64,000 nucleotides of DNA from positions 248,001 to 312,000 of the forward strand of contig NZ_LMUE01000012.1 in NCBI RefSeq assembly GCF_009766065.1. Reading direction: 5' to 3'. Below, piece by piece: positions 1 to 64,000 of this stretch. The position numbers were made by a program, and so were the translations under genes. The notes beneath the pieces were generated by a model that did not search any database, was not told where the DNA came from, and saw nothing but the letters and a program-made list of their open reading frames with translations. Source of the stretch: Dyella sp. S184 (lineage in GTDB: Bacteria; Pseudomonadota; Gammaproteobacteria; Xanthomonadales; Rhodanobacteraceae). Position 1 is the first letter of the stretch; each line of letters opens with the position of its first letter.

Positions 1-306
1 GCGCCGGCCGATGCCGACGACGATGCGAAGCCGGCACCGGCCGCGTTCCTGATCGACGAAGGTGCCGACCCGTACGAGAACGTGGCCGACGCCGACGATG
101 CCGACAACCAGATGTCGACGCTGTCGAGCGCCCTGAAGAACCTGGATGCGCGTTCGCGTAACATCATCCAGCGCCGCTGGCTCGATGACGACAAGGCCAC
201 CTTGCAGGATCTGGCCGACGAATACGGCGTTTCTGCCGAGCGTATCCGTCAGGTCGAGGCGAATGCGATGAAGAAGATGCGCGGCCTGTTTGCCACCGCC
301 GCCTGA
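1..306 (+). CDS. rpoH: RNA polymerase sigma-32 factor (heat shock), C-terminal part
   Basis: The reading frame is open from base 1 to the stop at 304-306, so this is the last 101 residues of a protein starting upstream. The end is a sigma-70 family region 4: an Arg-rich 'LDARSRNIIQRRW' stretch, then a helix-turn-helix with 'LQDLADEYGVSAERIRQVE', which binds the -35 element. The 'RRWLDDDKATL' segment resembles sigma-32 (RpoH) more than RpoD or RpoS, and the acidic, Ala-rich linker before region 4 is also seen in RpoH. Known role: directs RNA polymerase to heat-shock promoters. A terminator follows 24 bases after the stop. Regions 1-3 lie outside the window. Confidence 0.9.
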   Translation, partial: APADADDDAKPAPAAFLIDEGADPYENVADADDADNQMSTLSSALKNLDARSRNIIQRRWLDDDKATLQDLADEYGVSAERIRQVEANAMKKMRGLFATAA

Positions 307-330
307 TCCAGCGCGACATGCGTCAAGCGA

Positions 331-357
331 ACGGCCTCCTTCGGGAGGCCGTTTCAT
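331..357 (+). terminator. Intrinsic terminator after rpoH
   Basis: A perfect 9-bp GC-rich stem (331-339 with 344-352) closes on a TTCG tetraloop and is followed by a short, imperfect T-rich tail. It sits just after the rpoH stop and before the two-component operon. Confidence 0.75.
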
Positions 358-402
358 TCGGCACATCCATATGCCTCACCCTAGGGGGCGGCTATCGCCG
401 TG

Positions 403-426
403 CAAATCGGCGATCCTGCCGATTTG
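403..426. promoter_or_regulatory. 9-bp dyad upstream of the two-component operon
   Basis: CAAATCGGC at 403-411 is matched by GCCGATTTG at 418-426 with a 6-base spacer. It lies 41 bases before the response regulator start codon. It could be an autoregulatory operator or a leader hairpin; the sequence alone does not decide. Confidence 0.35.
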
Positions 427-467
427 TCGTTATGCTCGCTCTCAGTACCGCACTTGGTAAATGATCG

Positions 468-1148
468 ATGCCACGCATTCTGGTCATCGAGGACGACGAT
501 GTCACGGCGCGCGAGATCGCGGCGGAACTGGCCAGCCATGGCATCGAGACCGACCGCGTGGCGGATGGTCGCGAAGGTCTGCGGCGTGCGGCCGATCCCT
601 GCTACGACGCGATTACGCTGGACCTGATGTTGCCTGGCCTGGACGGGCTCAGCGTGGTGACGCAGTTGCGCGGGCAGGGCATCGCCACGCCGGTGCTGAT
701 GATCAGCGCACTCAGCGACGTCGACGAACGCGTGCGCGGCCTGCGTGCCGGTGGCGACGATTACCTGACCAAGCCGTTTGCCCCCGATGAAATGGTGGCG
801 CGGGTGGATGTGCTGTTGCGGCGGCACCGCCAGCAGGGACAGCAGACACTGTTGCGCGTGGCCGATCTCGAGCTGGATCTGGTGCGGCATGTGGTCCGCC
901 GTGGCGACACGCAGCTGTCGTTGCTGCCCACCGAATTCAAGCTGCTGGAATTCCTTATGCGGCATGCCGGTCAGGTACTGACCCGCACGATGATCTTCGA
1001 GACGGTGTGGGGTTTTCATTTCGATCCCGGCACCAACCTGATTGACGTGCACATTGGCAGGCTGCGCAAGAAGATCGATACAACGGGATGCACACCGTTG
1101 ATCCATACCGTACGCGGCTCGGGGTACAGCCTTGCGCAGACTGACTGA
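468..1148 (+). CDS. Response regulator, OmpR/PhoB family
   Basis: A 226-residue cytoplasmic DNA-binding regulator. The receiver domain spans about residues 1-115, with acidic residues 'EDDD' at 8-11, the phospho-acceptor Asp52 in 'LDLMLPGLDG', and the conserved Lys in 'YLTKPF' near 103. The winged helix-turn-helix is at about 130-222 and ends in the typical 'IHTVRGSGYSL'. The stop overlaps the start of the histidine kinase by 17 bases, so the pair is co-translated. The RND efflux operon immediately downstream makes control of that pump the obvious guess, but this is inference. The signal sensed is unknown. Confidence 0.93.
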   Translation: MPRILVIEDDDVTAREIAAELASHGIETDRVADGREGLRRAADPCYDAITLDLMLPGLDGLSVVTQLRGQGIATPVLMISALSDVDERVRGLRAGGDDYLTKPFAPDEMVARVDVLLRRHRQQGQQTLLRVADLELDLVRHVVRRGDTQLSLLPTEFKLLEFLMRHAGQVLTRTMIFETVWGFHFDPGTNLIDVHIGRLRKKIDTTGCTPLIHTVRGSGYSLAQTD

Positions 1149-2505
1149 CAACTGGCGTTCCACCACTGCGCGCCTGGTTCTGATCTACGGTTCGTTCTTC
1201 GCGCTATGGGGCATCGTGGTGATCGGCCTGATCCACTGGCAGGCGGCCAGCTATCTGACGCGCGTCTCCAACGAGCTGATCGGTCGCCAGGCGAATTATT
1301 TCTCGATGCTGGACGAACCCACGCGCCGGCATGCGTTGAACGACTATGTCTCGCTGGAAACGCGGCAACTCAACGCGTGGGGGCTGTTCGACGCTCACGG
1401 CAAACCACTTGCCGGCACCATTACTGCGCTGCCGTCGCAGGTGGTGATCAACGGCCCGGTGGCCATCGTGCCGCAGGGTCTGGAGCGCAACGATGGCCAC
1501 GCGCATGTCAGCGTGCGCGCGGCCGCCGTGCGCCTCGACGACGGACGCATCCTGTTGGTCTCGCGGGATACCAGCATCGTCGACCGGATCGGCACGATCA
1601 TCTTGCAGGCTCTGCTATGGGGCATTTCGTTGACCGTGGTGCCTGGTCTGCTCGGCGGCTGGCTGCTAGCCCGCGGGCCGCTGCGCCGCGTTCATGCGAT
1701 ACGCGAAGCCACGCTGCCGATCATGCGCGGCGACCTCGCCCAGCGCCTGCCGGTGAGCCGGCATGGCGATGAGCTGGACATGCTCGCTGGTATCGTCAAT
1801 GCGATGCTCGACGAGATCGAGCGCCTGCTCGGCGAAGTGAAAGGTGTCTGCGACAACATCGCGCATGACCTGCGCACGCCGCTGACGCGGTTACGCGCAC
1901 GCATATACCGGCTGCAGCAGCAGTTCGACGAAGGCAGCAGCGAGAACGCGACACTGGAGGCATGCCTCGTTGATACCGATGCGCTGCTCAATCGCTTCCG
2001 CGCGCTGCTGCGTATCTCGGAACTGGAAAACCAGCAACGCCGCGCCGGCTTCGACCAGGTCGATCTGGCCGAGATCCTGCAGGAAGTGCATGCATTGTAT
2101 CTGCCGCTAGCCGAGGACCGCGGCCAGCAGTTGGAGTTGGAGCTTCCGCCGTTGCCGCCGATTCGCGCGGATCGGCATCTGTTGCTGGAAGCCTTCAGCA
2201 ACCTGGTTGGCAACGCGATCAAGTTCACCCCGCCCGGTGGCCACGTGGATATCCGCGCGCGCGCCGCTGAAGACGGTCCGTGGGTGGATGTGTGCGACAG
2301 CGGACCGGGTATCCCGGATGACCAGCGCGTTGCGGTGACGCGCCGTTTCTACCGGGCCGAGAGTTGCCGCAGCACGCCGGGCTCCGGACTGGGCCTGAGC
2401 ATCGTCAGCGCGATCGCGCGCCTGCACGGCTACACGCTGCAGATTGCCGACAGTGAAAACGGCGCGCGCTTGAGCCTGCATTGCCGCGACGCGGCCAGCG
2501 CGTAA
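1132..2505 (+). CDS. Sensor histidine kinase
   Basis: A 457-residue inner-membrane kinase, partner of the preceding response regulator. The start is a TTG codon overlapping the regulator; starting later would lose the first membrane segment. Order: TM1 about residues 13-37, a periplasmic sensor region of about 115 residues, TM2 about 155-180, HAMP about 180-230, a HisKA domain with phospho-accepting His245 in 'NIAHDLRTPL', and an ATPase domain with the N box 'NLVGNAIKFTP', the 'DSGPGI' G1 box and 'GSGLGLSIV' G2 box. The periplasmic part shows no domain I recognise, so the ligand is open. Confidence 0.92.
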   Translation: MRRLTDNWRSTTARLVLIYGSFFALWGIVVIGLIHWQAASYLTRVSNELIGRQANYFSMLDEPTRRHALNDYVSLETRQLNAWGLFDAHGKPLAGTITALPSQVVINGPVAIVPQGLERNDGHAHVSVRAAAVRLDDGRILLVSRDTSIVDRIGTIILQALLWGISLTVVPGLLGGWLLARGPLRRVHAIREATLPIMRGDLAQRLPVSRHGDELDMLAGIVNAMLDEIERLLGEVKGVCDNIAHDLRTPLTRLRARIYRLQQQFDEGSSENATLEACLVDTDALLNRFRALLRISELENQQRRAGFDQVDLAEILQEVHALYLPLAEDRGQQLELELPPLPPIRADRHLLLEAFSNLVGNAIKFTPPGGHVDIRARAAEDGPWVDVCDSGPGIPDDQRVAVTRRFYRAESCRSTPGSGLGLSIVSAIARLHGYTLQIADSENGARLSLHCRDAASA

Positions 2506-2627
2506 CAGCGGCGCAGCGGGCCGTGATGTCCGGTCTTTTGCATCAGTGAATGCGCGTTCGGCGTGGCATAGCTGCCGAATATGAAAATATCTTCATGCGC
2601 TGAATCGATACCTGCGAAGCGTCGCGT

Positions 2628-2640
2628 GTCAAAATTTGAC
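2628..2640. promoter_or_regulatory. 13-bp palindrome before the efflux operon
   Basis: GTCAAAATTTGAC is a perfect palindrome around a central A, 28 bases before the chosen start of the RND permease, inside the 163-base gap after the kinase gene. It is a candidate operator for the upstream response regulator or another repressor. No binding is shown. Confidence 0.4.
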
Positions 2641-2668
2641 GCTACGCAACATTCTCGCTGGATACTTC

Positions 2669-5600
2669 ATGCTGGGCATTGTGCGGATCGCCTTGTCGCG
2701 ACCCTATACCTTCGTCGTTCTCGCGCTACTGATCCTGATCATCGGACCACTTTCCGCGCTGCGGACACCTACCGACATCTTTCCGGATATCCGCATCCCG
2801 GTGATTGCGGTGGTATGGCAGTACACCGGCCTGTCGCCGGACCAGATGGAAGGCCGCATCACCTCGCCCTACGAGCGCGTGCTGACCACCACGGTCAATG
2901 ACGTCGAGCATATCGAGGCGAAATCCATCGCCGGCTTCGGCATCGTCAAGATCTTCTTCCAGCCGACGGTAAATATCGCCACCGCGAACGCGCAGGTCAC
3001 CGCGGTATCGCAGACCCTGCTCAAGCAGATGCCGCCGGGCGTCACCCCGCCGCTGATTCTGAACTACAACGCCTCGACAGTACCCATCCTCCAGCTGGCC
3101 TTGTCCGGCAAAGGGCTGACCGAACAGAACCTCGGGGATCTCGCACTCAACATCCTGCGCCCGCAGCTGGTGTCGGTGGCCGGCGCGGCGGTGCCTTACC
3201 CGTATGGCGGCAAGACGCGCCAGGTGCAGATCGACATCGACCCGGCGGCACTGCAGGCGCGCGGACTTTCCGCGGCAGACGTGGCCAATGCGCTGGCTGC
3301 GCAGAACCTGATCACGCCGGTGGGTACACAGAAGATCGGTGCGTTCGAATACACCTTGCAGCTCAACAACGCACCGAGCGAGCTCAAGCAGCTGGGTGAT
3401 CTGCCGATCAAGACGGTCAACGGAACCACAATCTATATCCGCGACGTGGCGCATGTGCTGGATGGCAGTCCGCCGCAGACCAACATCGTGCATGTGGACG
3501 GCAGCCGCTCGGTGCTGATGAGCGTGCTCAAGAACGGTTCGACATCGACTCTGGCGATCGTCGCCGGTATCCGGCAACGTCTGGAAGATGCGCGGTCGAG
3601 TCTGCCGGACAACCTCAAGGTGGCGCCGATCGGCGACCAGTCGATCTTCGTGCGCGCGGCGATCAGCGGAGTGGCGCGCGAAGGCATCATCGCGGCGGCG
3701 CTGACGAGTTTGATGATCCTGCTGTTCCTCGGCAGCTGGCGCTCCACGGTGATCATCGCGGTCTCGATTCCGCTGGCGATCCTGGCATCGATCGCGGCGC
3801 TGTCGGCGATCGGCGAGACACTCAATATCATGACGCTGGGCGGCCTCGCGCTGGCGGTGGGTATCCTGGTCGACGATGCCACGGTGACCATCGAGAACAT
3901 CAACTGGCACCTGGAGCAGGGCAAGCAGGTCGAGCCGGCTATTCTCGACGGCGCCGCGCAGATCGTCACGCCGGCATTCGTGTCGCTGTTGTGCATCTGT
4001 ATCGTGTTCGTGCCGATGTTCTTCCTTGATGGTGTCGCGCGCTTCCTGTTCGTGCCGATGGCCGAAGCGGTGATGTTCGCGATGATCGCCTCGTTCATCC
4101 TGTCGCGCACGCTGGTGCCGACGATGGCCAAGTACATGCTGCATCCGCATGTCGATGAGCATGGCCAGCATGTCGAGGCGCCGCCGACGCGCAATCCGCT
4201 GGTGCGTTTCCAGCGTGGCTTCGAGGCTTCCTTCGAGAAGGTGCGTAGTGGCTATCACGGCCTGCTCGCGATGGCGATGGAACATCGGCGGATCTTCGTA
4301 ATCGGCTTCCTCGCCTTCGTGGTGTGTTCATTTGCCTTGGTGCCGATGCTGGGACGCAACTTCTTCCCCGACGTCGATGCGGGGCAGATCCTGATGCATG
4401 TGCGGGCGCCGGTCGGCACCCGGCTGGAGCAGAGCGCGGAGCTGTTCGCGAAGATCCAGAAGAGCGTCAAACGCATCATTCCGCCCAGCGAACTGGGTAC
4501 CCTGGTCGATAACATCGGCCTGTCCAGCAGCGGCATCAACAATACGTACAACAACACCGGCACGATCGGTGAGCAGGATGGCGACATCCAGATCGCCCTG
4601 AACGAAGGGCATCACCCGACCGCCGAGTACGTACGGCAGATGCGTGAGCAGCTGCCGCGGGAATTCCCGGGCGTGACGTTCTCCTTCCCGCCGGCCGATA
4701 TCGTCAGCCAGATCCTGAACTTCGGTTCGCCCGCGCCGATCACCTTGCAGATTCGCGGCAACAACCTGCCGGCGAACTTCAAATACGCCGATACCTTGCT
4801 GCGCGAGATCAAGCGCATCCCTGGCGTGGTGGATGCGCGCATACAGGAGTCGCAGGCCAATCCCGGTTTCAATATCGATGTAGATCGCACGCAGGCGCAG
4901 CTGCTCGGCATCACCGAGCGTGATGTCACCAACAGCCTGGTGGTGAACCTTGCCGGTTCCAGCCAGGTCGCGCCCACCTTCTGGCTCAACCCGGTCAACG
5001 ACATTTCCTATCCGATCGTGATGCAGACGCCGCAGTACACGCTCGACTCGCTGTCGTCGTTGCGCAATCTCGCGATCACCGGCAGCAACGGCGCATCACA
5101 GGTGCTGGGCGGACTGGCGACGTTGAGCCGGCAATCCTCGAACGCGGTGGTTGACCAGTACAACATCCAATCGGTCGTGCAGATCTTCGCCACCACGCAG
5201 GATCGCGATCTGGGTGGCGTGGCCGGCGACATCCAGAAAGTGTTGAACGCTCACGCCAGCGGTCTGCCCAAGGGCTCGCACATCGAACTGCTCGGTCAGG
5301 TGCAGACGATGAATAGCGCGTTCTCGGGCCTGCTGTTCGGTCTGCTCGGTGCGATGGTGCTGATCTACCTGCTGATCGTGGTGAACTTCCAGTCGTGGAG
5401 CGATCCGTTCGTGATCATCACCGCGTTGCCCGCCGCACTGGCTGGCATCGTGTGGATGCTGTTCGCCACGCATACCGCGCTGTCGGTGCCGGCGCTGACC
5501 GGCGCGATCATGTGCATGGGCGTGGCGACCGCCAACTCGATCCTGGTGGTGACTTTCTGCCGCGAGCGCCTGTTCGAGCACGGCCGCGCGCTGGACGCCG

Positions 5601-5860
5601 CGCTCGAGGCCGGCTACGTGCGCTTCCGTCCGGTGCTGATGACGGCGCTGGCGATGATCATCGGCATGGCGCCGATGGCGCTCGGCCTCGGCGAGGGCGG
5701 CGAACAGAATGCACCGCTCGGTCGCGCGGTGATCGGTGGCCTGATTTTCGCCACGATCGCCACCCTTTTCTTCGTGCCGGTGGTGTTCAGCATCATCCAC
5801 GCGCGTTATCACCCTGCTTCTGCACCGGTGCCTGCTTCCGGAGAGCCCGTCCATGTCTGA
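2669..5860 (+). CDS. Efflux RND transporter permease subunit (AcrB/MdtB-like)
   Basis: A 1063-residue inner-membrane pump of full RND length. It has the TM1 'SRPYTFVVLALLIL', two large periplasmic porter regions (about 40-330 and 555-865), and two blocks of membrane helices. The TM4 proton-relay pair is present: Asp402-Asp403 in 'GILVDDATVTIEN'. Known mechanism: proton-driven export through a tripartite complex. I chose the ATG at 2669 because it puts the usual short cytoplasmic tail before TM1; an in-frame TTG at 2636 would add 11 residues. The gene overlaps the adaptor by 8 bases. The double-Asp TM4 and lack of metal-site motifs suggest organic substrates; the actual substrate is unknown. 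Confidence 0.93.
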   Translation: MLGIVRIALSRPYTFVVLALLILIIGPLSALRTPTDIFPDIRIPVIAVVWQYTGLSPDQMEGRITSPYERVLTTTVNDVEHIEAKSIAGFGIVKIFFQPTVNIATANAQVTAVSQTLLKQMPPGVTPPLILNYNASTVPILQLALSGKGLTEQNLGDLALNILRPQLVSVAGAAVPYPYGGKTRQVQIDIDPAALQARGLSAADVANALAAQNLITPVGTQKIGAFEYTLQLNNAPSELKQLGDLPIKTVNGTTIYIRDVAHVLDGSPPQTNIVHVDGSRSVLMSVLKNGSTSTLAIVAGIRQRLEDARSSLPDNLKVAPIGDQSIFVRAAISGVAREGIIAAALTSLMILLFLGSWRSTVIIAVSIPLAILASIAALSAIGETLNIMTLGGLALAVGILVDDATVTIENINWHLEQGKQVEPAILDGAAQIVTPAFVSLLCICIVFVPMFFLDGVARFLFVPMAEAVMFAMIASFILSRTLVPTMAKYMLHPHVDEHGQHVEAPPTRNPLVRFQRGFEASFEKVRSGYHGLLAMAMEHRRIFVIGFLAFVVCSFALVPMLGRNFFPDVDAGQILMHVRAPVGTRLEQSAELFAKIQKSVKRIIPPSELGTLVDNIGLSSSGINNTYNNTGTIGEQDGDIQIALNEGHHPTAEYVRQMREQLPREFPGVTFSFPPADIVSQILNFGSPAPITLQIRGNNLPANFKYADTLLREIKRIPGVVDARIQESQANPGFNIDVDRTQAQLLGITERDVTNSLVVNLAGSSQVAPTFWLNPVNDISYPIVMQTPQYTLDSLSSLRNLAITGSNGASQVLGGLATLSRQSSNAVVDQYNIQSVVQIFATTQDRDLGGVAGDIQKVLNAHASGLPKGSHIELLGQVQTMNSAFSGLLFGLLGAMVLIYLLIVVNFQSWSDPFVIITALPAALAGIVWMLFATHTALSVPALTGAIMCMGVATANSILVVTFCRERLFEHGRALDAALEAGYVRFRPVLMTALAMIIGMAPMALGLGEGGEQNAPLGRAVIGGLIFATIATLFFVPVVFSIIHARYHPASAPVPASGEPVHV

Positions 5861-7040
5861 TTCAACCTTCCCCAAGGCCTCGCTGCCATCGCATCGCGGC
5901 ATGCGGCTTGCCGGCCTGATCGCCGTCGTGGTGATCGTGGCCATCGTGATCATCGGCATCGCCACGCGCATCGTCGAGGCCAAGCGTCTGCAAACCTGGA
6001 CCGACCAGCAGACGGTGCCCACCGTCAATGTCGCTGCGCCGGAAAAAAGCGGCGCCGGTTCGCCACTCGAACTGCCCGGACGTATCGAGGCGTACACGCA
6101 GGCACCGATCTATGCGCGCGTGGGCGGCTACCTGAAATCGTGGAAGGTCGACATCGGTGCGCCGGTCAAGGCGGGTCAGTTGATGGCCGAGATCGAGACG
6201 CCCGATCTGGACCAGCAATTGCTGCAGGCCAAGGCCGATCTGGCCAGTGCCCAGGCGAATGCCGCCTTGGCGGCCACCACGGCGAAACGCTGGCAGGCGA
6301 TGCTCGGCTCCGACTCGGTCGCCAAGCAGGAAGTGGACGAGAAGACCGGCGACTTCACCGCCAAGCAGGCACTGGCGCATGCGGCCCAAGCCAACGTGGA
6401 ACGGATCGAGGCGATGAAGGGCTATACCCGCATCGTCGCGCCGTTCGATGGCGTGGTCACTGCGCGCAATACCGACATCGGTGCGTTGATCAATCCCGGC
6501 AGCAGCAGCGGCCAAGCCCTGTTCGTGGTGTCCGATGTGCGCAAGCTGCGCGTCTACGTGCAGGTGCCGCAGAGCTACGTGCCATCGATTCCTGACGGCG
6601 CCACGGCCACACTCAGCGTGCCGGAATATCCGGGCCGCACGTTCACTGCCAAGGTCGATGCTTCGGCGCAGGCGGTCAATGCCGGCTCCGGCAGCACGTT
6701 GATACAGCTCTCGGTCGACAATGCCGATGGCAAGCTGATGCCGGGCAGTTTCACCAACGTGCGTCTCAATCAGGTGGCCAGCGGGTCCGCGCTGCGGGTG
6801 CCGGCCAGTGCACTGATCTTCAATGCCAGCGGTCTGCGTCTGGCCACCGTGGATGCGGATAACCGGGTGACCTTCAAGACGGTGACGATCCTGCACGACT
6901 ACGGCAAGAGCGTGGAGATCGGCTCGGGTCTGGCGGCAGATGATCGTGTGATCGACAGCCCGCCTGACGGTCTCGCCGACGGTGACCAGGTTCAGATTGC
7001 CACTCAAGAAGCCACGGCCAAGCCTCATGCGAAAGCCTGA
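5853..7040 (+). CDS. Efflux RND transporter periplasmic adaptor (HlyD/MFP family)
   Basis: A 395-residue membrane-fusion protein linking the RND pump to its outer-membrane channel. A single N-terminal membrane anchor lies at about residues 17-40, followed by a biotinyl-lipoyl-like half 'RVGGYLKSWKVDIGAPVKAG', an Ala-rich coiled-coil hairpin at about 125-185, the returning 'IVAPFDGVVTARNTDIGALI' half-motif, and beta-barrel and membrane-proximal domains. The start ATG lies inside the end of the permease gene and the stop overlaps the next gene, so all three are translationally coupled. The anchor is an uncleaved-type helix with no lipobox, unlike AcrA. Confidence 0.93.
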   Translation: MSDSTFPKASLPSHRGMRLAGLIAVVVIVAIVIIGIATRIVEAKRLQTWTDQQTVPTVNVAAPEKSGAGSPLELPGRIEAYTQAPIYARVGGYLKSWKVDIGAPVKAGQLMAEIETPDLDQQLLQAKADLASAQANAALAATTAKRWQAMLGSDSVAKQEVDEKTGDFTAKQALAHAAQANVERIEAMKGYTRIVAPFDGVVTARNTDIGALINPGSSSGQALFVVSDVRKLRVYVQVPQSYVPSIPDGATATLSVPEYPGRTFTAKVDASAQAVNAGSGSTLIQLSVDNADGKLMPGSFTNVRLNQVASGSALRVPASALIFNASGLRLATVDADNRVTFKTVTILHDYGKSVEIGSGLAADDRVIDSPPDGLADGDQVQIATQEATAKPHAKA

Positions 7041-8454
7041 ACTCACCCTTCTGCTGGTGGCCGGCGTGACGCTCGCCGGCTGTTCGCTGGCGCCCGCATA
7101 CAAGGTACCCGCCGTACCGGTGGCGGCCGCTTATCAGGACAACGGGCCGTGGCAGCAGGCGCAGCCCGCCGACCAGTTGCCGCGCGATCACTGGTGGCAG
7201 CTTTATCACGATCAACAGCTCGACCAGTTGCAGCAGCGCCTGCTGGCCAACAACGCCGATCTTGCCGCGGCACTGGCGCATTACCGGCAGGCGCAGGCGT
7301 TCAACCTTCAGACGCGTTCGGCGCTGTTTCCGCAGGTCAGCGCCAAGGGCAACGGGCAGCGTGACCGCCAGTCCGACACCGCGCCGCTGCGTGGTGCGAC
7401 TTCGCCGGCGAATTACGACTCGTACACCGTCGGTGGCGAGGTGGATTACGAGCTCGACCTGTGGGGGCGCGTGCGCAACACGGTCGAAGCCGGCAAGGAC
7501 GATACGCTGGCCGCAGCTGCCGACCTGGCCTCGGCGCAGCTGAGCCTGCAGGCCCAGCTGACGGACAGTTACATCCAGCTTCGCGGCCTCGATCAGCAGA
7601 TCGCCTTGCTGCAGCAGAGCATCGACGCCTATCAGAAAGCGTTGCAGCTGACCCAGACCTTGCATGTCGGTGGCATCGTGTCCGGGCTGGATGTGGCGAG
7701 TGCGCAGACGCAGCTGTCCTCGGCGAAATCGCTGTGGTCGCAGGCGCTGGCGCAGCGTGCGCTGGTCAAGGATGCGATCGCGGTGCTGGTTGGCGACTCT
7801 GCCGATCAGTTCAGCATGGCGGCGCAGACCGCTGCGATCGATCTGCCGCAGGTGCCAGCGAGCGTGCCATCGACCCTGCTGCAGCGTCGTCCGGATATCG
7901 CTGCGGCAGAGCGCCGCGTTGCTGCCGCCAATGCACAGATCGGCGTGGCCCGCGCAGCCTATTTCCCTTCACTCACTTTGAGTGCGCAGGGTGGTTTCCA
8001 GAGTGCCGCCTACGCCGGTTTGTTGACCATGCCGAATCGCTTCTGGGCGATCGGCCCGAGCCTGTTCGAGACGATTTTCGACGGCGGCCGGCGCAAGGCC
8101 GGTGTCGCGGCGGCCAAGGCGGCTACCGACGAAGCCGGCGCGCGCTACCGTGGCACGGTGCTGAACGCGTTCGCCCAGGTCGAAGACAACCTGGCCCAGC
8201 TCGATCATGTCGGGACGGCGATGACCGACCAGAAAGACGCCGCCGATGCCGCGCAGCACGCGATGGATCTGGCGACAGATCGCTACAAGCAGGGCGCGGT
8301 CAGCTATCTCAACGTGGTGCAGGCGCAGACCGTGGCGCTGGAAGCAAAGCGCAACCTGCTCGAACTCGATACACAGCAACTGCGCGCCAGCGTGCAGCTG
8401 ATCCGCGCACTCGGCGGTGGCTGGTCGATCGACCAGCTGGCCAACAAACGATAG
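7027..8454 (+). CDS. Outer-membrane efflux channel lipoprotein, NodT/OprM family
   Basis: A 475-residue TolC-type outer-membrane factor. The start at 7027 gives a lipoprotein signal peptide with lipobox 'LAGC' (Cys20), as usual for NodT-family proteins; an earlier in-frame start would put 15 residues in front of it. Two repeated OEP halves of long amphipathic helices are visible (about 55-245 and 270-465), including 'VDYELDLWGRVRN' and 'LLQRRPDIAAAERRVAAANA', hallmarks of the family. Third gene of the RND operon (permease, adaptor, channel), overlapping the adaptor by 14 bases. Exports substrates across the outer membrane. Confidence 0.94.
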   Translation: MRKPELTLLLVAGVTLAGCSLAPAYKVPAVPVAAAYQDNGPWQQAQPADQLPRDHWWQLYHDQQLDQLQQRLLANNADLAAALAHYRQAQAFNLQTRSALFPQVSAKGNGQRDRQSDTAPLRGATSPANYDSYTVGGEVDYELDLWGRVRNTVEAGKDDTLAAAADLASAQLSLQAQLTDSYIQLRGLDQQIALLQQSIDAYQKALQLTQTLHVGGIVSGLDVASAQTQLSSAKSLWSQALAQRALVKDAIAVLVGDSADQFSMAAQTAAIDLPQVPASVPSTLLQRRPDIAAAERRVAAANAQIGVARAAYFPSLTLSAQGGFQSAAYAGLLTMPNRFWAIGPSLFETIFDGGRRKAGVAAAKAATDEAGARYRGTVLNAFAQVEDNLAQLDHVGTAMTDQKDAADAAQHAMDLATDRYKQGAVSYLNVVQAQTVALEAKRNLLELDTQQLRASVQLIRALGGGWSIDQLANKR

Positions 8455-8475
8455 ACGAATGCGTGGTGAACTGCC

Positions 8476-9870
8476 TCAGCGGCGGGCGGTGGCCGCGTTG
8501 CCCAGCGCCATGCCCTTCAGCACGTTCAGCGCCTGCGCCAGCGCGTAGTCGCTGGTGGCGAGCTTGCCATCGGCGGCACTGCCATCGTCGTTGATGTCGG
8601 TGCCGGCCTTGGCGTTCTCATTGGCCAGATGGTTCGGCAGGTCGGCCTCGGAATTGATCAGTGAGGGTCCGCTGTCCGCCTTGTTCACGGTCAGGTCGGC
8701 CAGCGGGATGTCCGGCTTGATGCCTTCGGCCTGGATCGAGGTGCCGTTCGGCGTGTAGTAGCGTGCGGTGGTGATCTTCACGGCGTGATCGGCATCCAAC
8801 GGTATCACGGTTTGCACGACGCCCTTGCCGAAGGTGCGCTGGCCCATGATCAGTGCACGGTGGTTGTCCTTCAACGCGCCGGAAACGATCTCGGCGGCCG
8901 AGGCGGTACCGTTGTTGGTCAGCACGATCATCGGTGCACCGTTGAGCTGGTCGCCGGGATGTGCGCTGAAGCTCAAGTTGGCGTCCTGCAGCCGGCCACG
9001 GGTGGTGACGATGACGCCGGAGTTGAGGAAGTCATCGCTGACCGCCACCGCGGCGTTGAGCAGGCCGCCGGGATTGTTGCGCAGGTCCAGCACGGCACCC
9101 TTCTGCGGGCCGTTCTTGGCGATCAGTTCGCCCAGCTTCTTGTCCAGGTCGCCGCCGGTGTCGTCCTGGAACTGGCTGATCCGTATATAGGCGTAGCCCG
9201 GTTCCAACTCGCGCACCTTGACGCTGCTGACCGCGATGTTCTCGCGTACCAGATGCAGGTCGATCAGCTTGTCGCTCTTGTCGTGGACGATGGTCAGGTC
9301 GATCTTGCTGCCGGGTTTTCCACGCAACTGCTTGAACAGGTCGTCGACATTCTGTGGATCGATCAGGGTGCCGTTGATCTTGACGATGCTGTCGCCGGGC
9401 TTGATGCCCGCGCGCGCCGCTGGCGTGTCATCGATCGGCGAGACGATGCGCAGGCCGCCATCCTCTTCCATCACTTCGATGCCGAGACCGCTGTACTCGC
9501 CGGTGGTGTCTTCGTTGAGCTGGCTCAGGCCGTCCTTGTCCAGGTATTCGCTATGTGGGTCGAGTCCACTGAGCATGCCGGTGATTGCAGCCTTCATCAG
9601 GGTCTTGTTGTCGACCTTTTCTACATAGGCCTGGCGCACCACTTCGTAGACGCGGCTGAAATTGCGAATGTCATCCAGATCCACCTGGTCGGCCGTGGTA
9701 CTGGCATGCGCCGGGGCGTCGGCGCTGCTGTCGGTGGCGGGCAGATCGACCGGTGGTGAGACAACGCTGGCGGCACTGGCTGGCGCGCTCTGCGCGAAGG
9801 CGCACGGCACCGTTAACAGCAGCGGCACGGCCAGCAGCAAGGCGATCTGGTGACGGATGGAAGGACGCAT
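8476..9870 (-). CDS. ctpA: Carboxyl-terminal processing protease, S41 family
   Basis: A 464-residue periplasmic serine protease. The signal peptide ends near 'PCAFAQSA'. After the Ala/Ser-rich spacer come the N-terminal helix region 'FSRVYEVVRQAYVEKVD', a PDZ domain (about 115-200, 'GLGIEVMEEDGGLRIVSP'), and the S41 catalytic core with 'NNGTASAAEIVSGALKDN' holding the nucleophilic Ser and 'FGKGVVQT' holding the Lys. Known role: trims C-termini of periplasmic proteins such as murein hydrolases. The start was set at the Met before the signal peptide; longer frames add an unlikely Arg-rich lead. It lies just downstream of the EnvC-like gene on the same strand, an arrangement also known in Pseudomonas. 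Confidence 0.93.
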   Translation of the reverse strand: MRPSIRHQIALLLAVPLLLTVPCAFAQSAPASAASVVSPPVDLPATDSSADAPAHASTTADQVDLDDIRNFSRVYEVVRQAYVEKVDNKTLMKAAITGMLSGLDPHSEYLDKDGLSQLNEDTTGEYSGLGIEVMEEDGGLRIVSPIDDTPAARAGIKPGDSIVKINGTLIDPQNVDDLFKQLRGKPGSKIDLTIVHDKSDKLIDLHLVRENIAVSSVKVRELEPGYAYIRISQFQDDTGGDLDKKLGELIAKNGPQKGAVLDLRNNPGGLLNAAVAVSDDFLNSGVIVTTRGRLQDANLSFSAHPGDQLNGAPMIVLTNNGTASAAEIVSGALKDNHRALIMGQRTFGKGVVQTVIPLDADHAVKITTARYYTPNGTSIQAEGIKPDIPLADLTVNKADSGPSLINSEADLPNHLANENAKAGTDINDDGSAADGKLATSDYALAQALNVLKGMALGNAATARR

Positions 9871-10016
9871 GAGGGTGACTCCGTGCAACGGACAGACGTC
9901 GCGCGGCCACGCGACGGAAAGGGTGGACAGATGTCTGACAACCGAACCTCGACGTAATTCATCGGATGCCATTCATCGAAAGCTGGAGGCTAGCCTGCGG
10001 CGCCGTGGCGGTGGCG

Positions 10017-11258
10017 TCAACGGCGCTGGCTCAGCCAGCTGCGCGGATCGACCGGCTGGCCGTCCTTGCGCAGTTCGAAATACGTGCCGGTGTTGACGCC
10101 GGTGGGCGCGCTGGCGGTGCCGATCGTCTCACCGGCCTCGACCTGGTCGCCGACGCCATGCAGCAGCGTCTCATTGTTGCCGTACATGCTCATCCAGCCG
10201 TTGCCATGGCTGACGATGATCAGCATGCCGTAACCGCGCAGGAAGCCAGCATAGATCACCCGGCCGCGCGCCACCGCATGGATATCGCTGCCGCCGCTGG
10301 CCTTGATCAGTACGCCGCTGCCGTAGCTGTTGACCACGCCGCTGGCCGGCCACGGCAGGTTGCCGCGGATGTTCGCGCTGGCGCTGCCGACCTCGAGCGG
10401 TGGTGGTGGCAGCTTGTGCCCGGGATGATTCTTCGCGGCCGCCGCGCGCGCCGCGGCTTCGCGGGCTGCCGCTTCGCGTGCGGCCTCGTCGATCGCCTTC
10501 TGCAGCTTGTTGACCAGGTCGTTGAGTGATTGCGCGTTCTGCTTCAGCGCGGCCAGCCGCTGCGCCTGATCCCTGTATTGCGCATCGGTTTCGGCGGCCA
10601 GCTTTTGTTGCGCAGCGCGTTGCTCGGTCAGCGTCTTGGCCTGCTGCTCGCGTTGGGCCTTGGTCGCCTGCAAGGCCTGTTGTTCGGTGGTGATCGCGGT
10701 TTCCACGTCCTGCAGCTTGGTCAGGTCAGCCATCAGCTGCTGCACACGCTGCACCCGGTCCTGCTGGAAGTACTTCGAATAGACCAGTGCCCGCGAGATG
10801 CGCGCCACGTCCTCGTCGCCCAGCAGCAGGCGCAGGTCGGAACCCTGGCCGAGCGCATAGGTGGCGCGCAGCAGGTCAGCGATCGCTGCGCGCTGGCTGT
10901 CCAGCGTCTGTTTCAGAGTGGCGCGCTGCTGCTCCAGCTGGTCCAGCTGCTGCTGCTTGGTGGTCAGCTCGGTGTCGGTTTGGTGCACCGCGCGTGCCGC
11001 GACGGCCAGCGCATTGGCCTGCTTGGCCAGTTCCGCATTGGCGCTGTCGCGCCGCGCGGCAGTATCGGCCTGCTGTTTCGCCAGCGCTTCCATCTTGCTG
11101 CGCAGGTCGGCCAGCTTCTGCTTGGCCGTGGCCTGCTCGGCCTGGCTCTGGCTATTCTGGAGCGCCTGGGCCGGGAGCGCGGTGATGGCGCCGCCAAAGG
11201 CGACGGAAACCAGCAGGCTGGAGATGAACGCGCGGGTGAAGCAGGCGGGATTGGGCAT
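10017..11258 (-). CDS. envC: Murein hydrolase activator, EnvC-like (LytM/M23 domain)
   Basis: A 413-residue periplasmic protein. A signal peptide (about 1-33, ending 'LPAQALQ') is followed by long Gln/Ala-rich coiled coils (about 35-270), an Ala/Arg linker, and a C-terminal LytM domain (about 300-413) with 'GVLIKASGGSDIHAVARGRV' and 'VSHGNGWMSMYGNN'. In active M23 peptidases the metal site is HxxxD and HxH; here those positions read 'GGSDIHAVARG' and 'IIVSHGNG', so the domain looks catalytically degenerate, as in EnvC. Known role: activates amidases for cell separation. The start at 11258 directly precedes the signal peptide. Encoded upstream of ctpA. Confidence 0.88.
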   Translation of the reverse strand: MPNPACFTRAFISSLLVSVAFGGAITALPAQALQNSQSQAEQATAKQKLADLRSKMEALAKQQADTAARRDSANAELAKQANALAVAARAVHQTDTELTTKQQQLDQLEQQRATLKQTLDSQRAAIADLLRATYALGQGSDLRLLLGDEDVARISRALVYSKYFQQDRVQRVQQLMADLTKLQDVETAITTEQQALQATKAQREQQAKTLTEQRAAQQKLAAETDAQYRDQAQRLAALKQNAQSLNDLVNKLQKAIDEAAREAAAREAAARAAAAKNHPGHKLPPPPLEVGSASANIRGNLPWPASGVVNSYGSGVLIKASGGSDIHAVARGRVIYAGFLRGYGMLIIVSHGNGWMSMYGNNETLLHGVGDQVEAGETIGTASAPTGVNTGTYFELRKDGQPVDPRSWLSQRR

Positions 11259-11598
11259 GCGGCGATTATCGCCGAGCCGGGCGACGGGAGCGAGCTGGCT
11301 CACGAGATGGTCCGGCGGTTGCCGATGCCGCTCAACTGGTATGGCCAAGCAGCCGCAACAGGGGGCCGTATCGGCGCACTGGTCATGAGAATGCGCATTC
11401 ACTGGCGGGAAGCCGCGATGAATCCTCACGGCATCGTGATTGGGCATTGTCGGCATGCGTAAGCATATGGACGTCCAAATAACTTTTGACGCGGCGCAAC
11501 AACTGTGCTTTAGTCGGTTTCCACCCTGCGTGCAGCAACGGGGCCCATGGCACCGCTGGCTGCACGCGCCCAGCAAGTCCATAGGCCGTGGAGGCATG
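11259..11598. other. 340-base divergent intergenic region between envC and gltB
   Basis: This stretch holds a good sigma-70 promoter for gltB (11486-11514) and presumably the envC promoter on the other strand. The gltB reading frame stays open back to 11440, but the residues encoded there (Trp, Cys, His-rich) do not look like protein. I see no strong hairpin in the leader. Confidence 0.5.
11486..11514 (+). promoter_or_regulatory. Sigma-70-type promoter of gltBD
   Basis: TTGACG at 11486-11491 and TTTAGT at 11509-11514 are 17 bases apart. Start codon 11599 would leave a leader of about 78 bases. The match is 5/6 and 4/6 to consensus with ideal spacing. Confidence 0.6.
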
Positions 11599-17480
<5,882 letters not shown>

Positions 17481-17549
17481 CCGCAGCGCTGTCCAATCAT
17501 GTGTCAGGTTGATTAAGCTCCAGCTTGATGACGACCAACGGCATGCTGC

Positions 17550-18779
17550 GTGCTCAATAGACTCTGGTTCGGGTTTTTCCTGACTGCTGCGGTAGCGGCG
17601 TTGTCGCGCTGGCTCATTGGTGGCGACGAGGGCGTGTTCGCAGCAGTGGTCGGCTCACTGTTCGACATGGCTGACCTGTCGGTCAAGGTAATGCTGCTGC
17701 TGTTCGGCACGCTGGCACTGTGGTTGGGTTTCCTGCGCATCGCCGAACAGGCCGGGCTGGTCGATCAACTCGCCCGCGTACTGGGGCCGTTGTTCGCGCG
17801 GCTGATGCCAGGCGTACCGCGCGGACACCCGGCGATCGGGCTGATCACGTTGAACTTCGCTGCCAACGCGCTGGGGCTTGACAATGCCGCCACGCCGATC
17901 GGCCTGCGTGCGATGCGCGAGCTGCAGACGTTGAATCCTTCGGCAGACACCGCGAGCAATGCACAGATCCTTTTCCTGGTACTCAACGCCTCGTCGCTGA
18001 CGCTGTTGCCGGTGACCGTGTTCATGTACCGCGCGCAGGCCGGCGCGCATGATCCGACGTTGGTGTTCCTGCCGATCCTGCTGGCGCACTTTGCCGCCAA
18101 CCTCACCGGCCTGCTGTCGGTGGCATACATGCAGCGCCTGAAGCTGTGGGATCCGGTCGTGCTGGCATGGCTGGGCGGTGGTGCGCTGCTGCTCGGCGGT
18201 TTCATCGCGCTGCTGGCTTCGTTGACGGCCGTGGCACTGGCTTCGTTGTCCTCGCTGCTGGGTAATCTGCTGTTGTTCGGCGTGATCATCGCTTTCCTAT
18301 GCGCCGGCGCGTACAAGAAGGTGTCGCTGTTCGAAAGCTTCGTCGAGGGCGCGAAGCAGGGCTTCGAGGTGGCCAAGGATCTGCTGCCCTACCTGATCGC
18401 GATGCTGTGCGCGGTCGGCGTGCTGCGTGCCTCGGGCGCGCTGGATTTCGCGCTGGACGGCATCCGCTGGCTGGTGCTGCACGCGGGCCTGGATGATCGC
18501 TTCGTCGATGCGCTGCCCACGGCGCTGGTGAAACCGTTCTCCGGCAGCGCCGCGCGCGCGATGCTGATCGAGACCATGCACCACTCGGGCGTGGACAGCT
18601 TTCCCGCGCTGCTCGCCGCCACCATTCAGGGCAGTACCGAGACCACGTTCTATGTGGTGGCGGTGTACTTCGGCGTGGTCGGCATCAAGCGCGTGCGGCA
18701 TACCGTGGGCTGCGCGCTGCTGGCCGATCTGGCCGGCGTGCTGGCCTCCATTGCCGTCTGTTACTGGTTCTTCGGCTGA
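17550..18779 (+). CDS. Nucleoside-recognition (Gate) domain membrane protein, SpmA-SpmB fusion type
   Basis: A 409-residue inner-membrane protein with about 9-10 hydrophobic segments. The N-terminal half resembles SpmA ('NFAANALGLDNAATPIGLRA') and the C-terminal half resembles SpmB ('TALVKPFSGSAARAMLIET' and 'STETTFYVVAVYFGVVGIK'), each a Gate/nucleoside-recognition domain. In Bacillus the two are separate spore-maturation proteins; a fused form in non-sporulating Proteobacteria is known but of unclear function. The stop overlaps the next start (TGATG), so it is co-translated with the NRDE protein. The substrate is unknown. Confidence 0.85.
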   Translation: MLNRLWFGFFLTAAVAALSRWLIGGDEGVFAAVVGSLFDMADLSVKVMLLLFGTLALWLGFLRIAEQAGLVDQLARVLGPLFARLMPGVPRGHPAIGLITLNFAANALGLDNAATPIGLRAMRELQTLNPSADTASNAQILFLVLNASSLTLLPVTVFMYRAQAGAHDPTLVFLPILLAHFAANLTGLLSVAYMQRLKLWDPVVLAWLGGGALLLGGFIALLASLTAVALASLSSLLGNLLLFGVIIAFLCAGAYKKVSLFESFVEGAKQGFEVAKDLLPYLIAMLCAVGVLRASGALDFALDGIRWLVLHAGLDDRFVDALPTALVKPFSGSAARAMLIETMHHSGVDSFPALLAATIQGSTETTFYVVAVYFGVVGIKRVRHTVGCALLADLAGVLASIAVCYWFFG

Positions 18780-19552
18780 TGTGCCTGATCGCCTTTGGCT
18801 GGAACGCGCACCCGCACTGGCGCCTGCTGCTGGCCGGCAATCGCGATGAGTTCCATGCGCGTCCCAGTGCGCCGTTGGCGCGCTGGGACGATGCGCCGAT
18901 CATCGGCGGCCGCGATCTGCAAGCCGGTGGTACCTGGCTTGGGGTGACTGATGCGGGGCGCTGCTGCGTAGTGACGAATGTGCGCGATCCACGTGATCCG
19001 CAGCTTGGCGTTTCACGCGGCATGCTGGCGACCGATTACCTTGGCGGCAGCGCGGATGCCAAGGTGCACGCGCAGCAGTTACTGCGCTCGGCGGCGGACT
19101 ACCGGCCATTCAACCTGCTCACCTTCGATGCGCATGATGCGTTCTATCTGGGCAATCGCCCGGAGCCGCGTGCGCAGGCGATAGTTCCCGGTGTGCATGG
19201 CCTGTCGAATGCCGACTTCAACACGCCATGGCCAAAGACGCGTGCGCTGATGCGGTGCCTGCAGGACTGGATCGACGGCGGTGGTGAAGACGACTTCGCG
19301 CTGCTGTTCGCGGCGCTCGCCGATGAACGCGTCGCAGCGGATGCACAGTTGCCAGACACCGGTGTCGGCTTGGAGCGCGAGCGCTGGTTGTCTTCGGCGT
19401 TCATCCGAGGCGAACACTACGGCACGCGTGCCAGCACGGTGGTGGCGATCGGTCATGACGGTAGTGGGGTGATCATGGAACGCCGCTTCGGGCCGAATGG
19501 CCACTTCGAGGGCGAGACGATCTTGCGGACGGCAGGTTTGCCTTCCGCATAA
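18779..19552 (+). CDS. NRDE family protein (TANGO2-like)
   Basis: A 257-residue protein with the family signature 'CLIAFGWNAHPHWRLLLAGN' followed by 'RDEF', which contains the name-giving NRDE motif, then 'GGRDLQAGGTWLGVTDAGR' and a C-terminal 'YGTRASTVVAIG' segment. It starts with Met-Cys, as in N-terminal-nucleophile folds, so Cys2 may become the N-terminal residue. Eukaryotic TANGO2 is linked to heme and lipid handling, and the bacterial role is not settled. It shares the overlap TGATG with the upstream membrane protein. Confidence 0.88.
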   Translation: MCLIAFGWNAHPHWRLLLAGNRDEFHARPSAPLARWDDAPIIGGRDLQAGGTWLGVTDAGRCCVVTNVRDPRDPQLGVSRGMLATDYLGGSADAKVHAQQLLRSAADYRPFNLLTFDAHDAFYLGNRPEPRAQAIVPGVHGLSNADFNTPWPKTRALMRCLQDWIDGGGEDDFALLFAALADERVAADAQLPDTGVGLERERWLSSAFIRGEHYGTRASTVVAIGHDGSGVIMERRFGPNGHFEGETILRTAGLPSA

Positions 19553-19629
19553 CGCTGATCCGTTGCGAGGCCGGCACCTACGCGCACTGTCGATACGATC
19601 GCATGCCGGCGTTGTCGGTCGTTGGCTAG

Positions 19630-21354
<1,725 letters not shown>

Positions 21355-21376
21355 GGCGTGCGGTGAAACCTGCAGC

Positions 21377-21781
21377 TCAGTTCTTCAGCTCGCCATCGAG
21401 GTAATACCAGCGGCCGTATTCGCGCACGAAGCGACTGGTCTCGTGCTGCCGTTGGGCGCGGCCACCGCCGAGGCGGTAGCGGGCGACAAACTCGACTGTC
21501 GCGTGGTCATCATCAACCGTCTCATGCCGCCGGATTTCCAGCCCGAGCCAGCTCGGTGCCGGCTGTTGCGCGGCCAGCCGCAAGGAAGCCGGGCGTGTAT
21601 CGGCATGCCAGCTTGCCAGCAGGTAGTCCTCGCGCCGCAGCACATAGGCGCTGTAGCGCGAGCGCATCAGTTGCTCGGCACTGGCGGCGACTGTGGCACC
21701 GTCGTGCAGGGGTCCGCAGCATTCGGTATATCCGACAGGGTTGCCGCAGGGGCAGGGGGTCAGCGTGTCGATCGACTTCAT
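21377..21781 (-). CDS. YchJ family metal-binding protein (SEC-C motif, UPF0225)
   Basis: A 134-residue protein with a Cys-rich N-terminus 'PCPCGNPVGYTECCGP' (SEC-C-like zinc site) followed by the YchJ core 'LMRSRYSAYVLRREDYLLAS' and a C-terminal NTF2-like 'RFVREYGRWYYLDGE'. Its function is not established. It is convergent with ligB across a 22-base gap. Confidence 0.9.
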   Translation of the reverse strand: MKSIDTLTPCPCGNPVGYTECCGPLHDGATVAASAEQLMRSRYSAYVLRREDYLLASWHADTRPASLRLAAQQPAPSWLGLEIRRHETVDDDHATVEFVARYRLGGGRAQRQHETSRFVREYGRWYYLDGELKN

Positions 21782-21824
21782 GCCGCCTTTGTACCCGCTT
21801 CGGCGGGTTTGTGCAGGTGGGGAT

Positions 21825-22421
21825 TCAGCCGTGCTGGCGTCGCCACACGCGGCAACGGTTGTTGGCCGGCATCGCGATATCGTCGATCAGGGCGAAGCCG
21901 GCTTTGCCTGCCAATGCATCTACCGCTTCGGCATCGCGGATTGCCATTTGCGCGCCGCGGGCCTGCAGCCATTGGTCAAACGCGGCGTTGCTGTCGCTGC
22001 TGTAACGGCCCGCATAGTTGAACGGGCCATAGATGATCAGCGTGGCCTTGGGCGTCGTGACGGTAGTCAGCTGCGCGAACAGGTACTCCACTTCGGACCA
22101 CGCCATGATGTGCAGGGTGTTGGCGCTGAATACTGCGTCGTAGCGCTCAGCAGGCCATGCGCCGGTGACATCGAGTTCCAGCGGCGGTGGCGTGTTCGGC
22201 AGCGCCGCCTCGTCCAGCCATGCGCGGATGCCAGGCAGGTTCTCTGCGCGGTCCGAACTTTGCCAGGTCAGTTGCGGCAGGGCCGCGGCGAAATGCACGG
22301 CATGTTCGCCAGTGCCACTGCCGATCTCCAGAACATGACTATGGCCGGCAAAATGCCGGCGCAGTACATCGAGTATCGGCTCGCGGTTGCGTCTGCACGA
22401 GGGCGAATGCGGTTTCTCCAT
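21825..22421 (-). CDS. DUF938 protein, predicted SAM-dependent methyltransferase
   Basis: A 198-residue cytoplasmic protein. Motif I of class I methyltransferases is 'VLEIGSGTGEHAVHFA', the acidic loop is 'WQSSDRAENL', and the DUF938 signature 'FSANTLHIMAWSEVEYLF' and 'YGPFNYAGRYSSDSN' follow. The substrate is unknown. It stands in a minus-strand run with a small membrane protein upstream, and no operon overlap is visible. Confidence 0.88.
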   Translation of the reverse strand: MEKPHSPSCRRNREPILDVLRRHFAGHSHVLEIGSGTGEHAVHFAAALPQLTWQSSDRAENLPGIRAWLDEAALPNTPPPLELDVTGAWPAERYDAVFSANTLHIMAWSEVEYLFAQLTTVTTPKATLIIYGPFNYAGRYSSDSNAAFDQWLQARGAQMAIRDAEAVDALAGKAGFALIDDIAMPANNRCRVWRRQHG

Positions 22422-22449
22422 CAGGCCGGCATCGATCGTACCGGCGCGA

Positions 22450-22647
22450 TCAGACCGGGCGGCCGCGCAACACGCGTGCCGGCAGCATCAGCAGAGCACC
22501 GAGGAAGGCGAACACCGCGCCGACGGTGAAGCCGACCAGCCGGAATGGCAACAGCAGCAGCCACACGATCGGGTACAGCACCAGCGCCAGCAGGGCGAGC
22601 GGCCAGCAGAACACCAGGAGCAACAGCCAGAGCAGGAAAGCGGCCAT
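22450..22647 (-). CDS. Small hydrophobic membrane protein
   Basis: A 65-residue protein almost wholly hydrophobic, with two likely membrane helices (about 2-23 and 30-57) rich in Leu and Trp and ending 'RVLRGRPV'. The positive C-terminus suggests it faces the cytoplasm. It lies between the DUF938 and NnrU genes on the same strand. I do not recognise a family, but the coding-like composition and short gaps on both sides support a real gene. Confidence 0.65.
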   Translation of the reverse strand: MAAFLLWLLLLVFCWPLALLALVLYPIVWLLLLPFRLVGFTVGAVFAFLGALLMLPARVLRGRPV

Positions 22648-22738
22648 GACACGACCTCGTGCAGATTGGATGAGCGGACTCTAGCGCAGGCGACGGCAGG
22701 TGCACAGATGACTCTTGCCACCCCTGCCGTTTACGCGG

Positions 22739-23317
22739 TCATGCCATCGGATTCACACCGATCAGCCACAGATGCAGCCACAGCGCGAAAACGACCCAGA
22801 CCACGACACCGATGACCACAGTCAGCACGTCACCCTTGATCGAGCCGGCCGGATAAACAGTACCGGCCGTGCGGTCGCGCCGGCGCGACACGGCAAACAG
22901 CACGATTGCCCATAGCAGGAACGTACCGAACAGCACCACGTCGTGCAGCATGCCGGTGGCGAGCAGGTGACCGAAAGCCCACACCTTCACCGCCAGCACC
23001 TGCGGGTGGTGCAGTTTCGCCTTGATGTGGTTGCGTGGCACACGCGCGGCGAAAAACAGCACGAACGCGATCAGCGTGAACAGCGTATTGAGATGACGTA
23101 GCGGCATCGGCGGCACATACAGCAGCACGGGATGCTGGCGGGCCAGCCCGAAGCCCCAGCAGATCAACACGAAACCGATGATCGAGGCCAGCGCGAACAG
23201 ACCTTTCCAGCGTTTCTCGCCCAATCGAGCGATCTGCCGGTTGCGCCAGTCGTTGGCGAAGATGCGCAGGGAGTGCATACCGAGAAAGATCAGCAGGCCA
23301 AGAATCAGCACGGACAT
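22739..23317 (-). CDS. NnrU family membrane protein
   Basis: A 192-residue inner-membrane protein with about five or six helices. NnrU signatures are visible: 'GMHSLRIFANDWRN', 'RHLNTLFTLIAFVLFFAAR', 'LHHPQVLAVKVWAFGHLLAT'. NnrU was named for a link to nitric-oxide reduction, but no nor or nir genes are in the window, so denitrification cannot be inferred here. The conserved His residues could bind heme or a lipid head group. Confidence 0.87.
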   Translation of the reverse strand: MSVLILGLLIFLGMHSLRIFANDWRNRQIARLGEKRWKGLFALASIIGFVLICWGFGLARQHPVLLYVPPMPLRHLNTLFTLIAFVLFFAARVPRNHIKAKLHHPQVLAVKVWAFGHLLATGMLHDVVLFGTFLLWAIVLFAVSRRRDRTAGTVYPAGSIKGDVLTVVIGVVVWVVFALWLHLWLIGVNPMA

Positions 23318-23370
23318 GACGGCTACCTCGCGGATGGGTTCGCTCGAGTATAGGCGCCTACCGGCTTCGG

Positions 23371-23925
23371 TCAGGTGGCGCGGGGCTCGATTCGGATGAT
23401 GAGTGCCAGGGCGTTATGGTGCAGCTTGACCCGACTCGCCGGCGAAGGCCGCCACGCATCGCCCGCGTGTAGCGGGCCGTCAGCCGTACCGATCACGCCG
23501 CGGGCGCAATAGACCAGTACCGTGAATGGATCAGGCAGCTGTTCCCCGGGCTCCTGCCATGCCCGTACCTCGCCGCGTGCCCGCGCACGCCGCACCATCA
23601 GGTTGAAATCGCGCGTCGGCCCATCCACCAAGGTCACCGCCACCCTGGCCTCGCCGGCAAAGGCGAATGGAGCGAACGGTGTGGTCAACGCATGTACGCG
23701 GCCATCTTCCAGCGTCATCGTGAAGCCGTTGCCGTCGAGCAGGGCGATCTGCCGGTCGATGCCGGGGAAGCTGGAGAACGGCGCCGCGCTGTCGACCTTG
23801 GCGATGCTCACGCGCCACAGGAAATCGTCGCTGCCGGCACCCTCCGGATGGACGGCTATTTCGCACGTGCTGCCAAGGCCGTTCTTCCATGGCTGCGGTG
23901 GACAATCGTGCAGTCGGATGATCAT
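23371..23925 (-). CDS. HutD/Ves family cupin protein
   Basis: A 184-residue beta-rich protein with the HutD signature 'PQPWKNGLGSTCEIAVHPEG' and 'WRVSIAKVDSAAPFSSFPG', a single cupin barrel without an obvious metal triad. In Pseudomonas HutD sits with histidine-utilisation genes and is thought to limit high flux. No hut genes are present here, so that role is not supported by context. The start overlaps the dinG stop by 4 bases, so it is translated with the helicase. Confidence 0.85.
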   Translation of the reverse strand: MIIRLHDCPPQPWKNGLGSTCEIAVHPEGAGSDDFLWRVSIAKVDSAAPFSSFPGIDRQIALLDGNGFTMTLEDGRVHALTTPFAPFAFAGEARVAVTLVDGPTRDFNLMVRRARARGEVRAWQEPGEQLPDPFTVLVYCARGVIGTADGPLHAGDAWRPSPASRVKLHHNALALIIRIEPRAT

Positions 23926-26042
23926 GCGGTTCGCTCGATGATGCGTTCAAATGGTGGTAATGCCTTCAGCATGCCGCTGCCGTAGCGCTTGGTGACCACG
24001 CGGCGATCCAGCAGCACGATGCGACCGCGGTCGGTCTCGTTGCGGATCAGGCGTCCGCAGTACTGGGTGAGCAGGCGTGTGGCTTCGGGGATGCTCACTT
24101 CGATGAACGGGTTGCGGCCGCGCGATTCCAGCCATTCGGCATAGGTGGCCCCGACCGGATCGGTTGGTACCGCGAACGGCAGCTGGGTGATCACTACCGT
24201 CTCGCACAGCTTGCCGGGCAGGTCGAGGCCTTCGCCGAACGAAGCCAGTCCGAACAAGGTGCTGCCCTTGCCGGCTTCGATATCGGCACAGTGCTCGGCG
24301 ACCAGTTGTGACTTGCCCAGCGAGCCTTGCGCACGCACTTTGCGCACGTGCGCAATCGGCAGCTTCTGCAGCACGCGGTCGAGTTTCGCGCGCGAGGTGA
24401 ACAGCACCAGATTGCCGGCATTCCAATCGAGATGCTCGGCCAGCCACTCGCTGATTTCCTCGGCATGCGCCTCGCGTGCGTCGGGCAGCGTGCGCATCGC
24501 TGGTACTTCCAGTCGTGCCTGCGTAGCGAGGTCGAATGGCGAGGGCAGGCTCAGCGTCACCGCATCATCGGGCAGTCCCACCGAGTCGGCAAAACCGCGG
24601 AAGTTGCCACCGGCGCTCAACGTGGCCGAGGTCATCAGCACGCCGCTGGCGTTGCCCCACAGCACGCTGCGCAACAGGCCACCGGCGGACACGGCCGAGG
24701 CATGGCAGACCAGTTGCTGGTCGCCGCTGAGGGTGACCCAGCGCGCCAGCGGTGGCGCGTCGTCAGGGTCGCTGCTCGACCACGCGTGCCAGGTACTTGC
24801 CTGCTTGCCGATGCGCTCCAGCGCGATGCCGAGCTCGCGCGACAGTGCTTCCTGGGTCGGACCGCCATCGGTCATCTCGACCACCGCGCGGCGTACTGCG
24901 GTCAGCCAGCGCTGCACTTCGCCAGTGCAGGCGCTGAGCATGCGCGCATGCTCCACCCACGGCTGTGGCAGCTGGCCGAGCGAGCCGCGATACATCGGCT
25001 CGGTTTCGGCGGGGTCGGGCAACCAGCCGAGGCGGATCTCCTTTTCCAGCTCCTCCAGTCCATTGCTGAGTTCCTGCAGTTTCGCGTCGCCGCGGTCGAG
25101 GCTGAGCTTGCCCAGGGTCTCCTTGTCGGTGAGCGAATACGCCGCGTGGACCTGCCGGCCGAGCCGGCTCAGCTGGCGCACGGTGGCGGTCATGTAGACC
25201 TCGGCGGCGCCGCGGTCGATCGCCTTGGCCGGCACATGATGGCCTTCGTCGAAGATGTATAGAGTTTCGTCCGGTCGCGGCAGGATCACACCGCCCCATG
25301 CTTGATTGCCGCCGCCTTCATCCTCGCCGGGCATGGTGAGGTCGGCCAGCACCAGATCCTGGTTCGCCACGATGATCTCGGCATCATCCACCGCGCGGCG
25401 TGCGGCGAAGAACGGGCAGATCATGAACTGGCCACACCTGCGGTTGGTGCAGCCGCCAGCGCTGGTGGTCACCATCGGGCGCAGCAGGTCACTGACCGGC
25501 TCCGGCGCGCTGTCCATGTCGCCGTTCCATTCACCGTTGTCGAAGGAGGCGCTCAACTTGCCCAGTGCCTGCTTGTCGCGTGGCTGCGGCGGCTTCGTCC
25601 ACAGCGCGAGGTCCGCATCGAAACCGGCCAGACCCATCTGCCCGGAATCGTTCAGGCTGTTCGCTGCCATGCGCAGGTTGCGCGGACACAGGTAGCGGCC
25701 ACGGCCCTTGGCCAGAGCCACCTTGGCCTCGATCTCGTTGAGCTTCAGGTACAGCGGAATGTCCCGCTGTACGAGTTGTTCCTGCAGTGCCACGGTGGCG
25801 GTAGCGATCAGCAGCTTCTTCTTCTGGAAACGCGCTACGGCCACACCGGCGATCAGGTAGGCCATCGACTTGCCGGTGCCGGTCGGCGCCTCGATCACGG
25901 CCACGCCGCCGGTGCGGCCGAACGCCTTGGCCACCTCGGCGATCATCCTTCCTTGCGACGCGCGCGCGCGGAAGCCCGGCAGCCCGTCCTTCAGGCGCGC
26001 ATAGGCGGCGCGGATGGCGTCTTTGGTGGTGTCGGCGAGCAT
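23922..26042 (-). CDS. dinG: ATP-dependent DNA helicase DinG (XPD-like, Fe-S)
   Basis: A 706-residue superfamily 2 helicase. Walker A is 'EAPTGTGKSMAYLIAG'. The Fe-S cysteines lie in 'GRYLCPRNLR' and 'CTNRRCGQFMICPFFAARRA', as in the XPD/DinG family. Walker B is 'YIFDEGHHV' (DEGH rather than DEAH). The C-terminal domain has 'GNLVLFTSRAKLDRVL', 'FGLASFGEGLDLPG' and 'QYCGRLIRNETDRG' (motif VI). Known role: 5'-3' unwinding of R-loops and damaged forks. The HutD gene overlaps its end. Confidence 0.94.
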   Translation of the reverse strand: MLADTTKDAIRAAYARLKDGLPGFRARASQGRMIAEVAKAFGRTGGVAVIEAPTGTGKSMAYLIAGVAVARFQKKKLLIATATVALQEQLVQRDIPLYLKLNEIEAKVALAKGRGRYLCPRNLRMAANSLNDSGQMGLAGFDADLALWTKPPQPRDKQALGKLSASFDNGEWNGDMDSAPEPVSDLLRPMVTTSAGGCTNRRCGQFMICPFFAARRAVDDAEIIVANQDLVLADLTMPGEDEGGGNQAWGGVILPRPDETLYIFDEGHHVPAKAIDRGAAEVYMTATVRQLSRLGRQVHAAYSLTDKETLGKLSLDRGDAKLQELSNGLEELEKEIRLGWLPDPAETEPMYRGSLGQLPQPWVEHARMLSACTGEVQRWLTAVRRAVVEMTDGGPTQEALSRELGIALERIGKQASTWHAWSSSDPDDAPPLARWVTLSGDQQLVCHASAVSAGGLLRSVLWGNASGVLMTSATLSAGGNFRGFADSVGLPDDAVTLSLPSPFDLATQARLEVPAMRTLPDAREAHAEEISEWLAEHLDWNAGNLVLFTSRAKLDRVLQKLPIAHVRKVRAQGSLGKSQLVAEHCADIEAGKGSTLFGLASFGEGLDLPGKLCETVVITQLPFAVPTDPVGATYAEWLESRGRNPFIEVSIPEATRLLTQYCGRLIRNETDRGRIVLLDRRVVTKRYGSGMLKALPPFERIIERTA

Positions 26043-26297
26043 GTGGGGGTGGGGCCTGTGGTGCGGGTTATGCGTGAGTATGGGCCGGGATGCGGCCAGT
26101 CGCTGGAGGACGACCGCAGTCCGCGCATCGCGCCGGACCCATTAGTGCCGAATGCAATAGGACAGTTTATCGGTATTGCGTACCCGGCCGCATGGAGGCA
26201 GGCTCATGCCTAGGCTGGCGTCAGCCTTGTCGCGCGGATTGAAAGGGTATGCTGATCACTCGGCGCTGGGAGGCCCGGGCTTGGGGGAGCTCTATAG

Positions 26298-29252
26298 ATG
26301 AAGCACGCGGATGCTGTTGAGTCGACGTTGTCCGACGGCTCATTGCAGCTGACATGGCTGGCTCGCCTCACGGCGGCCCACACACCCGACGAAGTGGCCA
26401 GGGTGATTGCGGGTCTGGCGCAGGCTGGATCGGGCTGCAAGGCTGCCTGCGTGTTGTGGGGGCTGGATCAGCCGGCCAGCCATCACAGTGTTCCGCCGAC
26501 CCGCATGGATCCTGCCGACTGGTCGTGGCTGCTCGACGCAAGCCAGTCCGGGCAGCCCTGCTGGAATCCGGACCAGCATCGCATCGCGATTCGCCTGTGC
26601 CAGCAACCCGAACCGGCACTACTGTTGCTCACGCTGTGGCCGGGGCACGATGCCACCAGTTTTCTCGATGAACTGGTCGCGGCACTGCAGCTTGCCGGCC
26701 AGCATCTGCGCCGGGCGCTGGAGTGGTCCGACCTGCAGCACTCGCATCGGCAGCTGGAACGTTCCGAGGCGCTACAGCGCGCCCTGTTCGCGATCTCCGA
26801 CCTGGCCGGTTCCGAGCGCGACATGCCGGACATGCTGCGCGGTATCCATGCCATCGTCAGCACGCTGATGTACGCGGAAAATTTTTTCATCGTGCTGTAT
26901 AACGCCGAGCAGGACACGATCCGCTTTCTGTATTTCGTCGATGTCGAGTCACCCGCCGTGTTCGAAGTGGGCCAGGATCTGCCGCTGAGCACGATCGAAA
27001 ACACGTTGACCTGGTACGTGATCCGCGATGGCAGCGCGCGCATGGGTGACACCGAGGAATTGCTGGCCCAGGTATCCGGGCCGGTCGCGCTGATCGGGTC
27101 GGACAGTTACGACTGGCTGGGCGTGCCGATGTTGCGTGATGGCCGGCCACGCGGTGCGCTGGTGGTGCAAAGCTATCGCCAGGACATCGGTTTTTCGGAC
27201 GAGGATCTGACTCTGCTGCAATTTGTAGGCAGCCATATCCTCACCGCAGTGGAACGCAAGCAGACCAAGGATGATCTGGAACAGCGGGTACATTTGCGTA
27301 CCCTTGAACTGGCCGAGGCGAATCGCGGCCTGCAGCTGGAAATCATCGAGCGGCAGCGCGCCGAACATCTGCAGGTAGCCTTGTTCCAGATCGCCGAGCT
27401 GGCCACCGCAGATATCGATCAGAGCGAGTTCTATCGGCGCGTGCATGCCGCGGTCGGCGAGTTGCTGAATGCGGAAAACTTCTTCATTGCCCTGCTTTCC
27501 GATGACGGTCAGCGTTTGACATTTCCCTACTCGGTGGATGAAGTCATGGCGCCGCCCGAAGAGCGGCCGCTGGCGCGTGGTCTGAGCGAATACGTACTGC
27601 GTTGTGGTACCGCCCTGTGGGCCGACAACGCGGACATCGAGGAACTCGTGCGCCAGGGCGAGGTGGCATCGGGGCGTTCTGGCGCGCCAGCGATGTCCTG
27701 GCTGGGCGTGCCGTTGATCGTCGGCGACGAGGTGATCGGTCTGGTGACGGTGCAGAGCTACAGTCCCCTGATCGTCTACGGGCCGGCGGACCAGGAACTG
27801 CTCAGCTTCGTGGCCTCGCAGGTCGCCAACAGCCTGGTCCGTCGTCGTTCCGCCGAGTCGCTGCGGCGCGCCTATGAACAGCTCGAGCACCGGGTGGAAG
27901 AGCGTACGTTGGCATTGCGCAAGGAAATCAACGAACGCGAACGCATCCAGGATCAACTCAGGCATCAGGTGATGCACGATTCGCTGACCGGGCTGCCCAA
28001 TCGCGGCTACCTGCGCGATCGCATCGACCGCGTTTTGAACAGCATCCGACACGAGCCGTTGCGCCGTTGCGCTTTGCTGTACCTGGATGTCGACCGCTTC
28101 AAGATCATCAACGACAGCCTGGGGCACCTGGCCGGAGACGAGGTGCTGAAAGAGGTCGCGATGCGCCTGGCTAGTTGCGTGCGTCATCCCGATCTGGTGG
28201 CACGGTTGGCCGGTGACGAGTTCGCGATCCTGCTGGAAGAGGTGGAGATCCCGTCGGTGGCCATGACCGTGGCGCAGCGAGTGCTGGACGCGCTCGGGGC
28301 GCCGATGCTGGTCGCCGGCAAGGAACTGCAGCCAACTGCCAGCGTGGGTATCGCGATCGGCTACGCTCATTACCTGGCCGCCGACGAGTTGCTGCGCGAT
28401 GCCGATATCGCGCTGTACCGGGCCAAGGAACTCGGGCGCAAGCGCTTCGAGATGTTCGACGAGACGCTGGCGAAGAACGTGGTCGACGTGCTGGCGCTGG
28501 AGGTCGAGCTGCGCCAGGCACTGCAGCATGATCAGTTCGAACCGTACTTCCAGCCGATCTGCCGGCTCGATGGTGGCGAGGCAGTGGGTTACGAAGCACT
28601 GATCCGCTGGAACCATCCGTCGCAAGGGCTGCTCAGGCCAGCGGATTTCATGAAGATTGCCGAAGACAGCGGGCTGATCGAGACGATCGACTGGCGCATG
28701 TTCGAACTCAGCTGCCGCCAGCTGGTGCGGCACGGTCGGGACGACACCTTCATGACCTTGAATGTGTCTGCATTGCACCTGCGTCATGCGGATTTCGACG
28801 TACGGCTGATCCAGCTTCTCGAACGCACCGGCCTGCCGCCCACGCGCCTGATCTTCGAAGTCACTGAAGGCGCGCTGCTGGACAATCCCGAGCGCGTACG
28901 CGCCACGCTCGACCGGTTGCGCATGGCTGGCGTGGGCGCCGCGCTGGACGATTTCGGCACCGGCTACTCGTCACTGAGCTACCTGCACTCGCTGCCGTTG
29001 CGCATGCTGAAAATCGACCGCGCATTCGTGCACGAGCTGGACAAGGATCAGAACAGCAGCAGCACCACCGTAGTGGCGGCGATCCTTGCGCTGGCGCGGG
29101 CGTTGAACATCCAGGTGATCGCCGAAGGCATCGAGACCGAAACCCAGCGCGATGTCCTGCTGGCGATGGGTTGCGAGATGGGGCAAGGCTATCTGCTGGG
29201 CTACCCGGCACCGATCGGACAATGGCTGGAAGCCCACACCGATAGCGAGTGA
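26298..29252 (+). CDS. GAF-GAF-GGDEF-EAL cyclic-di-GMP protein
   Basis: A 984-residue soluble signalling protein. After a GAF-like N-terminus come two recognisable GAF domains (about 165-330 and 360-520), each with 'LNAENFF' or 'MYAENFF' and 'WLGVP', joined by coiled coils. The GGDEF domain (about 550-710) reads Ala638-Gly-Asp-Glu-Phe in place of GGDEF, with 'DVDRFKIINDSLGH' intact. The EAL domain (about 725-975) has E766-A-L, 'MTLNVSA', 'EVTEGALL', 'DDFGTGYSSL', 'LKIDRAFV' and 'AEGIE', so phosphodiesterase residues are all present. It is likely a c-di-GMP phosphodiesterase with a weak or regulatory cyclase half. Divergent from dinG. Confidence 0.93.
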   Translation: MKHADAVESTLSDGSLQLTWLARLTAAHTPDEVARVIAGLAQAGSGCKAACVLWGLDQPASHHSVPPTRMDPADWSWLLDASQSGQPCWNPDQHRIAIRLCQQPEPALLLLTLWPGHDATSFLDELVAALQLAGQHLRRALEWSDLQHSHRQLERSEALQRALFAISDLAGSERDMPDMLRGIHAIVSTLMYAENFFIVLYNAEQDTIRFLYFVDVESPAVFEVGQDLPLSTIENTLTWYVIRDGSARMGDTEELLAQVSGPVALIGSDSYDWLGVPMLRDGRPRGALVVQSYRQDIGFSDEDLTLLQFVGSHILTAVERKQTKDDLEQRVHLRTLELAEANRGLQLEIIERQRAEHLQVALFQIAELATADIDQSEFYRRVHAAVGELLNAENFFIALLSDDGQRLTFPYSVDEVMAPPEERPLARGLSEYVLRCGTALWADNADIEELVRQGEVASGRSGAPAMSWLGVPLIVGDEVIGLVTVQSYSPLIVYGPADQELLSFVASQVANSLVRRRSAESLRRAYEQLEHRVEERTLALRKEINERERIQDQLRHQVMHDSLTGLPNRGYLRDRIDRVLNSIRHEPLRRCALLYLDVDRFKIINDSLGHLAGDEVLKEVAMRLASCVRHPDLVARLAGDEFAILLEEVEIPSVAMTVAQRVLDALGAPMLVAGKELQPTASVGIAIGYAHYLAADELLRDADIALYRAKELGRKRFEMFDETLAKNVVDVLALEVELRQALQHDQFEPYFQPICRLDGGEAVGYEALIRWNHPSQGLLRPADFMKIAEDSGLIETIDWRMFELSCRQLVRHGRDDTFMTLNVSALHLRHADFDVRLIQLLERTGLPPTRLIFEVTEGALLDNPERVRATLDRLRMAGVGAALDDFGTGYSSLSYLHSLPLRMLKIDRAFVHELDKDQNSSSTTVVAAILALARALNIQVIAEGIETETQRDVLLAMGCEMGQGYLLGYPAPIGQWLEAHTDSE

Positions 29253-29265
29253 GCCGATGGGCTAG

Positions 29266-29934
29266 TCAGTGTGGCGCTGCCGCCGCGATCTGCCGCAATG
29301 CTTGCTCGAATGCCTCAGGCGGCTGGCCACCGGAAATCAGGTGTTGGCCGTTGATGATGGTTGCCGGCACCGAGTGGATGCCACGACTCTGGAAGAACTG
29401 CTCCTGTGTACGTACATCGTCGGCATAGGTATCACTGGCAAGAATTTGCTGCGCACGCTGGGTATCCAGGCCAGCCTCGCCGGCCAGTCGCGCCAGCGTG
29501 TCATGCGCGCTGACGTCCTCGCCATCAGTGAAGTAGGCGCGCAGAAGTACCTGCTTCAGCGCGAGGTCACGACCTTCCAGTTCCGCCCAGTGCAGCAGCC
29601 GATGTGCATCGAAAGTGTTGTAGACGCGGCTGCGCCGGTCCATCCGGAACGTGAAGCCGAGCGACTCGCCACGCGCGCGGATCGCTTCGCGGTTGGCATC
29701 GATCTGTTCGGGTGTGCTGCCGTATTTGTGTACCAGATGCTCGGTGGAATCCTCGCCTTCCGGCACCATCTGCGGATTCAGCTCGAACGGCTGAAAGTGG
29801 ATTTCCGCAGCGACCTCGCCATCCAGCTTCGTCAGCGCCTGCTGCAGTGAGGCGAGCCCGATCGCACACCACGGGCACGAGACATCCGAGACGAAATCGA
29901 TACGGACCGGAACGGGGGTGGCTTGCGTGGACAT
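29266..29934 (-). CDS. DsbA family oxidoreductase, FrnE-like
   Basis: A 222-residue thioredoxin-fold protein with a 'CPWC' active site in 'DFVSDVSCPWCAIGL', the FrnE-family 'FQPFELNPQMVPEG', and a cis-Pro region 'SRGIHSVPATIINGQHLISG' near the C-terminus. No signal peptide is present with the chosen start at 29934, so it acts in the cytoplasm. FrnE-type proteins reduce or isomerise disulfides under stress. A longer frame to 30015 exists but adds no family sequence. Confidence 0.92.
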   Translation of the reverse strand: MSTQATPVPVRIDFVSDVSCPWCAIGLASLQQALTKLDGEVAAEIHFQPFELNPQMVPEGEDSTEHLVHKYGSTPEQIDANREAIRARGESLGFTFRMDRRSRVYNTFDAHRLLHWAELEGRDLALKQVLLRAYFTDGEDVSAHDTLARLAGEAGLDTQRAQQILASDTYADDVRTQEQFFQSRGIHSVPATIINGQHLISGGQPPEAFEQALRQIAAAAPH

Positions 29935-30021
29935 CGGGGCACCTTCAAGGGATAGGTATGTCGCAGGCCGGTTGGACTGCAGATCTGCTCTAGATAGGGT
30001 CGCCAGGTGATGCAATCAATC

Positions 30022-31692
30022 TCAATTTCTCGACAGCGTCGTGATGCTCAAAGCCACCGCCTCGGCGATCTTGATCCCATCGACGGCCGCGGACAGGATG
30101 CCGCCGGCATAGCCGGCACCTTCGCCGGCGGGATAGAGGCCGCGGGTGTTGAGGCTTTGCAGGCTGTCGTCGCGTTTGACTCGCACTGGCGAGGAGGTGC
30201 GTGTCTCGACGCCGGTGAGGATCGCGTCGTGCATCGCATAGCCACGGATCTGGCGCTCGAATGCGGGCAACGCCTCGCGGATCGCGGCGATCGCATAACC
30301 GGGCAGCGCGCTGTCGAGCTTGCCCAGAGTCACGCCTGGCTTGTAAGACGGCTGCACGTCACCGAATTCATGCGAGGCGCGGCCGGCGAGGAAGTCGCCG
30401 ACCAGCTGGCCCGGCGCGCTGTAGTTTTCGCCGCCCAGGATGTAGGCGCGGCTTTCCAGTTCGCGTTGCAGCGCGATGCCGGCGAGCGGGTCGAGCTGGC
30501 CGTTCTCGAGCCGGTTGTCGAATGGCGCAAAGTCGGATGGCTCGATGCCGACCACCACCGCCGCATTCGCATTGCGCTCATTGCGTGAGTACTGGCTCAT
30601 GCCATTGGTAACCACGCGGCCGGGTTCGGAGGCGGCGGCGACCACGGTACCGCCCGGGCACATGCAGAAGCTGTAGACCGAACGACCGTTGCCCTCGTGA
30701 TTGCCCTTGCAGTGGTGCACCAGTTTGTAGTCGGCGGCACCGAGGATCGGATGGCCGGCCTGCGGGCCGAAGCGGGCATGGTCGATGACCGATTGCGGAT
30801 GCTCGATGCGGAAACCGATCGAGAAGGGCTTGGCTTCCAGATAGACACCGCGTGCGTGCAGCATCTCGAAGGTGTCGCGCGCGCTGTGGCCGACTGCCAG
30901 CACCACATGGTCGGTACGGATCTGCTCGCCATTGGCCAGGGTCACGCCACGGATCTGCTGCTGGCCGTCCACGCTGGGCTCAAGCAGCAAGTCGTCGACG
31001 CGCTGGCTGAAACGGATCTCGCCACCCAGTGCTTCGATCGTGGCGCGCATGTTCTCCACCATCGTCACCAGTCGGAACGTGCCGATATGCGGCTTGCTGA
31101 CGTAGAGGATCTCCTCCGGCGCGCCGGCCTTGACGAACTCGGTGAGCACCTTGCGGCCATGATGCAGCGGATCGCGGATCTGGCTGTGCAGCTTGCCGTC
31201 GGAGAACGTACCGGCACCGCCTTCGCCGAACTGCACGTTGGATTCCGGGTGCAGGTTGCGCTTGCGCCACAGGTCCCAGGTGTCCTTGGTGCGCTCGCGC
31301 ACTTCCTTGCCGCGATCGAGGATGATCGGACGGAAACCCATCTGCGCCAGGATCAACCCGGCGAACAGACCGCAGGGGCCGAAGCCGATCACCAGCGGGC
31401 GGTGTTCCAGCTGGGCTGGTGCCTGGGCGACAACGTGGTAATTGGTGTCCGGTGTGGGCTGGACATGCTGGTCGTCGGCGTAGCGTCGCAGCAGTTCCGC
31501 TTCTCGCGGCGTCTCGATGTCCAGTGCGTAGATCAGTGCGATCGCGCCACGTTTGCGCGCGTCGTAACCACGCCGGGCGACGGTGTAGCGGGTCAGCGCT
31601 GCGGCCTCGATATCCAGCCGCTTGAGGATCGCGGCGGTCAGCGCGGCCTCGGTGTGATCGAGCGGCAGCTTGAGGTCGGTCAGTCGCAACAT
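30022..31692 (-). CDS. FAD-dependent oxidoreductase (uncharacterised dehydrogenase family)
   Basis: A 556-residue protein with a Rossmann FAD site 'VIGFGPCGLFAGLILAQMGF', 'ILDRGKEVRERTKDTW', 'NVQFGEGGAGTFSDGKL', the second nucleotide region 'VVLAVGHSARDTFEMLHARG', and 'CMCPGGTVVAAASEPG'. This layout matches a widely conserved FAD-dependent family whose reaction is unknown. The start at 31692 gives 'MLRLTDLKLPLDH', typical of family N-termini. It stands alone between the DsbA-like and DUF1993 genes. Confidence 0.9.
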   Translation of the reverse strand: MLRLTDLKLPLDHTEAALTAAILKRLDIEAAALTRYTVARRGYDARKRGAIALIYALDIETPREAELLRRYADDQHVQPTPDTNYHVVAQAPAQLEHRPLVIGFGPCGLFAGLILAQMGFRPIILDRGKEVRERTKDTWDLWRKRNLHPESNVQFGEGGAGTFSDGKLHSQIRDPLHHGRKVLTEFVKAGAPEEILYVSKPHIGTFRLVTMVENMRATIEALGGEIRFSQRVDDLLLEPSVDGQQQIRGVTLANGEQIRTDHVVLAVGHSARDTFEMLHARGVYLEAKPFSIGFRIEHPQSVIDHARFGPQAGHPILGAADYKLVHHCKGNHEGNGRSVYSFCMCPGGTVVAAASEPGRVVTNGMSQYSRNERNANAAVVVGIEPSDFAPFDNRLENGQLDPLAGIALQRELESRAYILGGENYSAPGQLVGDFLAGRASHEFGDVQPSYKPGVTLGKLDSALPGYAIAAIREALPAFERQIRGYAMHDAILTGVETRTSSPVRVKRDDSLQSLNTRGLYPAGEGAGYAGGILSAAVDGIKIAEAVALSITTLSRN

Positions 31693-31815
31693 GGGTCTGG
31701 GAATCCGGAAACTGAAATCAGCTGCAGGATTTTCGCAGATATCGCGTTGGCGTGATGGTTGGAGCTGGCGCCACGGCCGTAGCCGTGGCGCCATGCGTCG
31801 GAGCGCCTGTTCGAA

Positions 31816-32322
31816 TCAGGCCTGACCGATGAAATCGTTCTTGCCGATCTCGGTGCCCGCCTCACGCAGGATGTTGTACGCGGTGGTGCAATGGAAAAAC
31901 ACGTTCGGAAGAGCGAAGCCCAGCAGGTAGGCCTGGCCTTCAAACGTCATCTCGCCGCTGCGCATCTTGAGGACGATCGTGCGGCCCTCGCTGCCGTCGA
32001 TCTGCTCGGGCTTGAACGTCTTGATGTATTCGATCGCGCTGTCGATGCGCGCGTAGAGCTGCTCCAGCGTGGTCTCGTTGTCCTCGAACGACTTCGGCTC
32101 GACCCCGGCCAGGCGGGCGCTGCCGCGCGTCGCCATATCACAGGCGATCTGCACCTGCTTGACCAGCGGCAGCATGTCGGGGATCAGCCGGGTCTGCAGC
32201 AGCACTTCGTCGCTGACGTTCTTTGTCTTCGCGTGTTCCGCGCCCTTCTGCAGCACGTGCTTGAGATTGCCGAGCGCACGGATGAAGACGGGGACGGCAG
32301 CCTGATACATGGACAGTGTCAT
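31816..32322 (-). CDS. DUF1993 family protein
   Basis: A 168-residue, mostly helical protein matching the DUF1993 pattern: 'MYQAAVPVFIRALGNLKHVL', 'RLIPDMLPLVKQVQIACD', and 'FALPNVFFHCTTAYNILREA' near the end, as in DinB-like four-helix bundles. Function unknown. Its start codon overlaps the stop of the MFS gene by 4 bases, so it is co-translated with the exporter. Confidence 0.9.
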   Translation of the reverse strand: MTLSMYQAAVPVFIRALGNLKHVLQKGAEHAKTKNVSDEVLLQTRLIPDMLPLVKQVQIACDMATRGSARLAGVEPKSFEDNETTLEQLYARIDSAIEYIKTFKPEQIDGSEGRTIVLKMRSGEMTFEGQAYLLGFALPNVFFHCTTAYNILREAGTEIGKNDFIGQA

Positions 32323-33656
32323 GGGGATTGCTCCGGTGGGACGTGGGGAAGCGGTTCGGACGAAAACTCGTTGAATGGCAGGGTGGGGACGATCTCGTCT
32401 GCTGCCAAGGGGGCGGATGCTGGCACGTGACGGGTCACCTTTATGGCAATCAAACCCGCAGTCAGCAGCAGCGCCGCGGCCAGCACGAAGGCCGCGCCCG
32501 GCAGATGCTGCACCGGCGCGTGGTCACTGATGAATAGCGCGAACAGATTGGAGAACAGCGCCGGGCCGAAGATACCGGCGAGGCTGGCCAGGCTGGTCAG
32601 CGCACCCTGCAGACGGCCTTGCTCATGCGGGTCGACCTGATGCGTCATCATCGCCTGCGCCGGCGGTCCGGCCAGTCCACCGAGACTGAGGAACGGAATG
32701 CCGAGCAGGAATACCCACGGTAGCGACGCAAAGCCAAAGAACACATAACCGACGATACACAGCGCGAGCCCGGCCAGGATCATCCGTCGCTCGCCCAGTT
32801 TCGGCATCAGCCGGCGCACCAGCACCGCCTGCACCAGCCCGCTGCACAGGCCGACCAGACCCAGCGTATAGCCGACGGCTTGCGGTCCCCAGCCATAGCG
32901 GTAATCGGTGTACAGCACGTAGGTGGAGTTCAGCGAGAACTGCGCCAGGTTGATCAGGAAGAACACCGTCGCCAGCCCGAACACCTGCGGATAGCGGCGC
33001 AGCAGCACCACGGCGCCGAACGGATTGGCATGGCGCCAGTCGAAGCGCGCACTGCGGCGTTCCTTCGGCAGCGATTCGGGCAGCACGAAATAGCCGTAGC
33101 CAAAGTTGATCAGCGACAGGCCGGCCGCCACCCAGAACGGCAAGCGGATATGCAGGTGGCCGAGGAAGCCGCCCAGCGCCGGACCCACGATGAAGCCGAT
33201 GCCGAACGCGGCACCGAGCGTGCCGAACGCCGCGGCGCGCTTCTCCTTCGGCACGATGTCGGCGATATACGCATTCGCGGTGGAGAAGCTGGCCGCGCAG
33301 ATGCCGGACACCGCGCGGCCGACGAACAGCAGCCACAGCACCGGCGCCAGCGCCATCACGATGAAGTCGACGCCGAGGCCGAAGCTGGAAATCAGGATCA
33401 CCGTGCGTCGGCCGTAGCGGTCCGACAGCGCGCCCTGCACGGGCGAGAACACGAACTGCATGAGCATGAACAGCGTGACAAACGCGCCGGCCCACACCGC
33501 GGCTTGCGAGATGCTGCCGCCAATCAGCTGCACGATCAGATGCGGCAGCACTGGGATGATGATGCCGAACGCCAGCATGTCCAGCATCACGGTGACAAAG
33601 ATGAAGTTGAGGGCGGCGCGGTGGCGCGGAGCGGCGAGGGTGGGTGGCTGATCCAT
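32319..33656 (-). CDS. MFS transporter, TetA-like (DHA1 family)
   Basis: A 445-residue, 12-helix exporter. The first helix '[20 protein letters not shown]' and motif A '[16 protein letters not shown]' are typical of TetA-class drug-proton antiporters, with motif C-like '[15 protein letters not shown]'. The substrate cannot be told from sequence; tetracycline export is possible but many such proteins export other compounds. The start at 33656 precedes the first helix with a short basic tail, and the longer frame adds 45 unlikely residues. Confidence 0.9.
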
Positions 33657-33726
33657 GGGGCGAGGCGAGGCGATGGGAGATGCACGATAGCCGAACGGCG
33701 CTGCCGCTACATGTGCGGAGGCTGCG

Positions 33727-34572
33727 TTAGGTCGCCGTGTTGATCCAGGTAGCGACTGCTTCGGGGTGTTCGAGATGCAGGTGATGACCACCAGCCATGT
33801 GGCTGACGGTGATGTTCGGCACGCAGTCAGCGCGCGCCTGCATTGGCGCCCCCGGCAGGTAGGAGGTGACAGGGCGAGCCAGCAGCAGCGCGGTAGGGGC
33901 TTCGATGCCGCGGAGCAGATCGTGGATCTGCGACTCGGCCAGCCGCACGGGGCTGGGTCGGGTCAGCCGGGGATCGCTGCGCCAGCGCCAGCCGCCGTCG
34001 GCTTCGATCAGCCCGCGTTCGACGATCGGTTGTGCCAGCTCGGTCGGTAGCCCGCTGACCATGCTGCGCGCGCTGGCCGCCTGCGCGATGCTGTGGAAGA
34101 CGCGCAACGGCTTCGCGTTGTCGCCACGCGGTGCGAACGCGTCACGGAAGCGTTGCAGCGTATGCGAGCCGTCATCGCCGAGCGGGCCGAGGCCTTCGAT
34201 CAGCCACAGGCGCTCGATCCGTTGCGGCGCGGTGGCGGCCACCAGCGCGGCAATCCCTGCACCCAGCGAGTGACCGAGCAGGCTGTAACGCTTCAATTGC
34301 AGGGCATCGGCGGCGGCGAGTACCGCCTGCACGTAGTCGAGATAGCGATAGCTGGCGCCGGCGGCCACGTGATCGGAATGGCCGTGGCCGGGCAGCTCCA
34401 GCGCGATTACCCGAAAGCGGGCCGCCAGCAGCGGTGCCAGCAATGCGAAGCTGCCGGCATTGTCCAGCCAGCCGTGCAGGGCCAGCAGCGGCGGCAGTGC
34501 TTCGCTGCCCCAGACCTGCGCGCTCAGGCTCAGGTGCGGCAGCGCGATGCGGCGCTCACTGGGTGTGCTCAC
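33727..34572 (-). CDS. Alpha/beta hydrolase
   Basis: A 281-residue alpha/beta-hydrolase. 'LLALHGWLDNAGSF' holds the oxyanion region, the nucleophile elbow is 'LLGHSLGAGIA' (Gly-His-Ser-Leu-Gly), and the C-terminal catalytic His is in 'MAGGHHLHLEHPEAV'. The start is a GTG that overlaps the ferrochelatase stop (GTGA), so the gene is coupled to hemH. Its substrate is unknown; it resembles the MEST/serine-hydrolase-like group. Confidence 0.9.
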   Translation of the reverse strand: MSTPSERRIALPHLSLSAQVWGSEALPPLLALHGWLDNAGSFALLAPLLAARFRVIALELPGHGHSDHVAAGASYRYLDYVQAVLAAADALQLKRYSLLGHSLGAGIAALVAATAPQRIERLWLIEGLGPLGDDGSHTLQRFRDAFAPRGDNAKPLRVFHSIAQAASARSMVSGLPTELAQPIVERGLIEADGGWRWRSDPRLTRPSPVRLAESQIHDLLRGIEAPTALLLARPVTSYLPGAPMQARADCVPNITVSHMAGGHHLHLEHPEAVATWINTAT

Positions 34573-35624
34573 GCGATGGATTCCGGCCAGCCACGAACAT
34601 GCCGTCGTACCAATGCGGCGAGACTGCGCACCTGTTCGGCACTGTCGTTGAGCGCAGGGATATAGCGCAGCGTTTCGCCGCCGGCAGCAAGGAAGAAATC
34701 GCGGTTCTGCATCGCGATCTCCTCCAGCGTCTCCAGGCAATCCACGGCGAAACCGGGGCAGGCCACGTCGAGTTTCTTCACGCCAACGGCAGCGAGCTGG
34801 CGCACGGTAGCGTCGGTGTAGGGTTGCAGCCACTGCTCGCGACCTACGCGCGACTGGAAGCTCAGAATCATGTCATCGGCACTTATGCGCAGCCGTTCGC
34901 GCAACAGTCGCGCGGTGGTCTGGCACTGGTCGAAATACGGATCACCCAGCCGCACATAACGCTCGGGAATGCCATGGAACGACAGCAGCAATTTGTCGCC
35001 GCGGCCATGCGTCGCCCACCAGCGCTCGATGCTGGTCGCCAGCGCGTCGATATGCCTGGGATCGTCGTGGTAGTCGTTGACGAAGCGCAGTTCCGGTGGC
35101 CAGCGCAGCGTCTTGAAGACATCGGCGACGGCATCGATCACCGAGCCGGTGGAGGTGGCCGAATACTGCGGATACAGCGGCAGGACCAGCAGTCGGCGCA
35201 CGCCTTCGCATTGCAACTGTTCGATCGTGTGCGCCACTGATGGCTCGCCGTAACGCATCGCCAGTGCCACGCGCAGCGTGCCCGGCTGCTGCCGGTCCAG
35301 TTCGGCCTGCAGGCCGGCGGCGAGTGCCTCGCTGCCGAAACGCAACGGCGAACCCTGCGCGGTCCAGATCTTGGCGTAGGCATGCGCCGAACGTGCTGGT
35401 CGTACGCGCAGGATCACGCCATGCAGGATCAGCCACCATAGCCAGCGCGGGTAGTCGATCACGCGCGCGTCGCCGAGGAATTCAGCCAAATAAGGGCGCA
35501 CCGCTTTTGCGGTGGGCGCGGTCGGTGTACCCAGGTTGACCAGCAGCACGCCAGCCTGAACGGACTGAACGCCCGACGCGTCGGAATGGCTGGCAACGCC
35601 GGTATAGTGATTGCTGCGTGGCAT
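34569..35624 (-). CDS. hemH: Ferrochelatase
   Basis: A 351-residue enzyme inserting iron into protoporphyrin IX, the last step of protoheme synthesis. Family motifs are 'GVLLVNLGTPTAPTAKAVRP', 'IWTAQGSPL', 'PLYPQYSATSTGS', the catalytic His region 'LLLSFHGIPERYVRLGDPY', 'FQSRVGREQWLQPYTD' and 'DVACPGFAVDCLETLEEI' with the acidic pair. The start at 35624 was chosen; an ATG at 35636 adds four residues, and neither has a clear Shine-Dalgarno site. Divergent from the SYLF gene. Confidence 0.95.
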   Translation of the reverse strand: MPRSNHYTGVASHSDASGVQSVQAGVLLVNLGTPTAPTAKAVRPYLAEFLGDARVIDYPRWLWWLILHGVILRVRPARSAHAYAKIWTAQGSPLRFGSEALAAGLQAELDRQQPGTLRVALAMRYGEPSVAHTIEQLQCEGVRRLLVLPLYPQYSATSTGSVIDAVADVFKTLRWPPELRFVNDYHDDPRHIDALATSIERWWATHGRGDKLLLSFHGIPERYVRLGDPYFDQCQTTARLLRERLRISADDMILSFQSRVGREQWLQPYTDATVRQLAAVGVKKLDVACPGFAVDCLETLEEIAMQNRDFFLAAGGETLRYIPALNDSAEQVRSLAALVRRHVRGWPESIA

Positions 35625-35718
35625 CGTGGCAGTCATGGCTGAATCAGTCGTGGAGTCTGCCACAAGCCTTGGCGCGCTGCGGCGCGCTGCCCCCATCCCC
35701 GCCCAAGTGGAGCCGCCC

Positions 35719-36411
35719 ATGTTCAAGACACCACTGCATCGTCTGCTGTTGATTGGCCTCGCCCTGTTGCTGCCGGCCATGGCCGCACATGCCGAAGATC
35801 CGCCGCTGGTGCGTGCGCAGAACGCCGTGCGCGTGCTCAACGACATCATGCAGGCGCCGGACAAGGCGATTCCGCAGGATCTGCTGCGTGATGCCCGGGC
35901 GATCGCGGTGATTCCGGACATGCTCAAAGTGGGCTTCGTCTTCGGCGGCCGCCGCGGTGAAGGCCTGATTTCGGTGAAGGGGCCGGACGGTACCTGGTCC
36001 AATCCCAGCTTCATCAGCATGACCGGCGGTAGCGTGGGCTTCCAGGTTGGTGTGTCGTCGACCGACGTGATCCTGGTATTCCGCACCCAGCGCGGTGTCG
36101 ATTCGATCGTGCGCGGCAAGTTCACGCTCGGTGCCGATGCTTCGGCGGCGGCCGGCCCGGTCGGGCGCACCACCAGCGCCTCCACCGACGAACAGATGAA
36201 GGCGGAGATCTACTCCTATTCACGTTCCCGCGGCCTGTTTGCCGGCGTGGCGATCGATGGCGCGGCCCTGCGCATCGACTACGACGCGAATGAAGCCGTT
36301 TATGGCGCCGGTATTACACCGCGGCGCATCTTCGAGGGGGGCGTCAGCAACGTGCCGGGGCCGGTGGTCGATTTCCGCGACCGGCTTGAGGAGTACACTT
36401 CGCGTCAATGA
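35719..36411 (+). CDS. SYLF-domain lipid-binding protein (Ysc84-like)
   Basis: A 230-residue exported protein. The signal peptide is about residues 1-25 ('LLPAMAAHAED'). The mature part is a SYLF domain: 'VLNDIMQAPDKAIPQDLLRD', 'AIAVIPDMLKVGFVFGGRRG', 'GGSVGFQVGVSSTDVILVFR' and 'IYSYSRSRGLFAGVAIDG'. SYLF proteins bind phosphoinositides in eukaryotes and lipids or envelope components in bacteria; the bacterial role is unclear. The start was set at the Met before the signal peptide. It lies 63 bases upstream of tatA, with a small GC-rich hairpin at 36423-36437 between them. Confidence 0.9.
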   Translation: MFKTPLHRLLLIGLALLLPAMAAHAEDPPLVRAQNAVRVLNDIMQAPDKAIPQDLLRDARAIAVIPDMLKVGFVFGGRRGEGLISVKGPDGTWSNPSFISMTGGSVGFQVGVSSTDVILVFRTQRGVDSIVRGKFTLGADASAAAGPVGRTTSASTDEQMKAEIYSYSRSRGLFAGVAIDGAALRIDYDANEAVYGAGITPRRIFEGGVSNVPGPVVDFRDRLEEYTSRQ

Positions 36412-36474
36412 TTGCGAAGTGCCGGCGCGAATCGCGCCTGGACGACTTGGCTGGAATCCGCCTCGAGGTTGACT

Positions 36475-36735
36475 ATGGGTTTTGACAGTATCTGGCATTG
36501 GCTGATCCTCCTGGTGGTCGTATTGCTGATTTTCGGCACCAAGAAGATCCGCAACCTCGGGCCGGATCTCGGCGCGGCGATTCGTGACTTCAAGAAAGGC
36601 CTCAGCGGTGACGACGAGGCGAAGCAGAAGGAAGAGGAAGCTGCGCGCAAGGCTGCCGAACAGCTGCGCGCCGACCCGCCGCCGGCCGCCGGCAGCACCA
36701 CGCAGAGTCAGCGCGACTCCAGCGAAACCAAGTAA
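36475..36735 (+). CDS. tatA: Sec-independent protein translocase subunit TatA
   Basis: An 86-residue protein of the twin-arginine translocon. One N-terminal membrane helix ('[20 protein letters not shown]') with the Phe-Gly hinge precedes an amphipathic helix ('[16 protein letters not shown]') and a charged, unstructured tail rich in Lys and Glu. The start is the ATG giving MGFDSIWHW. First gene of tatABC, 24 bases before tatB. TatA forms the pore for folded proteins. Confidence 0.95.
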
Positions 36736-36759
36736 GCGCGCGGCGGGCGGAGCGCGGCA

Positions 36760-37221
36760 ATGATCGAGATCAGTCTCGGCAAAATGGTGCTGCTCGCCCT
36801 GATCGCGTTGATCGTGCTCGGTCCCGAGAAGCTGCCTGGCGCCGCGCGTACCGCTGGTGCGCTGCTGCGGCGTGTACGCAGCGGCTGGGACAACGTGCGT
36901 GCCGAGGTCGAGCGCGAACTGGAGATCGAGGAAATCAAGCGCACCGCGCGTGAGGCGGCGGCTCAGGCGGAGGCCGCGCAGAATGCGATGAAGGACACGC
37001 TGCAACAGGCACATGAGCCGCTTGCCGATGCCGCGGCGATGATCAAGGACGTGTCGAGCAAGGACGTGATGGTCAAGGCCGAGTTGCCAGCGGCTTTATC
37101 GGCTGAGGTGGCTCACGACATCACCCTTGACGAGCGGGCCGGCCAGATGCAGGCGGAATTGCCACTGGGCGAACCATCAGCCACCCCGCACACCCGGGAG
37201 GCCTCGCATGGCGACGCCTGA
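36760..37221 (+). CDS. tatB: Sec-independent protein translocase subunit TatB
   Basis: A 153-residue protein with one N-terminal helix 'MVLLALIALIVLGPEKLPGA', containing the invariant Glu of TatB's periplasmic end and the Gly-Pro hinge, followed by a long charged amphipathic region. It forms the substrate receptor with TatC. The end overlaps tatC by 14 bases. Confidence 0.95.
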   Translation: MIEISLGKMVLLALIALIVLGPEKLPGAARTAGALLRRVRSGWDNVRAEVERELEIEEIKRTAREAAAQAEAAQNAMKDTLQQAHEPLADAAAMIKDVSSKDVMVKAELPAALSAEVAHDITLDERAGQMQAELPLGEPSATPHTREASHGDA

Positions 37222-37978
37222 ATCCGAGCCGTCGATCGCCGAGGACTTGCAGCAGGGACTGTTCTCGCATCTGCTGGAATTGCGCACGCGTCTGCTCAAG
37301 TCGGCGGCGGCGCTGGTCTTGGTACTGGTGGCGCTGGTGCCGTTTGCCAATCGCCTATACAGCGAACTGGCCGCGCCGCTGGTGGCGCGCCTGCCGCAAG
37401 GGGCGCACTTGATCGCCACCGGCGTGACCAGTCCGTTCATCACGCCGCTGAAGCTGGCCTTCTATGCCTCGCTGTTCATCAGCATGCCGGTGATCCTGTA
37501 CCAGCTGTGGGCGTTCGTCAGCCCGGGCCTGTACAAGCACGAAAAGCGCCTGGCCCGGCCGCTGCTGGCAGCCGCGCTCGTGCTGTTCTACACCGGCGCG
37601 GCGTTTGCCTATTTCCTGGTGCTGCCGGCCGCGTTCCGCTTCCTCATCGCGGTGACGCCGCAGGGCGTGGAGATGATGACCGACATCACCCAGTACCTCG
37701 ACTTCGTGATGCTGATGTTCTTCGCGTTCGGGCTGTGCTTCGAGGTGCCTGTGGCGGTGGTGATACTCGCCGCGGTGGGCGTGGTGGATCTGGACAAACT
37801 CCGCAGCGGGCGGCGTTACGCGATCGTCGGCGCGTTCGCGATTGCCGCGCTGATCACGCCGCCGGACATCACCTCGATGCTGATGCTCGGTATCCCGATG
37901 TGCCTGCTCTATGAGCTGGGCGTGCTGGCGGTGCGCTGGCTGGTGAAACCTGGCTCGCTGAGGCGCGACGCGGCCTGA
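37208..37978 (+). CDS. tatC: Sec-independent protein translocase subunit TatC
   Basis: A 256-residue, six-helix inner-membrane protein, the twin-arginine signal receptor. Family sequences are 'LFSHLLELRTRLLKS' at the N-terminus, 'TSPFITPLKLAFYASLFISM', 'QLWAFVSPGLYKHEKRLARP' and 'FGLCFEVPVAVVILAAVGVV'. The start at 37208 lies inside the tatB end, so the genes are coupled. Convergent with priA after 14 bases. Confidence 0.96.
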   Translation: MATPESEPSIAEDLQQGLFSHLLELRTRLLKSAAALVLVLVALVPFANRLYSELAAPLVARLPQGAHLIATGVTSPFITPLKLAFYASLFISMPVILYQLWAFVSPGLYKHEKRLARPLLAAALVLFYTGAAFAYFLVLPAAFRFLIAVTPQGVEMMTDITQYLDFVMLMFFAFGLCFEVPVAVVILAAVGVVDLDKLRSGRRYAIVGAFAIAALITPPDITSMLMLGIPMCLLYELGVLAVRWLVKPGSLRRDAA

Positions 37979-37992
37979 TAATTCATCGGCGA

Positions 37993-40167
37993 TCAGTACA
38001 GATCGATCGGATCGACGTCCAGCGACCAGCGTACCCGCCGTGCCGACGGCAACCCTGCCAGCGCCAGCTGCCATGTACGCAGCATCCCGTGCAGCGTGCT
38101 GCGGCTGCTGGCTTCCAGCAGCAACTGACCGCGATAACGGCCTGCGCGCAGCGGCATCGGTGCAGGCATCGGACCGGCGATCTGCAACTGGTCATTGATG
38201 GGTAACGCGGCGTTTGCGTCGACGAGAAAAGCCTCGACGTGCTCGCGCAGCGGTGCCTCGGCGCGCAACAACACCTGATGGCTGTACGGCGGCAACTGGA
38301 TCTGCCGGCGTTCCACCAGTAGCTCGCGTGCGGCCGCGGCGTAACCTTGCGCCAACAGACTGCGCAGCAACGGATGTTGCGGCTGGTGCGTCTGCAGCAG
38401 TACGCGTCCCGGTTTTTGTGCACGTCCGGCGCGGCCGGCCACCTGCACCACCAGCTGGGCCAGCCGCTCGCCGGCGCGGAAATCCACGCTGTGCAGACCT
38501 TCGTCGACACCCACGATCGCCACCAGGGTGAGGTTGGGCAGGTCGTGGCCCTTGGCCAGCATCTGGGTGCCGACCAGGATCGCCGGTTGATCGTCCTTGA
38601 GCGTAGCCAGCAACTGCTCGAACGAGTCGCGACGCCGCGTGGTCTCACGGTCGACGCGCAGCACCGGCACCTGCGGGAACTGTGTGATCAGAGCTTCCTC
38701 CAGCCGCTCGGTACCCTGGCCTTGCGGCTTCAGCTCGGTGGCACCGCAGGTGGGGCAGGCGGCTGGCATGCGGGTCTGGTAATCGCAGTGATGGCAGAGC
38801 AGCTGGCGACGGCCCGCGTGCAGGGTCAGTGGACGTTCGCAGCGTGGGCACTGCGCATGCCAGCCGCAGCTGTGGCATAGCAGCACCGGCGCGTACCCGC
38901 GACGGTTGCGGAACACCAGCGCCTGCTCGCCGCGCGCCAGCGTGTCGGCGACCGCCGTCAGCAGTGCCGGCGACATGCCGTGCTCCAGCCGTTGCGCGCG
39001 CATGTCGATGATCTGCACCTGCGGTGGCCGGATCGCCCCGGGGCGGGCGCGCAGATGCAGGGTGCGATAGCGGCCGGCCTCGGCGTTCGCCAGCGATTCC
39101 AGCGACGGTGTACCCGAACCCAGCAGCACCGGCACACCCAGCGCACGTGCGCGCACCAGCGCCAGGTCGCGCGCGTGATAGCGGAAGCCTTCCTGCTGCT
39201 TGTAGGCACTGTCGTGTTCCTCGTCGACAATGATCAGGCCGGCTTGCGGCAGTGGGGTGAACACCGCCGAGCGAGTACCCAGGATCACCCGCGCGCTGCC
39301 GTTGCGGGCGCGCAGCCAGGCGCGGGCGCGATCGCCTTCGGACAGGTTGGAGTGCAGCACCTCGACGATCACGCCCAGCCGTTCGCGCAGGCGACGCACG
39401 GTTTGCGGCGCCAGACCGATTTCCGGCACCAGCAGCAGCGCCTGTTTGCCCCGCGCCAGCACCTGCTCGATCAACGCCAGATAAACCTCGGTCTTGCCGC
39501 TGCCGGTGACGCCATCGAGCAGGAACGGCTGGTACTGGCCGAGGCTGGCGCCGACCGTGCTGACGGCCAGTTGCTGCTCGTCGTTCAGTTGCGGTGCGAG
39601 CGACGCCGGTAACGTGCGGTCGAGCGGCGGACGTTCGCTGCGTTCGAGCATACCGGCGCCGGCCAGCCGACGGGCCGCCTCACGCCAGCCGGGCAGGCGT
39701 TCGGTCAGTTCCTGCGCGCTCATCGAGCCGGTGGCCAATTGCGCCAGCAGTGCCTTGCTGCCACCGCGGCGGCTGCCGGCATCGTGGGCGCTGAGACCGG
39801 TGCTGCTCAGCGACCAGTATTCGTCGCCAAGTACCGGCAGCGGCTTCGCTTCGCGTAGTGCCAGCGGCAATGCATTCGCGTACGCCTCGCCCGGTGCACC
39901 GAGCCAGTAGTCGGCGGCCCAGGCCAGCGACTGCATCAGTTCGTGGTCGAGCAGCGGTGTGTCGTCGAGCAGCCGGATCACCTGCTTCAGGCGGCTGCCA
40001 CTGACCGCGGTTTCGGCCTCGACCGCCACCACCACGCCGACCTGTTTGCCGCGGCCGAATGGCACCAGCACCCGGCAGCCCGCGCGCGCCTCGCCAGCCG
40101 TGGGCGGCAGGTAGTCGAACAGGGTCGGCAGGGGAACTGGCAGGGCAACGCGAAGGACGGCGGGCAT
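37993..40167 (-). CDS. priA: Primosomal protein N' (replication restart helicase PriA)
   Basis: A 724-residue 3'-5' helicase that reloads the replisome at stalled forks. The N-terminal DNA-binding domain begins 'LPVPLPTLFDYLPP'. Walker A is 'DGVTGSGKTEVYL', and motif II is 'IIVDEEHDSAYKQQEGFRYH'. Eight zinc-binding cysteines lie in 'CHSCGWHAQCPRCERPLTLH' and 'LLCHHCDYQTRMPAACPTCG'. Motifs V/VI include 'ILVGTQMLAKGHDLPN' and 'GRAGRAQKPG'. The start at 40167 precedes the family N-terminus; longer frames add 29 residues of no family sequence. The upstream gap carries DnaA-box sequences. Confidence 0.96.
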   Translation of the reverse strand: MPAVLRVALPVPLPTLFDYLPPTAGEARAGCRVLVPFGRGKQVGVVVAVEAETAVSGSRLKQVIRLLDDTPLLDHELMQSLAWAADYWLGAPGEAYANALPLALREAKPLPVLGDEYWSLSSTGLSAHDAGSRRGGSKALLAQLATGSMSAQELTERLPGWREAARRLAGAGMLERSERPPLDRTLPASLAPQLNDEQQLAVSTVGASLGQYQPFLLDGVTGSGKTEVYLALIEQVLARGKQALLLVPEIGLAPQTVRRLRERLGVIVEVLHSNLSEGDRARAWLRARNGSARVILGTRSAVFTPLPQAGLIIVDEEHDSAYKQQEGFRYHARDLALVRARALGVPVLLGSGTPSLESLANAEAGRYRTLHLRARPGAIRPPQVQIIDMRAQRLEHGMSPALLTAVADTLARGEQALVFRNRRGYAPVLLCHSCGWHAQCPRCERPLTLHAGRRQLLCHHCDYQTRMPAACPTCGATELKPQGQGTERLEEALITQFPQVPVLRVDRETTRRRDSFEQLLATLKDDQPAILVGTQMLAKGHDLPNLTLVAIVGVDEGLHSVDFRAGERLAQLVVQVAGRAGRAQKPGRVLLQTHQPQHPLLRSLLAQGYAAAARELLVERRQIQLPPYSHQVLLRAEAPLREHVEAFLVDANAALPINDQLQIAGPMPAPMPLRAGRYRGQLLLEASSRSTLHGMLRTWQLALAGLPSARRVRWSLDVDPIDLY

Positions 40168-40289
40168 GGCTACCTCGTGAGCGGGCCAGTGTAACTGTGC
40201 GGCCTGCGGGGCCTGCATACAGATAGCTGCGCAGTCAGGCAAAGCCTTGCGCATGAGTTGCGCACACTTTCTCTTCGATTATCGAGAAA

Positions 40290-40323
40290 CCGGGGGTAAG
40301 TAGCTCACCCCGGGAGGTTTTTA
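40290..40323 (+). terminator. Possible intrinsic terminator next to the DnaA boxes
   Basis: CCGGGG at 40290-40295 pairs with CCCCGG at 40308-40313 around a 12-base loop, followed by GAGG and five Ts at 40318-40322. It reads as a terminator on the plus strand, yet no plus-strand gene ends here, so it may belong to an unannotated RNA or be a chance structure. Confidence 0.35.
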
Positions 40324-40326
40324 TGC

Positions 40327-40361
40327 TTATCCACAAGAGCTGTGGATAAGTCTGTGGATGC
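40327..40361. promoter_or_regulatory. Cluster of DnaA boxes upstream of priA
   Basis: TTATCCACA at 40327-40335 and its exact inverse TGTGGATAA at 40341-40349 are both perfect matches to the DnaA box, separated by five bases. TGTGGATGC at 40353-40361 is a 7/9 match. An AT-rich stretch lies about 45 bases beyond. DnaA binding and a role in priA control or replication are inferred from known box sequences only. Confidence 0.55.
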
Positions 40362-40568
40362 AGAGGGGAGCGGGGGCTCCAAAGCGCGTCGTGGCGCCTT
40401 TCACGACAATCTGACGAAGTTTTGGTCAGGCAAAAATCATGTTGATTTTCAGCTATTTATAAATTTCGATCAGCAGGCATTCACACAATTGACAAATGTC
40501 CCCCGGTCGCCTTGACAGGCTGATGACGCTGTGCAAAACCCCACCGTACGGCCTGCCCGGAGCGGGCC

Positions 40569-41786
40569 TCAATGAGCCATACCCAGCAATGCCGCGACGG
40601 TCAGTGCGATGGTCAACAACCAGAAATAACACCAGCCGATGCACCAGAATTTCAGCACGGTCATTGGCCAGCCTTGGCGGTATATGCGTTTCTGCATGAT
40701 CAGCAGGTAGATGGGTATCCACAGCATCAGCGCTCCCTGCAACAGGCCCAGCGCGTAGCCGGTCCAGGCGGCATGGGGGCGCAGCCAGGTCGACAGCATG
40801 CCTGTCACGGTGATCAACAGCAGGCTGAGGAACATGAATGCATGGCTGTGCAGGGCGACGATCAGGTGCTCCATGTACAGCCGCCGGCGGAATACGTAGA
40901 ACAGCTTGAGCAGGATCGCGAACACCGGAATCAGCACGAACATGGTCGGTGGCAAGGTGCTGAAGGCCCCGCTGATCATCCGTTGCTGGGCCTCCTGGCG
41001 GGCCACGGGATCGCCTCGCTTGAGGGCGTGCATGTTGTCCTGGATGTGTTTGCCAAGCTCGGTCAGGCGGGCGTTGACCATGTCCGGCAGCCAGGCGATC
41101 TGCACGGGCGTCGATTCCTGCCCGCTGGCCTTGCCCCCGACATCGTCCGGCACGATGGCAGTCGCCCCCGTGGCGTCCGCGGGCTTCACCGTCACGCTGG
41201 GAAGGGGCTCCGCGATGGATGCGGCCGATATCGGTGCAGCACCGAGTTCGAGCAGGCGCCGACTGGCTTTCTGGCGCAGATCACGTGCGGCGACACTGGT
41301 CTGATCCAGCAGGCTCGGTGAAAGCAGGCCGGTTGCGCGGGCGGTCTGCAATCCGTCCAGCTGCTTCTGCAGCGCCTTCCGCACCTGCACCGGGCTGTGG
41401 GCATTCTCGATCGCGCTGCCATTTACGCTCACCAATGGAAAGCCGCCTGTGCCGATCTTGCCGCTGATCTGATCGATCGCCAGGTGGAACACGAAGAACG
41501 ACAGCACACACAGCACGAACATCAGCCGGAACGGCGCGATGTAACGCACCCGCCGACCACTGAAGAATTCCAGCGTGAGGAAGCCGGGCTTGAGCAGCAG
41601 CGGCGGCAACGTATGCACGATGCGGCCGTCGATGTGCAGCACGGTCTCGAGCGTCTCCTCGGCCATCGCGTGCACCGGCTTCAGCACGCTATGGATCGAC
41701 TGGCCGCACTCGTGGCAGAACTCGCCCTGCAATGGCGTGCCGCAATTGGCGCAATGCAGGCCTTCGTGGCTGGTCAACGACTTCAT
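40569..41786 (-). CDS. DUF3667 membrane protein with zinc ribbon
   Basis: A 405-residue protein. The N-terminus has a zinc-ribbon pattern 'CANCGTPLQGEFCHECGQ' (two CxxC pairs), then 'GRIVHTLPPLLLKPGFLTLE' and 'YIAPFRLMFVLCVLSFFVFH', the DUF3667 core with its first membrane helix. A soluble middle of about 160 residues follows, then four or five more helices. Function unknown. The family name describes sequence only. Confidence 0.85.
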   Translation of the reverse strand: MKSLTSHEGLHCANCGTPLQGEFCHECGQSIHSVLKPVHAMAEETLETVLHIDGRIVHTLPPLLLKPGFLTLEFFSGRRVRYIAPFRLMFVLCVLSFFVFHLAIDQISGKIGTGGFPLVSVNGSAIENAHSPVQVRKALQKQLDGLQTARATGLLSPSLLDQTSVAARDLRQKASRRLLELGAAPISAASIAEPLPSVTVKPADATGATAIVPDDVGGKASGQESTPVQIAWLPDMVNARLTELGKHIQDNMHALKRGDPVARQEAQQRMISGAFSTLPPTMFVLIPVFAILLKLFYVFRRRLYMEHLIVALHSHAFMFLSLLLITVTGMLSTWLRPHAAWTGYALGLLQGALMLWIPIYLLIMQKRIYRQGWPMTVLKFWCIGWCYFWLLTIALTVAALLGMAH

Positions 41787-42120
41787 TGGCGATCCCCGTT
41801 CGGTGCAGCGAGCGATCTTCGCACAGAGCTACATAGAGCGGAGCGTGACGAATGGCTAAGAGCCTGCTCATGGTTTCCAAGTGGCCCGCGCCGGGATCTG
41901 TTTGCGCGCAGGCCAAGGAAGAACGAGGGAACGTACGTCCGTACACGACCGAGTGATGACGCGGCCTGCGCGCAAACAGATCCCGGCCCCAAGGGGTTGA
42001 GCCGTGGTGACCGTCATGCGGCAGCGCGCGGCTTGACCTGGCGGCCACCACGGCTCAACGCGAGCTACTTGGAAACCATGAGCAGGCTCTCGAGTAGAAT
42101 GACCGGCCCTGGAGTCTGCT
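41787..42120. other. 334-base divergent gap filled mostly by an inverted-repeat element
   Basis: Between the starts of the DUF3667 and MATE genes. About 230 of the 334 bases are the three-stem element described separately at 41859-42090. Only short flanks remain for promoters of either gene. Confidence 0.6.
41859..42090. repeat. Three-stem inverted-repeat element (MITE-like or structured RNA)
   Basis: Perfect 24-bp inverted arms at 41859-41882 and 42067-42090 enclose two further hairpins. The first has a perfect 25-bp stem (41890-41914 with 41963-41987) and a 48-base loop. The second has a 14-bp stem (41996-42009 with 42046-42059) continued by 3 more pairs after one mismatch. The whole can fold as a three-armed cruciform in DNA or a three-way junction in RNA. 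No coding frame fits it, and I could not make out a target-site duplication. The right end is 30 bases before the MATE start codon. Confidence 0.75.
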
Positions 42121-43515
42121 GTGTCGATGAAACCGTTCCGTCCCGAGCGCGCCCACCTGGCGCACGAGATGCGCGCCACCGTGCGTCTCGCGTTGCCGTT
42201 GATCTGCGCCCAGCTCGCGGCGATCGGCAGCAATGTGATCGATGCCGTCCTAGCCGGCCATGTCAGTGCGCACGTGCTCGGCGCGGTGGCGGTGGGTGCC
42301 AGCATCTGGTCGCTGGCGATCGTCAGTGGCATCGGCATGATGATGGCGGTACCGCCGTCGGTGGCGCAGCTCGACGGTGCGGGGCGCCGCCATGAGGTCG
42401 GTGCAGTGTTCCGTCAGGCGCTGTGGCTGGCATTGGGGATGGGCGTGGTGCTGTGGTTCGCGGTGCGCCATGCGGCGCCGCTGATCGACCTGATTGGGGT
42501 GACGCCGAGCCTGCGCGACGACGTGCAGAGATTCCTGCAGGCGATCAGCTGGGGTGCGCCAGCGCTGACCTGTTACTTCGCGCTGCGCGGCCTGTCCGAA
42601 GGACTGTCGCTGACCCGGCCCTCGATGTACTTCAGCCTGGGTGGACTGGTGTTGCTGGTGCCGCTCGGCTACGTGCTGATGTTCGGCAAGCTGGGCATTC
42701 CACCGCAGGGTGCGCACGGCTGCGGCGTCGCCACCGCCATCGTGCTGTGGCTGGAGATGCTGGCGTTCGGCATCTATGTGATCTTCCGGCGCAACTATCG
42801 CGGGCTGGGTCTGTTCGATCATTTTGAATGGCCGAACCTGCGCCGCATCGGTGCACTGGCGCATATTGGCCTGCCGATGGCGGTGACCCTGCTGGCCGAG
42901 GCGGGCCTGTTCGTGGCGACCGCGTTGATCATTGCCACGTTGGGCGAGGACGTGATCGCCAGTCATCAGGTGGCGATCAATATCGCCTCGCTGTTCTTCA
43001 TGATCCCGCTCGGGCTGGCGATGGCGATCACCGTGCGTGTCGGCAATGCCGTGGGCCGTGGCGACGAGCGCGGCGTGCGCTACGCCGGTTTCTGCGGGAT
43101 CGGCCTGACCCTGCTGACGCAGCTGTTGTCGGCCGGGCTGATGCTGGGCATGCCGTATTTCATCGCCAGGCTGTATACGCATGATCCCAAGGTGATCGCG
43201 CTGGCGGCGCAGCTGATCATGTTGGCCGGCCTGTTCCAGTTTTCCGATGGCATCCAGGTCGCGGCCAACGGCGCGCTGCGCGGCCTCAAGGACACCCGCG
43301 TGCCGATGGCGATCACCCTGTTCGCGTACTGGATCGTCGGCATGCCGGTGGGCTGGTGGCTGGCATTCCATCACGGCCTGGGTGCGCGTGGCATGTGGAT
43401 GGGCCTGATCGCCGGCCTTACGGTGGCGGCGGTGATGTTGTTCACCCGTTTCTGGCGCAGTGCGTGGAAGCAGCGTTGGCGGCGTACGCCCATCAGCATG
43501 TCGGCACCGGCCTGA
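42121..43515 (+). CDS. MATE family efflux transporter
   Basis: A 464-residue, 12-helix multidrug/toxin exporter with two MatE halves. Family sequences: 'LALPLICAQLAAIGSNVIDA', 'FQFSDGIQVAANGALRGLKD' and 'WIVGMPVGWWLAFHHGLGA'. It is of the NorM type driven by Na+ or H+. The start is a GTG with GGAG six bases before it; an ATG two codons on (42127) is the alternative. The gene begins 30 bases after the three-stem repeat, so that element must supply or lie within its 5' region. Confidence 0.92.
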   Translation: MSMKPFRPERAHLAHEMRATVRLALPLICAQLAAIGSNVIDAVLAGHVSAHVLGAVAVGASIWSLAIVSGIGMMMAVPPSVAQLDGAGRRHEVGAVFRQALWLALGMGVVLWFAVRHAAPLIDLIGVTPSLRDDVQRFLQAISWGAPALTCYFALRGLSEGLSLTRPSMYFSLGGLVLLVPLGYVLMFGKLGIPPQGAHGCGVATAIVLWLEMLAFGIYVIFRRNYRGLGLFDHFEWPNLRRIGALAHIGLPMAVTLLAEAGLFVATALIIATLGEDVIASHQVAINIASLFFMIPLGLAMAITVRVGNAVGRGDERGVRYAGFCGIGLTLLTQLLSAGLMLGMPYFIARLYTHDPKVIALAAQLIMLAGLFQFSDGIQVAANGALRGLKDTRVPMAITLFAYWIVGMPVGWWLAFHHGLGARGMWMGLIAGLTVAAVMLFTRFWRSAWKQRWRRTPISMSAPA

Positions 43516-43554
43516 CCGGTTACGCTAGCTACCATCACCCTGGAAGAACCACGC

Positions 43555-45432
43555 ATGACACCACCGCTCCCGCCGCCTCGCCGCAATGGCTTCTGGGTCT
43601 TCCTGTGCACGTTTGGGCGTGGCATAAACGTGGTCAGGCTGATCATCCTCAACCTGGTGTTTTTCAGCCTGCTGTTCATGCTGTTGCTGCTGTTGACTGC
43701 TGGCATGGCTGGCAGCCGGATGCAGCGCACGCTGCAGAACGACAGCGTGCTGGTGATCAAGCCGCAAGGCCAGCTGGTCGAGCAGTACAGCATCGATCCG
43801 TTGCAGCGCGCGATGGCAAGCTTGTCCGGCGACGAACCGAAACAAGTGCAGCTGCGTGACCTCGTCCGTGCGATCGATGCGGCCGCAAATGACAAGCGGA
43901 TCACCCGCATCCTGCTGTTGCCGGGTGATCTGCAGGGCGGAGGCTTTGCCGCGTTGCGCGAAGTGGGCGCGGCGCTGGACCGCTTCCGCGCCGCGGGCAA
44001 GCCGGTGATCGCGTGGGCCGCCAACCTGGATCAGGGCCAGTACTACCTGGCCGCGCATGCTGACCGCCTGCTGGTCGATCCGCAGGGTGGCGTGATGATT
44101 ACCGGGTTGGCCAACTACCGCCTCTTCTACAAGGATCTGCTCGACAAGCTGGGTGTCGACGTGCACCTGTTCCGCGTCGGCGAATTCAAGAGCGCCGCCG
44201 AGCCATACATCCTCGAGCACGCCTCGCCGGAAGCCAAGGAAGCGGACAGCTACTGGATGGGTGGGTTGTGGGACAGTTATCTCACCGAGACCGCCAAACT
44301 GCGGAAACTCGACCCGGCCGCGCTGCGCGCCGACATCGACAACTTGCCGCAGACCATCGCCAGCACCCAGGGTGATCTGGCCCAGCTGGCTCTGAACGAA
44401 CACCTCGTCGATGGCCTGGCGACCACGGCCGATCTGGTCACGATGATGCGCAAGGAAGGCGTGCCCGCTGACGACAAGGGCCACACTTTCCGCCAGGTCG
44501 ATCTGACCCGTTATGTCGCCAGTATCCCGAGCGACGGCAAGCTGTTCGCGCCGGGTGTGGCGATCGTGGTGGCCGAGGGCGAGATTGCCAGCGGCAAGCA
44601 GTCGCCTGGTTCGATCGGTGGCGAATCCACCGCGGCGCTGATCCGCACCGCGCGCGAGGACCGCAAGACCAAGGCGCTGGTGTTGCGGGTCAATTCCCCT
44701 GGTGGCGAAGTGTATGCGGCCGAGCAGATCCGCCGCGAAGTGGAGCTGACCCGCGAAGCCGGTATCCCGGTGGTGGTGTCGATGGGCGACGTGGCAGCCA
44801 GTGGCGGTTACTGGATCTCGATGAATGCGAACAGCATCTTCGCCGAGCCGAATACCATTACCGGCTCGATCGGCATCTTCGGCATGTATTACTCGTTGCC
44901 GAACACGCTGGCCAAGTTCGGCATCCAGAGCGATGGTGTCGGCACCGGGCCGATGGCCGGTGCATTCGACATCACCCGCCCGCTGGATCCGAAAGTCGGC
45001 GCGGTAATCCAGGCGATCATCAACAAGGGTTACCGCGACTTCGTCGGCAACGTGGCCAAGGCGCGCGGCAAGAACTTCGATGCGATCGATGCGATTGCAC
45101 AGGGTCGCGTATGGACCGGACAGCAGGCGCTCGATCGTGGTCTGGTCGACCAGCTGGGTGGTCTTGGCGATGCGGTTGCCGCCGCCGCCAACGTGGCCAA
45201 GCTGGGCAAGGACTATCCAGTGCGTTACCAGGAAGCCCCGCTGGGTGGTTTCGAGCGATTCCTGATCGGCCTCAACCAAAGCGCCAGTGTGCAGGTGATG
45301 CAGTCCTGGGGCATCCGCCTGCCGAGCTGGTTCGCCCAGTTGCCCGCGCTGGCACCGGAACTGCAGTTGCTGCGCAACGCGAAGGCAGGTACGCCCAACA
45401 TCTATGCCGATTGCCTGTGCAGCCTGCACTAG
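43555..45432 (+). CDS. sppA: Signal peptide peptidase SppA, 67 kDa type
   Basis: A 625-residue membrane-bound serine protease that degrades cleaved signal peptides. One N-terminal helix ('LIILNLVFFSLLFMLLLLLT') anchors it in the inner membrane. Two tandem S49 domains follow. The N-terminal copy carries the general-base Lys in 'RVGEFKSAAEPY'. The C-terminal copy carries the nucleophile Ser in 'MGDVAASGGYWISM', after 'RVNSPGGEVYAAE'. The length and double-domain layout match Escherichia coli SppA. The stop lies 29 bases before the palindrome at 45462. Confidence 0.95.
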   Translation: MTPPLPPPRRNGFWVFLCTFGRGINVVRLIILNLVFFSLLFMLLLLLTAGMAGSRMQRTLQNDSVLVIKPQGQLVEQYSIDPLQRAMASLSGDEPKQVQLRDLVRAIDAAANDKRITRILLLPGDLQGGGFAALREVGAALDRFRAAGKPVIAWAANLDQGQYYLAAHADRLLVDPQGGVMITGLANYRLFYKDLLDKLGVDVHLFRVGEFKSAAEPYILEHASPEAKEADSYWMGGLWDSYLTETAKLRKLDPAALRADIDNLPQTIASTQGDLAQLALNEHLVDGLATTADLVTMMRKEGVPADDKGHTFRQVDLTRYVASIPSDGKLFAPGVAIVVAEGEIASGKQSPGSIGGESTAALIRTAREDRKTKALVLRVNSPGGEVYAAEQIRREVELTREAGIPVVVSMGDVAASGGYWISMNANSIFAEPNTITGSIGIFGMYYSLPNTLAKFGIQSDGVGTGPMAGAFDITRPLDPKVGAVIQAIINKGYRDFVGNVAKARGKNFDAIDAIAQGRVWTGQQALDRGLVDQLGGLGDAVAAAANVAKLGKDYPVRYQEAPLGGFERFLIGLNQSASVQVMQSWGIRLPSWFAQLPALAPELQLLRNAKAGTPNIYADCLCSLH

Positions 45433-45461
45433 GCGGCGATCAACGAACTCTATAGGACCAC

Positions 45462-45480
45462 CCCCGGATCGAGTCCGGGG
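45462..45480. repeat. Short GC palindrome after sppA
   Basis: CCCCGGA (45462-45468) and TCCGGGG (45474-45480) surround TCGAG. Similar short palindromes are common intergenic repeats in GC-rich bacteria. It may stop transcription of sppA but has no T-run. Confidence 0.4.
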
Positions 45481-45545
45481 CAGGCCTGTGGGCGAGGGCT
45501 CTTCGGTATGTCACCACCGGAAAGCATCGCGCACACGGTGCGTTC

Positions 45546-45749
45546 CTACTGCGTCTGTGCCTCGACCTGCTTGCGCTGTTCCTCGGCCTGCTTGTCGACG
45601 ACTTTCTGCACGTCTTTGGCGCGTTGTTCATCCGCTTTCATCGCATCCCATGGGGTGGTGACCTGGGACGGTTGGGCTATGGGTGGCGGCGGCTTGTCAG
45701 AGCAGGCGGCAAGGGCCAGGACGCAGAGCAGGATCGGCAGCGGCTTCAT
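45546..45749 (-). CDS. Small lipoprotein of unknown function
   Basis: A 67-residue protein with a lipoprotein signal peptide, 'MKPLPILLCVLALAAC' (Cys16 as lipidation site), then a Pro-rich stretch and a charged coiled-coil-like tail rich in Lys, Gln and Glu, ending 'RKQVEAQTQ'. The start is the Met at the head of the signal. I do not recognise a family. It stands alone, convergent with sppA and divergent from the SDR gene. Confidence 0.75.
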   Translation of the reverse strand: MKPLPILLCVLALAACSDKPPPPIAQPSQVTTPWDAMKADEQRAKDVQKVVDKQAEEQRKQVEAQTQ

Positions 45750-45871
45750 GGCGGTTCTCGCGCGTGGTGTAGTGGCGAGTGTCTCGCCACACATCGGCAC
45801 AGGCAAGAACCGCGTCGGCCGATCTGCCATGCAAGCTATGCGTACCGTCAGGGACGTTTTAAGCTGCGCGG

Positions 45872-46654
45872 ATGAACGCCCGCATCGATGCTTGGCAGCT
45901 GCAAGGCCATACCGCCCTGATCACCGGTGCCAGCAAGGGCATCGGTTACGCCACCGCACGCGAACTGGCCGCGCTGGGCGCCAACCTGCTGCTGGTGGCG
46001 CGCGACGAGGACAACCTCGAACAGGTGCGCACGGAACTGGCCGATGATTTCGCCGGGATCGAGGTACTGGCGTTCGGCGCGGATCTGACCGAGGCGGAGG
46101 AGCGCTTGGCGGTGTTCGACTGGATCGCCGACCTGGGCGCACCGCTGTCGTTGCTGGTCAACAACGCCGGCGGCAACCAGCCCAAGGCCACGCTCGACTA
46201 TGCCGAGGACGAATACCGCGCGGTGTTCGAGCAGAACCTGTTCTCGGCGTTCGAGATGTGCCGGCTGGCGCATCCGAATCTGGCACAACATGCCAACGCC
46301 GCCATCGTTAACGTGGGCTCGGTTTCCGGCGTCACGCATGTGCGTACCGGTTCGCCGTACGGCATGAGCAAGGCCGCACTGCATCAACTCACCCGCAACC
46401 TGGCGGCAGAGTGGGCGGTGGACGGCATCCGCGTCAACGCGGTGGCGCCTTGGTACATCCGTACCCAACGTTCGGAGCCGGCGCTGGCGGACGACGACTA
46501 TCTGGACGAAGTACTCGATCACACGCCGCTGCGGCGAATCGGCGAGCCGGAGGAAGTGGCGGCGGCGATCGCGTTCCTGTGCCTACCGGCGGCCAGCTAT
46601 ATCACTGGCCAGGTGCTGGCGGTGGATGGCGGATTCCTCAACTACGGCTTCTGA
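45872..46654 (+). CDS. SDR family oxidoreductase (tropinone reductase-like)
   Basis: A 260-residue short-chain dehydrogenase. The cofactor motif is 'TGASKGIG' (residues 18-25), with 'NNAGG' and the catalytic Ser/Tyr/Lys in 'VGSVSG' and 'YGMSKAAL', then 'GIRVNAVAPWYI'. The closest look is to tropinone-reductase-like proteins; the substrate is unknown. Arg at the end of beta-strand 2 ('LLVARDEDN') favours NADP(H). Convergent with the DUF4124 gene. Confidence 0.9.
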   Translation: MNARIDAWQLQGHTALITGASKGIGYATARELAALGANLLLVARDEDNLEQVRTELADDFAGIEVLAFGADLTEAEERLAVFDWIADLGAPLSLLVNNAGGNQPKATLDYAEDEYRAVFEQNLFSAFEMCRLAHPNLAQHANAAIVNVGSVSGVTHVRTGSPYGMSKAALHQLTRNLAAEWAVDGIRVNAVAPWYIRTQRSEPALADDDYLDEVLDHTPLRRIGEPEEVAAAIAFLCLPAASYITGQVLAVDGGFLNYGF

Positions 46655-46665
46655 GCGGGTGACGC

Positions 46666-47298
46666 TCAGCAGTTGGCTAGTTGCGCACGCAACTCGTCTT
46701 CGCGCTGCTGCAGCGGCGGCTGGTCACTCTGGAATGCGCGCCGCAGCTTCTCGGCATTCTTTTCGTATTCGTCGCGCAATTCGTGGCAGATCTCCGGCAC
46801 GCTCAGCGGGCGGCATTGATCCTGCACCTGGACATAGTTGCTGGCGATCAGCCCGGCGGTGACCTTGCCACGACTCACTTCCGGTGCCGAGACGCCGGCG
46901 CCCCCTGGCCCGTATGCTTGGGCCAATGGCGCCTGTATCGTGCCGAGCACGCCCATCGGCGCCATGAACGGTTGCGGATTGCCGTTGCTGCTGACATAGG
47001 CGCTGCCATCGATGGCATGCACACAGCCGTATAACTGGGGTAGCGGCACGTTTGGAACGAATGGCGGCGGTGCCGGCGCATTGTCGACCGCGGCGGTCGT
47101 ACTGGCTGGGGTAGGGACGGCGGGCGATGGCGCAGCCGTGCTGTCCGACAGTTGCAGGGTTTCTTGCGTCTGCGTCTTTGGACAAAGTGCATCCTGATAA
47201 GTCACCTGTCCGCCCGCACTGCTGCACTTGTAGACCGTGCCGGCTGTGGCAGGCGCTGTGATGGCGAACAACAGCAGCAGGGCATCCAGGCGGCGCAT
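46666..47298 (-). CDS. DUF4124 domain protein, secreted
   Basis: A 210-residue protein with a signal peptide (about 1-19, 'LLLFAITAPATAG'), then a DUF4124 motif 'TVYKCSSAGGQVTYQDALC' in which two Cys probably pair, a Pro/Ala/Thr-rich linker, and a C-terminal helical part rich in Glu and Gln with Cys residues. Periplasmic; function unknown. Fourteen bases separate its start from the stop of the DegV gene, so they may be co-transcribed. Confidence 0.85.
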   Translation of the reverse strand: MRRLDALLLLFAITAPATAGTVYKCSSAGGQVTYQDALCPKTQTQETLQLSDSTAAPSPAVPTPASTTAAVDNAPAPPPFVPNVPLPQLYGCVHAIDGSAYVSSNGNPQPFMAPMGVLGTIQAPLAQAYGPGGAGVSAPEVSRGKVTAGLIASNYVQVQDQCRPLSVPEICHELRDEYEKNAEKLRRAFQSDQPPLQQREDELRAQLANC

Positions 47299-47312
47299 GA
47301 CAGGAGAGTCCC

Positions 47313-48257
47313 TCAGAATTCGGCGACGTGTTCCTCGGCGGCAAAACCCAGCGTCAAGGAGCCCTCGCCCACATTGACCATGCCGGTAATGCTCATCGGT
47401 GCTTCCATCAGCTCGACGTCGCATTCCTCGCAGGCCGCACGCAGGCCTGCATAGCCAGGCAGGTTCGACAGTACGGCCAGGTCACCGCCATAGCTGACGC
47501 ACACCATCGGCACCAGCAAGCCCGCGCGTACTCGCTGCGCCGCATAGTTGAACAGCATCTCCGCACCGTGATCAAAGCCACGTACCTTCCCCACCGGGCC
47601 GGTTTCGCCGCGATAGCAGCGCAGCAGCGGCTTGATATCCAGCGCCGTGCCGACCATCGCACTGAAAAGGCTGACACTGCGATCTCCCCTTTTCTTGACG
47701 CGGTTGCGCAGGTGGATCAGGTCACGAGGCAACATGTAGCCATAACTGTTGTTGGCGATGTGGGTGAGGCGCTCGCGGATCGCTGCTGGTTGTGCATCGG
47801 TGGCGAGCAACCGTGTCGCTTCGTAAATGGTCGGGGCTGTTCCCGCAAAGACGTTGCGGGTGTCGACGACGCGCATCATGAACGGGCCGGGGATGTGGGC
47901 CTGTTCGCGCACCTGCCTGTAGTTCTTGAGTATCGCGAAGCTGGCGCGGTTCACGTGCTCGTTGATTGGACTGCGCGTGGCGGTGATGGTCAGGCAGAAC
48001 ACGCAGTCGTAGTCCAGCACCAGCTTGTCGAGAAACAGCTTCTGCACTTCTTCCACCGGGCACGGTTCGGTTTCCGCCGAGTGGCTGCGGCTGCCGAGCC
48101 GGCGGTCGACGTAGCGCTGGAGCTCCTCCGGTCGGCGGTCATCCAAGAAGGTTTCGCTATCGATCTTCACCGTGACCGGCATGATCGCGACTTTGTGTTT
48201 CTCCAGGAACGCCTGCGACAGGTCGCAGGAAGCATCAATCGCCAAGCCCATCCGCAT
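47313..48257 (-). CDS. DegV family protein
   Basis: A 314-residue protein with the DegV layout: 'GLAIDASCDLSQAFLEKHK', 'AIMPVTVKIDSETFLDD', then the lipid-pocket half with 'VDTRNVFAG' and 'SVSLFSAMVGTALDIKPLL'. DegV proteins bind fatty acids; the Firmicutes form FakB feeds the FakA kinase, but no fakA is in this window. The start at the first Met of 'MRMGLAID' was chosen; a longer frame from a TTG upstream has no family sequence. Confidence 0.85.
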   Translation of the reverse strand: MRMGLAIDASCDLSQAFLEKHKVAIMPVTVKIDSETFLDDRRPEELQRYVDRRLGSRSHSAETEPCPVEEVQKLFLDKLVLDYDCVFCLTITATRSPINEHVNRASFAILKNYRQVREQAHIPGPFMMRVVDTRNVFAGTAPTIYEATRLLATDAQPAAIRERLTHIANNSYGYMLPRDLIHLRNRVKKRGDRSVSLFSAMVGTALDIKPLLRCYRGETGPVGKVRGFDHGAEMLFNYAAQRVRAGLLVPMVCVSYGGDLAVLSNLPGYAGLRAACEECDVELMEAPMSITGMVNVGEGSLTLGFAAEEHVAEF

Positions 48258-48462
48258 CACGTTTCCCCCGTCATGAATGGCAAATCGAACATAACACGCA
48301 ATAAGGGACTGCGGCGTCAACCGAAAGTTGCCTGGGCCGGGCCGTTTCGCTGACTGGTCGCCGATCCCGCGGACTGTCAACAGCCACTAATATGAGAGGC
48401 GACTATCTGGCATCCAGCCGGCGTGGCGTCGCCGGTAACGCAGCACGAGTACTACCTCACTC

Positions 48463-49254
48463 ATGAAGAGCAAGCAGGAAATCGTCTCCAACTGGCTGCC
48501 GCGTTACACCGGCACGGCGCTCGAACAATTCGGCGAACACATCCTCCTGACCAATTTCGGTCATTACGTGGAACTGTTCGCGCAATGGCACGGAGTGGAA
48601 GTGCAGGGTCGCGACCGGCCGATGCCGAACGCCACAGCCGACGGCATCACCCTGATCAATTTCGGCATGGGCAGCCCCAACGCCGCCACAGTGATGGATC
48701 TACTGAGCGCGATCGAGCCGAAGGCCGCGCTGTTCCTGGGCAAATGCGGCGGCCTCAAGAAGAAGAACCAGCTCGGCGACCTGGTACTGCCGATCGCGGC
48801 GATCCGCGGTGAGGGCACCAGCAACGATTATTTGCCGCCGGAAGTGCCAGCGTTGCCGGCTTTTCAGCTGCAGCGCGCAGTCTCCACCATGATCCGCGAC
48901 CTTGGCCACGACTACTGGACGGGTACGGTCTACACCACCAACCGCCGGGTGTGGGAGCACGACGACACGTTCAAGGAGTATCTGCGGCGCACCCGCTGCA
49001 TGGCGGTGGACATGGAAACCGCCACCATCTTCGCCGCTGGCTTCGCCAACCGGATTCCCTGCGGCGCACTCTTGCTCGTCTCCGACCAGCCGATGATTCC
49101 GGAAGGGGTGAAGACTGAAGCCAGCGACCGCAGCGTTACCTCACAGTTTGTCGAGGCGCACATCCGGGTTGGCATCGAGGCGCTGAAACTGGTGCGCCGC
49201 AACGGTCGTAGCGTGAAGCACCTGCGCTTCGAGGAAGACGCGGAAGCGGAATGA
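48463..49254 (+). CDS. amn: AMP nucleosidase, short form
   Basis: A 263-residue member of the nucleoside-phosphorylase superfamily, about half the length of Escherichia coli Amn (484), matching the short bacterial form. Visible: 'FGMGSPNAATVMDLLSAIEP', 'LGKCGGLKKKNQLGDLVLP', 'VDMETATIFAAGFA' with the nucleoside-binding Met-Glu pair, and 'LLLVSDQPM'. Reaction: AMP + H2O to adenine + ribose 5-phosphate. Divergent from degV. Confidence 0.88.
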   Translation: MKSKQEIVSNWLPRYTGTALEQFGEHILLTNFGHYVELFAQWHGVEVQGRDRPMPNATADGITLINFGMGSPNAATVMDLLSAIEPKAALFLGKCGGLKKKNQLGDLVLPIAAIRGEGTSNDYLPPEVPALPAFQLQRAVSTMIRDLGHDYWTGTVYTTNRRVWEHDDTFKEYLRRTRCMAVDMETATIFAAGFANRIPCGALLLVSDQPMIPEGVKTEASDRSVTSQFVEAHIRVGIEALKLVRRNGRSVKHLRFEEDAEAE

Positions 49255-49750
49255 TCCGGCTCGAGGAAGTTTGAGTTCCGCGATCAAGCCGATCTCCCCA
49301 GGAGAGCTTTAAACGCAAGAACATGCCATAGCGTAAGGAAACACACACATCCTGCGCGGCCGTATACCAGCGCAGGCAACGGCATCGACCCGGTTTTCCG
49401 ATTCCCTCTGGGTCAGAAGTAAGCCAGAATTCGTTCGGCATCGAAAGTTCTTGCTTGTACAAATTTTGTTGACAATATGTAAAAGAGGCATGATAAAGGG
49501 ACATCGCGCTTGGAAGAGTTGCGTGTCTTGATGGCAGGGCGTGAACGCCACAGCACATTTCAATGGCATTGATACACCCGCCACGGAAAGTATGCTGCGT
49601 GTTCACGTCGCGTTATTTGCCTGTTAGTATCGGTTGGGATTCGGGAGTTCGTGGGTCTGAAGTTCATCGGCCTGGGAGATCGGGCCAAGTCGCAGTTTTT
49701 GGGCAGAACGTTTTCTGACCCATGGCAAAAATTAATCGGAGGGTGTCTTT
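49255..49750 (+). other. 496-base gap with the promoter and long leader of the TonB receptor
   Basis: No coding frame here looks real. A strong sigma-70 promoter is at 49469-49497, leaving a leader of about 245 bases before the start. The leader is distinctly more AT-rich than the genes, suggesting room for regulation by an RNA structure or small RNA; no known riboswitch is recognised. A Shine-Dalgarno GGAGGG at 49738-49743 ends it. Confidence 0.5.
49469..49497 (+). promoter_or_regulatory. Sigma-70-type promoter of the TonB receptor gene
   Basis: A perfect TTGACA at 49469-49474 is followed, after 17 bases, by GATAAA at 49492-49497 (4/6 match). It is the only strong promoter seen ahead of the receptor. 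Confidence 0.6.
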
Positions 49751-52700
49751 ATGAAACTTGGGGTCACAAAACTTTCTTCGGCAGTCCGCCTGGCGCTTTC
49801 GCTGGGTGCTGTCATTGGTGCTGGCGCATCGGGTACGGCATTTGCCCAGGACACCAGCAGCCAGTCCACAACAACAACCACCACAACCAATAGCAATCAG
49901 CCCGACCAGCAGAAGGCGAAATCGCTGCAGACGGTCGTGGTCACCGGCTCGCTGATCCGCCGCGTGGATCTGGAAACGTCCAATCCGGTGGTCACCATTG
50001 ACCGCGCGCAGATTGAGGCGACCGGCAAGATGACGCTGGGCGACTTGGTCCAGCAGCTGCCGGCCATGACTGGCGGCAACGTCAACCCGCAGGTGAACAA
50101 CGGCGGTGGTACCGGCGGCTCCAGCATCAACCTGCGCGGTCTGGGTTCGGTTCGCACCCTGATCCTGGTCGACGGTCAGCGCGTGCTGAACACTGACCCG
50201 AACTCGATCCCCGCCAACATGATTGAGCGCATCGAAGTTCTGACCGACGGCGCCTCGGCGACCTACGGTTCCGACGCGATCGGCGGCGTGGTGAACTTCA
50301 TCCTGCGCAAGGACTACCAGGGCGCGCAGTTCACCACCAACGTCGGCGAATCCGACCACAACGACGGCGACCAGTCGGGCTACAGCTTCACTTTCGGACA
50401 GACGTCCGACAAGGGAAGCATCATGGGCGGCATCGAATACAACAAGCAGGATGGCGTGGAAGCCCAGAACCGCAAGTTCTCCAAGAACTCGGTTTCGGTC
50501 TACGGCACCAATGGCACTGGCCCATCCGCACCGCAGCCGGTCACGGCGAACGTCGGCGGCTCGTCCTCCTCGCCGTACGGTCACATCCAGCTGCCCGGTA
50601 GCACGACGGATCCAACAACCTTGGCCGGACAGTTCGGTTGCGGCTACGTGGCGCTGAACCCGGGTGCCAACAGCCAGGTGGTGAGCACGGCCAATTACCA
50701 CTGCTACCAGAACAACGGCGCGCATAGCGACAAGTACAACTACGCGGCGGTCAATCTGATCATGACCCCGCAGGAACGCACCAACGGGTTCGTGATGGGC
50801 ACCTACAACCTGAGCGACAACGTTCAGGCCTACATGAATGCCTACTTCAACAAGACCACCTCCGAATTCCAGCTGGCGCCGGCCGTGTACGGCAGCCCCT
50901 ATGGCGCGGACATCTCGGCGAACAACTACTACAACCCGTTCGGCGTGGAATTCGCCCAGGGCGCGAACACCTTCAATGCGCGTCTTGCATCGCTGGGCAA
51001 TCGCTCCTCGGCGTTCGGCGCCAACAACGGCCAGTTCAACACCGGTATCAAGGGCAGCTTCACGGTCCTCGACCAGAGCTGGAACTGGGATGTTGGCCTC
51101 GACTACGGCCATTCGGATACGGTCACCACCACCCGTGGCCTGCCCAACGGCAACAAGTTGTACACAGGCCCGTCGTACATGGGCACAGGCGGCCTGGCCT
51201 GCGTGCCGGGAGCCACGACCGCAGGTCAGGGTTGCCCGACCGGTGTGACGCCGGCCATGCTGCAGTTCAATCCATTCGACCTGTACTCGCCCGGTTCCGT
51301 GGCGGCGCTGCAGAATGCCGGCGTGCCCGCGGTCAGCGATTCGTACAGCCAGGAAAAGGTCTGGCATGCCGGCGTCAACGGTGGGCTGTTCGAGCTGCCG
51401 GCCGGCACGGTGCAGTTGGCCGCTGGTGCCGACTATCGCCAGGAACATGCCACCACGGTCGTCGACCCGCTGCTGAACATCGATCCGGCCACCGGCACCT
51501 GTACGCTGGGCAGCCAGTGCGGTTCCAGCCTGGCAGGCGGTTACAACGTGAAGGAAGTCTATGCGGAATCCTTCATTCCGGTGTTGTCCAACCTGCCTGG
51601 CGTGAAGTCGCTGAACGTCACGATCGGTGATCGTTACTCGCGCTTCAGCACCTTCGGCAGCACGAACGACTTCAAGTTCGCGCTGGAGTACAAGCCGATC
51701 GACGACCTGCTGCTGCGTGGCACGATGTCGCAGGTGTTCCGTGCCCCGAACATCGGTGAACTCTATGGCGCCCCGGCCAGTTCGGCGCCGCGAATCAGCT
51801 CCGATCCCTGCACGGGTTATACCGGTTCCCCGGTTGACCCGGCTTGCGTGAATGTGCCCACCAACGGCACCTTCGTGAACAACAACGTGGCCACGGGTAC
51901 GCAGCTCAACGCGATCACTTCCGGTTCCCTCTACGCGGGCTTCCCGATCAAGCCGGAGCAGGGCAAGTCGTTCGACCTGGGCGCGGTGTACAGCCCGTCG
52001 TGGGCACCGGGCCTGTCGGCGACCGTCGACGTATGGCACCTGTACCTGAACAATGACATCACCAGCGTCAATGCGCAGGAAGTGCTGAACCTGTGCAGTT
52101 CGGGTCAGACCGAATACTGCCCCGATATCACCCGCGCGGCTTCCGGCACCAGTCAGGGTCAGATCATCTCGATCCTGCAGCCGACAGCCAACCTCGGTAC
52201 CCTGAGCACCGGCGGCGTCGACTTCTCGCTGAACTACAAGCTGCCGCAGTTCGCGTTCGGCCAGTTCAACGTCGGCCTCCAATCCACCTACCTGAAGTAC
52301 TACAACCAGGATACCGCGCCGGGTACGGTTGGCGATGTCACCTTCCACGATGCGGGTCACTTCCTGTCGTACGGTTCGGCGCCGGAAGCTTCGTGCCCGG
52401 GTGCCGGTACCTGCCTGTTCCCCCGTTGGCGTGCACAGGCCTTCCTGGACTGGCAGCTGGGTAACTGGAGCGCTTCGTGGCGTCTGCGTTACATCGGTCG
52501 CTTCCAGATGGGCTCGCAGTCGCCGACGCAGGACGTGCACCCGGATGGTTCGTGCTACTACCAGGGCCAGCCGAACCCGGCTGGTGGCACGTATGCGTGC
52601 ACCATCCAAGGTGCCGTCTACAAGTATGGTGCGACCGTGTACAACGACGTGTCGTTCGGCTACAACATCGAGCCGCTCAACACGCGTATCGACTTCGGCG

Positions 52701-52828
52701 TCAACAACGCGTTCGACAAGCAGCCGCCGGTCATGTACGCGAACAACACGCTCAACGCCGATACCGATCCGAGCGATTTCGACCTGATGGGCCGCTACTT
52801 CTGGGCTCGCGTGACGGTCAAGTTCTAA
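49751..52828 (+). CDS. TonB-dependent outer-membrane receptor
   Basis: A 1025-residue outer-membrane protein. A signal peptide of about 34 residues ends 'GTAFAQ', followed by a Ser/Thr/Asn/Gln-rich lead (about 35-55). The plug begins 'LQTVVVTGSLIRR' (TonB-box-like region) and has 'SINLRGLGSVRTLILVDGQR' and 'EVLTDGASATYGSDAIGGVV'. A long beta-barrel of about 850 residues ends in Phe. Known role: TonB-powered uptake; the plug and barrel resemble Oar/carbohydrate-type receptors of Xanthomonads, but the ligand is unknown. GGAGGG lies 7 bases before the start. A strong terminator follows the stop, then sulfotransferase genes, the likely functional partners. Confidence 0.93.
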   Translation: MKLGVTKLSSAVRLALSLGAVIGAGASGTAFAQDTSSQSTTTTTTTNSNQPDQQKAKSLQTVVVTGSLIRRVDLETSNPVVTIDRAQIEATGKMTLGDLVQQLPAMTGGNVNPQVNNGGGTGGSSINLRGLGSVRTLILVDGQRVLNTDPNSIPANMIERIEVLTDGASATYGSDAIGGVVNFILRKDYQGAQFTTNVGESDHNDGDQSGYSFTFGQTSDKGSIMGGIEYNKQDGVEAQNRKFSKNSVSVYGTNGTGPSAPQPVTANVGGSSSSPYGHIQLPGSTTDPTTLAGQFGCGYVALNPGANSQVVSTANYHCYQNNGAHSDKYNYAAVNLIMTPQERTNGFVMGTYNLSDNVQAYMNAYFNKTTSEFQLAPAVYGSPYGADISANNYYNPFGVEFAQGANTFNARLASLGNRSSAFGANNGQFNTGIKGSFTVLDQSWNWDVGLDYGHSDTVTTTRGLPNGNKLYTGPSYMGTGGLACVPGATTAGQGCPTGVTPAMLQFNPFDLYSPGSVAALQNAGVPAVSDSYSQEKVWHAGVNGGLFELPAGTVQLAAGADYRQEHATTVVDPLLNIDPATGTCTLGSQCGSSLAGGYNVKEVYAESFIPVLSNLPGVKSLNVTIGDRYSRFSTFGSTNDFKFALEYKPIDDLLLRGTMSQVFRAPNIGELYGAPASSAPRISSDPCTGYTGSPVDPACVNVPTNGTFVNNNVATGTQLNAITSGSLYAGFPIKPEQGKSFDLGAVYSPSWAPGLSATVDVWHLYLNNDITSVNAQEVLNLCSSGQTEYCPDITRAASGTSQGQIISILQPTANLGTLSTGGVDFSLNYKLPQFAFGQFNVGLQSTYLKYYNQDTAPGTVGDVTFHDAGHFLSYGSAPEASCPGAGTCLFPRWRAQAFLDWQLGNWSASWRLRYIGRFQMGSQSPTQDVHPDGSCYYQGQPNPAGGTYACTIQGAVYKYGATVYNDVSFGYNIEPLNTRIDFGVNNAFDKQPPVMYANNTLNADTDPSDFDLMGRYFWARVTVKF

Positions 52829-52852
52829 TCCATCGGAACCTGCGTTAACCTT

Positions 52853-52887
52853 AAAGGCCGCGTGACGTGATCACGCGGCCTTTTTTT
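52853..52887 (+). terminator. Strong intrinsic terminator after the TonB receptor
   Basis: A perfect 13-bp stem (52853-52865 with 52871-52883), a 5-base loop, and a run of seven Ts (52881-52887). It ends only 6 bases before the ATG of the next gene, so it separates the receptor from the sulfotransferases. Confidence 0.9.
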
Positions 52888-52893
52888 CATGCC

Positions 52894-54729
52894 ATGACCC
52901 CAGAATCTACCCAATTGATTGTCGCCTCGATCACGGCAGGTGATCCGCTCGAGGCGGAGCGCCTGTGTCGTGCACAGCTGCGCGCGCAGCCGCAGGATGA
53001 AAATGTACTGGTATTGCTGGCGCTGAGCCTGCAACACCAGGGTCGCCTGGGCGAGGCGTTAGCCATCTACGCCCGTTTGACCGAGTTGTTTCCGGACAGC
53101 AGCCTGCATTGCTGCAATTACGCCACGGCATTGCGGGCTGCCGGCTCGCTGCCGGAAGCGGAGGCTGCCTATGTGGCGGCGATCCAGCGGGAGCCACAAA
53201 ACATCGAACCGAAAATCCAGCTGGGCTTGATGCTGCTGGATCGGCATGAATATCTGGCGGCTCGGGAGATGCTGCTCGACGCTTTCGAACTCGACCGCGA
53301 TCTGCCACGGGCCCGTATCCATGCCGCGCGCGCCTGCAGTCTGTGCCAGGACTTCCAAGGTGCCACGGACCTGCTGAAGCCGTGGCCTAACTGGTTGCCG
53401 CTGAATGACGATACCCTGCAGCTGGAATTGGCCCGGCAGCTGAACCTCTTGAGCGACGCCCCGGCGTCGGGGGCGTTGCTGGAAGATCTGGTCGGTAGGA
53501 ATCCGTCCCTGCCCGAGGCCCGATTGCTGCTGGCCGGCATATATGAGCGACTGAATCGGGTGGCCGATGCAGAGGCGATGTTGCAGTCGGTCGCCGCTGC
53601 CGCTGCGACGACATCCAGCAAGACACTTCACAACGAGGTCGATCACATGAGGGCCACGCTGGCCCTGCGCAGCGGTGATGTGGTTGCGGCACGGTCACTG
53701 CTGGAGTCTGGTGGCCCGCGGCATGCGAACGATTACACCCACTATTTCGACCTGGCCAAGGTTCACGACAAACTGGGCGAGACGCAACTCGCGATGCAGA
53801 CCCTGCAGTGCGCGCATGCGATCCAGGTAGAGGAACTCAAGCACGCCTCGCCGGAACATTTCGAAGCCGGTGCCTTGGCCCTGCCAGCGGCGATACCCAG
53901 AACAAGTGCCGAAGACCGTGCTCGCTGGCCGCAGTTGATCGCGCCGGATGCGCGCAATTCGCCGGTATTCATTGTGGGATTTCCGCGTTCCGGCACGACC
54001 TTGCTCGAGCAGATGCTGGATGCGCATCCGGACCTGCAGTCGATGGACGAGAATCCGTTCTTCAACCGACTGGCCGACAAGCTGCGCAACCACCATCCGG
54101 GCATCCTGTCGAATCTCGACCTGCTCCAGCAGCGTGATTGCGACGAATTGCGCAAACGCTATCTGATCATGGTTTCCGAGACGATCCAACGACGCTGGAG
54201 TTCGCAGCTGGTCGACAAGAACCCGCTGAACATGATGTGGGTACCCTTGATCACCCGGCTCTTTCCCGAGGCGAAGTTCGTCCTGGCCTTGCGCCATCCG
54301 TGCGACGTGATCCTGAGCTGCTACATGCAGAATTTCCGCTCCAGCATCCTGGGGGCGGCATGTTCCAGTCTCGAGCGGCTGGCCGGGGCCTACGTGCAGG
54401 CGATGGAATGCTGGCTGGAGGACGAACGGATTTTCCGGCCGCAGGTGCTGGTATCGCGCTACGAGGAACTCGTGACGGATTTTCCCGAACAGACCCGGCG
54501 CATCGCGAACTTCCTCGAACTGGAGGACGCCATCCCGATGCTGCAGTTCGACCAGCGTGCACGTGACAAGGGCTATATCGCGACGCCTAGCTACAGCCAG
54601 GTCATCGAGCCGGTAAACCGGAAGGGCCTGAACCGCTGGACCCGCTACCGCCACGAATTCGAGCCAGTGCTGCCGATACTCGAGCCGATGCTGAGACATT
54701 GGGGGTATTCAGCGGATGCGGCGTCTTGA
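52894..54729 (+). CDS. TPR-repeat sulfotransferase family protein (copy A)
   Basis: A 611-residue cytoplasmic-type protein with no signal peptide. About 10 TPR-like helical pairs (about 5-345) precede a sulfotransferase domain. The PAPS 5'-phosphosulfate loop is 'FIVGFPRSGTTLLEQML' (PRSGTT at 364-369) and the 3'-phosphate site is 'LALRHPCDVILSC' (Arg467, Ser475). The C-terminal 'VNRKGLNRWTRYRHEFEP' is typical of TPR-sulfotransferases. Expected reaction: sulfate transfer from PAPS to a hydroxyl on a protein, glycan or small molecule. The start is the ATG at 52894; a GTG at 52867 lies inside the terminator hairpin. Confidence 0.9.
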   Translation: MTPESTQLIVASITAGDPLEAERLCRAQLRAQPQDENVLVLLALSLQHQGRLGEALAIYARLTELFPDSSLHCCNYATALRAAGSLPEAEAAYVAAIQREPQNIEPKIQLGLMLLDRHEYLAAREMLLDAFELDRDLPRARIHAARACSLCQDFQGATDLLKPWPNWLPLNDDTLQLELARQLNLLSDAPASGALLEDLVGRNPSLPEARLLLAGIYERLNRVADAEAMLQSVAAAAATTSSKTLHNEVDHMRATLALRSGDVVAARSLLESGGPRHANDYTHYFDLAKVHDKLGETQLAMQTLQCAHAIQVEELKHASPEHFEAGALALPAAIPRTSAEDRARWPQLIAPDARNSPVFIVGFPRSGTTLLEQMLDAHPDLQSMDENPFFNRLADKLRNHHPGILSNLDLLQQRDCDELRKRYLIMVSETIQRRWSSQLVDKNPLNMMWVPLITRLFPEAKFVLALRHPCDVILSCYMQNFRSSILGAACSSLERLAGAYVQAMECWLEDERIFRPQVLVSRYEELVTDFPEQTRRIANFLELEDAIPMLQFDQRARDKGYIATPSYSQVIEPVNRKGLNRWTRYRHEFEPVLPILEPMLRHWGYSADAAS

Positions 54730-54843
54730 TTAATATCACCTGCATTATCGCTACCTGTGGCACCGACGTCTTTGCCAAGTCATTCTCAGGTAGCGTGCCG
54801 TTTGCCACCATATGATGAAGAAGCCCGCGCCGGACCTAGCTCG

Positions 54844-56397
54844 ATGAATGATTCCACCGTTCGCCGCTGGAGCCGGGCGCAGCGTTATCTTGCCGATGGG
54901 CAGATTGCAGCGGCACGGGTTGCCCTGGAATCCCTGTTGCAACGCGACCCGGGGCACACCCAGTCGTTGTTGGCGCTGAGCGGTGTCGCTCGGGCCGAGG
55001 GCCATGTTCGTGATGCCACGGAATACGCGCTGGCCGTAGCGCGGAACCTGCCGACTGATGGCAGCCTGATCGCGGAGGTGGCCGAAGTATTGCGACAGCT
55101 CGGCGAAACGGTGGCAGCGCGCCGCTGCCTGGATCATCCAGTGCTGGCGGAAACGAGCGATGGTTCCGTCCTGACGCAAATGGCCATCACGCGCAAGTTG
55201 CTTGGCGAGCATCCGGAGGCGTTGACGTTGCTCAATCGAGCCGCTGCCGTGGGCATGGGTACGGTCGACTTCCGGTTCGAGCGCGCGCAGGAGTTGATGT
55301 TCAATGGGCATATGGACGAGGCAGAAGCCGAGCTGCGTACGTGCCTGCGTTTGGCGCCATGTCACGGGCAGGCGGCGTTGACGCTGTCCCGCGCGCGCAG
55401 ACAGACACTTCAGGGCAATCACCTGCATGACTTGAGACAACGCCTGCAGGAAGTTGAACAGGGCACGGAGGATCATGGTGCACTCGAGTTTGCGCTTTAC
55501 AAGGAGCTGGAAGACCTTGCTCGTTATGACGAGGCTTGGAGCTCGTTGGCTCGCGCCAATGCCATCATGTATGCGCGACAGCAGCATGATCCGAGGCATG
55601 CGTGGCGTCTGTTCGATAGCCTGATCGATCGCTGCACACCAGAATTCCTGCAAGCCGGCGATATGGCCCATGACGGGCCCCAACCGATTTTCATCATCGG
55701 CATGCCTCGCTCGGGAACCACCTTGCTGGAGCGTGTGCTCAGCAATCATTCGCAGGTGACATCGGCCGGTGAGCTCAGCGAGTTCGGCCTGCAGTTGCGC
55801 TGGGTGGCCGATCACCGCATCACCCTGGATGAGCACATCGTGCAACGACTGCCCGATCTGGACTATGCCAAGATCGGGCGCCGTTATCTGGAGCAAACCC
55901 AGTGGCGCGCGCAAGGTGCGCGATTCTTCATCGACAAGATGCCACGCAACTGGATGGTCGCTGGGCTGATTCATCGTGCGTTGCCCCAGGCCCGCATCCT
56001 GAATCTGGTACGCGATCCGATGGATGTGTGCTTCTCCAACTTCCGTACGCTGGTGATGGGTGACCTGTTGCCATGGGGTTACGACTTGCACGCGCTGGCC
56101 GAGCATTATCTGCAGTATCGCCGCGTGCTTGATCATTGGCATGCGGCCATGCCCGGGCAGATTTTCGATGTGTCATACAGCGATTTGACGCGCGATCCGG
56201 AAGCGATGACACGCAAGGTGCTAGCCCACTGTGGACTGGAATGGGAAGCGGGTTGCGTCGACATAACCCGCAACGAGGCCGCGGTAGCCACACTCAGCCT
56301 GTCGCAGGTGCGCGAGCCCATTCATACGCGTTTCTTCGAGGAATGGCGGAATTACGAACAACAGCTGCAGCCGTTACGCCAGGCGATTACCAGATAG
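54844..56397 (+). CDS. TPR-repeat sulfotransferase family protein (copy B)
   Basis: A 517-residue protein. About five or six TPR-like repeats (about 8-210, 'ALLALSGVARAEGHVRDATE'-type, Ala-rich) lead to a sulfotransferase domain with 'PIFIIGMPRSGTTLLERVLS' (PRSGTT at 288-293) and 'LNLVRDPMDVCFSNFRTLV'. The C-terminal Arg-x-Pro-Ile-His motif ('SQVREPIHTRFFEEW') is shared with copies D, E and F. The start was set at 54844; the longer frame adds 29 residues overlapping intergenic sequence. It follows copy A by 114 bases and precedes the hydroxylase-sulfotransferase fusion. Confidence 0.9.
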   Translation: MNDSTVRRWSRAQRYLADGQIAAARVALESLLQRDPGHTQSLLALSGVARAEGHVRDATEYALAVARNLPTDGSLIAEVAEVLRQLGETVAARRCLDHPVLAETSDGSVLTQMAITRKLLGEHPEALTLLNRAAAVGMGTVDFRFERAQELMFNGHMDEAEAELRTCLRLAPCHGQAALTLSRARRQTLQGNHLHDLRQRLQEVEQGTEDHGALEFALYKELEDLARYDEAWSSLARANAIMYARQQHDPRHAWRLFDSLIDRCTPEFLQAGDMAHDGPQPIFIIGMPRSGTTLLERVLSNHSQVTSAGELSEFGLQLRWVADHRITLDEHIVQRLPDLDYAKIGRRYLEQTQWRAQGARFFIDKMPRNWMVAGLIHRALPQARILNLVRDPMDVCFSNFRTLVMGDLLPWGYDLHALAEHYLQYRRVLDHWHAAMPGQIFDVSYSDLTRDPEAMTRKVLAHCGLEWEAGCVDITRNEAAVATLSLSQVREPIHTRFFEEWRNYEQQLQPLRQAITR

Positions 56398-56404
56398 TGT
56401 ATTT

Positions 56405-56464
56405 ATGAAAGAAGACGGTCGTTTCATTCTTGAGTGGCTGGAGCGCGCATTCCAGCTGTGGTGA
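56405..56464 (+). CDS. Possible 19-codon leader peptide ahead of the fusion gene
   Basis: ATG AAA at 56405 opens a short frame that reads 'MKEDGRFILEWLERAFQLW' and stops at 56462-56464. Its stop overlaps the ATG of a second short frame (TGATG). No clear Shine-Dalgarno site precedes it. It may be a leader peptide or a chance frame; it is reported because of the overlap chain. Confidence 0.25.
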   Translation: MKEDGRFILEWLERAFQLW

Positions 56465-56565
56465 TGAAATCGTCGACTACCATGCAGCTGCTACGACAAA
56501 GAAGCTCATTCAATTCCGCGCCTGTGGCGTGCGGCTCAATCAATTCGAGTGGATACAAAAAGTGA
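56464..56565 (+). CDS. Possible 33-codon peptide overlapping the fusion-gene start
   Basis: ATG at 56464 opens a 33-residue Ser/Asn-rich frame ending 'SINSSGYKK', stopping at 56563-56565. The stop overlaps the GTG start chosen for the hydroxylase-sulfotransferase (GTGA), and its own start overlaps the previous short frame's stop. It contains one Tyr and several Asn/Ser residues. Nothing shows that it is translated; the competing N-terminal extension of the fusion gene covers the same bases. Confidence 0.25.
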   Translation: MKSSTTMQLLRQRSSFNSAPVACGSINSSGYKK

Positions 56566-58412
56566 AACTGCCCGTCCCATTTATCCAGTTGCCACTGCAA
56601 TTCGATGCCAAGGTGCTCGCGCAGGAGATCGCCGCGTTTGGCGAAGACGCCTGGCACGAGCATCCGCAGAAATATCCCGGCAATCTGTGGTTGCCCTTGA
56701 TTGCGGCCAATGGCGACCCTGACAACGAATCCTTTTTGGGTGTGATGCGACCAACTCCGTATCTTTTGCAGTGTCCATACCTGATGCAGGTATTGTCGCG
56801 AATTGGTGCCGTATGGGGGCGGACTCGCCTGATGAAGCTTACGGGTCAGGCCGAGGTCACTCCGCATTTCGATATCAACTACTACTGGCGTGCACGCGCA
56901 CGCGTGCACGTGCCCATTTTGACCAAGCCGACAGTGCGGTTCATCTGCGGAGAAGGCGAGGTGAATATGGGGCCGGGCGAGTGCTGGATTTTCGATACCT
57001 GGCGCCAGCATCAAGTGATCAATGGTGACGACGACGAACGGATTCATCTCGTGGCTGACACTGTCGGCAGCGATGAGTTCGGGGAGCTGGTAAGGGACGG
57101 GCAGATGCCGGGCAACCATGTGCCGGAGGGTTGGCAGGCAGAGGCCGTTGCACCGACTGACGAACTGCGACCCGCATTACGTTATGAATCGGTCAATCTG
57201 CCTGCGGTCATGACGCCCTGGGAGATGCGTGAGCACATCACCTTTCTCCTCAGCGAGGTGCGTCCGCATCCAGAACTTGAACCAGCGAAGCAGGTTACGT
57301 CGCGCTTTCTTGCCGCCTGGCAGGCGTTATGGTCGGAATATGGTACCGATCCGGCTGGTGTGCCTGCCTATCGCAAAGCGTTGAACTCATACGAACAGTG
57401 GCTGAAGAATTTTGCAGCGTCGCTGCAATTGATCAATGACTCGCCGTTTGTGGTCGCGCTGCGTCTGATGGTCCTGTCGGTGGCGATTGCCGACAACGAT
57501 CGCGCCTCCAGTGGCGATGAATTACGCCAGAATGCCATCCACGGAATGCCGAGTGCGCGCTTGGAAGAGAGTGGTCGCGATCCACTCTATGATCGCCCGA
57601 TATTCATCATTTCGCCACCCCGTTCCGGCTCCACCTTGTTGTTTGAGACCCTGGCGAAGGCTCGGGGGCTTTACACGATTGGCCGCGAAAGTCATGCACT
57701 GATCGAAGGTACACCTGGCCTCAGCGCAAGCGAGCTGGGTTATGACTCCAACAGACTTGATGCAACTGCAGCGACGCCAGGGCTGATCGAAGCATTGCGC
57801 AGCCGGTTTTTCGCGGAACTGGCGGACAGGGATGGCCACGCACCGGGGCAGCGCCCGATCCGGATGCTCGAGAAAACACCCAAGAACGCATTGCGCATAC
57901 CTTTCCTGGCAAAGGTTTTCCCGGAGGCGCAGTTCATTTACCTGCATCGCGATCCGCGCGAAACCTTGAGTAGCATGATCGAGGCTTGGCAATCCGGCGG
58001 ATTCCGCACTTATGCGAACCTTCCCGGCTGGACTGGTTTGCCGTGGTCCCTGTTGCTGGTGCCCGGTTGGCGCGAACTGATTGGGCGGCCGTTGCCTGAG
58101 ATCGTGGCAGCACAGTGGGATACCACTACACGCATCCTGCTCGACGATCTTGCTGCGCTTCCGCCGGAACGTTGTCATGTTGTGCGCTATGACGCGTTCA
58201 TTGCAGATCCAGAAACAGAGATGTCTCGACTGTGCGGTGTGCTCGGACTTGACTGGGATCGTTCACTCGACGCCGCGCTGCCACTTTCGCGTTACACCGT
58301 GACCGAGCCTGCTCCAGGCAAGTGGCGTCGGCATGCGGATCTGATCAACCAGGTTCTTCCCGGTTTGCAGGCTACCCTTGATCGCGCCGAACGGTTTATT
58401 CGCGTTGGATGA
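56562..58412 (+). CDS. Aspartyl/asparaginyl beta-hydroxylase fused to a sulfotransferase
   Basis: A 616-residue bifunctional protein. Residues 1-230 are an aspartyl/asparaginyl beta-hydroxylase (Fe(II)/2-oxoglutarate): iron ligand His102 in 'TPHFDINYYW', the family 'RARVHVPILTKPTVRFICG', second ligand His150 in 'FDTWRQHQVING', and 2-oxoglutarate Arg160 in 'ERIHLVADTVG'. Residues about 340-610 are a sulfotransferase with 'IISPPRSGSTLLFETLA' (352-358 PPRSGST) and 'YLHRDPRETLSSM' (Arg463). The start is a GTG at 56562, where family proteins begin; an open frame back to a TTG at 56430 would add 44 residues of no family sequence. By eye the codons are more AT-rich than in neighbours, hinting at transfer. 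Confidence 0.88.
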   Translation: MKLPVPFIQLPLQFDAKVLAQEIAAFGEDAWHEHPQKYPGNLWLPLIAANGDPDNESFLGVMRPTPYLLQCPYLMQVLSRIGAVWGRTRLMKLTGQAEVTPHFDINYYWRARARVHVPILTKPTVRFICGEGEVNMGPGECWIFDTWRQHQVINGDDDERIHLVADTVGSDEFGELVRDGQMPGNHVPEGWQAEAVAPTDELRPALRYESVNLPAVMTPWEMREHITFLLSEVRPHPELEPAKQVTSRFLAAWQALWSEYGTDPAGVPAYRKALNSYEQWLKNFAASLQLINDSPFVVALRLMVLSVAIADNDRASSGDELRQNAIHGMPSARLEESGRDPLYDRPIFIISPPRSGSTLLFETLAKARGLYTIGRESHALIEGTPGLSASELGYDSNRLDATAATPGLIEALRSRFFAELADRDGHAPGQRPIRMLEKTPKNALRIPFLAKVFPEAQFIYLHRDPRETLSSMIEAWQSGGFRTYANLPGWTGLPWSLLLVPGWRELIGRPLPEIVAAQWDTTTRILLDDLAALPPERCHVVRYDAFIADPETEMSRLCGVLGLDWDRSLDAALPLSRYTVTEPAPGKWRRHADLINQVLPGLQATLDRAERFIRVG

Positions 58413-58452
58413 CCCCCGAACGGTGGCCTGGCGTTTGATGCGTGGCCGTCAG

Positions 58453-58474
58453 CCGTGTGGTCACACGGCCCGTT
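58453..58474. terminator. Possible hairpin between convergent genes
   Basis: GCCGTGTG and CACACGGC stand back to back with almost no loop in the 107-base gap between the fusion gene and copy D. No T-run follows, so a role in stopping both transcripts is only a guess. Confidence 0.3.
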
Positions 58475-58519
58475 CACGACACAACCCGGCACGGGGCGAC
58501 GAGTCGGCCAGAAGGTGAC

Positions 58520-59953
58520 TCAGAATCGCGTCAGCTCCGGCACGTAGGGGAAGTAATTCTTCCAGCGTCCCACCGACGAGTTGTATATCGGCTGGCGGGC
58601 CTGCCATACGCTGGCCGTGGTGATCGCCGCGGTCGAGATGGCGGTTGTCCCTGGTGCGACGACTGTTGGCAGGTCGACAAAAGCTCGCAGTGTTCCAAGG
58701 GTCGATTCGGGATCGGCAACCATCGCTTCGTAGTCGAGGCTGTGCACCGGCACGCGCAGACGTTGCTGCCAATGTTGCATCAGTCTGTCATGGCTGCGCA
58801 TGAAGTCGGCGATGTCGTCGAGATCGCTGGCAAAACCGTACTGCGGATGCGCGAAACTCTGCGACCAGATGGACAACGCGGTATCGCGCGGGTCGCGTCG
58901 GCAGTGGATGATACGGGCCTGCGGGAACAGCGTTGCGATCAGGTCGAGGTAACGGAAGTTGTTCGGGTTCTTGTCGATGTACCAGCGCACGCGGGGATCA
59001 TCCTGGACGGCGTGCACCCGGTACAGCTCAGCGGCCTGACGCAATGCGCCGGCATCGCGCATGAGGTTACCCGACTGCAGCTGTTCGGCGATGAAGCCGA
59101 GCATCGGCAGCTCGCCACGGTCGCGGACATCCGGATGCCCGGCGAGTCGCGTCGCCGCCAGGGTGGTGCCGCTGCGCGGCAGGCCGACGATGAAGATCGG
59201 CACGAAATCAGACGTCGACGGCAAGGGCGTCTCGAGCGTGCGCAGCTGCATGCGGGCGTCCAGCCATTGCGCCCATGCCTCGCGTGACCACGGTTGTGCC
59301 TGCCCCGATAGCTGGTTGGCGCCGCGCAGGGTCTGTGCGGCGTTGGCATAGTCCGCGATGTCGTCGTACGCCTTGGCGAGGCCGAAGCCGGTCACCGCGC
59401 GGGCATGCAGGGAATAGGCGGAGTTTCCGAAATGGGCGATGAGACGCGCAAAGTCCGGATCGGCGCGATCGGTGTAGCGCCGGGTGGCGGCCAGCGCACC
59501 AAGTACAAACCAGTTATCGAGGTCGACGCCGCCCTCCAGCGCTGTGTAGTAATGCGTGCGCGCGAGCTCGAACTCGCCCAGTTCGCGCGCCAGGTTGCCA
59601 GCCAGTACATGTAGTCCGGCGTCGGCGTGGCCGAGCGCGATGGATTCCTCGCAAAGGGCCGCGGCTAGCGCCTGGCGTTGGCATTGCTGGATGAACTGGG
59701 CGCATCGCATCGTGATCGCCGGCTGCAGGCCCGCGTGGCGGCACCAATCCGCCATCAACTGACTGGCGGCATTGAGCTGACCCTGGCTTTGCAGCAGCTG
59801 GGCGAGCAGCGGTGTCGCATCGGGGTGCATCGGATGATGCGCGAGGATGTCGTCCAGCAGCGTGCGGGCAGGTTCCACCAGCCCCTGCTGCCAGAGTGCC
59901 TGGGCGGTGCGAAAGCGCTCGGCTTCGTCGGGTGGGAACGTCGTCGGCGTCAC
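58520..59953 (-). CDS. TPR-repeat sulfotransferase family protein (copy D)
   Basis: A 477-residue protein: TPR-like helices (about 1-235, 'ERFRTAQALWQQGLVEPART'), then a sulfotransferase domain with 'PIFIVGLPRSGTTLAATRLA' (PRSGTT at 259-264), 'CRRDPRDTALSIWSQSF' and the C-terminal 'WQARQPIYNSSVGRWKNY'. It closely resembles copy E, including 'GLAKAYDDIADYANAAQTL' versus 'GKAHDDIADYAQAAHYL'. The start is uncertain: GTG at 59953 matches where repeats begin, while an ATG at 60091 would add 46 residues and overlap copy E. No clear Shine-Dalgarno site supports either. Confidence 0.85.
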   Translation of the reverse strand: MTPTTFPPDEAERFRTAQALWQQGLVEPARTLLDDILAHHPMHPDATPLLAQLLQSQGQLNAASQLMADWCRHAGLQPAITMRCAQFIQQCQRQALAAALCEESIALGHADAGLHVLAGNLARELGEFELARTHYYTALEGGVDLDNWFVLGALAATRRYTDRADPDFARLIAHFGNSAYSLHARAVTGFGLAKAYDDIADYANAAQTLRGANQLSGQAQPWSREAWAQWLDARMQLRTLETPLPSTSDFVPIFIVGLPRSGTTLAATRLAGHPDVRDRGELPMLGFIAEQLQSGNLMRDAGALRQAAELYRVHAVQDDPRVRWYIDKNPNNFRYLDLIATLFPQARIIHCRRDPRDTALSIWSQSFAHPQYGFASDLDDIADFMRSHDRLMQHWQQRLRVPVHSLDYEAMVADPESTLGTLRAFVDLPTVVAPGTTAISTAAITTASVWQARQPIYNSSVGRWKNYFPYVPELTRF

Positions 59954-60056
59954 GTCAGCGGAAGTCAGCCAGTGGTCAATGAGAGAGTATCGCGGCTGCA
60001 GCCCGTCGTGCGCCAGAGCGGTGTGTCGGCGGCCAAGGAATGCGGTGATCGCACGC

Positions 60057-61697
60057 TCACTTGTCTGGAATACGCAGCAGTTCCGGAACATGGGATGCGT
60101 AGAAACGCCAGCGCGCCACCGAGTGCTGATGGATCGGCTGGCGCGCCTGCCATGCGCTGGCGGTGCTGATTGCATGGTCGCGACTCGGGCTGCCGAGCAG
60201 GTCGTGCTCGGGCAGTCCGAGCCAGCGTGCCAGTTCGCCCAGACAGGAGGCCGGATCGGCGATGAGTTCCTCGTAACGTACGGTACGGATCGACGCGGCG
60301 TGGCGCACGCGTGAATGCGCATGCAGGCGCTCACAACCCTGGATGAGCGCTGCGATATCGCCGAAGTCGTAGGCGTAGTCGTGTGCGTGGTCATGAAACG
60401 ACTGCGACCACAGCGAAAGTGCGGTGTCGCGCGGGTTACGTCGACAATGGATGATGCGCGCGTTCGGCCACAACGTGAGGATCAGATCGATATGCAGCAG
60501 GTTCAGTGGCTGCTTGTCGATGAACCAGCGTGCGCTGGAGTCGTCCTGGCGCAGCTGCGCCGCATAGGTGCTTGCGGCTTGCTCGAACGCGGCCGGCTCC
60601 CTGGTGCCGGTCTGTTCGAACCGTCGGGCCAGTGTCGCCAGCCAGCCCAACTCGCCGCGATTGCAGACCAGCGGATGGCGCGCGAGCAGCTCGGCCAGCA
60701 GCGTGGTGCCGGAGCGTGGCACGCCGACAATGAACAGCGGCGTCCATTCGCTCGTGGCGGCCAGTTGGAATGGGGACGGTCTGGCTGCCAGGCGTGCCTC
60801 GACGAGGCGCCGCCAGTGCTTGCGCGACCAGGTCGAGCGCACATGTGCGAGAGCGTTGGCCTGGTGCAGATAGTGTGCGGCCTGCGCATAGTCGGCGATG
60901 TCGTCGTGAGCCTTGCCCAGGGCGAATAGCGTCGTGATGCGTGTTTTCTCGCTCAAGTCCGGTCGTTGCAGCACGTCCCGGAACAACTGGAAATCCGGAT
61001 GGCCGCCGTCCTTGTAACGCTGCAGACCCGACAGGCCGATCGGAATATTCCATTCCACGGCTTGCGAGCTGTGCGCGAGCGAGAAGGCATACCGCTCGCG
61101 CACGCGTTCGAATTGACCGAGCTGGATACCCAGCATGCCGGCATAGGCATGAATCCGCGGATCGGTGCAGCCTGCCATGATCTCTGCCTCGCAGATGGCC
61201 GCGGCATCCGATGTCCGCTGGATATCGTCGAGCATTTCCACGGCCTGGATGACCGTGTCGGCATCCAGTCGCGCATGTCCAAACAGATGGCGAATGGCAC
61301 CGGCCGCACCATGCATGCGGCCTTGCTGGCACAGCAGAGTTGCCAGCAGGAAGGTAGCGGCCGCGTGCGTCGGCTGTTGTGCGAGCAACTCGTGCAGCAG
61401 CGCTTCGGCTGCCGCCGATTCACCGCGTTGCTGCAGGTTGCCCGCCAGCGCGAAACGCAGGTCGACCGAGCCGGGATGCGCGACGAGTGCTGCGGACAGC
61501 ACGACCTGCGCCGTATCGGTGTCGGAGCGCAGCACCAGTGCGCGCGCGCAGGCCAGCCACTCCGCTTCGGACGCACCAGCGAGGGCATCCAGCAGTACGC
61601 GTCGAGCAGCCTGTGTGCGACCTTGCGCGCGCTGTAGTTCGTAGACGGCCAGATGGCGGCCGCTGGTATCGGGTGTCGGGGTGAAGGCCCCGTTCAT
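60057..61697 (-). CDS. TPR-repeat sulfotransferase family protein (copy E)
   Basis: A 546-residue protein with about eight TPR-like repeats (about 10-300) and a sulfotransferase domain: 'LFIVGVPRSGTTLLAELLA' (PRSGTT at 327-332), 'CRRNPRDTALSLWSQSF' and 'WQARQPIHQHSVARWRFY' at the end. Its start overlaps the stop of copy F by 4 bases (ATGA), so E follows F in one transcript, and copy D follows E by about 100 bases. It shares several stretches with D, suggesting tandem duplication. No signal peptide. Confidence 0.9.
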   Translation of the reverse strand: MNGAFTPTPDTSGRHLAVYELQRAQGRTQAARRVLLDALAGASEAEWLACARALVLRSDTDTAQVVLSAALVAHPGSVDLRFALAGNLQQRGESAAAEALLHELLAQQPTHAAATFLLATLLCQQGRMHGAAGAIRHLFGHARLDADTVIQAVEMLDDIQRTSDAAAICEAEIMAGCTDPRIHAYAGMLGIQLGQFERVRERYAFSLAHSSQAVEWNIPIGLSGLQRYKDGGHPDFQLFRDVLQRPDLSEKTRITTLFALGKAHDDIADYAQAAHYLHQANALAHVRSTWSRKHWRRLVEARLAARPSPFQLAATSEWTPLFIVGVPRSGTTLLAELLARHPLVCNRGELGWLATLARRFEQTGTREPAAFEQAASTYAAQLRQDDSSARWFIDKQPLNLLHIDLILTLWPNARIIHCRRNPRDTALSLWSQSFHDHAHDYAYDFGDIAALIQGCERLHAHSRVRHAASIRTVRYEELIADPASCLGELARWLGLPEHDLLGSPSRDHAISTASAWQARQPIHQHSVARWRFYASHVPELLRIPDK

Positions 61698-63277
61698 GGA
61701 CTGTCGCCTTGCTGCCACGGCAGCAGCCCGAGTGCCATCCGCAGCGGATCGAGCAGGGCGCCGTAGCGTGGTGCGCGCGCCGTGTCGTGCAGCGGCTGGC
61801 GCACTTGGGTGGCGCTGGGCGAACGCACTTCGCGCTGGTTCTCATGAAAGCTCAGACAGGCCGGCTCGAACGGCAGGCTGCAGAAATCCAGCAAGCGACG
61901 GATGTGGACTTCCGGATCGGCCAACAATTGCTCGTATTCGTGCTCGAACACCTGCGACGGATGCAGCGTATGCCAGTGGCAAACGCTGCGGTCGAAGTCG
62001 CGCCAGAAGGCCGCCAGATCGTCGAACGTGCGCGTGTACTCGTTGCCGGCCAGATACTGGCGATAGCACGAGAAGCAGGTCTCCAGCGGGTCACGCCGGC
62101 ACGCGATGATGCGCGCCCCCGGCAGCATGGCGCGGATCGCGCCGATGTACATCCAGTTGTTCGGTAGCTTGTCGGTGAAGACAGGACGCTGCCGACGCCA
62201 GTGCGCGGTGCGCTCCAGATAGCGCCGTCCCAAGCGCTCCCAGTCAGCTGGCTGCATCGCGTGCACCCATTGCGGAAACGGTTGGCCGCGGCGACGCGAT
62301 TCCTCGCCCAGCACCTGTGGCAGGTCAGGCAGTTCGCCGGCACCCTCGACCGAGCTATGCGAGGCGAGGATCTGTTCGACCAGGGTCGAACCGGATCGCG
62401 GCAGGCTGACGATGAAGACGACTTCCTTGCCAAGCGCTTCCGCAGCGGCTGCAAGCGGCGGCAGGAAAGCCTGGTTGGCCGCCGAGATTCCCTTGGAAAA
62501 GGCGTTTGCATCCCACTGCTGCCGGCGCCTGGCGATGGCGTTGGCCTGGGCGAGTGCAGCCAGTGATTCATCCAGGCGACCGTTATCGTCCAGTGCCTTG
62601 GCCAGCGCGAAACCCATCGCGATCAGGTCGTTTTCGCTGGCCCGCGGCTGTTGCATCGCCGCTTGCATGTGCGCGATGTCGTCATCGTTGAAGCGGGTGG
62701 TCCTGAGGTCGGCTAGCCCCCACCAGGCCTGGCCAGCCCAGGGCTGTTCCACGAGTACTTTGCGGTATTCCATCGTGGCTTCCACGGTCTGGCCGCGGGT
62801 ACGTAGCATGTCAGCCAGCAGGGCGCGTGCGTCCACATGATCGGGCGCCAGCGCAACGGCGCGCTGCAAGGCAATCACGGCCTCGTCGTTGCGTACGCAG
62901 CGGGTCAGCATGACACCGAGGTTGTACCAGGCGATGGCCAGGCCGGGTTTCAGTTCGCAGCAGCGACGCAGTGCGGCAATCGCGGCATCGAATGCTCCTG
63001 CATTGCCCAGCAAGGTACCGAGAGTGTTGTGGTAAAGCGCGTCCTGCGGGCGTTGCGCCAAGGCCTGTTGCATCGTGCTTACGGCCTGTTGGGAACGACC
63101 GCGCAGACTGTGGATGCCGGCCTGCATCCGCAGGACTTCAGGGTGCTGCGGATCTGATGCGGAAGCGCTGGCCAGGTGGCTTTCGGCCACATCCACCCGG
63201 CCCGCTTCGAGTGCTTCGCCGGCGACCATGATGTGCATGCGGGTGTCGGGGCTCAATCCATGCAGGCGAGGAGTCAT
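61694..63277 (-). CDS. TPR-repeat sulfotransferase family protein (copy F)
   Basis: A 527-residue protein and first gene of the minus-strand run F-E-D. N-terminal TPRs are clear ('ALYHNTLGTLLGNAGAFDAA', 'IAWYNLGVMLTRCVRNDEAV'), spanning about 20-270. The sulfotransferase domain carries 'FIVSLPRSGSTLVEQILASH' (PRSGST at 293-298), 'FTDKLPNNWMYIGAIRAMLP' and 'ACRRDPLETCFSCYRQYL'. The C-terminal Arg-Gln-Pro-Leu-His motif is present. The start at 63277 begins 'MTPRLHGLSPDTR', with a 201-base divergent gap to the partial TPR gene. Confidence 0.9.
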   Translation of the reverse strand: MTPRLHGLSPDTRMHIMVAGEALEAGRVDVAESHLASASASDPQHPEVLRMQAGIHSLRGRSQQAVSTMQQALAQRPQDALYHNTLGTLLGNAGAFDAAIAALRRCCELKPGLAIAWYNLGVMLTRCVRNDEAVIALQRAVALAPDHVDARALLADMLRTRGQTVEATMEYRKVLVEQPWAGQAWWGLADLRTTRFNDDDIAHMQAAMQQPRASENDLIAMGFALAKALDDNGRLDESLAALAQANAIARRRQQWDANAFSKGISAANQAFLPPLAAAAEALGKEVVFIVSLPRSGSTLVEQILASHSSVEGAGELPDLPQVLGEESRRRGQPFPQWVHAMQPADWERLGRRYLERTAHWRRQRPVFTDKLPNNWMYIGAIRAMLPGARIIACRRDPLETCFSCYRQYLAGNEYTRTFDDLAAFWRDFDRSVCHWHTLHPSQVFEHEYEQLLADPEVHIRRLLDFCSLPFEPACLSFHENQREVRSPSATQVRQPLHDTARAPRYGALLDPLRMALGLLPWQQGDSP

Positions 63278-63478
63278 GTCTGCTCTTTTGGCATCAGGTG
63301 AATGGCGGCGTGCAACTTGCTGTATCTGATCTAACGCGGCGCGATGCAAGCCATGTTTCAAAACGACGCCTTGCCAGCCAAGGCAATCGAATGCGTCACC
63401 GCGTATTATGCCGGTTAGTTCAGCCTGCTGCGGCGTTGTATTGGGGCTCCCGCAGCCCATCCGGTAGTGAAGCCAGCA
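63278..63478. promoter_or_regulatory. Divergent intergenic region between the two sulfotransferase/hydroxylase arms
   Basis: A 201-base gap that must drive copy F-E-D on one side and the TPR protein on the other. It holds a dyad, GCCTTG and CAAGGC five bases apart at 63369-63385, and a TATTAT that could be a -10 site for the rightward gene about 70 bases before its start. No convincing -35 is seen. Confidence 0.35.
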
Positions 63479-64000
63479 ATGAAGAATGAGTCAGACCCGC
63501 GCTCTGCGGATTATCGTGAACAGGCCCGCGCAGGCTTGCGCCAGGGCGACTTGGCGCTTGCCGAGCAAGCCTATTCGGATTTGCTCGAGACCGATCCCGA
63601 CGATCTCGAGGCGCTGCGGCAATTGGCCAACATCCAGCTTGCCCGCGGCGCGGCGAACCGGGCCGTCGAGCTGCTTGTTATCGCAGATCGTGCGCATCCC
63701 GGCGATGCCGTGACGCTGCATCAGTTGGGTGTGGCGCGGATGACGAGTGGCGATTTTCGGGGTGCGGTCGCCGATTTGCGGCGCGGGCTCGAGATTGCGC
63801 CGAACATGTTCGTGGCGCGCTTGCGCCTGGGAATGTTGCTGGATCAATTGGGAGAGAAGTACGAGGCCCTGGCCACCTCTTTCATGGCGATCAATGCGGC
63901 GCAGGCGCATGGGCGCTGGCTCAGTGACGAGACGACGGCGCCGGAATATCGGGATGCCGTGAAGAGTGCCATGCAATATGTCAATGTCGGCAGGCATGAT
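63479..64000 (+). CDS. TPR protein, N-terminal part of a probable TPR-aspartyl/asparaginyl beta-hydroxylase
   Basis: ATG at 63479 opens a frame that runs, still open, to the window end (174 codons). TPR repeats are clear: 'LRQGDLALAEQAYSDLLETD', 'VTLHQLGVARMTSGDFRGAV', and 'LRLGMLLDQLGEKYEAL'. The last part, 'AQAHGRWLSDETTAPEYRDA' followed by 'MQYVNVGRHD', resembles the linker that precedes the hydroxylase domain in TPR-AspH proteins I know, but the catalytic domain itself is beyond the window. The call rests on that linker and on the neighbouring genes. Divergent from copy F. Confidence 0.6.
   Translation, partial: MKNESDPRSADYREQARAGLRQGDLALAEQAYSDLLETDPDDLEALRQLANIQLARGAANRAVELLVIADRAHPGDAVTLHQLGVARMTSGDFRGAVADLRRGLEIAPNMFVARLRLGMLLDQLGEKYEALATSFMAINAAQAHGRWLSDETTAPEYRDAVKSAMQYVNVGRHD

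Follow-up and report, generated by a model that had tools for sequence, protein, structure and literature searches.

A recurrent gene set of TPR-sulfotransferases and AspH-type oxygenases beside one subfamily of TonB-dependent receptors suggests an undescribed chemical modification of the receptor or of its ligand

Introduction

Why should a single gene for a TonB-dependent receptor (TBDR) stand beside six sulfotransferase and two oxygenase domains, and what do these enzymes modify? The question is raised by a locus at the end of the 64,000-nucleotide stretch of DNA from a soil bacterium analyzed here (the window). Protein sulfation and the hydroxylation of Asp and Asn are regarded mainly as modifications of the eukaryotic secretory pathway, and to our knowledge the evidence for protein sulfation in bacteria comes from a small number of cases, RaxX being one. 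Many bacterial examples, together with a defined candidate substrate, would be gained from a gene set that recurs across genomes and links enzymes of this type to a single subfamily of receptors.

Results

Gene content of the locus

The locus spans positions 49751-64000 of the window and a further 801 bases past its end, into which the last reading frame extends. An earlier note on this DNA had described a receptor, five TPR-sulfotransferases (TPR-STs) and a hydroxylase-sulfotransferase fusion, all of which are borne out by Pfam matches above the Pfam cut-offs; the second hydroxylase that it had suspected is real, as the frame from 63467 holds an oxygenase domain past the window end (TPR-AspH, Table 1). 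The receptor scores 84.2 bits for PF07715 (cut-off 23.9) and 92.6 bits for PF00593 (cut-off 27), and st1 lies 38 bases downstream of it. Among the eight cluster proteins a signal-peptide-like start is confined to the TBDR, whose N-terminal hydropathy is the highest of the eight. For the fusion, GTG 56562 is the probable start, because four of the six homologues in the alignment (A4) begin there or nearly so, and TPR-sulfotransferase 3 probably starts well downstream of 60394, since its longest open reading frame overlaps the neighboring gene by more than 300 bases. The Pfam scan of the cluster proteins found no NRPS, cyclase, exporter or radical-SAM domain, no lasso or RiPP core enzyme (cyclase, B1/B2 or similar) and no type I secretion domain. 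An APS kinase, for the supply of PAPS, is encoded in the same genome.

Table 1. Genes of the locus, with positions in the window.
Feature	Position	Strand	Evidence
TBDR, 1025 aa, N-terminus signal-peptide-like	49751..52828	+	PF07715 E 1.1e-23, PF00593 E 6.3e-26; N-terminal hydropathy 1.95
TPR-sulfotransferase 1 (st1), 620 aa	52867..54729	+	PF13469 (Sulfotransfer_3) E 7.4e-36, TPR
TPR-sulfotransferase 2	54757..56397	+	PF13469 E 3.4e-50, TPR
Oxygenase-sulfotransferase fusion	56562..58412 (longest ORF from 56430)	+	PF05118 and PF13469; probable start, from homologues
TPR-sulfotransferase 3, 5' end uncertain	58520..60052 (longest ORF to 60394)	-	PF13469 E 1.6e-36, TPR
TPR-sulfotransferase 4	60057..61718	-	PF13469 E 6.4e-36, TPR
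TPR-sulfotransferase 5	61694..63460	-	PF13469 E 4.7e-42, TPR
TPR-AspH, first 178 of 444 aa in window	63467..64000, on to G000:C6:312801	+	TPR in window; PF05118 E 1.5e-47 beyond window

Relatives and conserved residues of the enzymes

The solved sulfotransferases nearest to st1 are protein-tyrosine sulfotransferases, which match over the whole domain (E 4.2e-16; profile E 3.9e-28). The PAPS-binding motifs of st1 (P373 R374 S375 G376 T377 T378, R476 and S484) are invariant in 38 relatives, as is E395, which lies between the motifs and aligns with the second E of the GEET stretch of TPST; we take this glutamate to be the catalytic base of TPST-like enzymes. Pattern searches recovered both the 5' P-R-S-G-T-T and the 3' R...S motif in 45/45 members of the st1 family; in a second sulfotransferase family the 5' motif was found in 46/50 members and the 3' motif, for which the pattern is narrow, in 25/50.

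For the oxygenase domain of TPR-AspH, the best solved relative is human AspH (E 5.2e-28). The metal histidines H348 and H393 and R403 align with their human counterparts and are invariant in five orthologues, and the histidine and arginine patterns hold in 56/67 and 65/67 relatives, respectively. Human AspH has a pair of arginines that presumably bind the substrate carboxylate; R355 aligns with the first, and the second is replaced by V. In favor of receptor modification, the nearest relatives of the st1 catalytic domain and of TPR-AspH, the protein-tyrosine sulfotransferases and human AspH, both act on polypeptides.

The oxygenase domain of the fusion matches PF05118, yet AspH is not the nearest among its characterized relatives. 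Residues H146, D148, H194 and R204 (ORF numbering) are invariant in seven homologues, so that the HxD and H are kept, and the nearest solved oxygenases comprise proline hydroxylases and one entry named Beta-hydroxylase; among solved oxygenases the profile found proline oxidase entries and L-proline cis-4-hydroxylase (E 4e-9) but not human AspH. These matches lend no support to the earlier assignment of this domain as an Asp/Asn hydroxylase.

The enzymes could instead target glycans or lipids of the cell surface in the manner of carbohydrate sulfotransferases, LpxO and OlsC, with the neighboring TBDR profiting from or sensing the altered surface. We consider this improbable. The best NCBIfam matches do point that way, being OlsC (122.5 bits) and LpxO (76.6 bits) for TPR-AspH and the nodulation sulfotransferase NoeE for several of the sulfotransferases, and the sulfotransferase domain of the fusion is about equally near to CurM-type and tyrosine sulfotransferases. 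All of these NCBIfam scores lie below cut-off, however, those for OlsC and LpxO falling far short of 450 and 500 bits; in addition, the TPR parts of TPR-AspH are unlike LpxO or OlsC, its best solved relative is the human enzyme, and TBDR and sulfotransferase co-vary closely, as described below.

Linkage of receptor and enzymes across genomes

The gene set spans several orders of Gammaproteobacteria-like relatives and another class, in versions with one to six sulfotransferases. Within 9 kb of 80 TPR-AspH loci, both a TBDR and a TPR-ST were present at 44, a TBDR only at 5, a TPR-ST only at 5 and neither at 26, many of the last adjoining glnA and ntrBC genes; where at least 8 kb was available on both sides, 34/51 loci held both partners. 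Close homologues of the TBDR numbered 45, of which 34 were linked to a TPR-ST, 8 were unlinked (five of them in one genome, G022) and 3 were ended by the contig. A first count of 17/18, which took only the best match per genome, was replaced by this figure for all matches. By contrast, only 4/20 distant TBDR homologues were linked to a sulfotransferase (close versus distant, P 1e-5, resolved cases). The conserved linkage on which the earlier note had staked its proposal holds for Lysobacterales, for records labelled Steroidobacter or Nevskia and for another class.

Pairwise distances of TBDR and TPR-ST were correlated over 32 loci with r 0.905 (0.84 after removal of TPR-AspH), a value confounded by species descent. 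Sampled across the phylum, 28/40 loci with st1 homologues had no TBDR. The source genome contains 26 TBDR plug matches and 20 sulfotransferase matches, the latter condensed manually to 17 genes at 12 loci. A TBDR lies directly beside a sulfotransferase at five of these 12 loci (binomial P 4e-7 to 7e-7, on an assumed total of 3300-3700 genes), and the co-location of receptor and sulfotransferases exceeds chance.

The composition of the sets indicates which member is shared. The TBDR occurs with a sulfotransferase alone (L059, L062) and with TPR-AspH alone (L137, L150), and is therefore the common partner. The same pairs leave unsupported the proposal of the earlier note that the hydroxylase makes hydroxyls that are later sulfated. 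The number of domains is inessential to the system, as many loci hold one TBDR, one TPR-ST and one TPR-AspH. Smaller sets are found in another class, where the TBDR at L228 has three distinct enzymes for neighbors, each TPR-fused or TPR-bearing.

These data bear on the view that the locus is a chance pile-up of expanded families with unrelated substrates in a genomic hot spot. TPR-STs and TBDRs are indeed abundant in the genome, the strands are mixed and the gene order varies among G000 (the source genome), G017, G035 and G028. The set nonetheless recurs at other sites, in other orders and in another class, and both the close-versus-distant control and the adjacency of TBDRs to sulfotransferases in the source genome argue against coincidence; the linkage largely refutes this explanation, which we regard as highly unlikely.

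Searches for a precursor peptide and an acceptor site

In the main rival to modification of the receptor itself, the enzymes modify a self-made peptide or small molecule, which the TBDR imports as such or complexed with a metal; once sulfated and hydroxylated, this ligand would be recognized solely by its own receptor. We judge this rather unlikely, although several observations accord with it. TBDRs are known importers, and amide or peptide hydrolases are neighbors of TBDR sets at L048 (S15), L226 (aspartyl protease) and L228 (penicillin amidase). A published table for Pontixanthobacter relatives places sulfotransferases and an aspartyl beta-hydroxylase under cluster numbers neighboring those of a lasso-peptide B2 protein and a PqqD protein (PMC10040529). 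Against it stand the absence of NRPS, cyclase, exporter and radical-SAM domains from the Pfam matches of the cluster genes, the long TPR arrays, which suggest a protein partner, and the search for a precursor. No conserved small ORF was found in the gaps between cluster genes at 41 loci, the groups inspected being antisense to conserved genes or of low complexity, and the gap upstream of the TBDR yielded no clear candidate at 6 loci, so the idea of a precursor peptide in the gaps was dropped. The earlier note had argued for polypeptide-modifying enzymes with RaxST/RaxX as precedent. The first part holds in that the sequence relatives include protein-modifying enzymes; the precedent is a weak parallel, because neither a precursor-like small ORF nor a secretion gene was found at the locus.

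Two candidate acceptor regions in the TBDR were rejected. Low-complexity segments similar to the Thr/Ser-rich segment after the signal peptide are present in many of the genome's 26 TBDRs, irrespective of linkage. The C-terminal loop motif PP..[YF].[NG], picked post hoc, was present in 51/71 linked and 3/27 unlinked rows in a first sampling; fuller sampling added unlinked receptors that keep it, so that it is retained in 6/8 unlinked close homologues and missing from 20/71 linked receptors, and linked TBDRs of other subfamilies are without it. No acceptor residue stands out in the TBDR.

Discussion

The reading that we consider most likely, with a probability of roughly 0.45, is that cytoplasmic TPR enzymes modify the TBDR before its export. 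On slightly less than even odds, the locus would be a large member of a recurrent set in which one TBDR subfamily is served by TPR-sulfotransferases that use PAPS and by 2-oxoglutarate oxygenases, TPR-AspH among them. From the genes, their conserved motifs, their recurrent linkage and the correlated divergence of TBDR and st1, we infer a substrate, target residues, an order of steps and a benefit. In the cytoplasm, the TPR superhelix of each enzyme would bind the TBDR precursor while it is still unfolded; with PAPS as donor, st1 would sulfate a hydroxyl side chain, probably of tyrosine, and TPR-AspH would beta-hydroxylate an Asp or Asn. Sec would then export the modified receptor for insertion into the outer membrane; there the new groups may alter ligand binding or recognition by phage or neighbors.

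We count as pointing to tailoring of the receptor the linkage, the contrast between close and distant homologues, the distance correlation (about 0.91), the five of 12 sulfotransferase loci, the TBDR as common partner of the enzymes, the three enzymes beside one TBDR at L228, the polypeptide-modifying relatives of st1 and TPR-AspH, the signal-peptide-like start confined to the TBDR and the APS kinase. Counting against it are the 26/80 partnerless TPR-AspH loci, the 28/40 st1-homologue loci without TBDR, the eight unlinked close TBDRs, the failure of any acceptor residue to stand out, the confounding of the distance correlation by descent and the NCBIfam ranking of OlsC and LpxO. We found no precedent for cytoplasmic modification of a Sec-exported outer-membrane barrel. 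The TBDR is nevertheless a plausible substrate of the enzymes.

Searches of openly licensed PubMed Central papers returned no description of a TBDR with TPR-sulfotransferases or AspH enzymes, and no paper on a "TPR sulfotransferase" in various spellings. The recurrence of the set suggests that the receptor or its ligand undergoes a chemical modification not yet described. Should the receptor be the target, this step would have to enter models of how nutrients, phages and bacteriocins pass through TBDRs; should the ligand be modified instead, the sets would indicate a hitherto undescribed group of metabolites or peptides that are both sulfated and hydroxylated.

Comparison with known systems

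TPSTs act in the Golgi and have no TPR arrays; st1 carries such arrays and is TPST-like in sequence. TPST1 and TPST2 (PDB 3ap1, 5wri and others) are its best solved sulfotransferase matches. Human AspH (PDB 5apa, 5jqy; PMC6817910) shares with TPR-AspH the combination of TPR and oxygenase domain and the aligned histidines and arginine, whereas TPR-AspH is bacterial, has neither a signal-peptide-like start nor an EGF-like substrate domain, and lacks one of the two presumed substrate arginines. The account of RaxST of Xanthomonas in PMC6637879 describes an enzyme that acts on the 60-residue precursor RaxX beside a type I secretion system, the sulfated peptide being secreted. It resembles the present system as a bacterial PAPS-dependent, TPST-like sulfotransferase of the same order with an exported product; our locus differs in its six sulfotransferase domains, TPR arrays, oxygenases and TBDR, with no such precursor or secretion gene found. 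The lasso-peptide cluster tabulated for Pontixanthobacter relatives (PMC10040529) likewise lists sulfotransferases with an AspH-type enzyme, but includes a lasso B2 protein and PqqD, whereas no cyclase or B2 domain is present among the cluster genes here. More tentatively, we propose that the locus encodes dedicated machinery for the covalent tailoring of outer-membrane receptors, in which TPR-guided sulfotransferases and hydroxylases would be bacterial functional counterparts of the secretory-pathway enzymes TPST and AspH, decorating the TBDR before export and setting which ligands, phages and rivals are recognized.

Gene content and enzyme features of the locus

All eight genes that an earlier note had named at this locus were recovered where it had placed them: a TonB-dependent receptor (TBDR), five TPR-sulfotransferases (TPR-STs, the first termed st1), an oxygenase-sulfotransferase fusion and a TPR gene at the window end. 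The second hydroxylase suspected in this last gene was borne out, as its frame extends 801 bases beyond the window, where it closes with a complete domain of the aspartyl/asparaginyl beta-hydroxylase (AspH) type (TPR-AspH). A phosphorylase-family gene (Pfam PF01048) lies to the left of the set, and the ORFs to the right look housekeeping-like, as judged by reading. By a simple hydropathy measure, the TBDR alone among the eight proteins has a strongly hydrophobic, signal-peptide-like start. Pfam and small-ORF searches found no biosynthetic core, exporter or precursor among the cluster genes. The Dyella sp. S184 genome encodes APS kinase, which is required for PAPS supply.

From their sequences, the cluster proteins look functional. 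Alignment shows that P-R-S-G and R...P...S positions are retained across the six sulfotransferase (ST) domains of the window, and that the PAPS motifs and one glutamate are invariant in 38 st1 relatives. The closest solved sulfotransferases to st1 are protein-tyrosine sulfotransferases (TPSTs; ~250 residues), far ahead of heparan and other sulfotransferases. TPR-AspH matches the oxygenase domain of human AspH (E 5.2e-28) and retains both histidines and the arginine of that enzyme. By sequence, st1 and TPR-AspH are related to TPST and AspH, enzymes with polypeptide substrates, and protein chains are common binding partners of TPR arrays. The fusion oxygenase differs from TPR-AspH, with H-x-D and a second H present; its solved oxygenase relatives are one Beta-hydroxylase entry and proline hydroxylases, and to label it an Asp/Asn hydroxylase therefore exceeds the evidence.

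Further ST and oxygenase genes were observed elsewhere. In the S184 genome a second, solitary fusion (L067) adjoins thiC and a ferritin-like gene; fusions in a comparable context occur in several genomes of the genus (L042-L046, L057, L058), and none of them has a TBDR nearby. Fusions in two genomes of the order carry a third, C-terminal domain (DUF4915/TIGR03032). One S184 ST gene (L061) appears as three pieces that overlap and differ in frame, and it is probably broken. First-look TPR-ST candidates number 119 to 251 in G165, G169, G177 and G225, against 35 in S184.

Coordinates of the features discussed (the window is G000:C6:248001-312000, G000 being the S184 genome; L-numbers are genomic stretches around matching genes, with positions within each stretch)
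Feature	Stretch	Position	Strand
TBDR	window	49751-52828	+
st1	window	52867-54729	+
Oxygenase-ST fusion	window	ends 58412	+
TPR-AspH	window	from 63467, past window end	+
2OG oxygenase and methyltransferase	L048 (G049:C18)	15318-17021	
Fusion with DUF4915/TIGR03032	L050	8522-11533	
Fusion with DUF4915/TIGR03032	L055	8679-11855	
ST gene in three pieces	L061 (G000:C3:283752-284647)	7606-9524	
Second fusion of S184	L067 (G000:C19)	8587-10425	
Small AspH-type gene and 230-270 aa protein	L135	13529-14859	
Same pair	L138	2739-4089	
Same pair	L140	13110-14464	
Same pair	L144	13049-14383	

Linkage of the sulfotransferase to a receptor subfamily

Close and distant TBDRs were compared to see whether the ST goes with a single receptor subfamily or with TBDRs at large. 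Among 45 close TBDRs (at least 41% identity over long stretches, that of the window included), 34 are ST-linked, eight are unlinked and three are undecided because contigs end, whereas only 4 of 20 distant TBDRs (32-40%) are linked (P 1e-5 without the undecided cases, 7e-5 with these counted as unlinked; the statistics ignore kinship). Of the unlinked close receptors, five fall in G022, two in G004 and one in G038; the first two of these genomes also hold ST-linked copies. Across 32 loci, the pairwise TBDR distances follow those of st1 with a correlation of 0.905, a value reached in none of 2000 permutations; the correlations with TPR-AspH are 0.62 for the TBDR and 0.68 for st1, and the partial correlation of TBDR and st1 given TPR-AspH is 0.84. 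The strain Soil772 loci L080 and L092 each cluster with the same partners in TBDR and in ST. This means that receptor and ST are passed on together; the correlation speaks to co-inheritance, not to the ST substrate. Two more neighbouring TBDR/TPR-ST pairs in S184 (L064, L065; G000:C19) have TBDRs of a different subfamily, and the pairing is therefore wider than the subfamily studied.

The complete set, with five TPR-STs, is present in S184 and G017 of the same genus; G035 and G028, also of the genus, have the set with four TPR-STs, the G035 TBDR extending off the stretch examined. Gene order differs among these four genomes. With five TPR-AspH orthologues as queries, the best 80 of at least 517 relatives in named genomes were surveyed using TBDR and TPR-ST profiles built for this analysis and a 9 kb limit. 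These loci are not independent, being those of highest similarity and coming in many cases from Rhodanobacter and Dyella; 44 have both partners, five a TBDR only, five a TPR-ST only and 26 neither (34, 3, 2 and 12 of the 51 flanked on each side by 8 kb or more). In 12 of the 80, a 2OG-Fe(II) oxygenase from a different family is nearby. Many of the loci lacking both partners lie next to glnA and ntrBC-like genes, in some cases accompanied by a divergent TPR-ST; in L106, L110, L112, L117, L122 and L134, TPR-AspH adjoins such genes, often behind the divergent TPR-ST and without a TBDR, and may have a different role there. In L048, a 2OG oxygenase and a methyltransferase adjoin TBDR, TPR-ST and TPR-AspH; the N-terminal part of the methyltransferase, which has no Pfam name, could be a peptide-binding domain.

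Related loci across the phylum

An identical order of TBDR, TPR-ST, 2OG oxygenase, TPR-AspH and fusion recurs in Steroidobacter (L135), Nevskia (L138) and two gammaproteobacterial MAGs (L140, L144), outside Lysobacterales by label or affinity, with an extra small AspH-type gene. The adjoining 230-270 aa protein has an FLHLHKSGGTF-like start, which we take to resemble a sulfotransferase loop; two scanned had no Pfam match.

Of 299 genomes sampled across the phylum, 87 have matches to st1 at E 1e-20 or better. We examined the surroundings of 40, mostly top ones, chosen among the matches listed: 12 have a TBDR in the stretch, in eight cases no more than 350 bases from the ST gene, and 28 have none. 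Two of the 12 are from another class of the phylum: L226 has an AspH-domain gene (TPR not above the Pfam threshold), a TBDR and two TPR-STs, and L228 a TPR-2OG oxygenase, TPR-AspH, TPR-ST and TBDR.

Possible function

The TBDR is the shared partner: it is found with ST alone (L059, L062), with TPR-AspH alone (L137, L150) and with the two together, the number of ST domains reaching six. The simplest reading, to which we give a probability of roughly 0.45, would have the enzymes act on the receptor chain ahead of Sec export. Sulfation, which needs PAPS, and oxygenation, which needs 2-oxoglutarate, would take place on the TBDR chain in the cytoplasm, where both compounds are found, followed by Sec export. 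A search for an acceptor residue in the TBDR found none; one promising motif marks the subfamily, not ST linkage. Hydrolases adjoin three of the distant TBDR sets, in line with an only somewhat less likely alternative, that the enzymes modify a ligand which the TBDR then imports. In many loci AspH and ST occur apart from one another, and the earlier proposal that hydroxylation prepares the site for sulfation is therefore not indicated.

The open-access literature searched gave no description of a TBDR/TPR-ST/AspH set, for which a categorically new function is possible. Each of the enzyme families is known; their repeated association with a TBDR subfamily appears to be undescribed.
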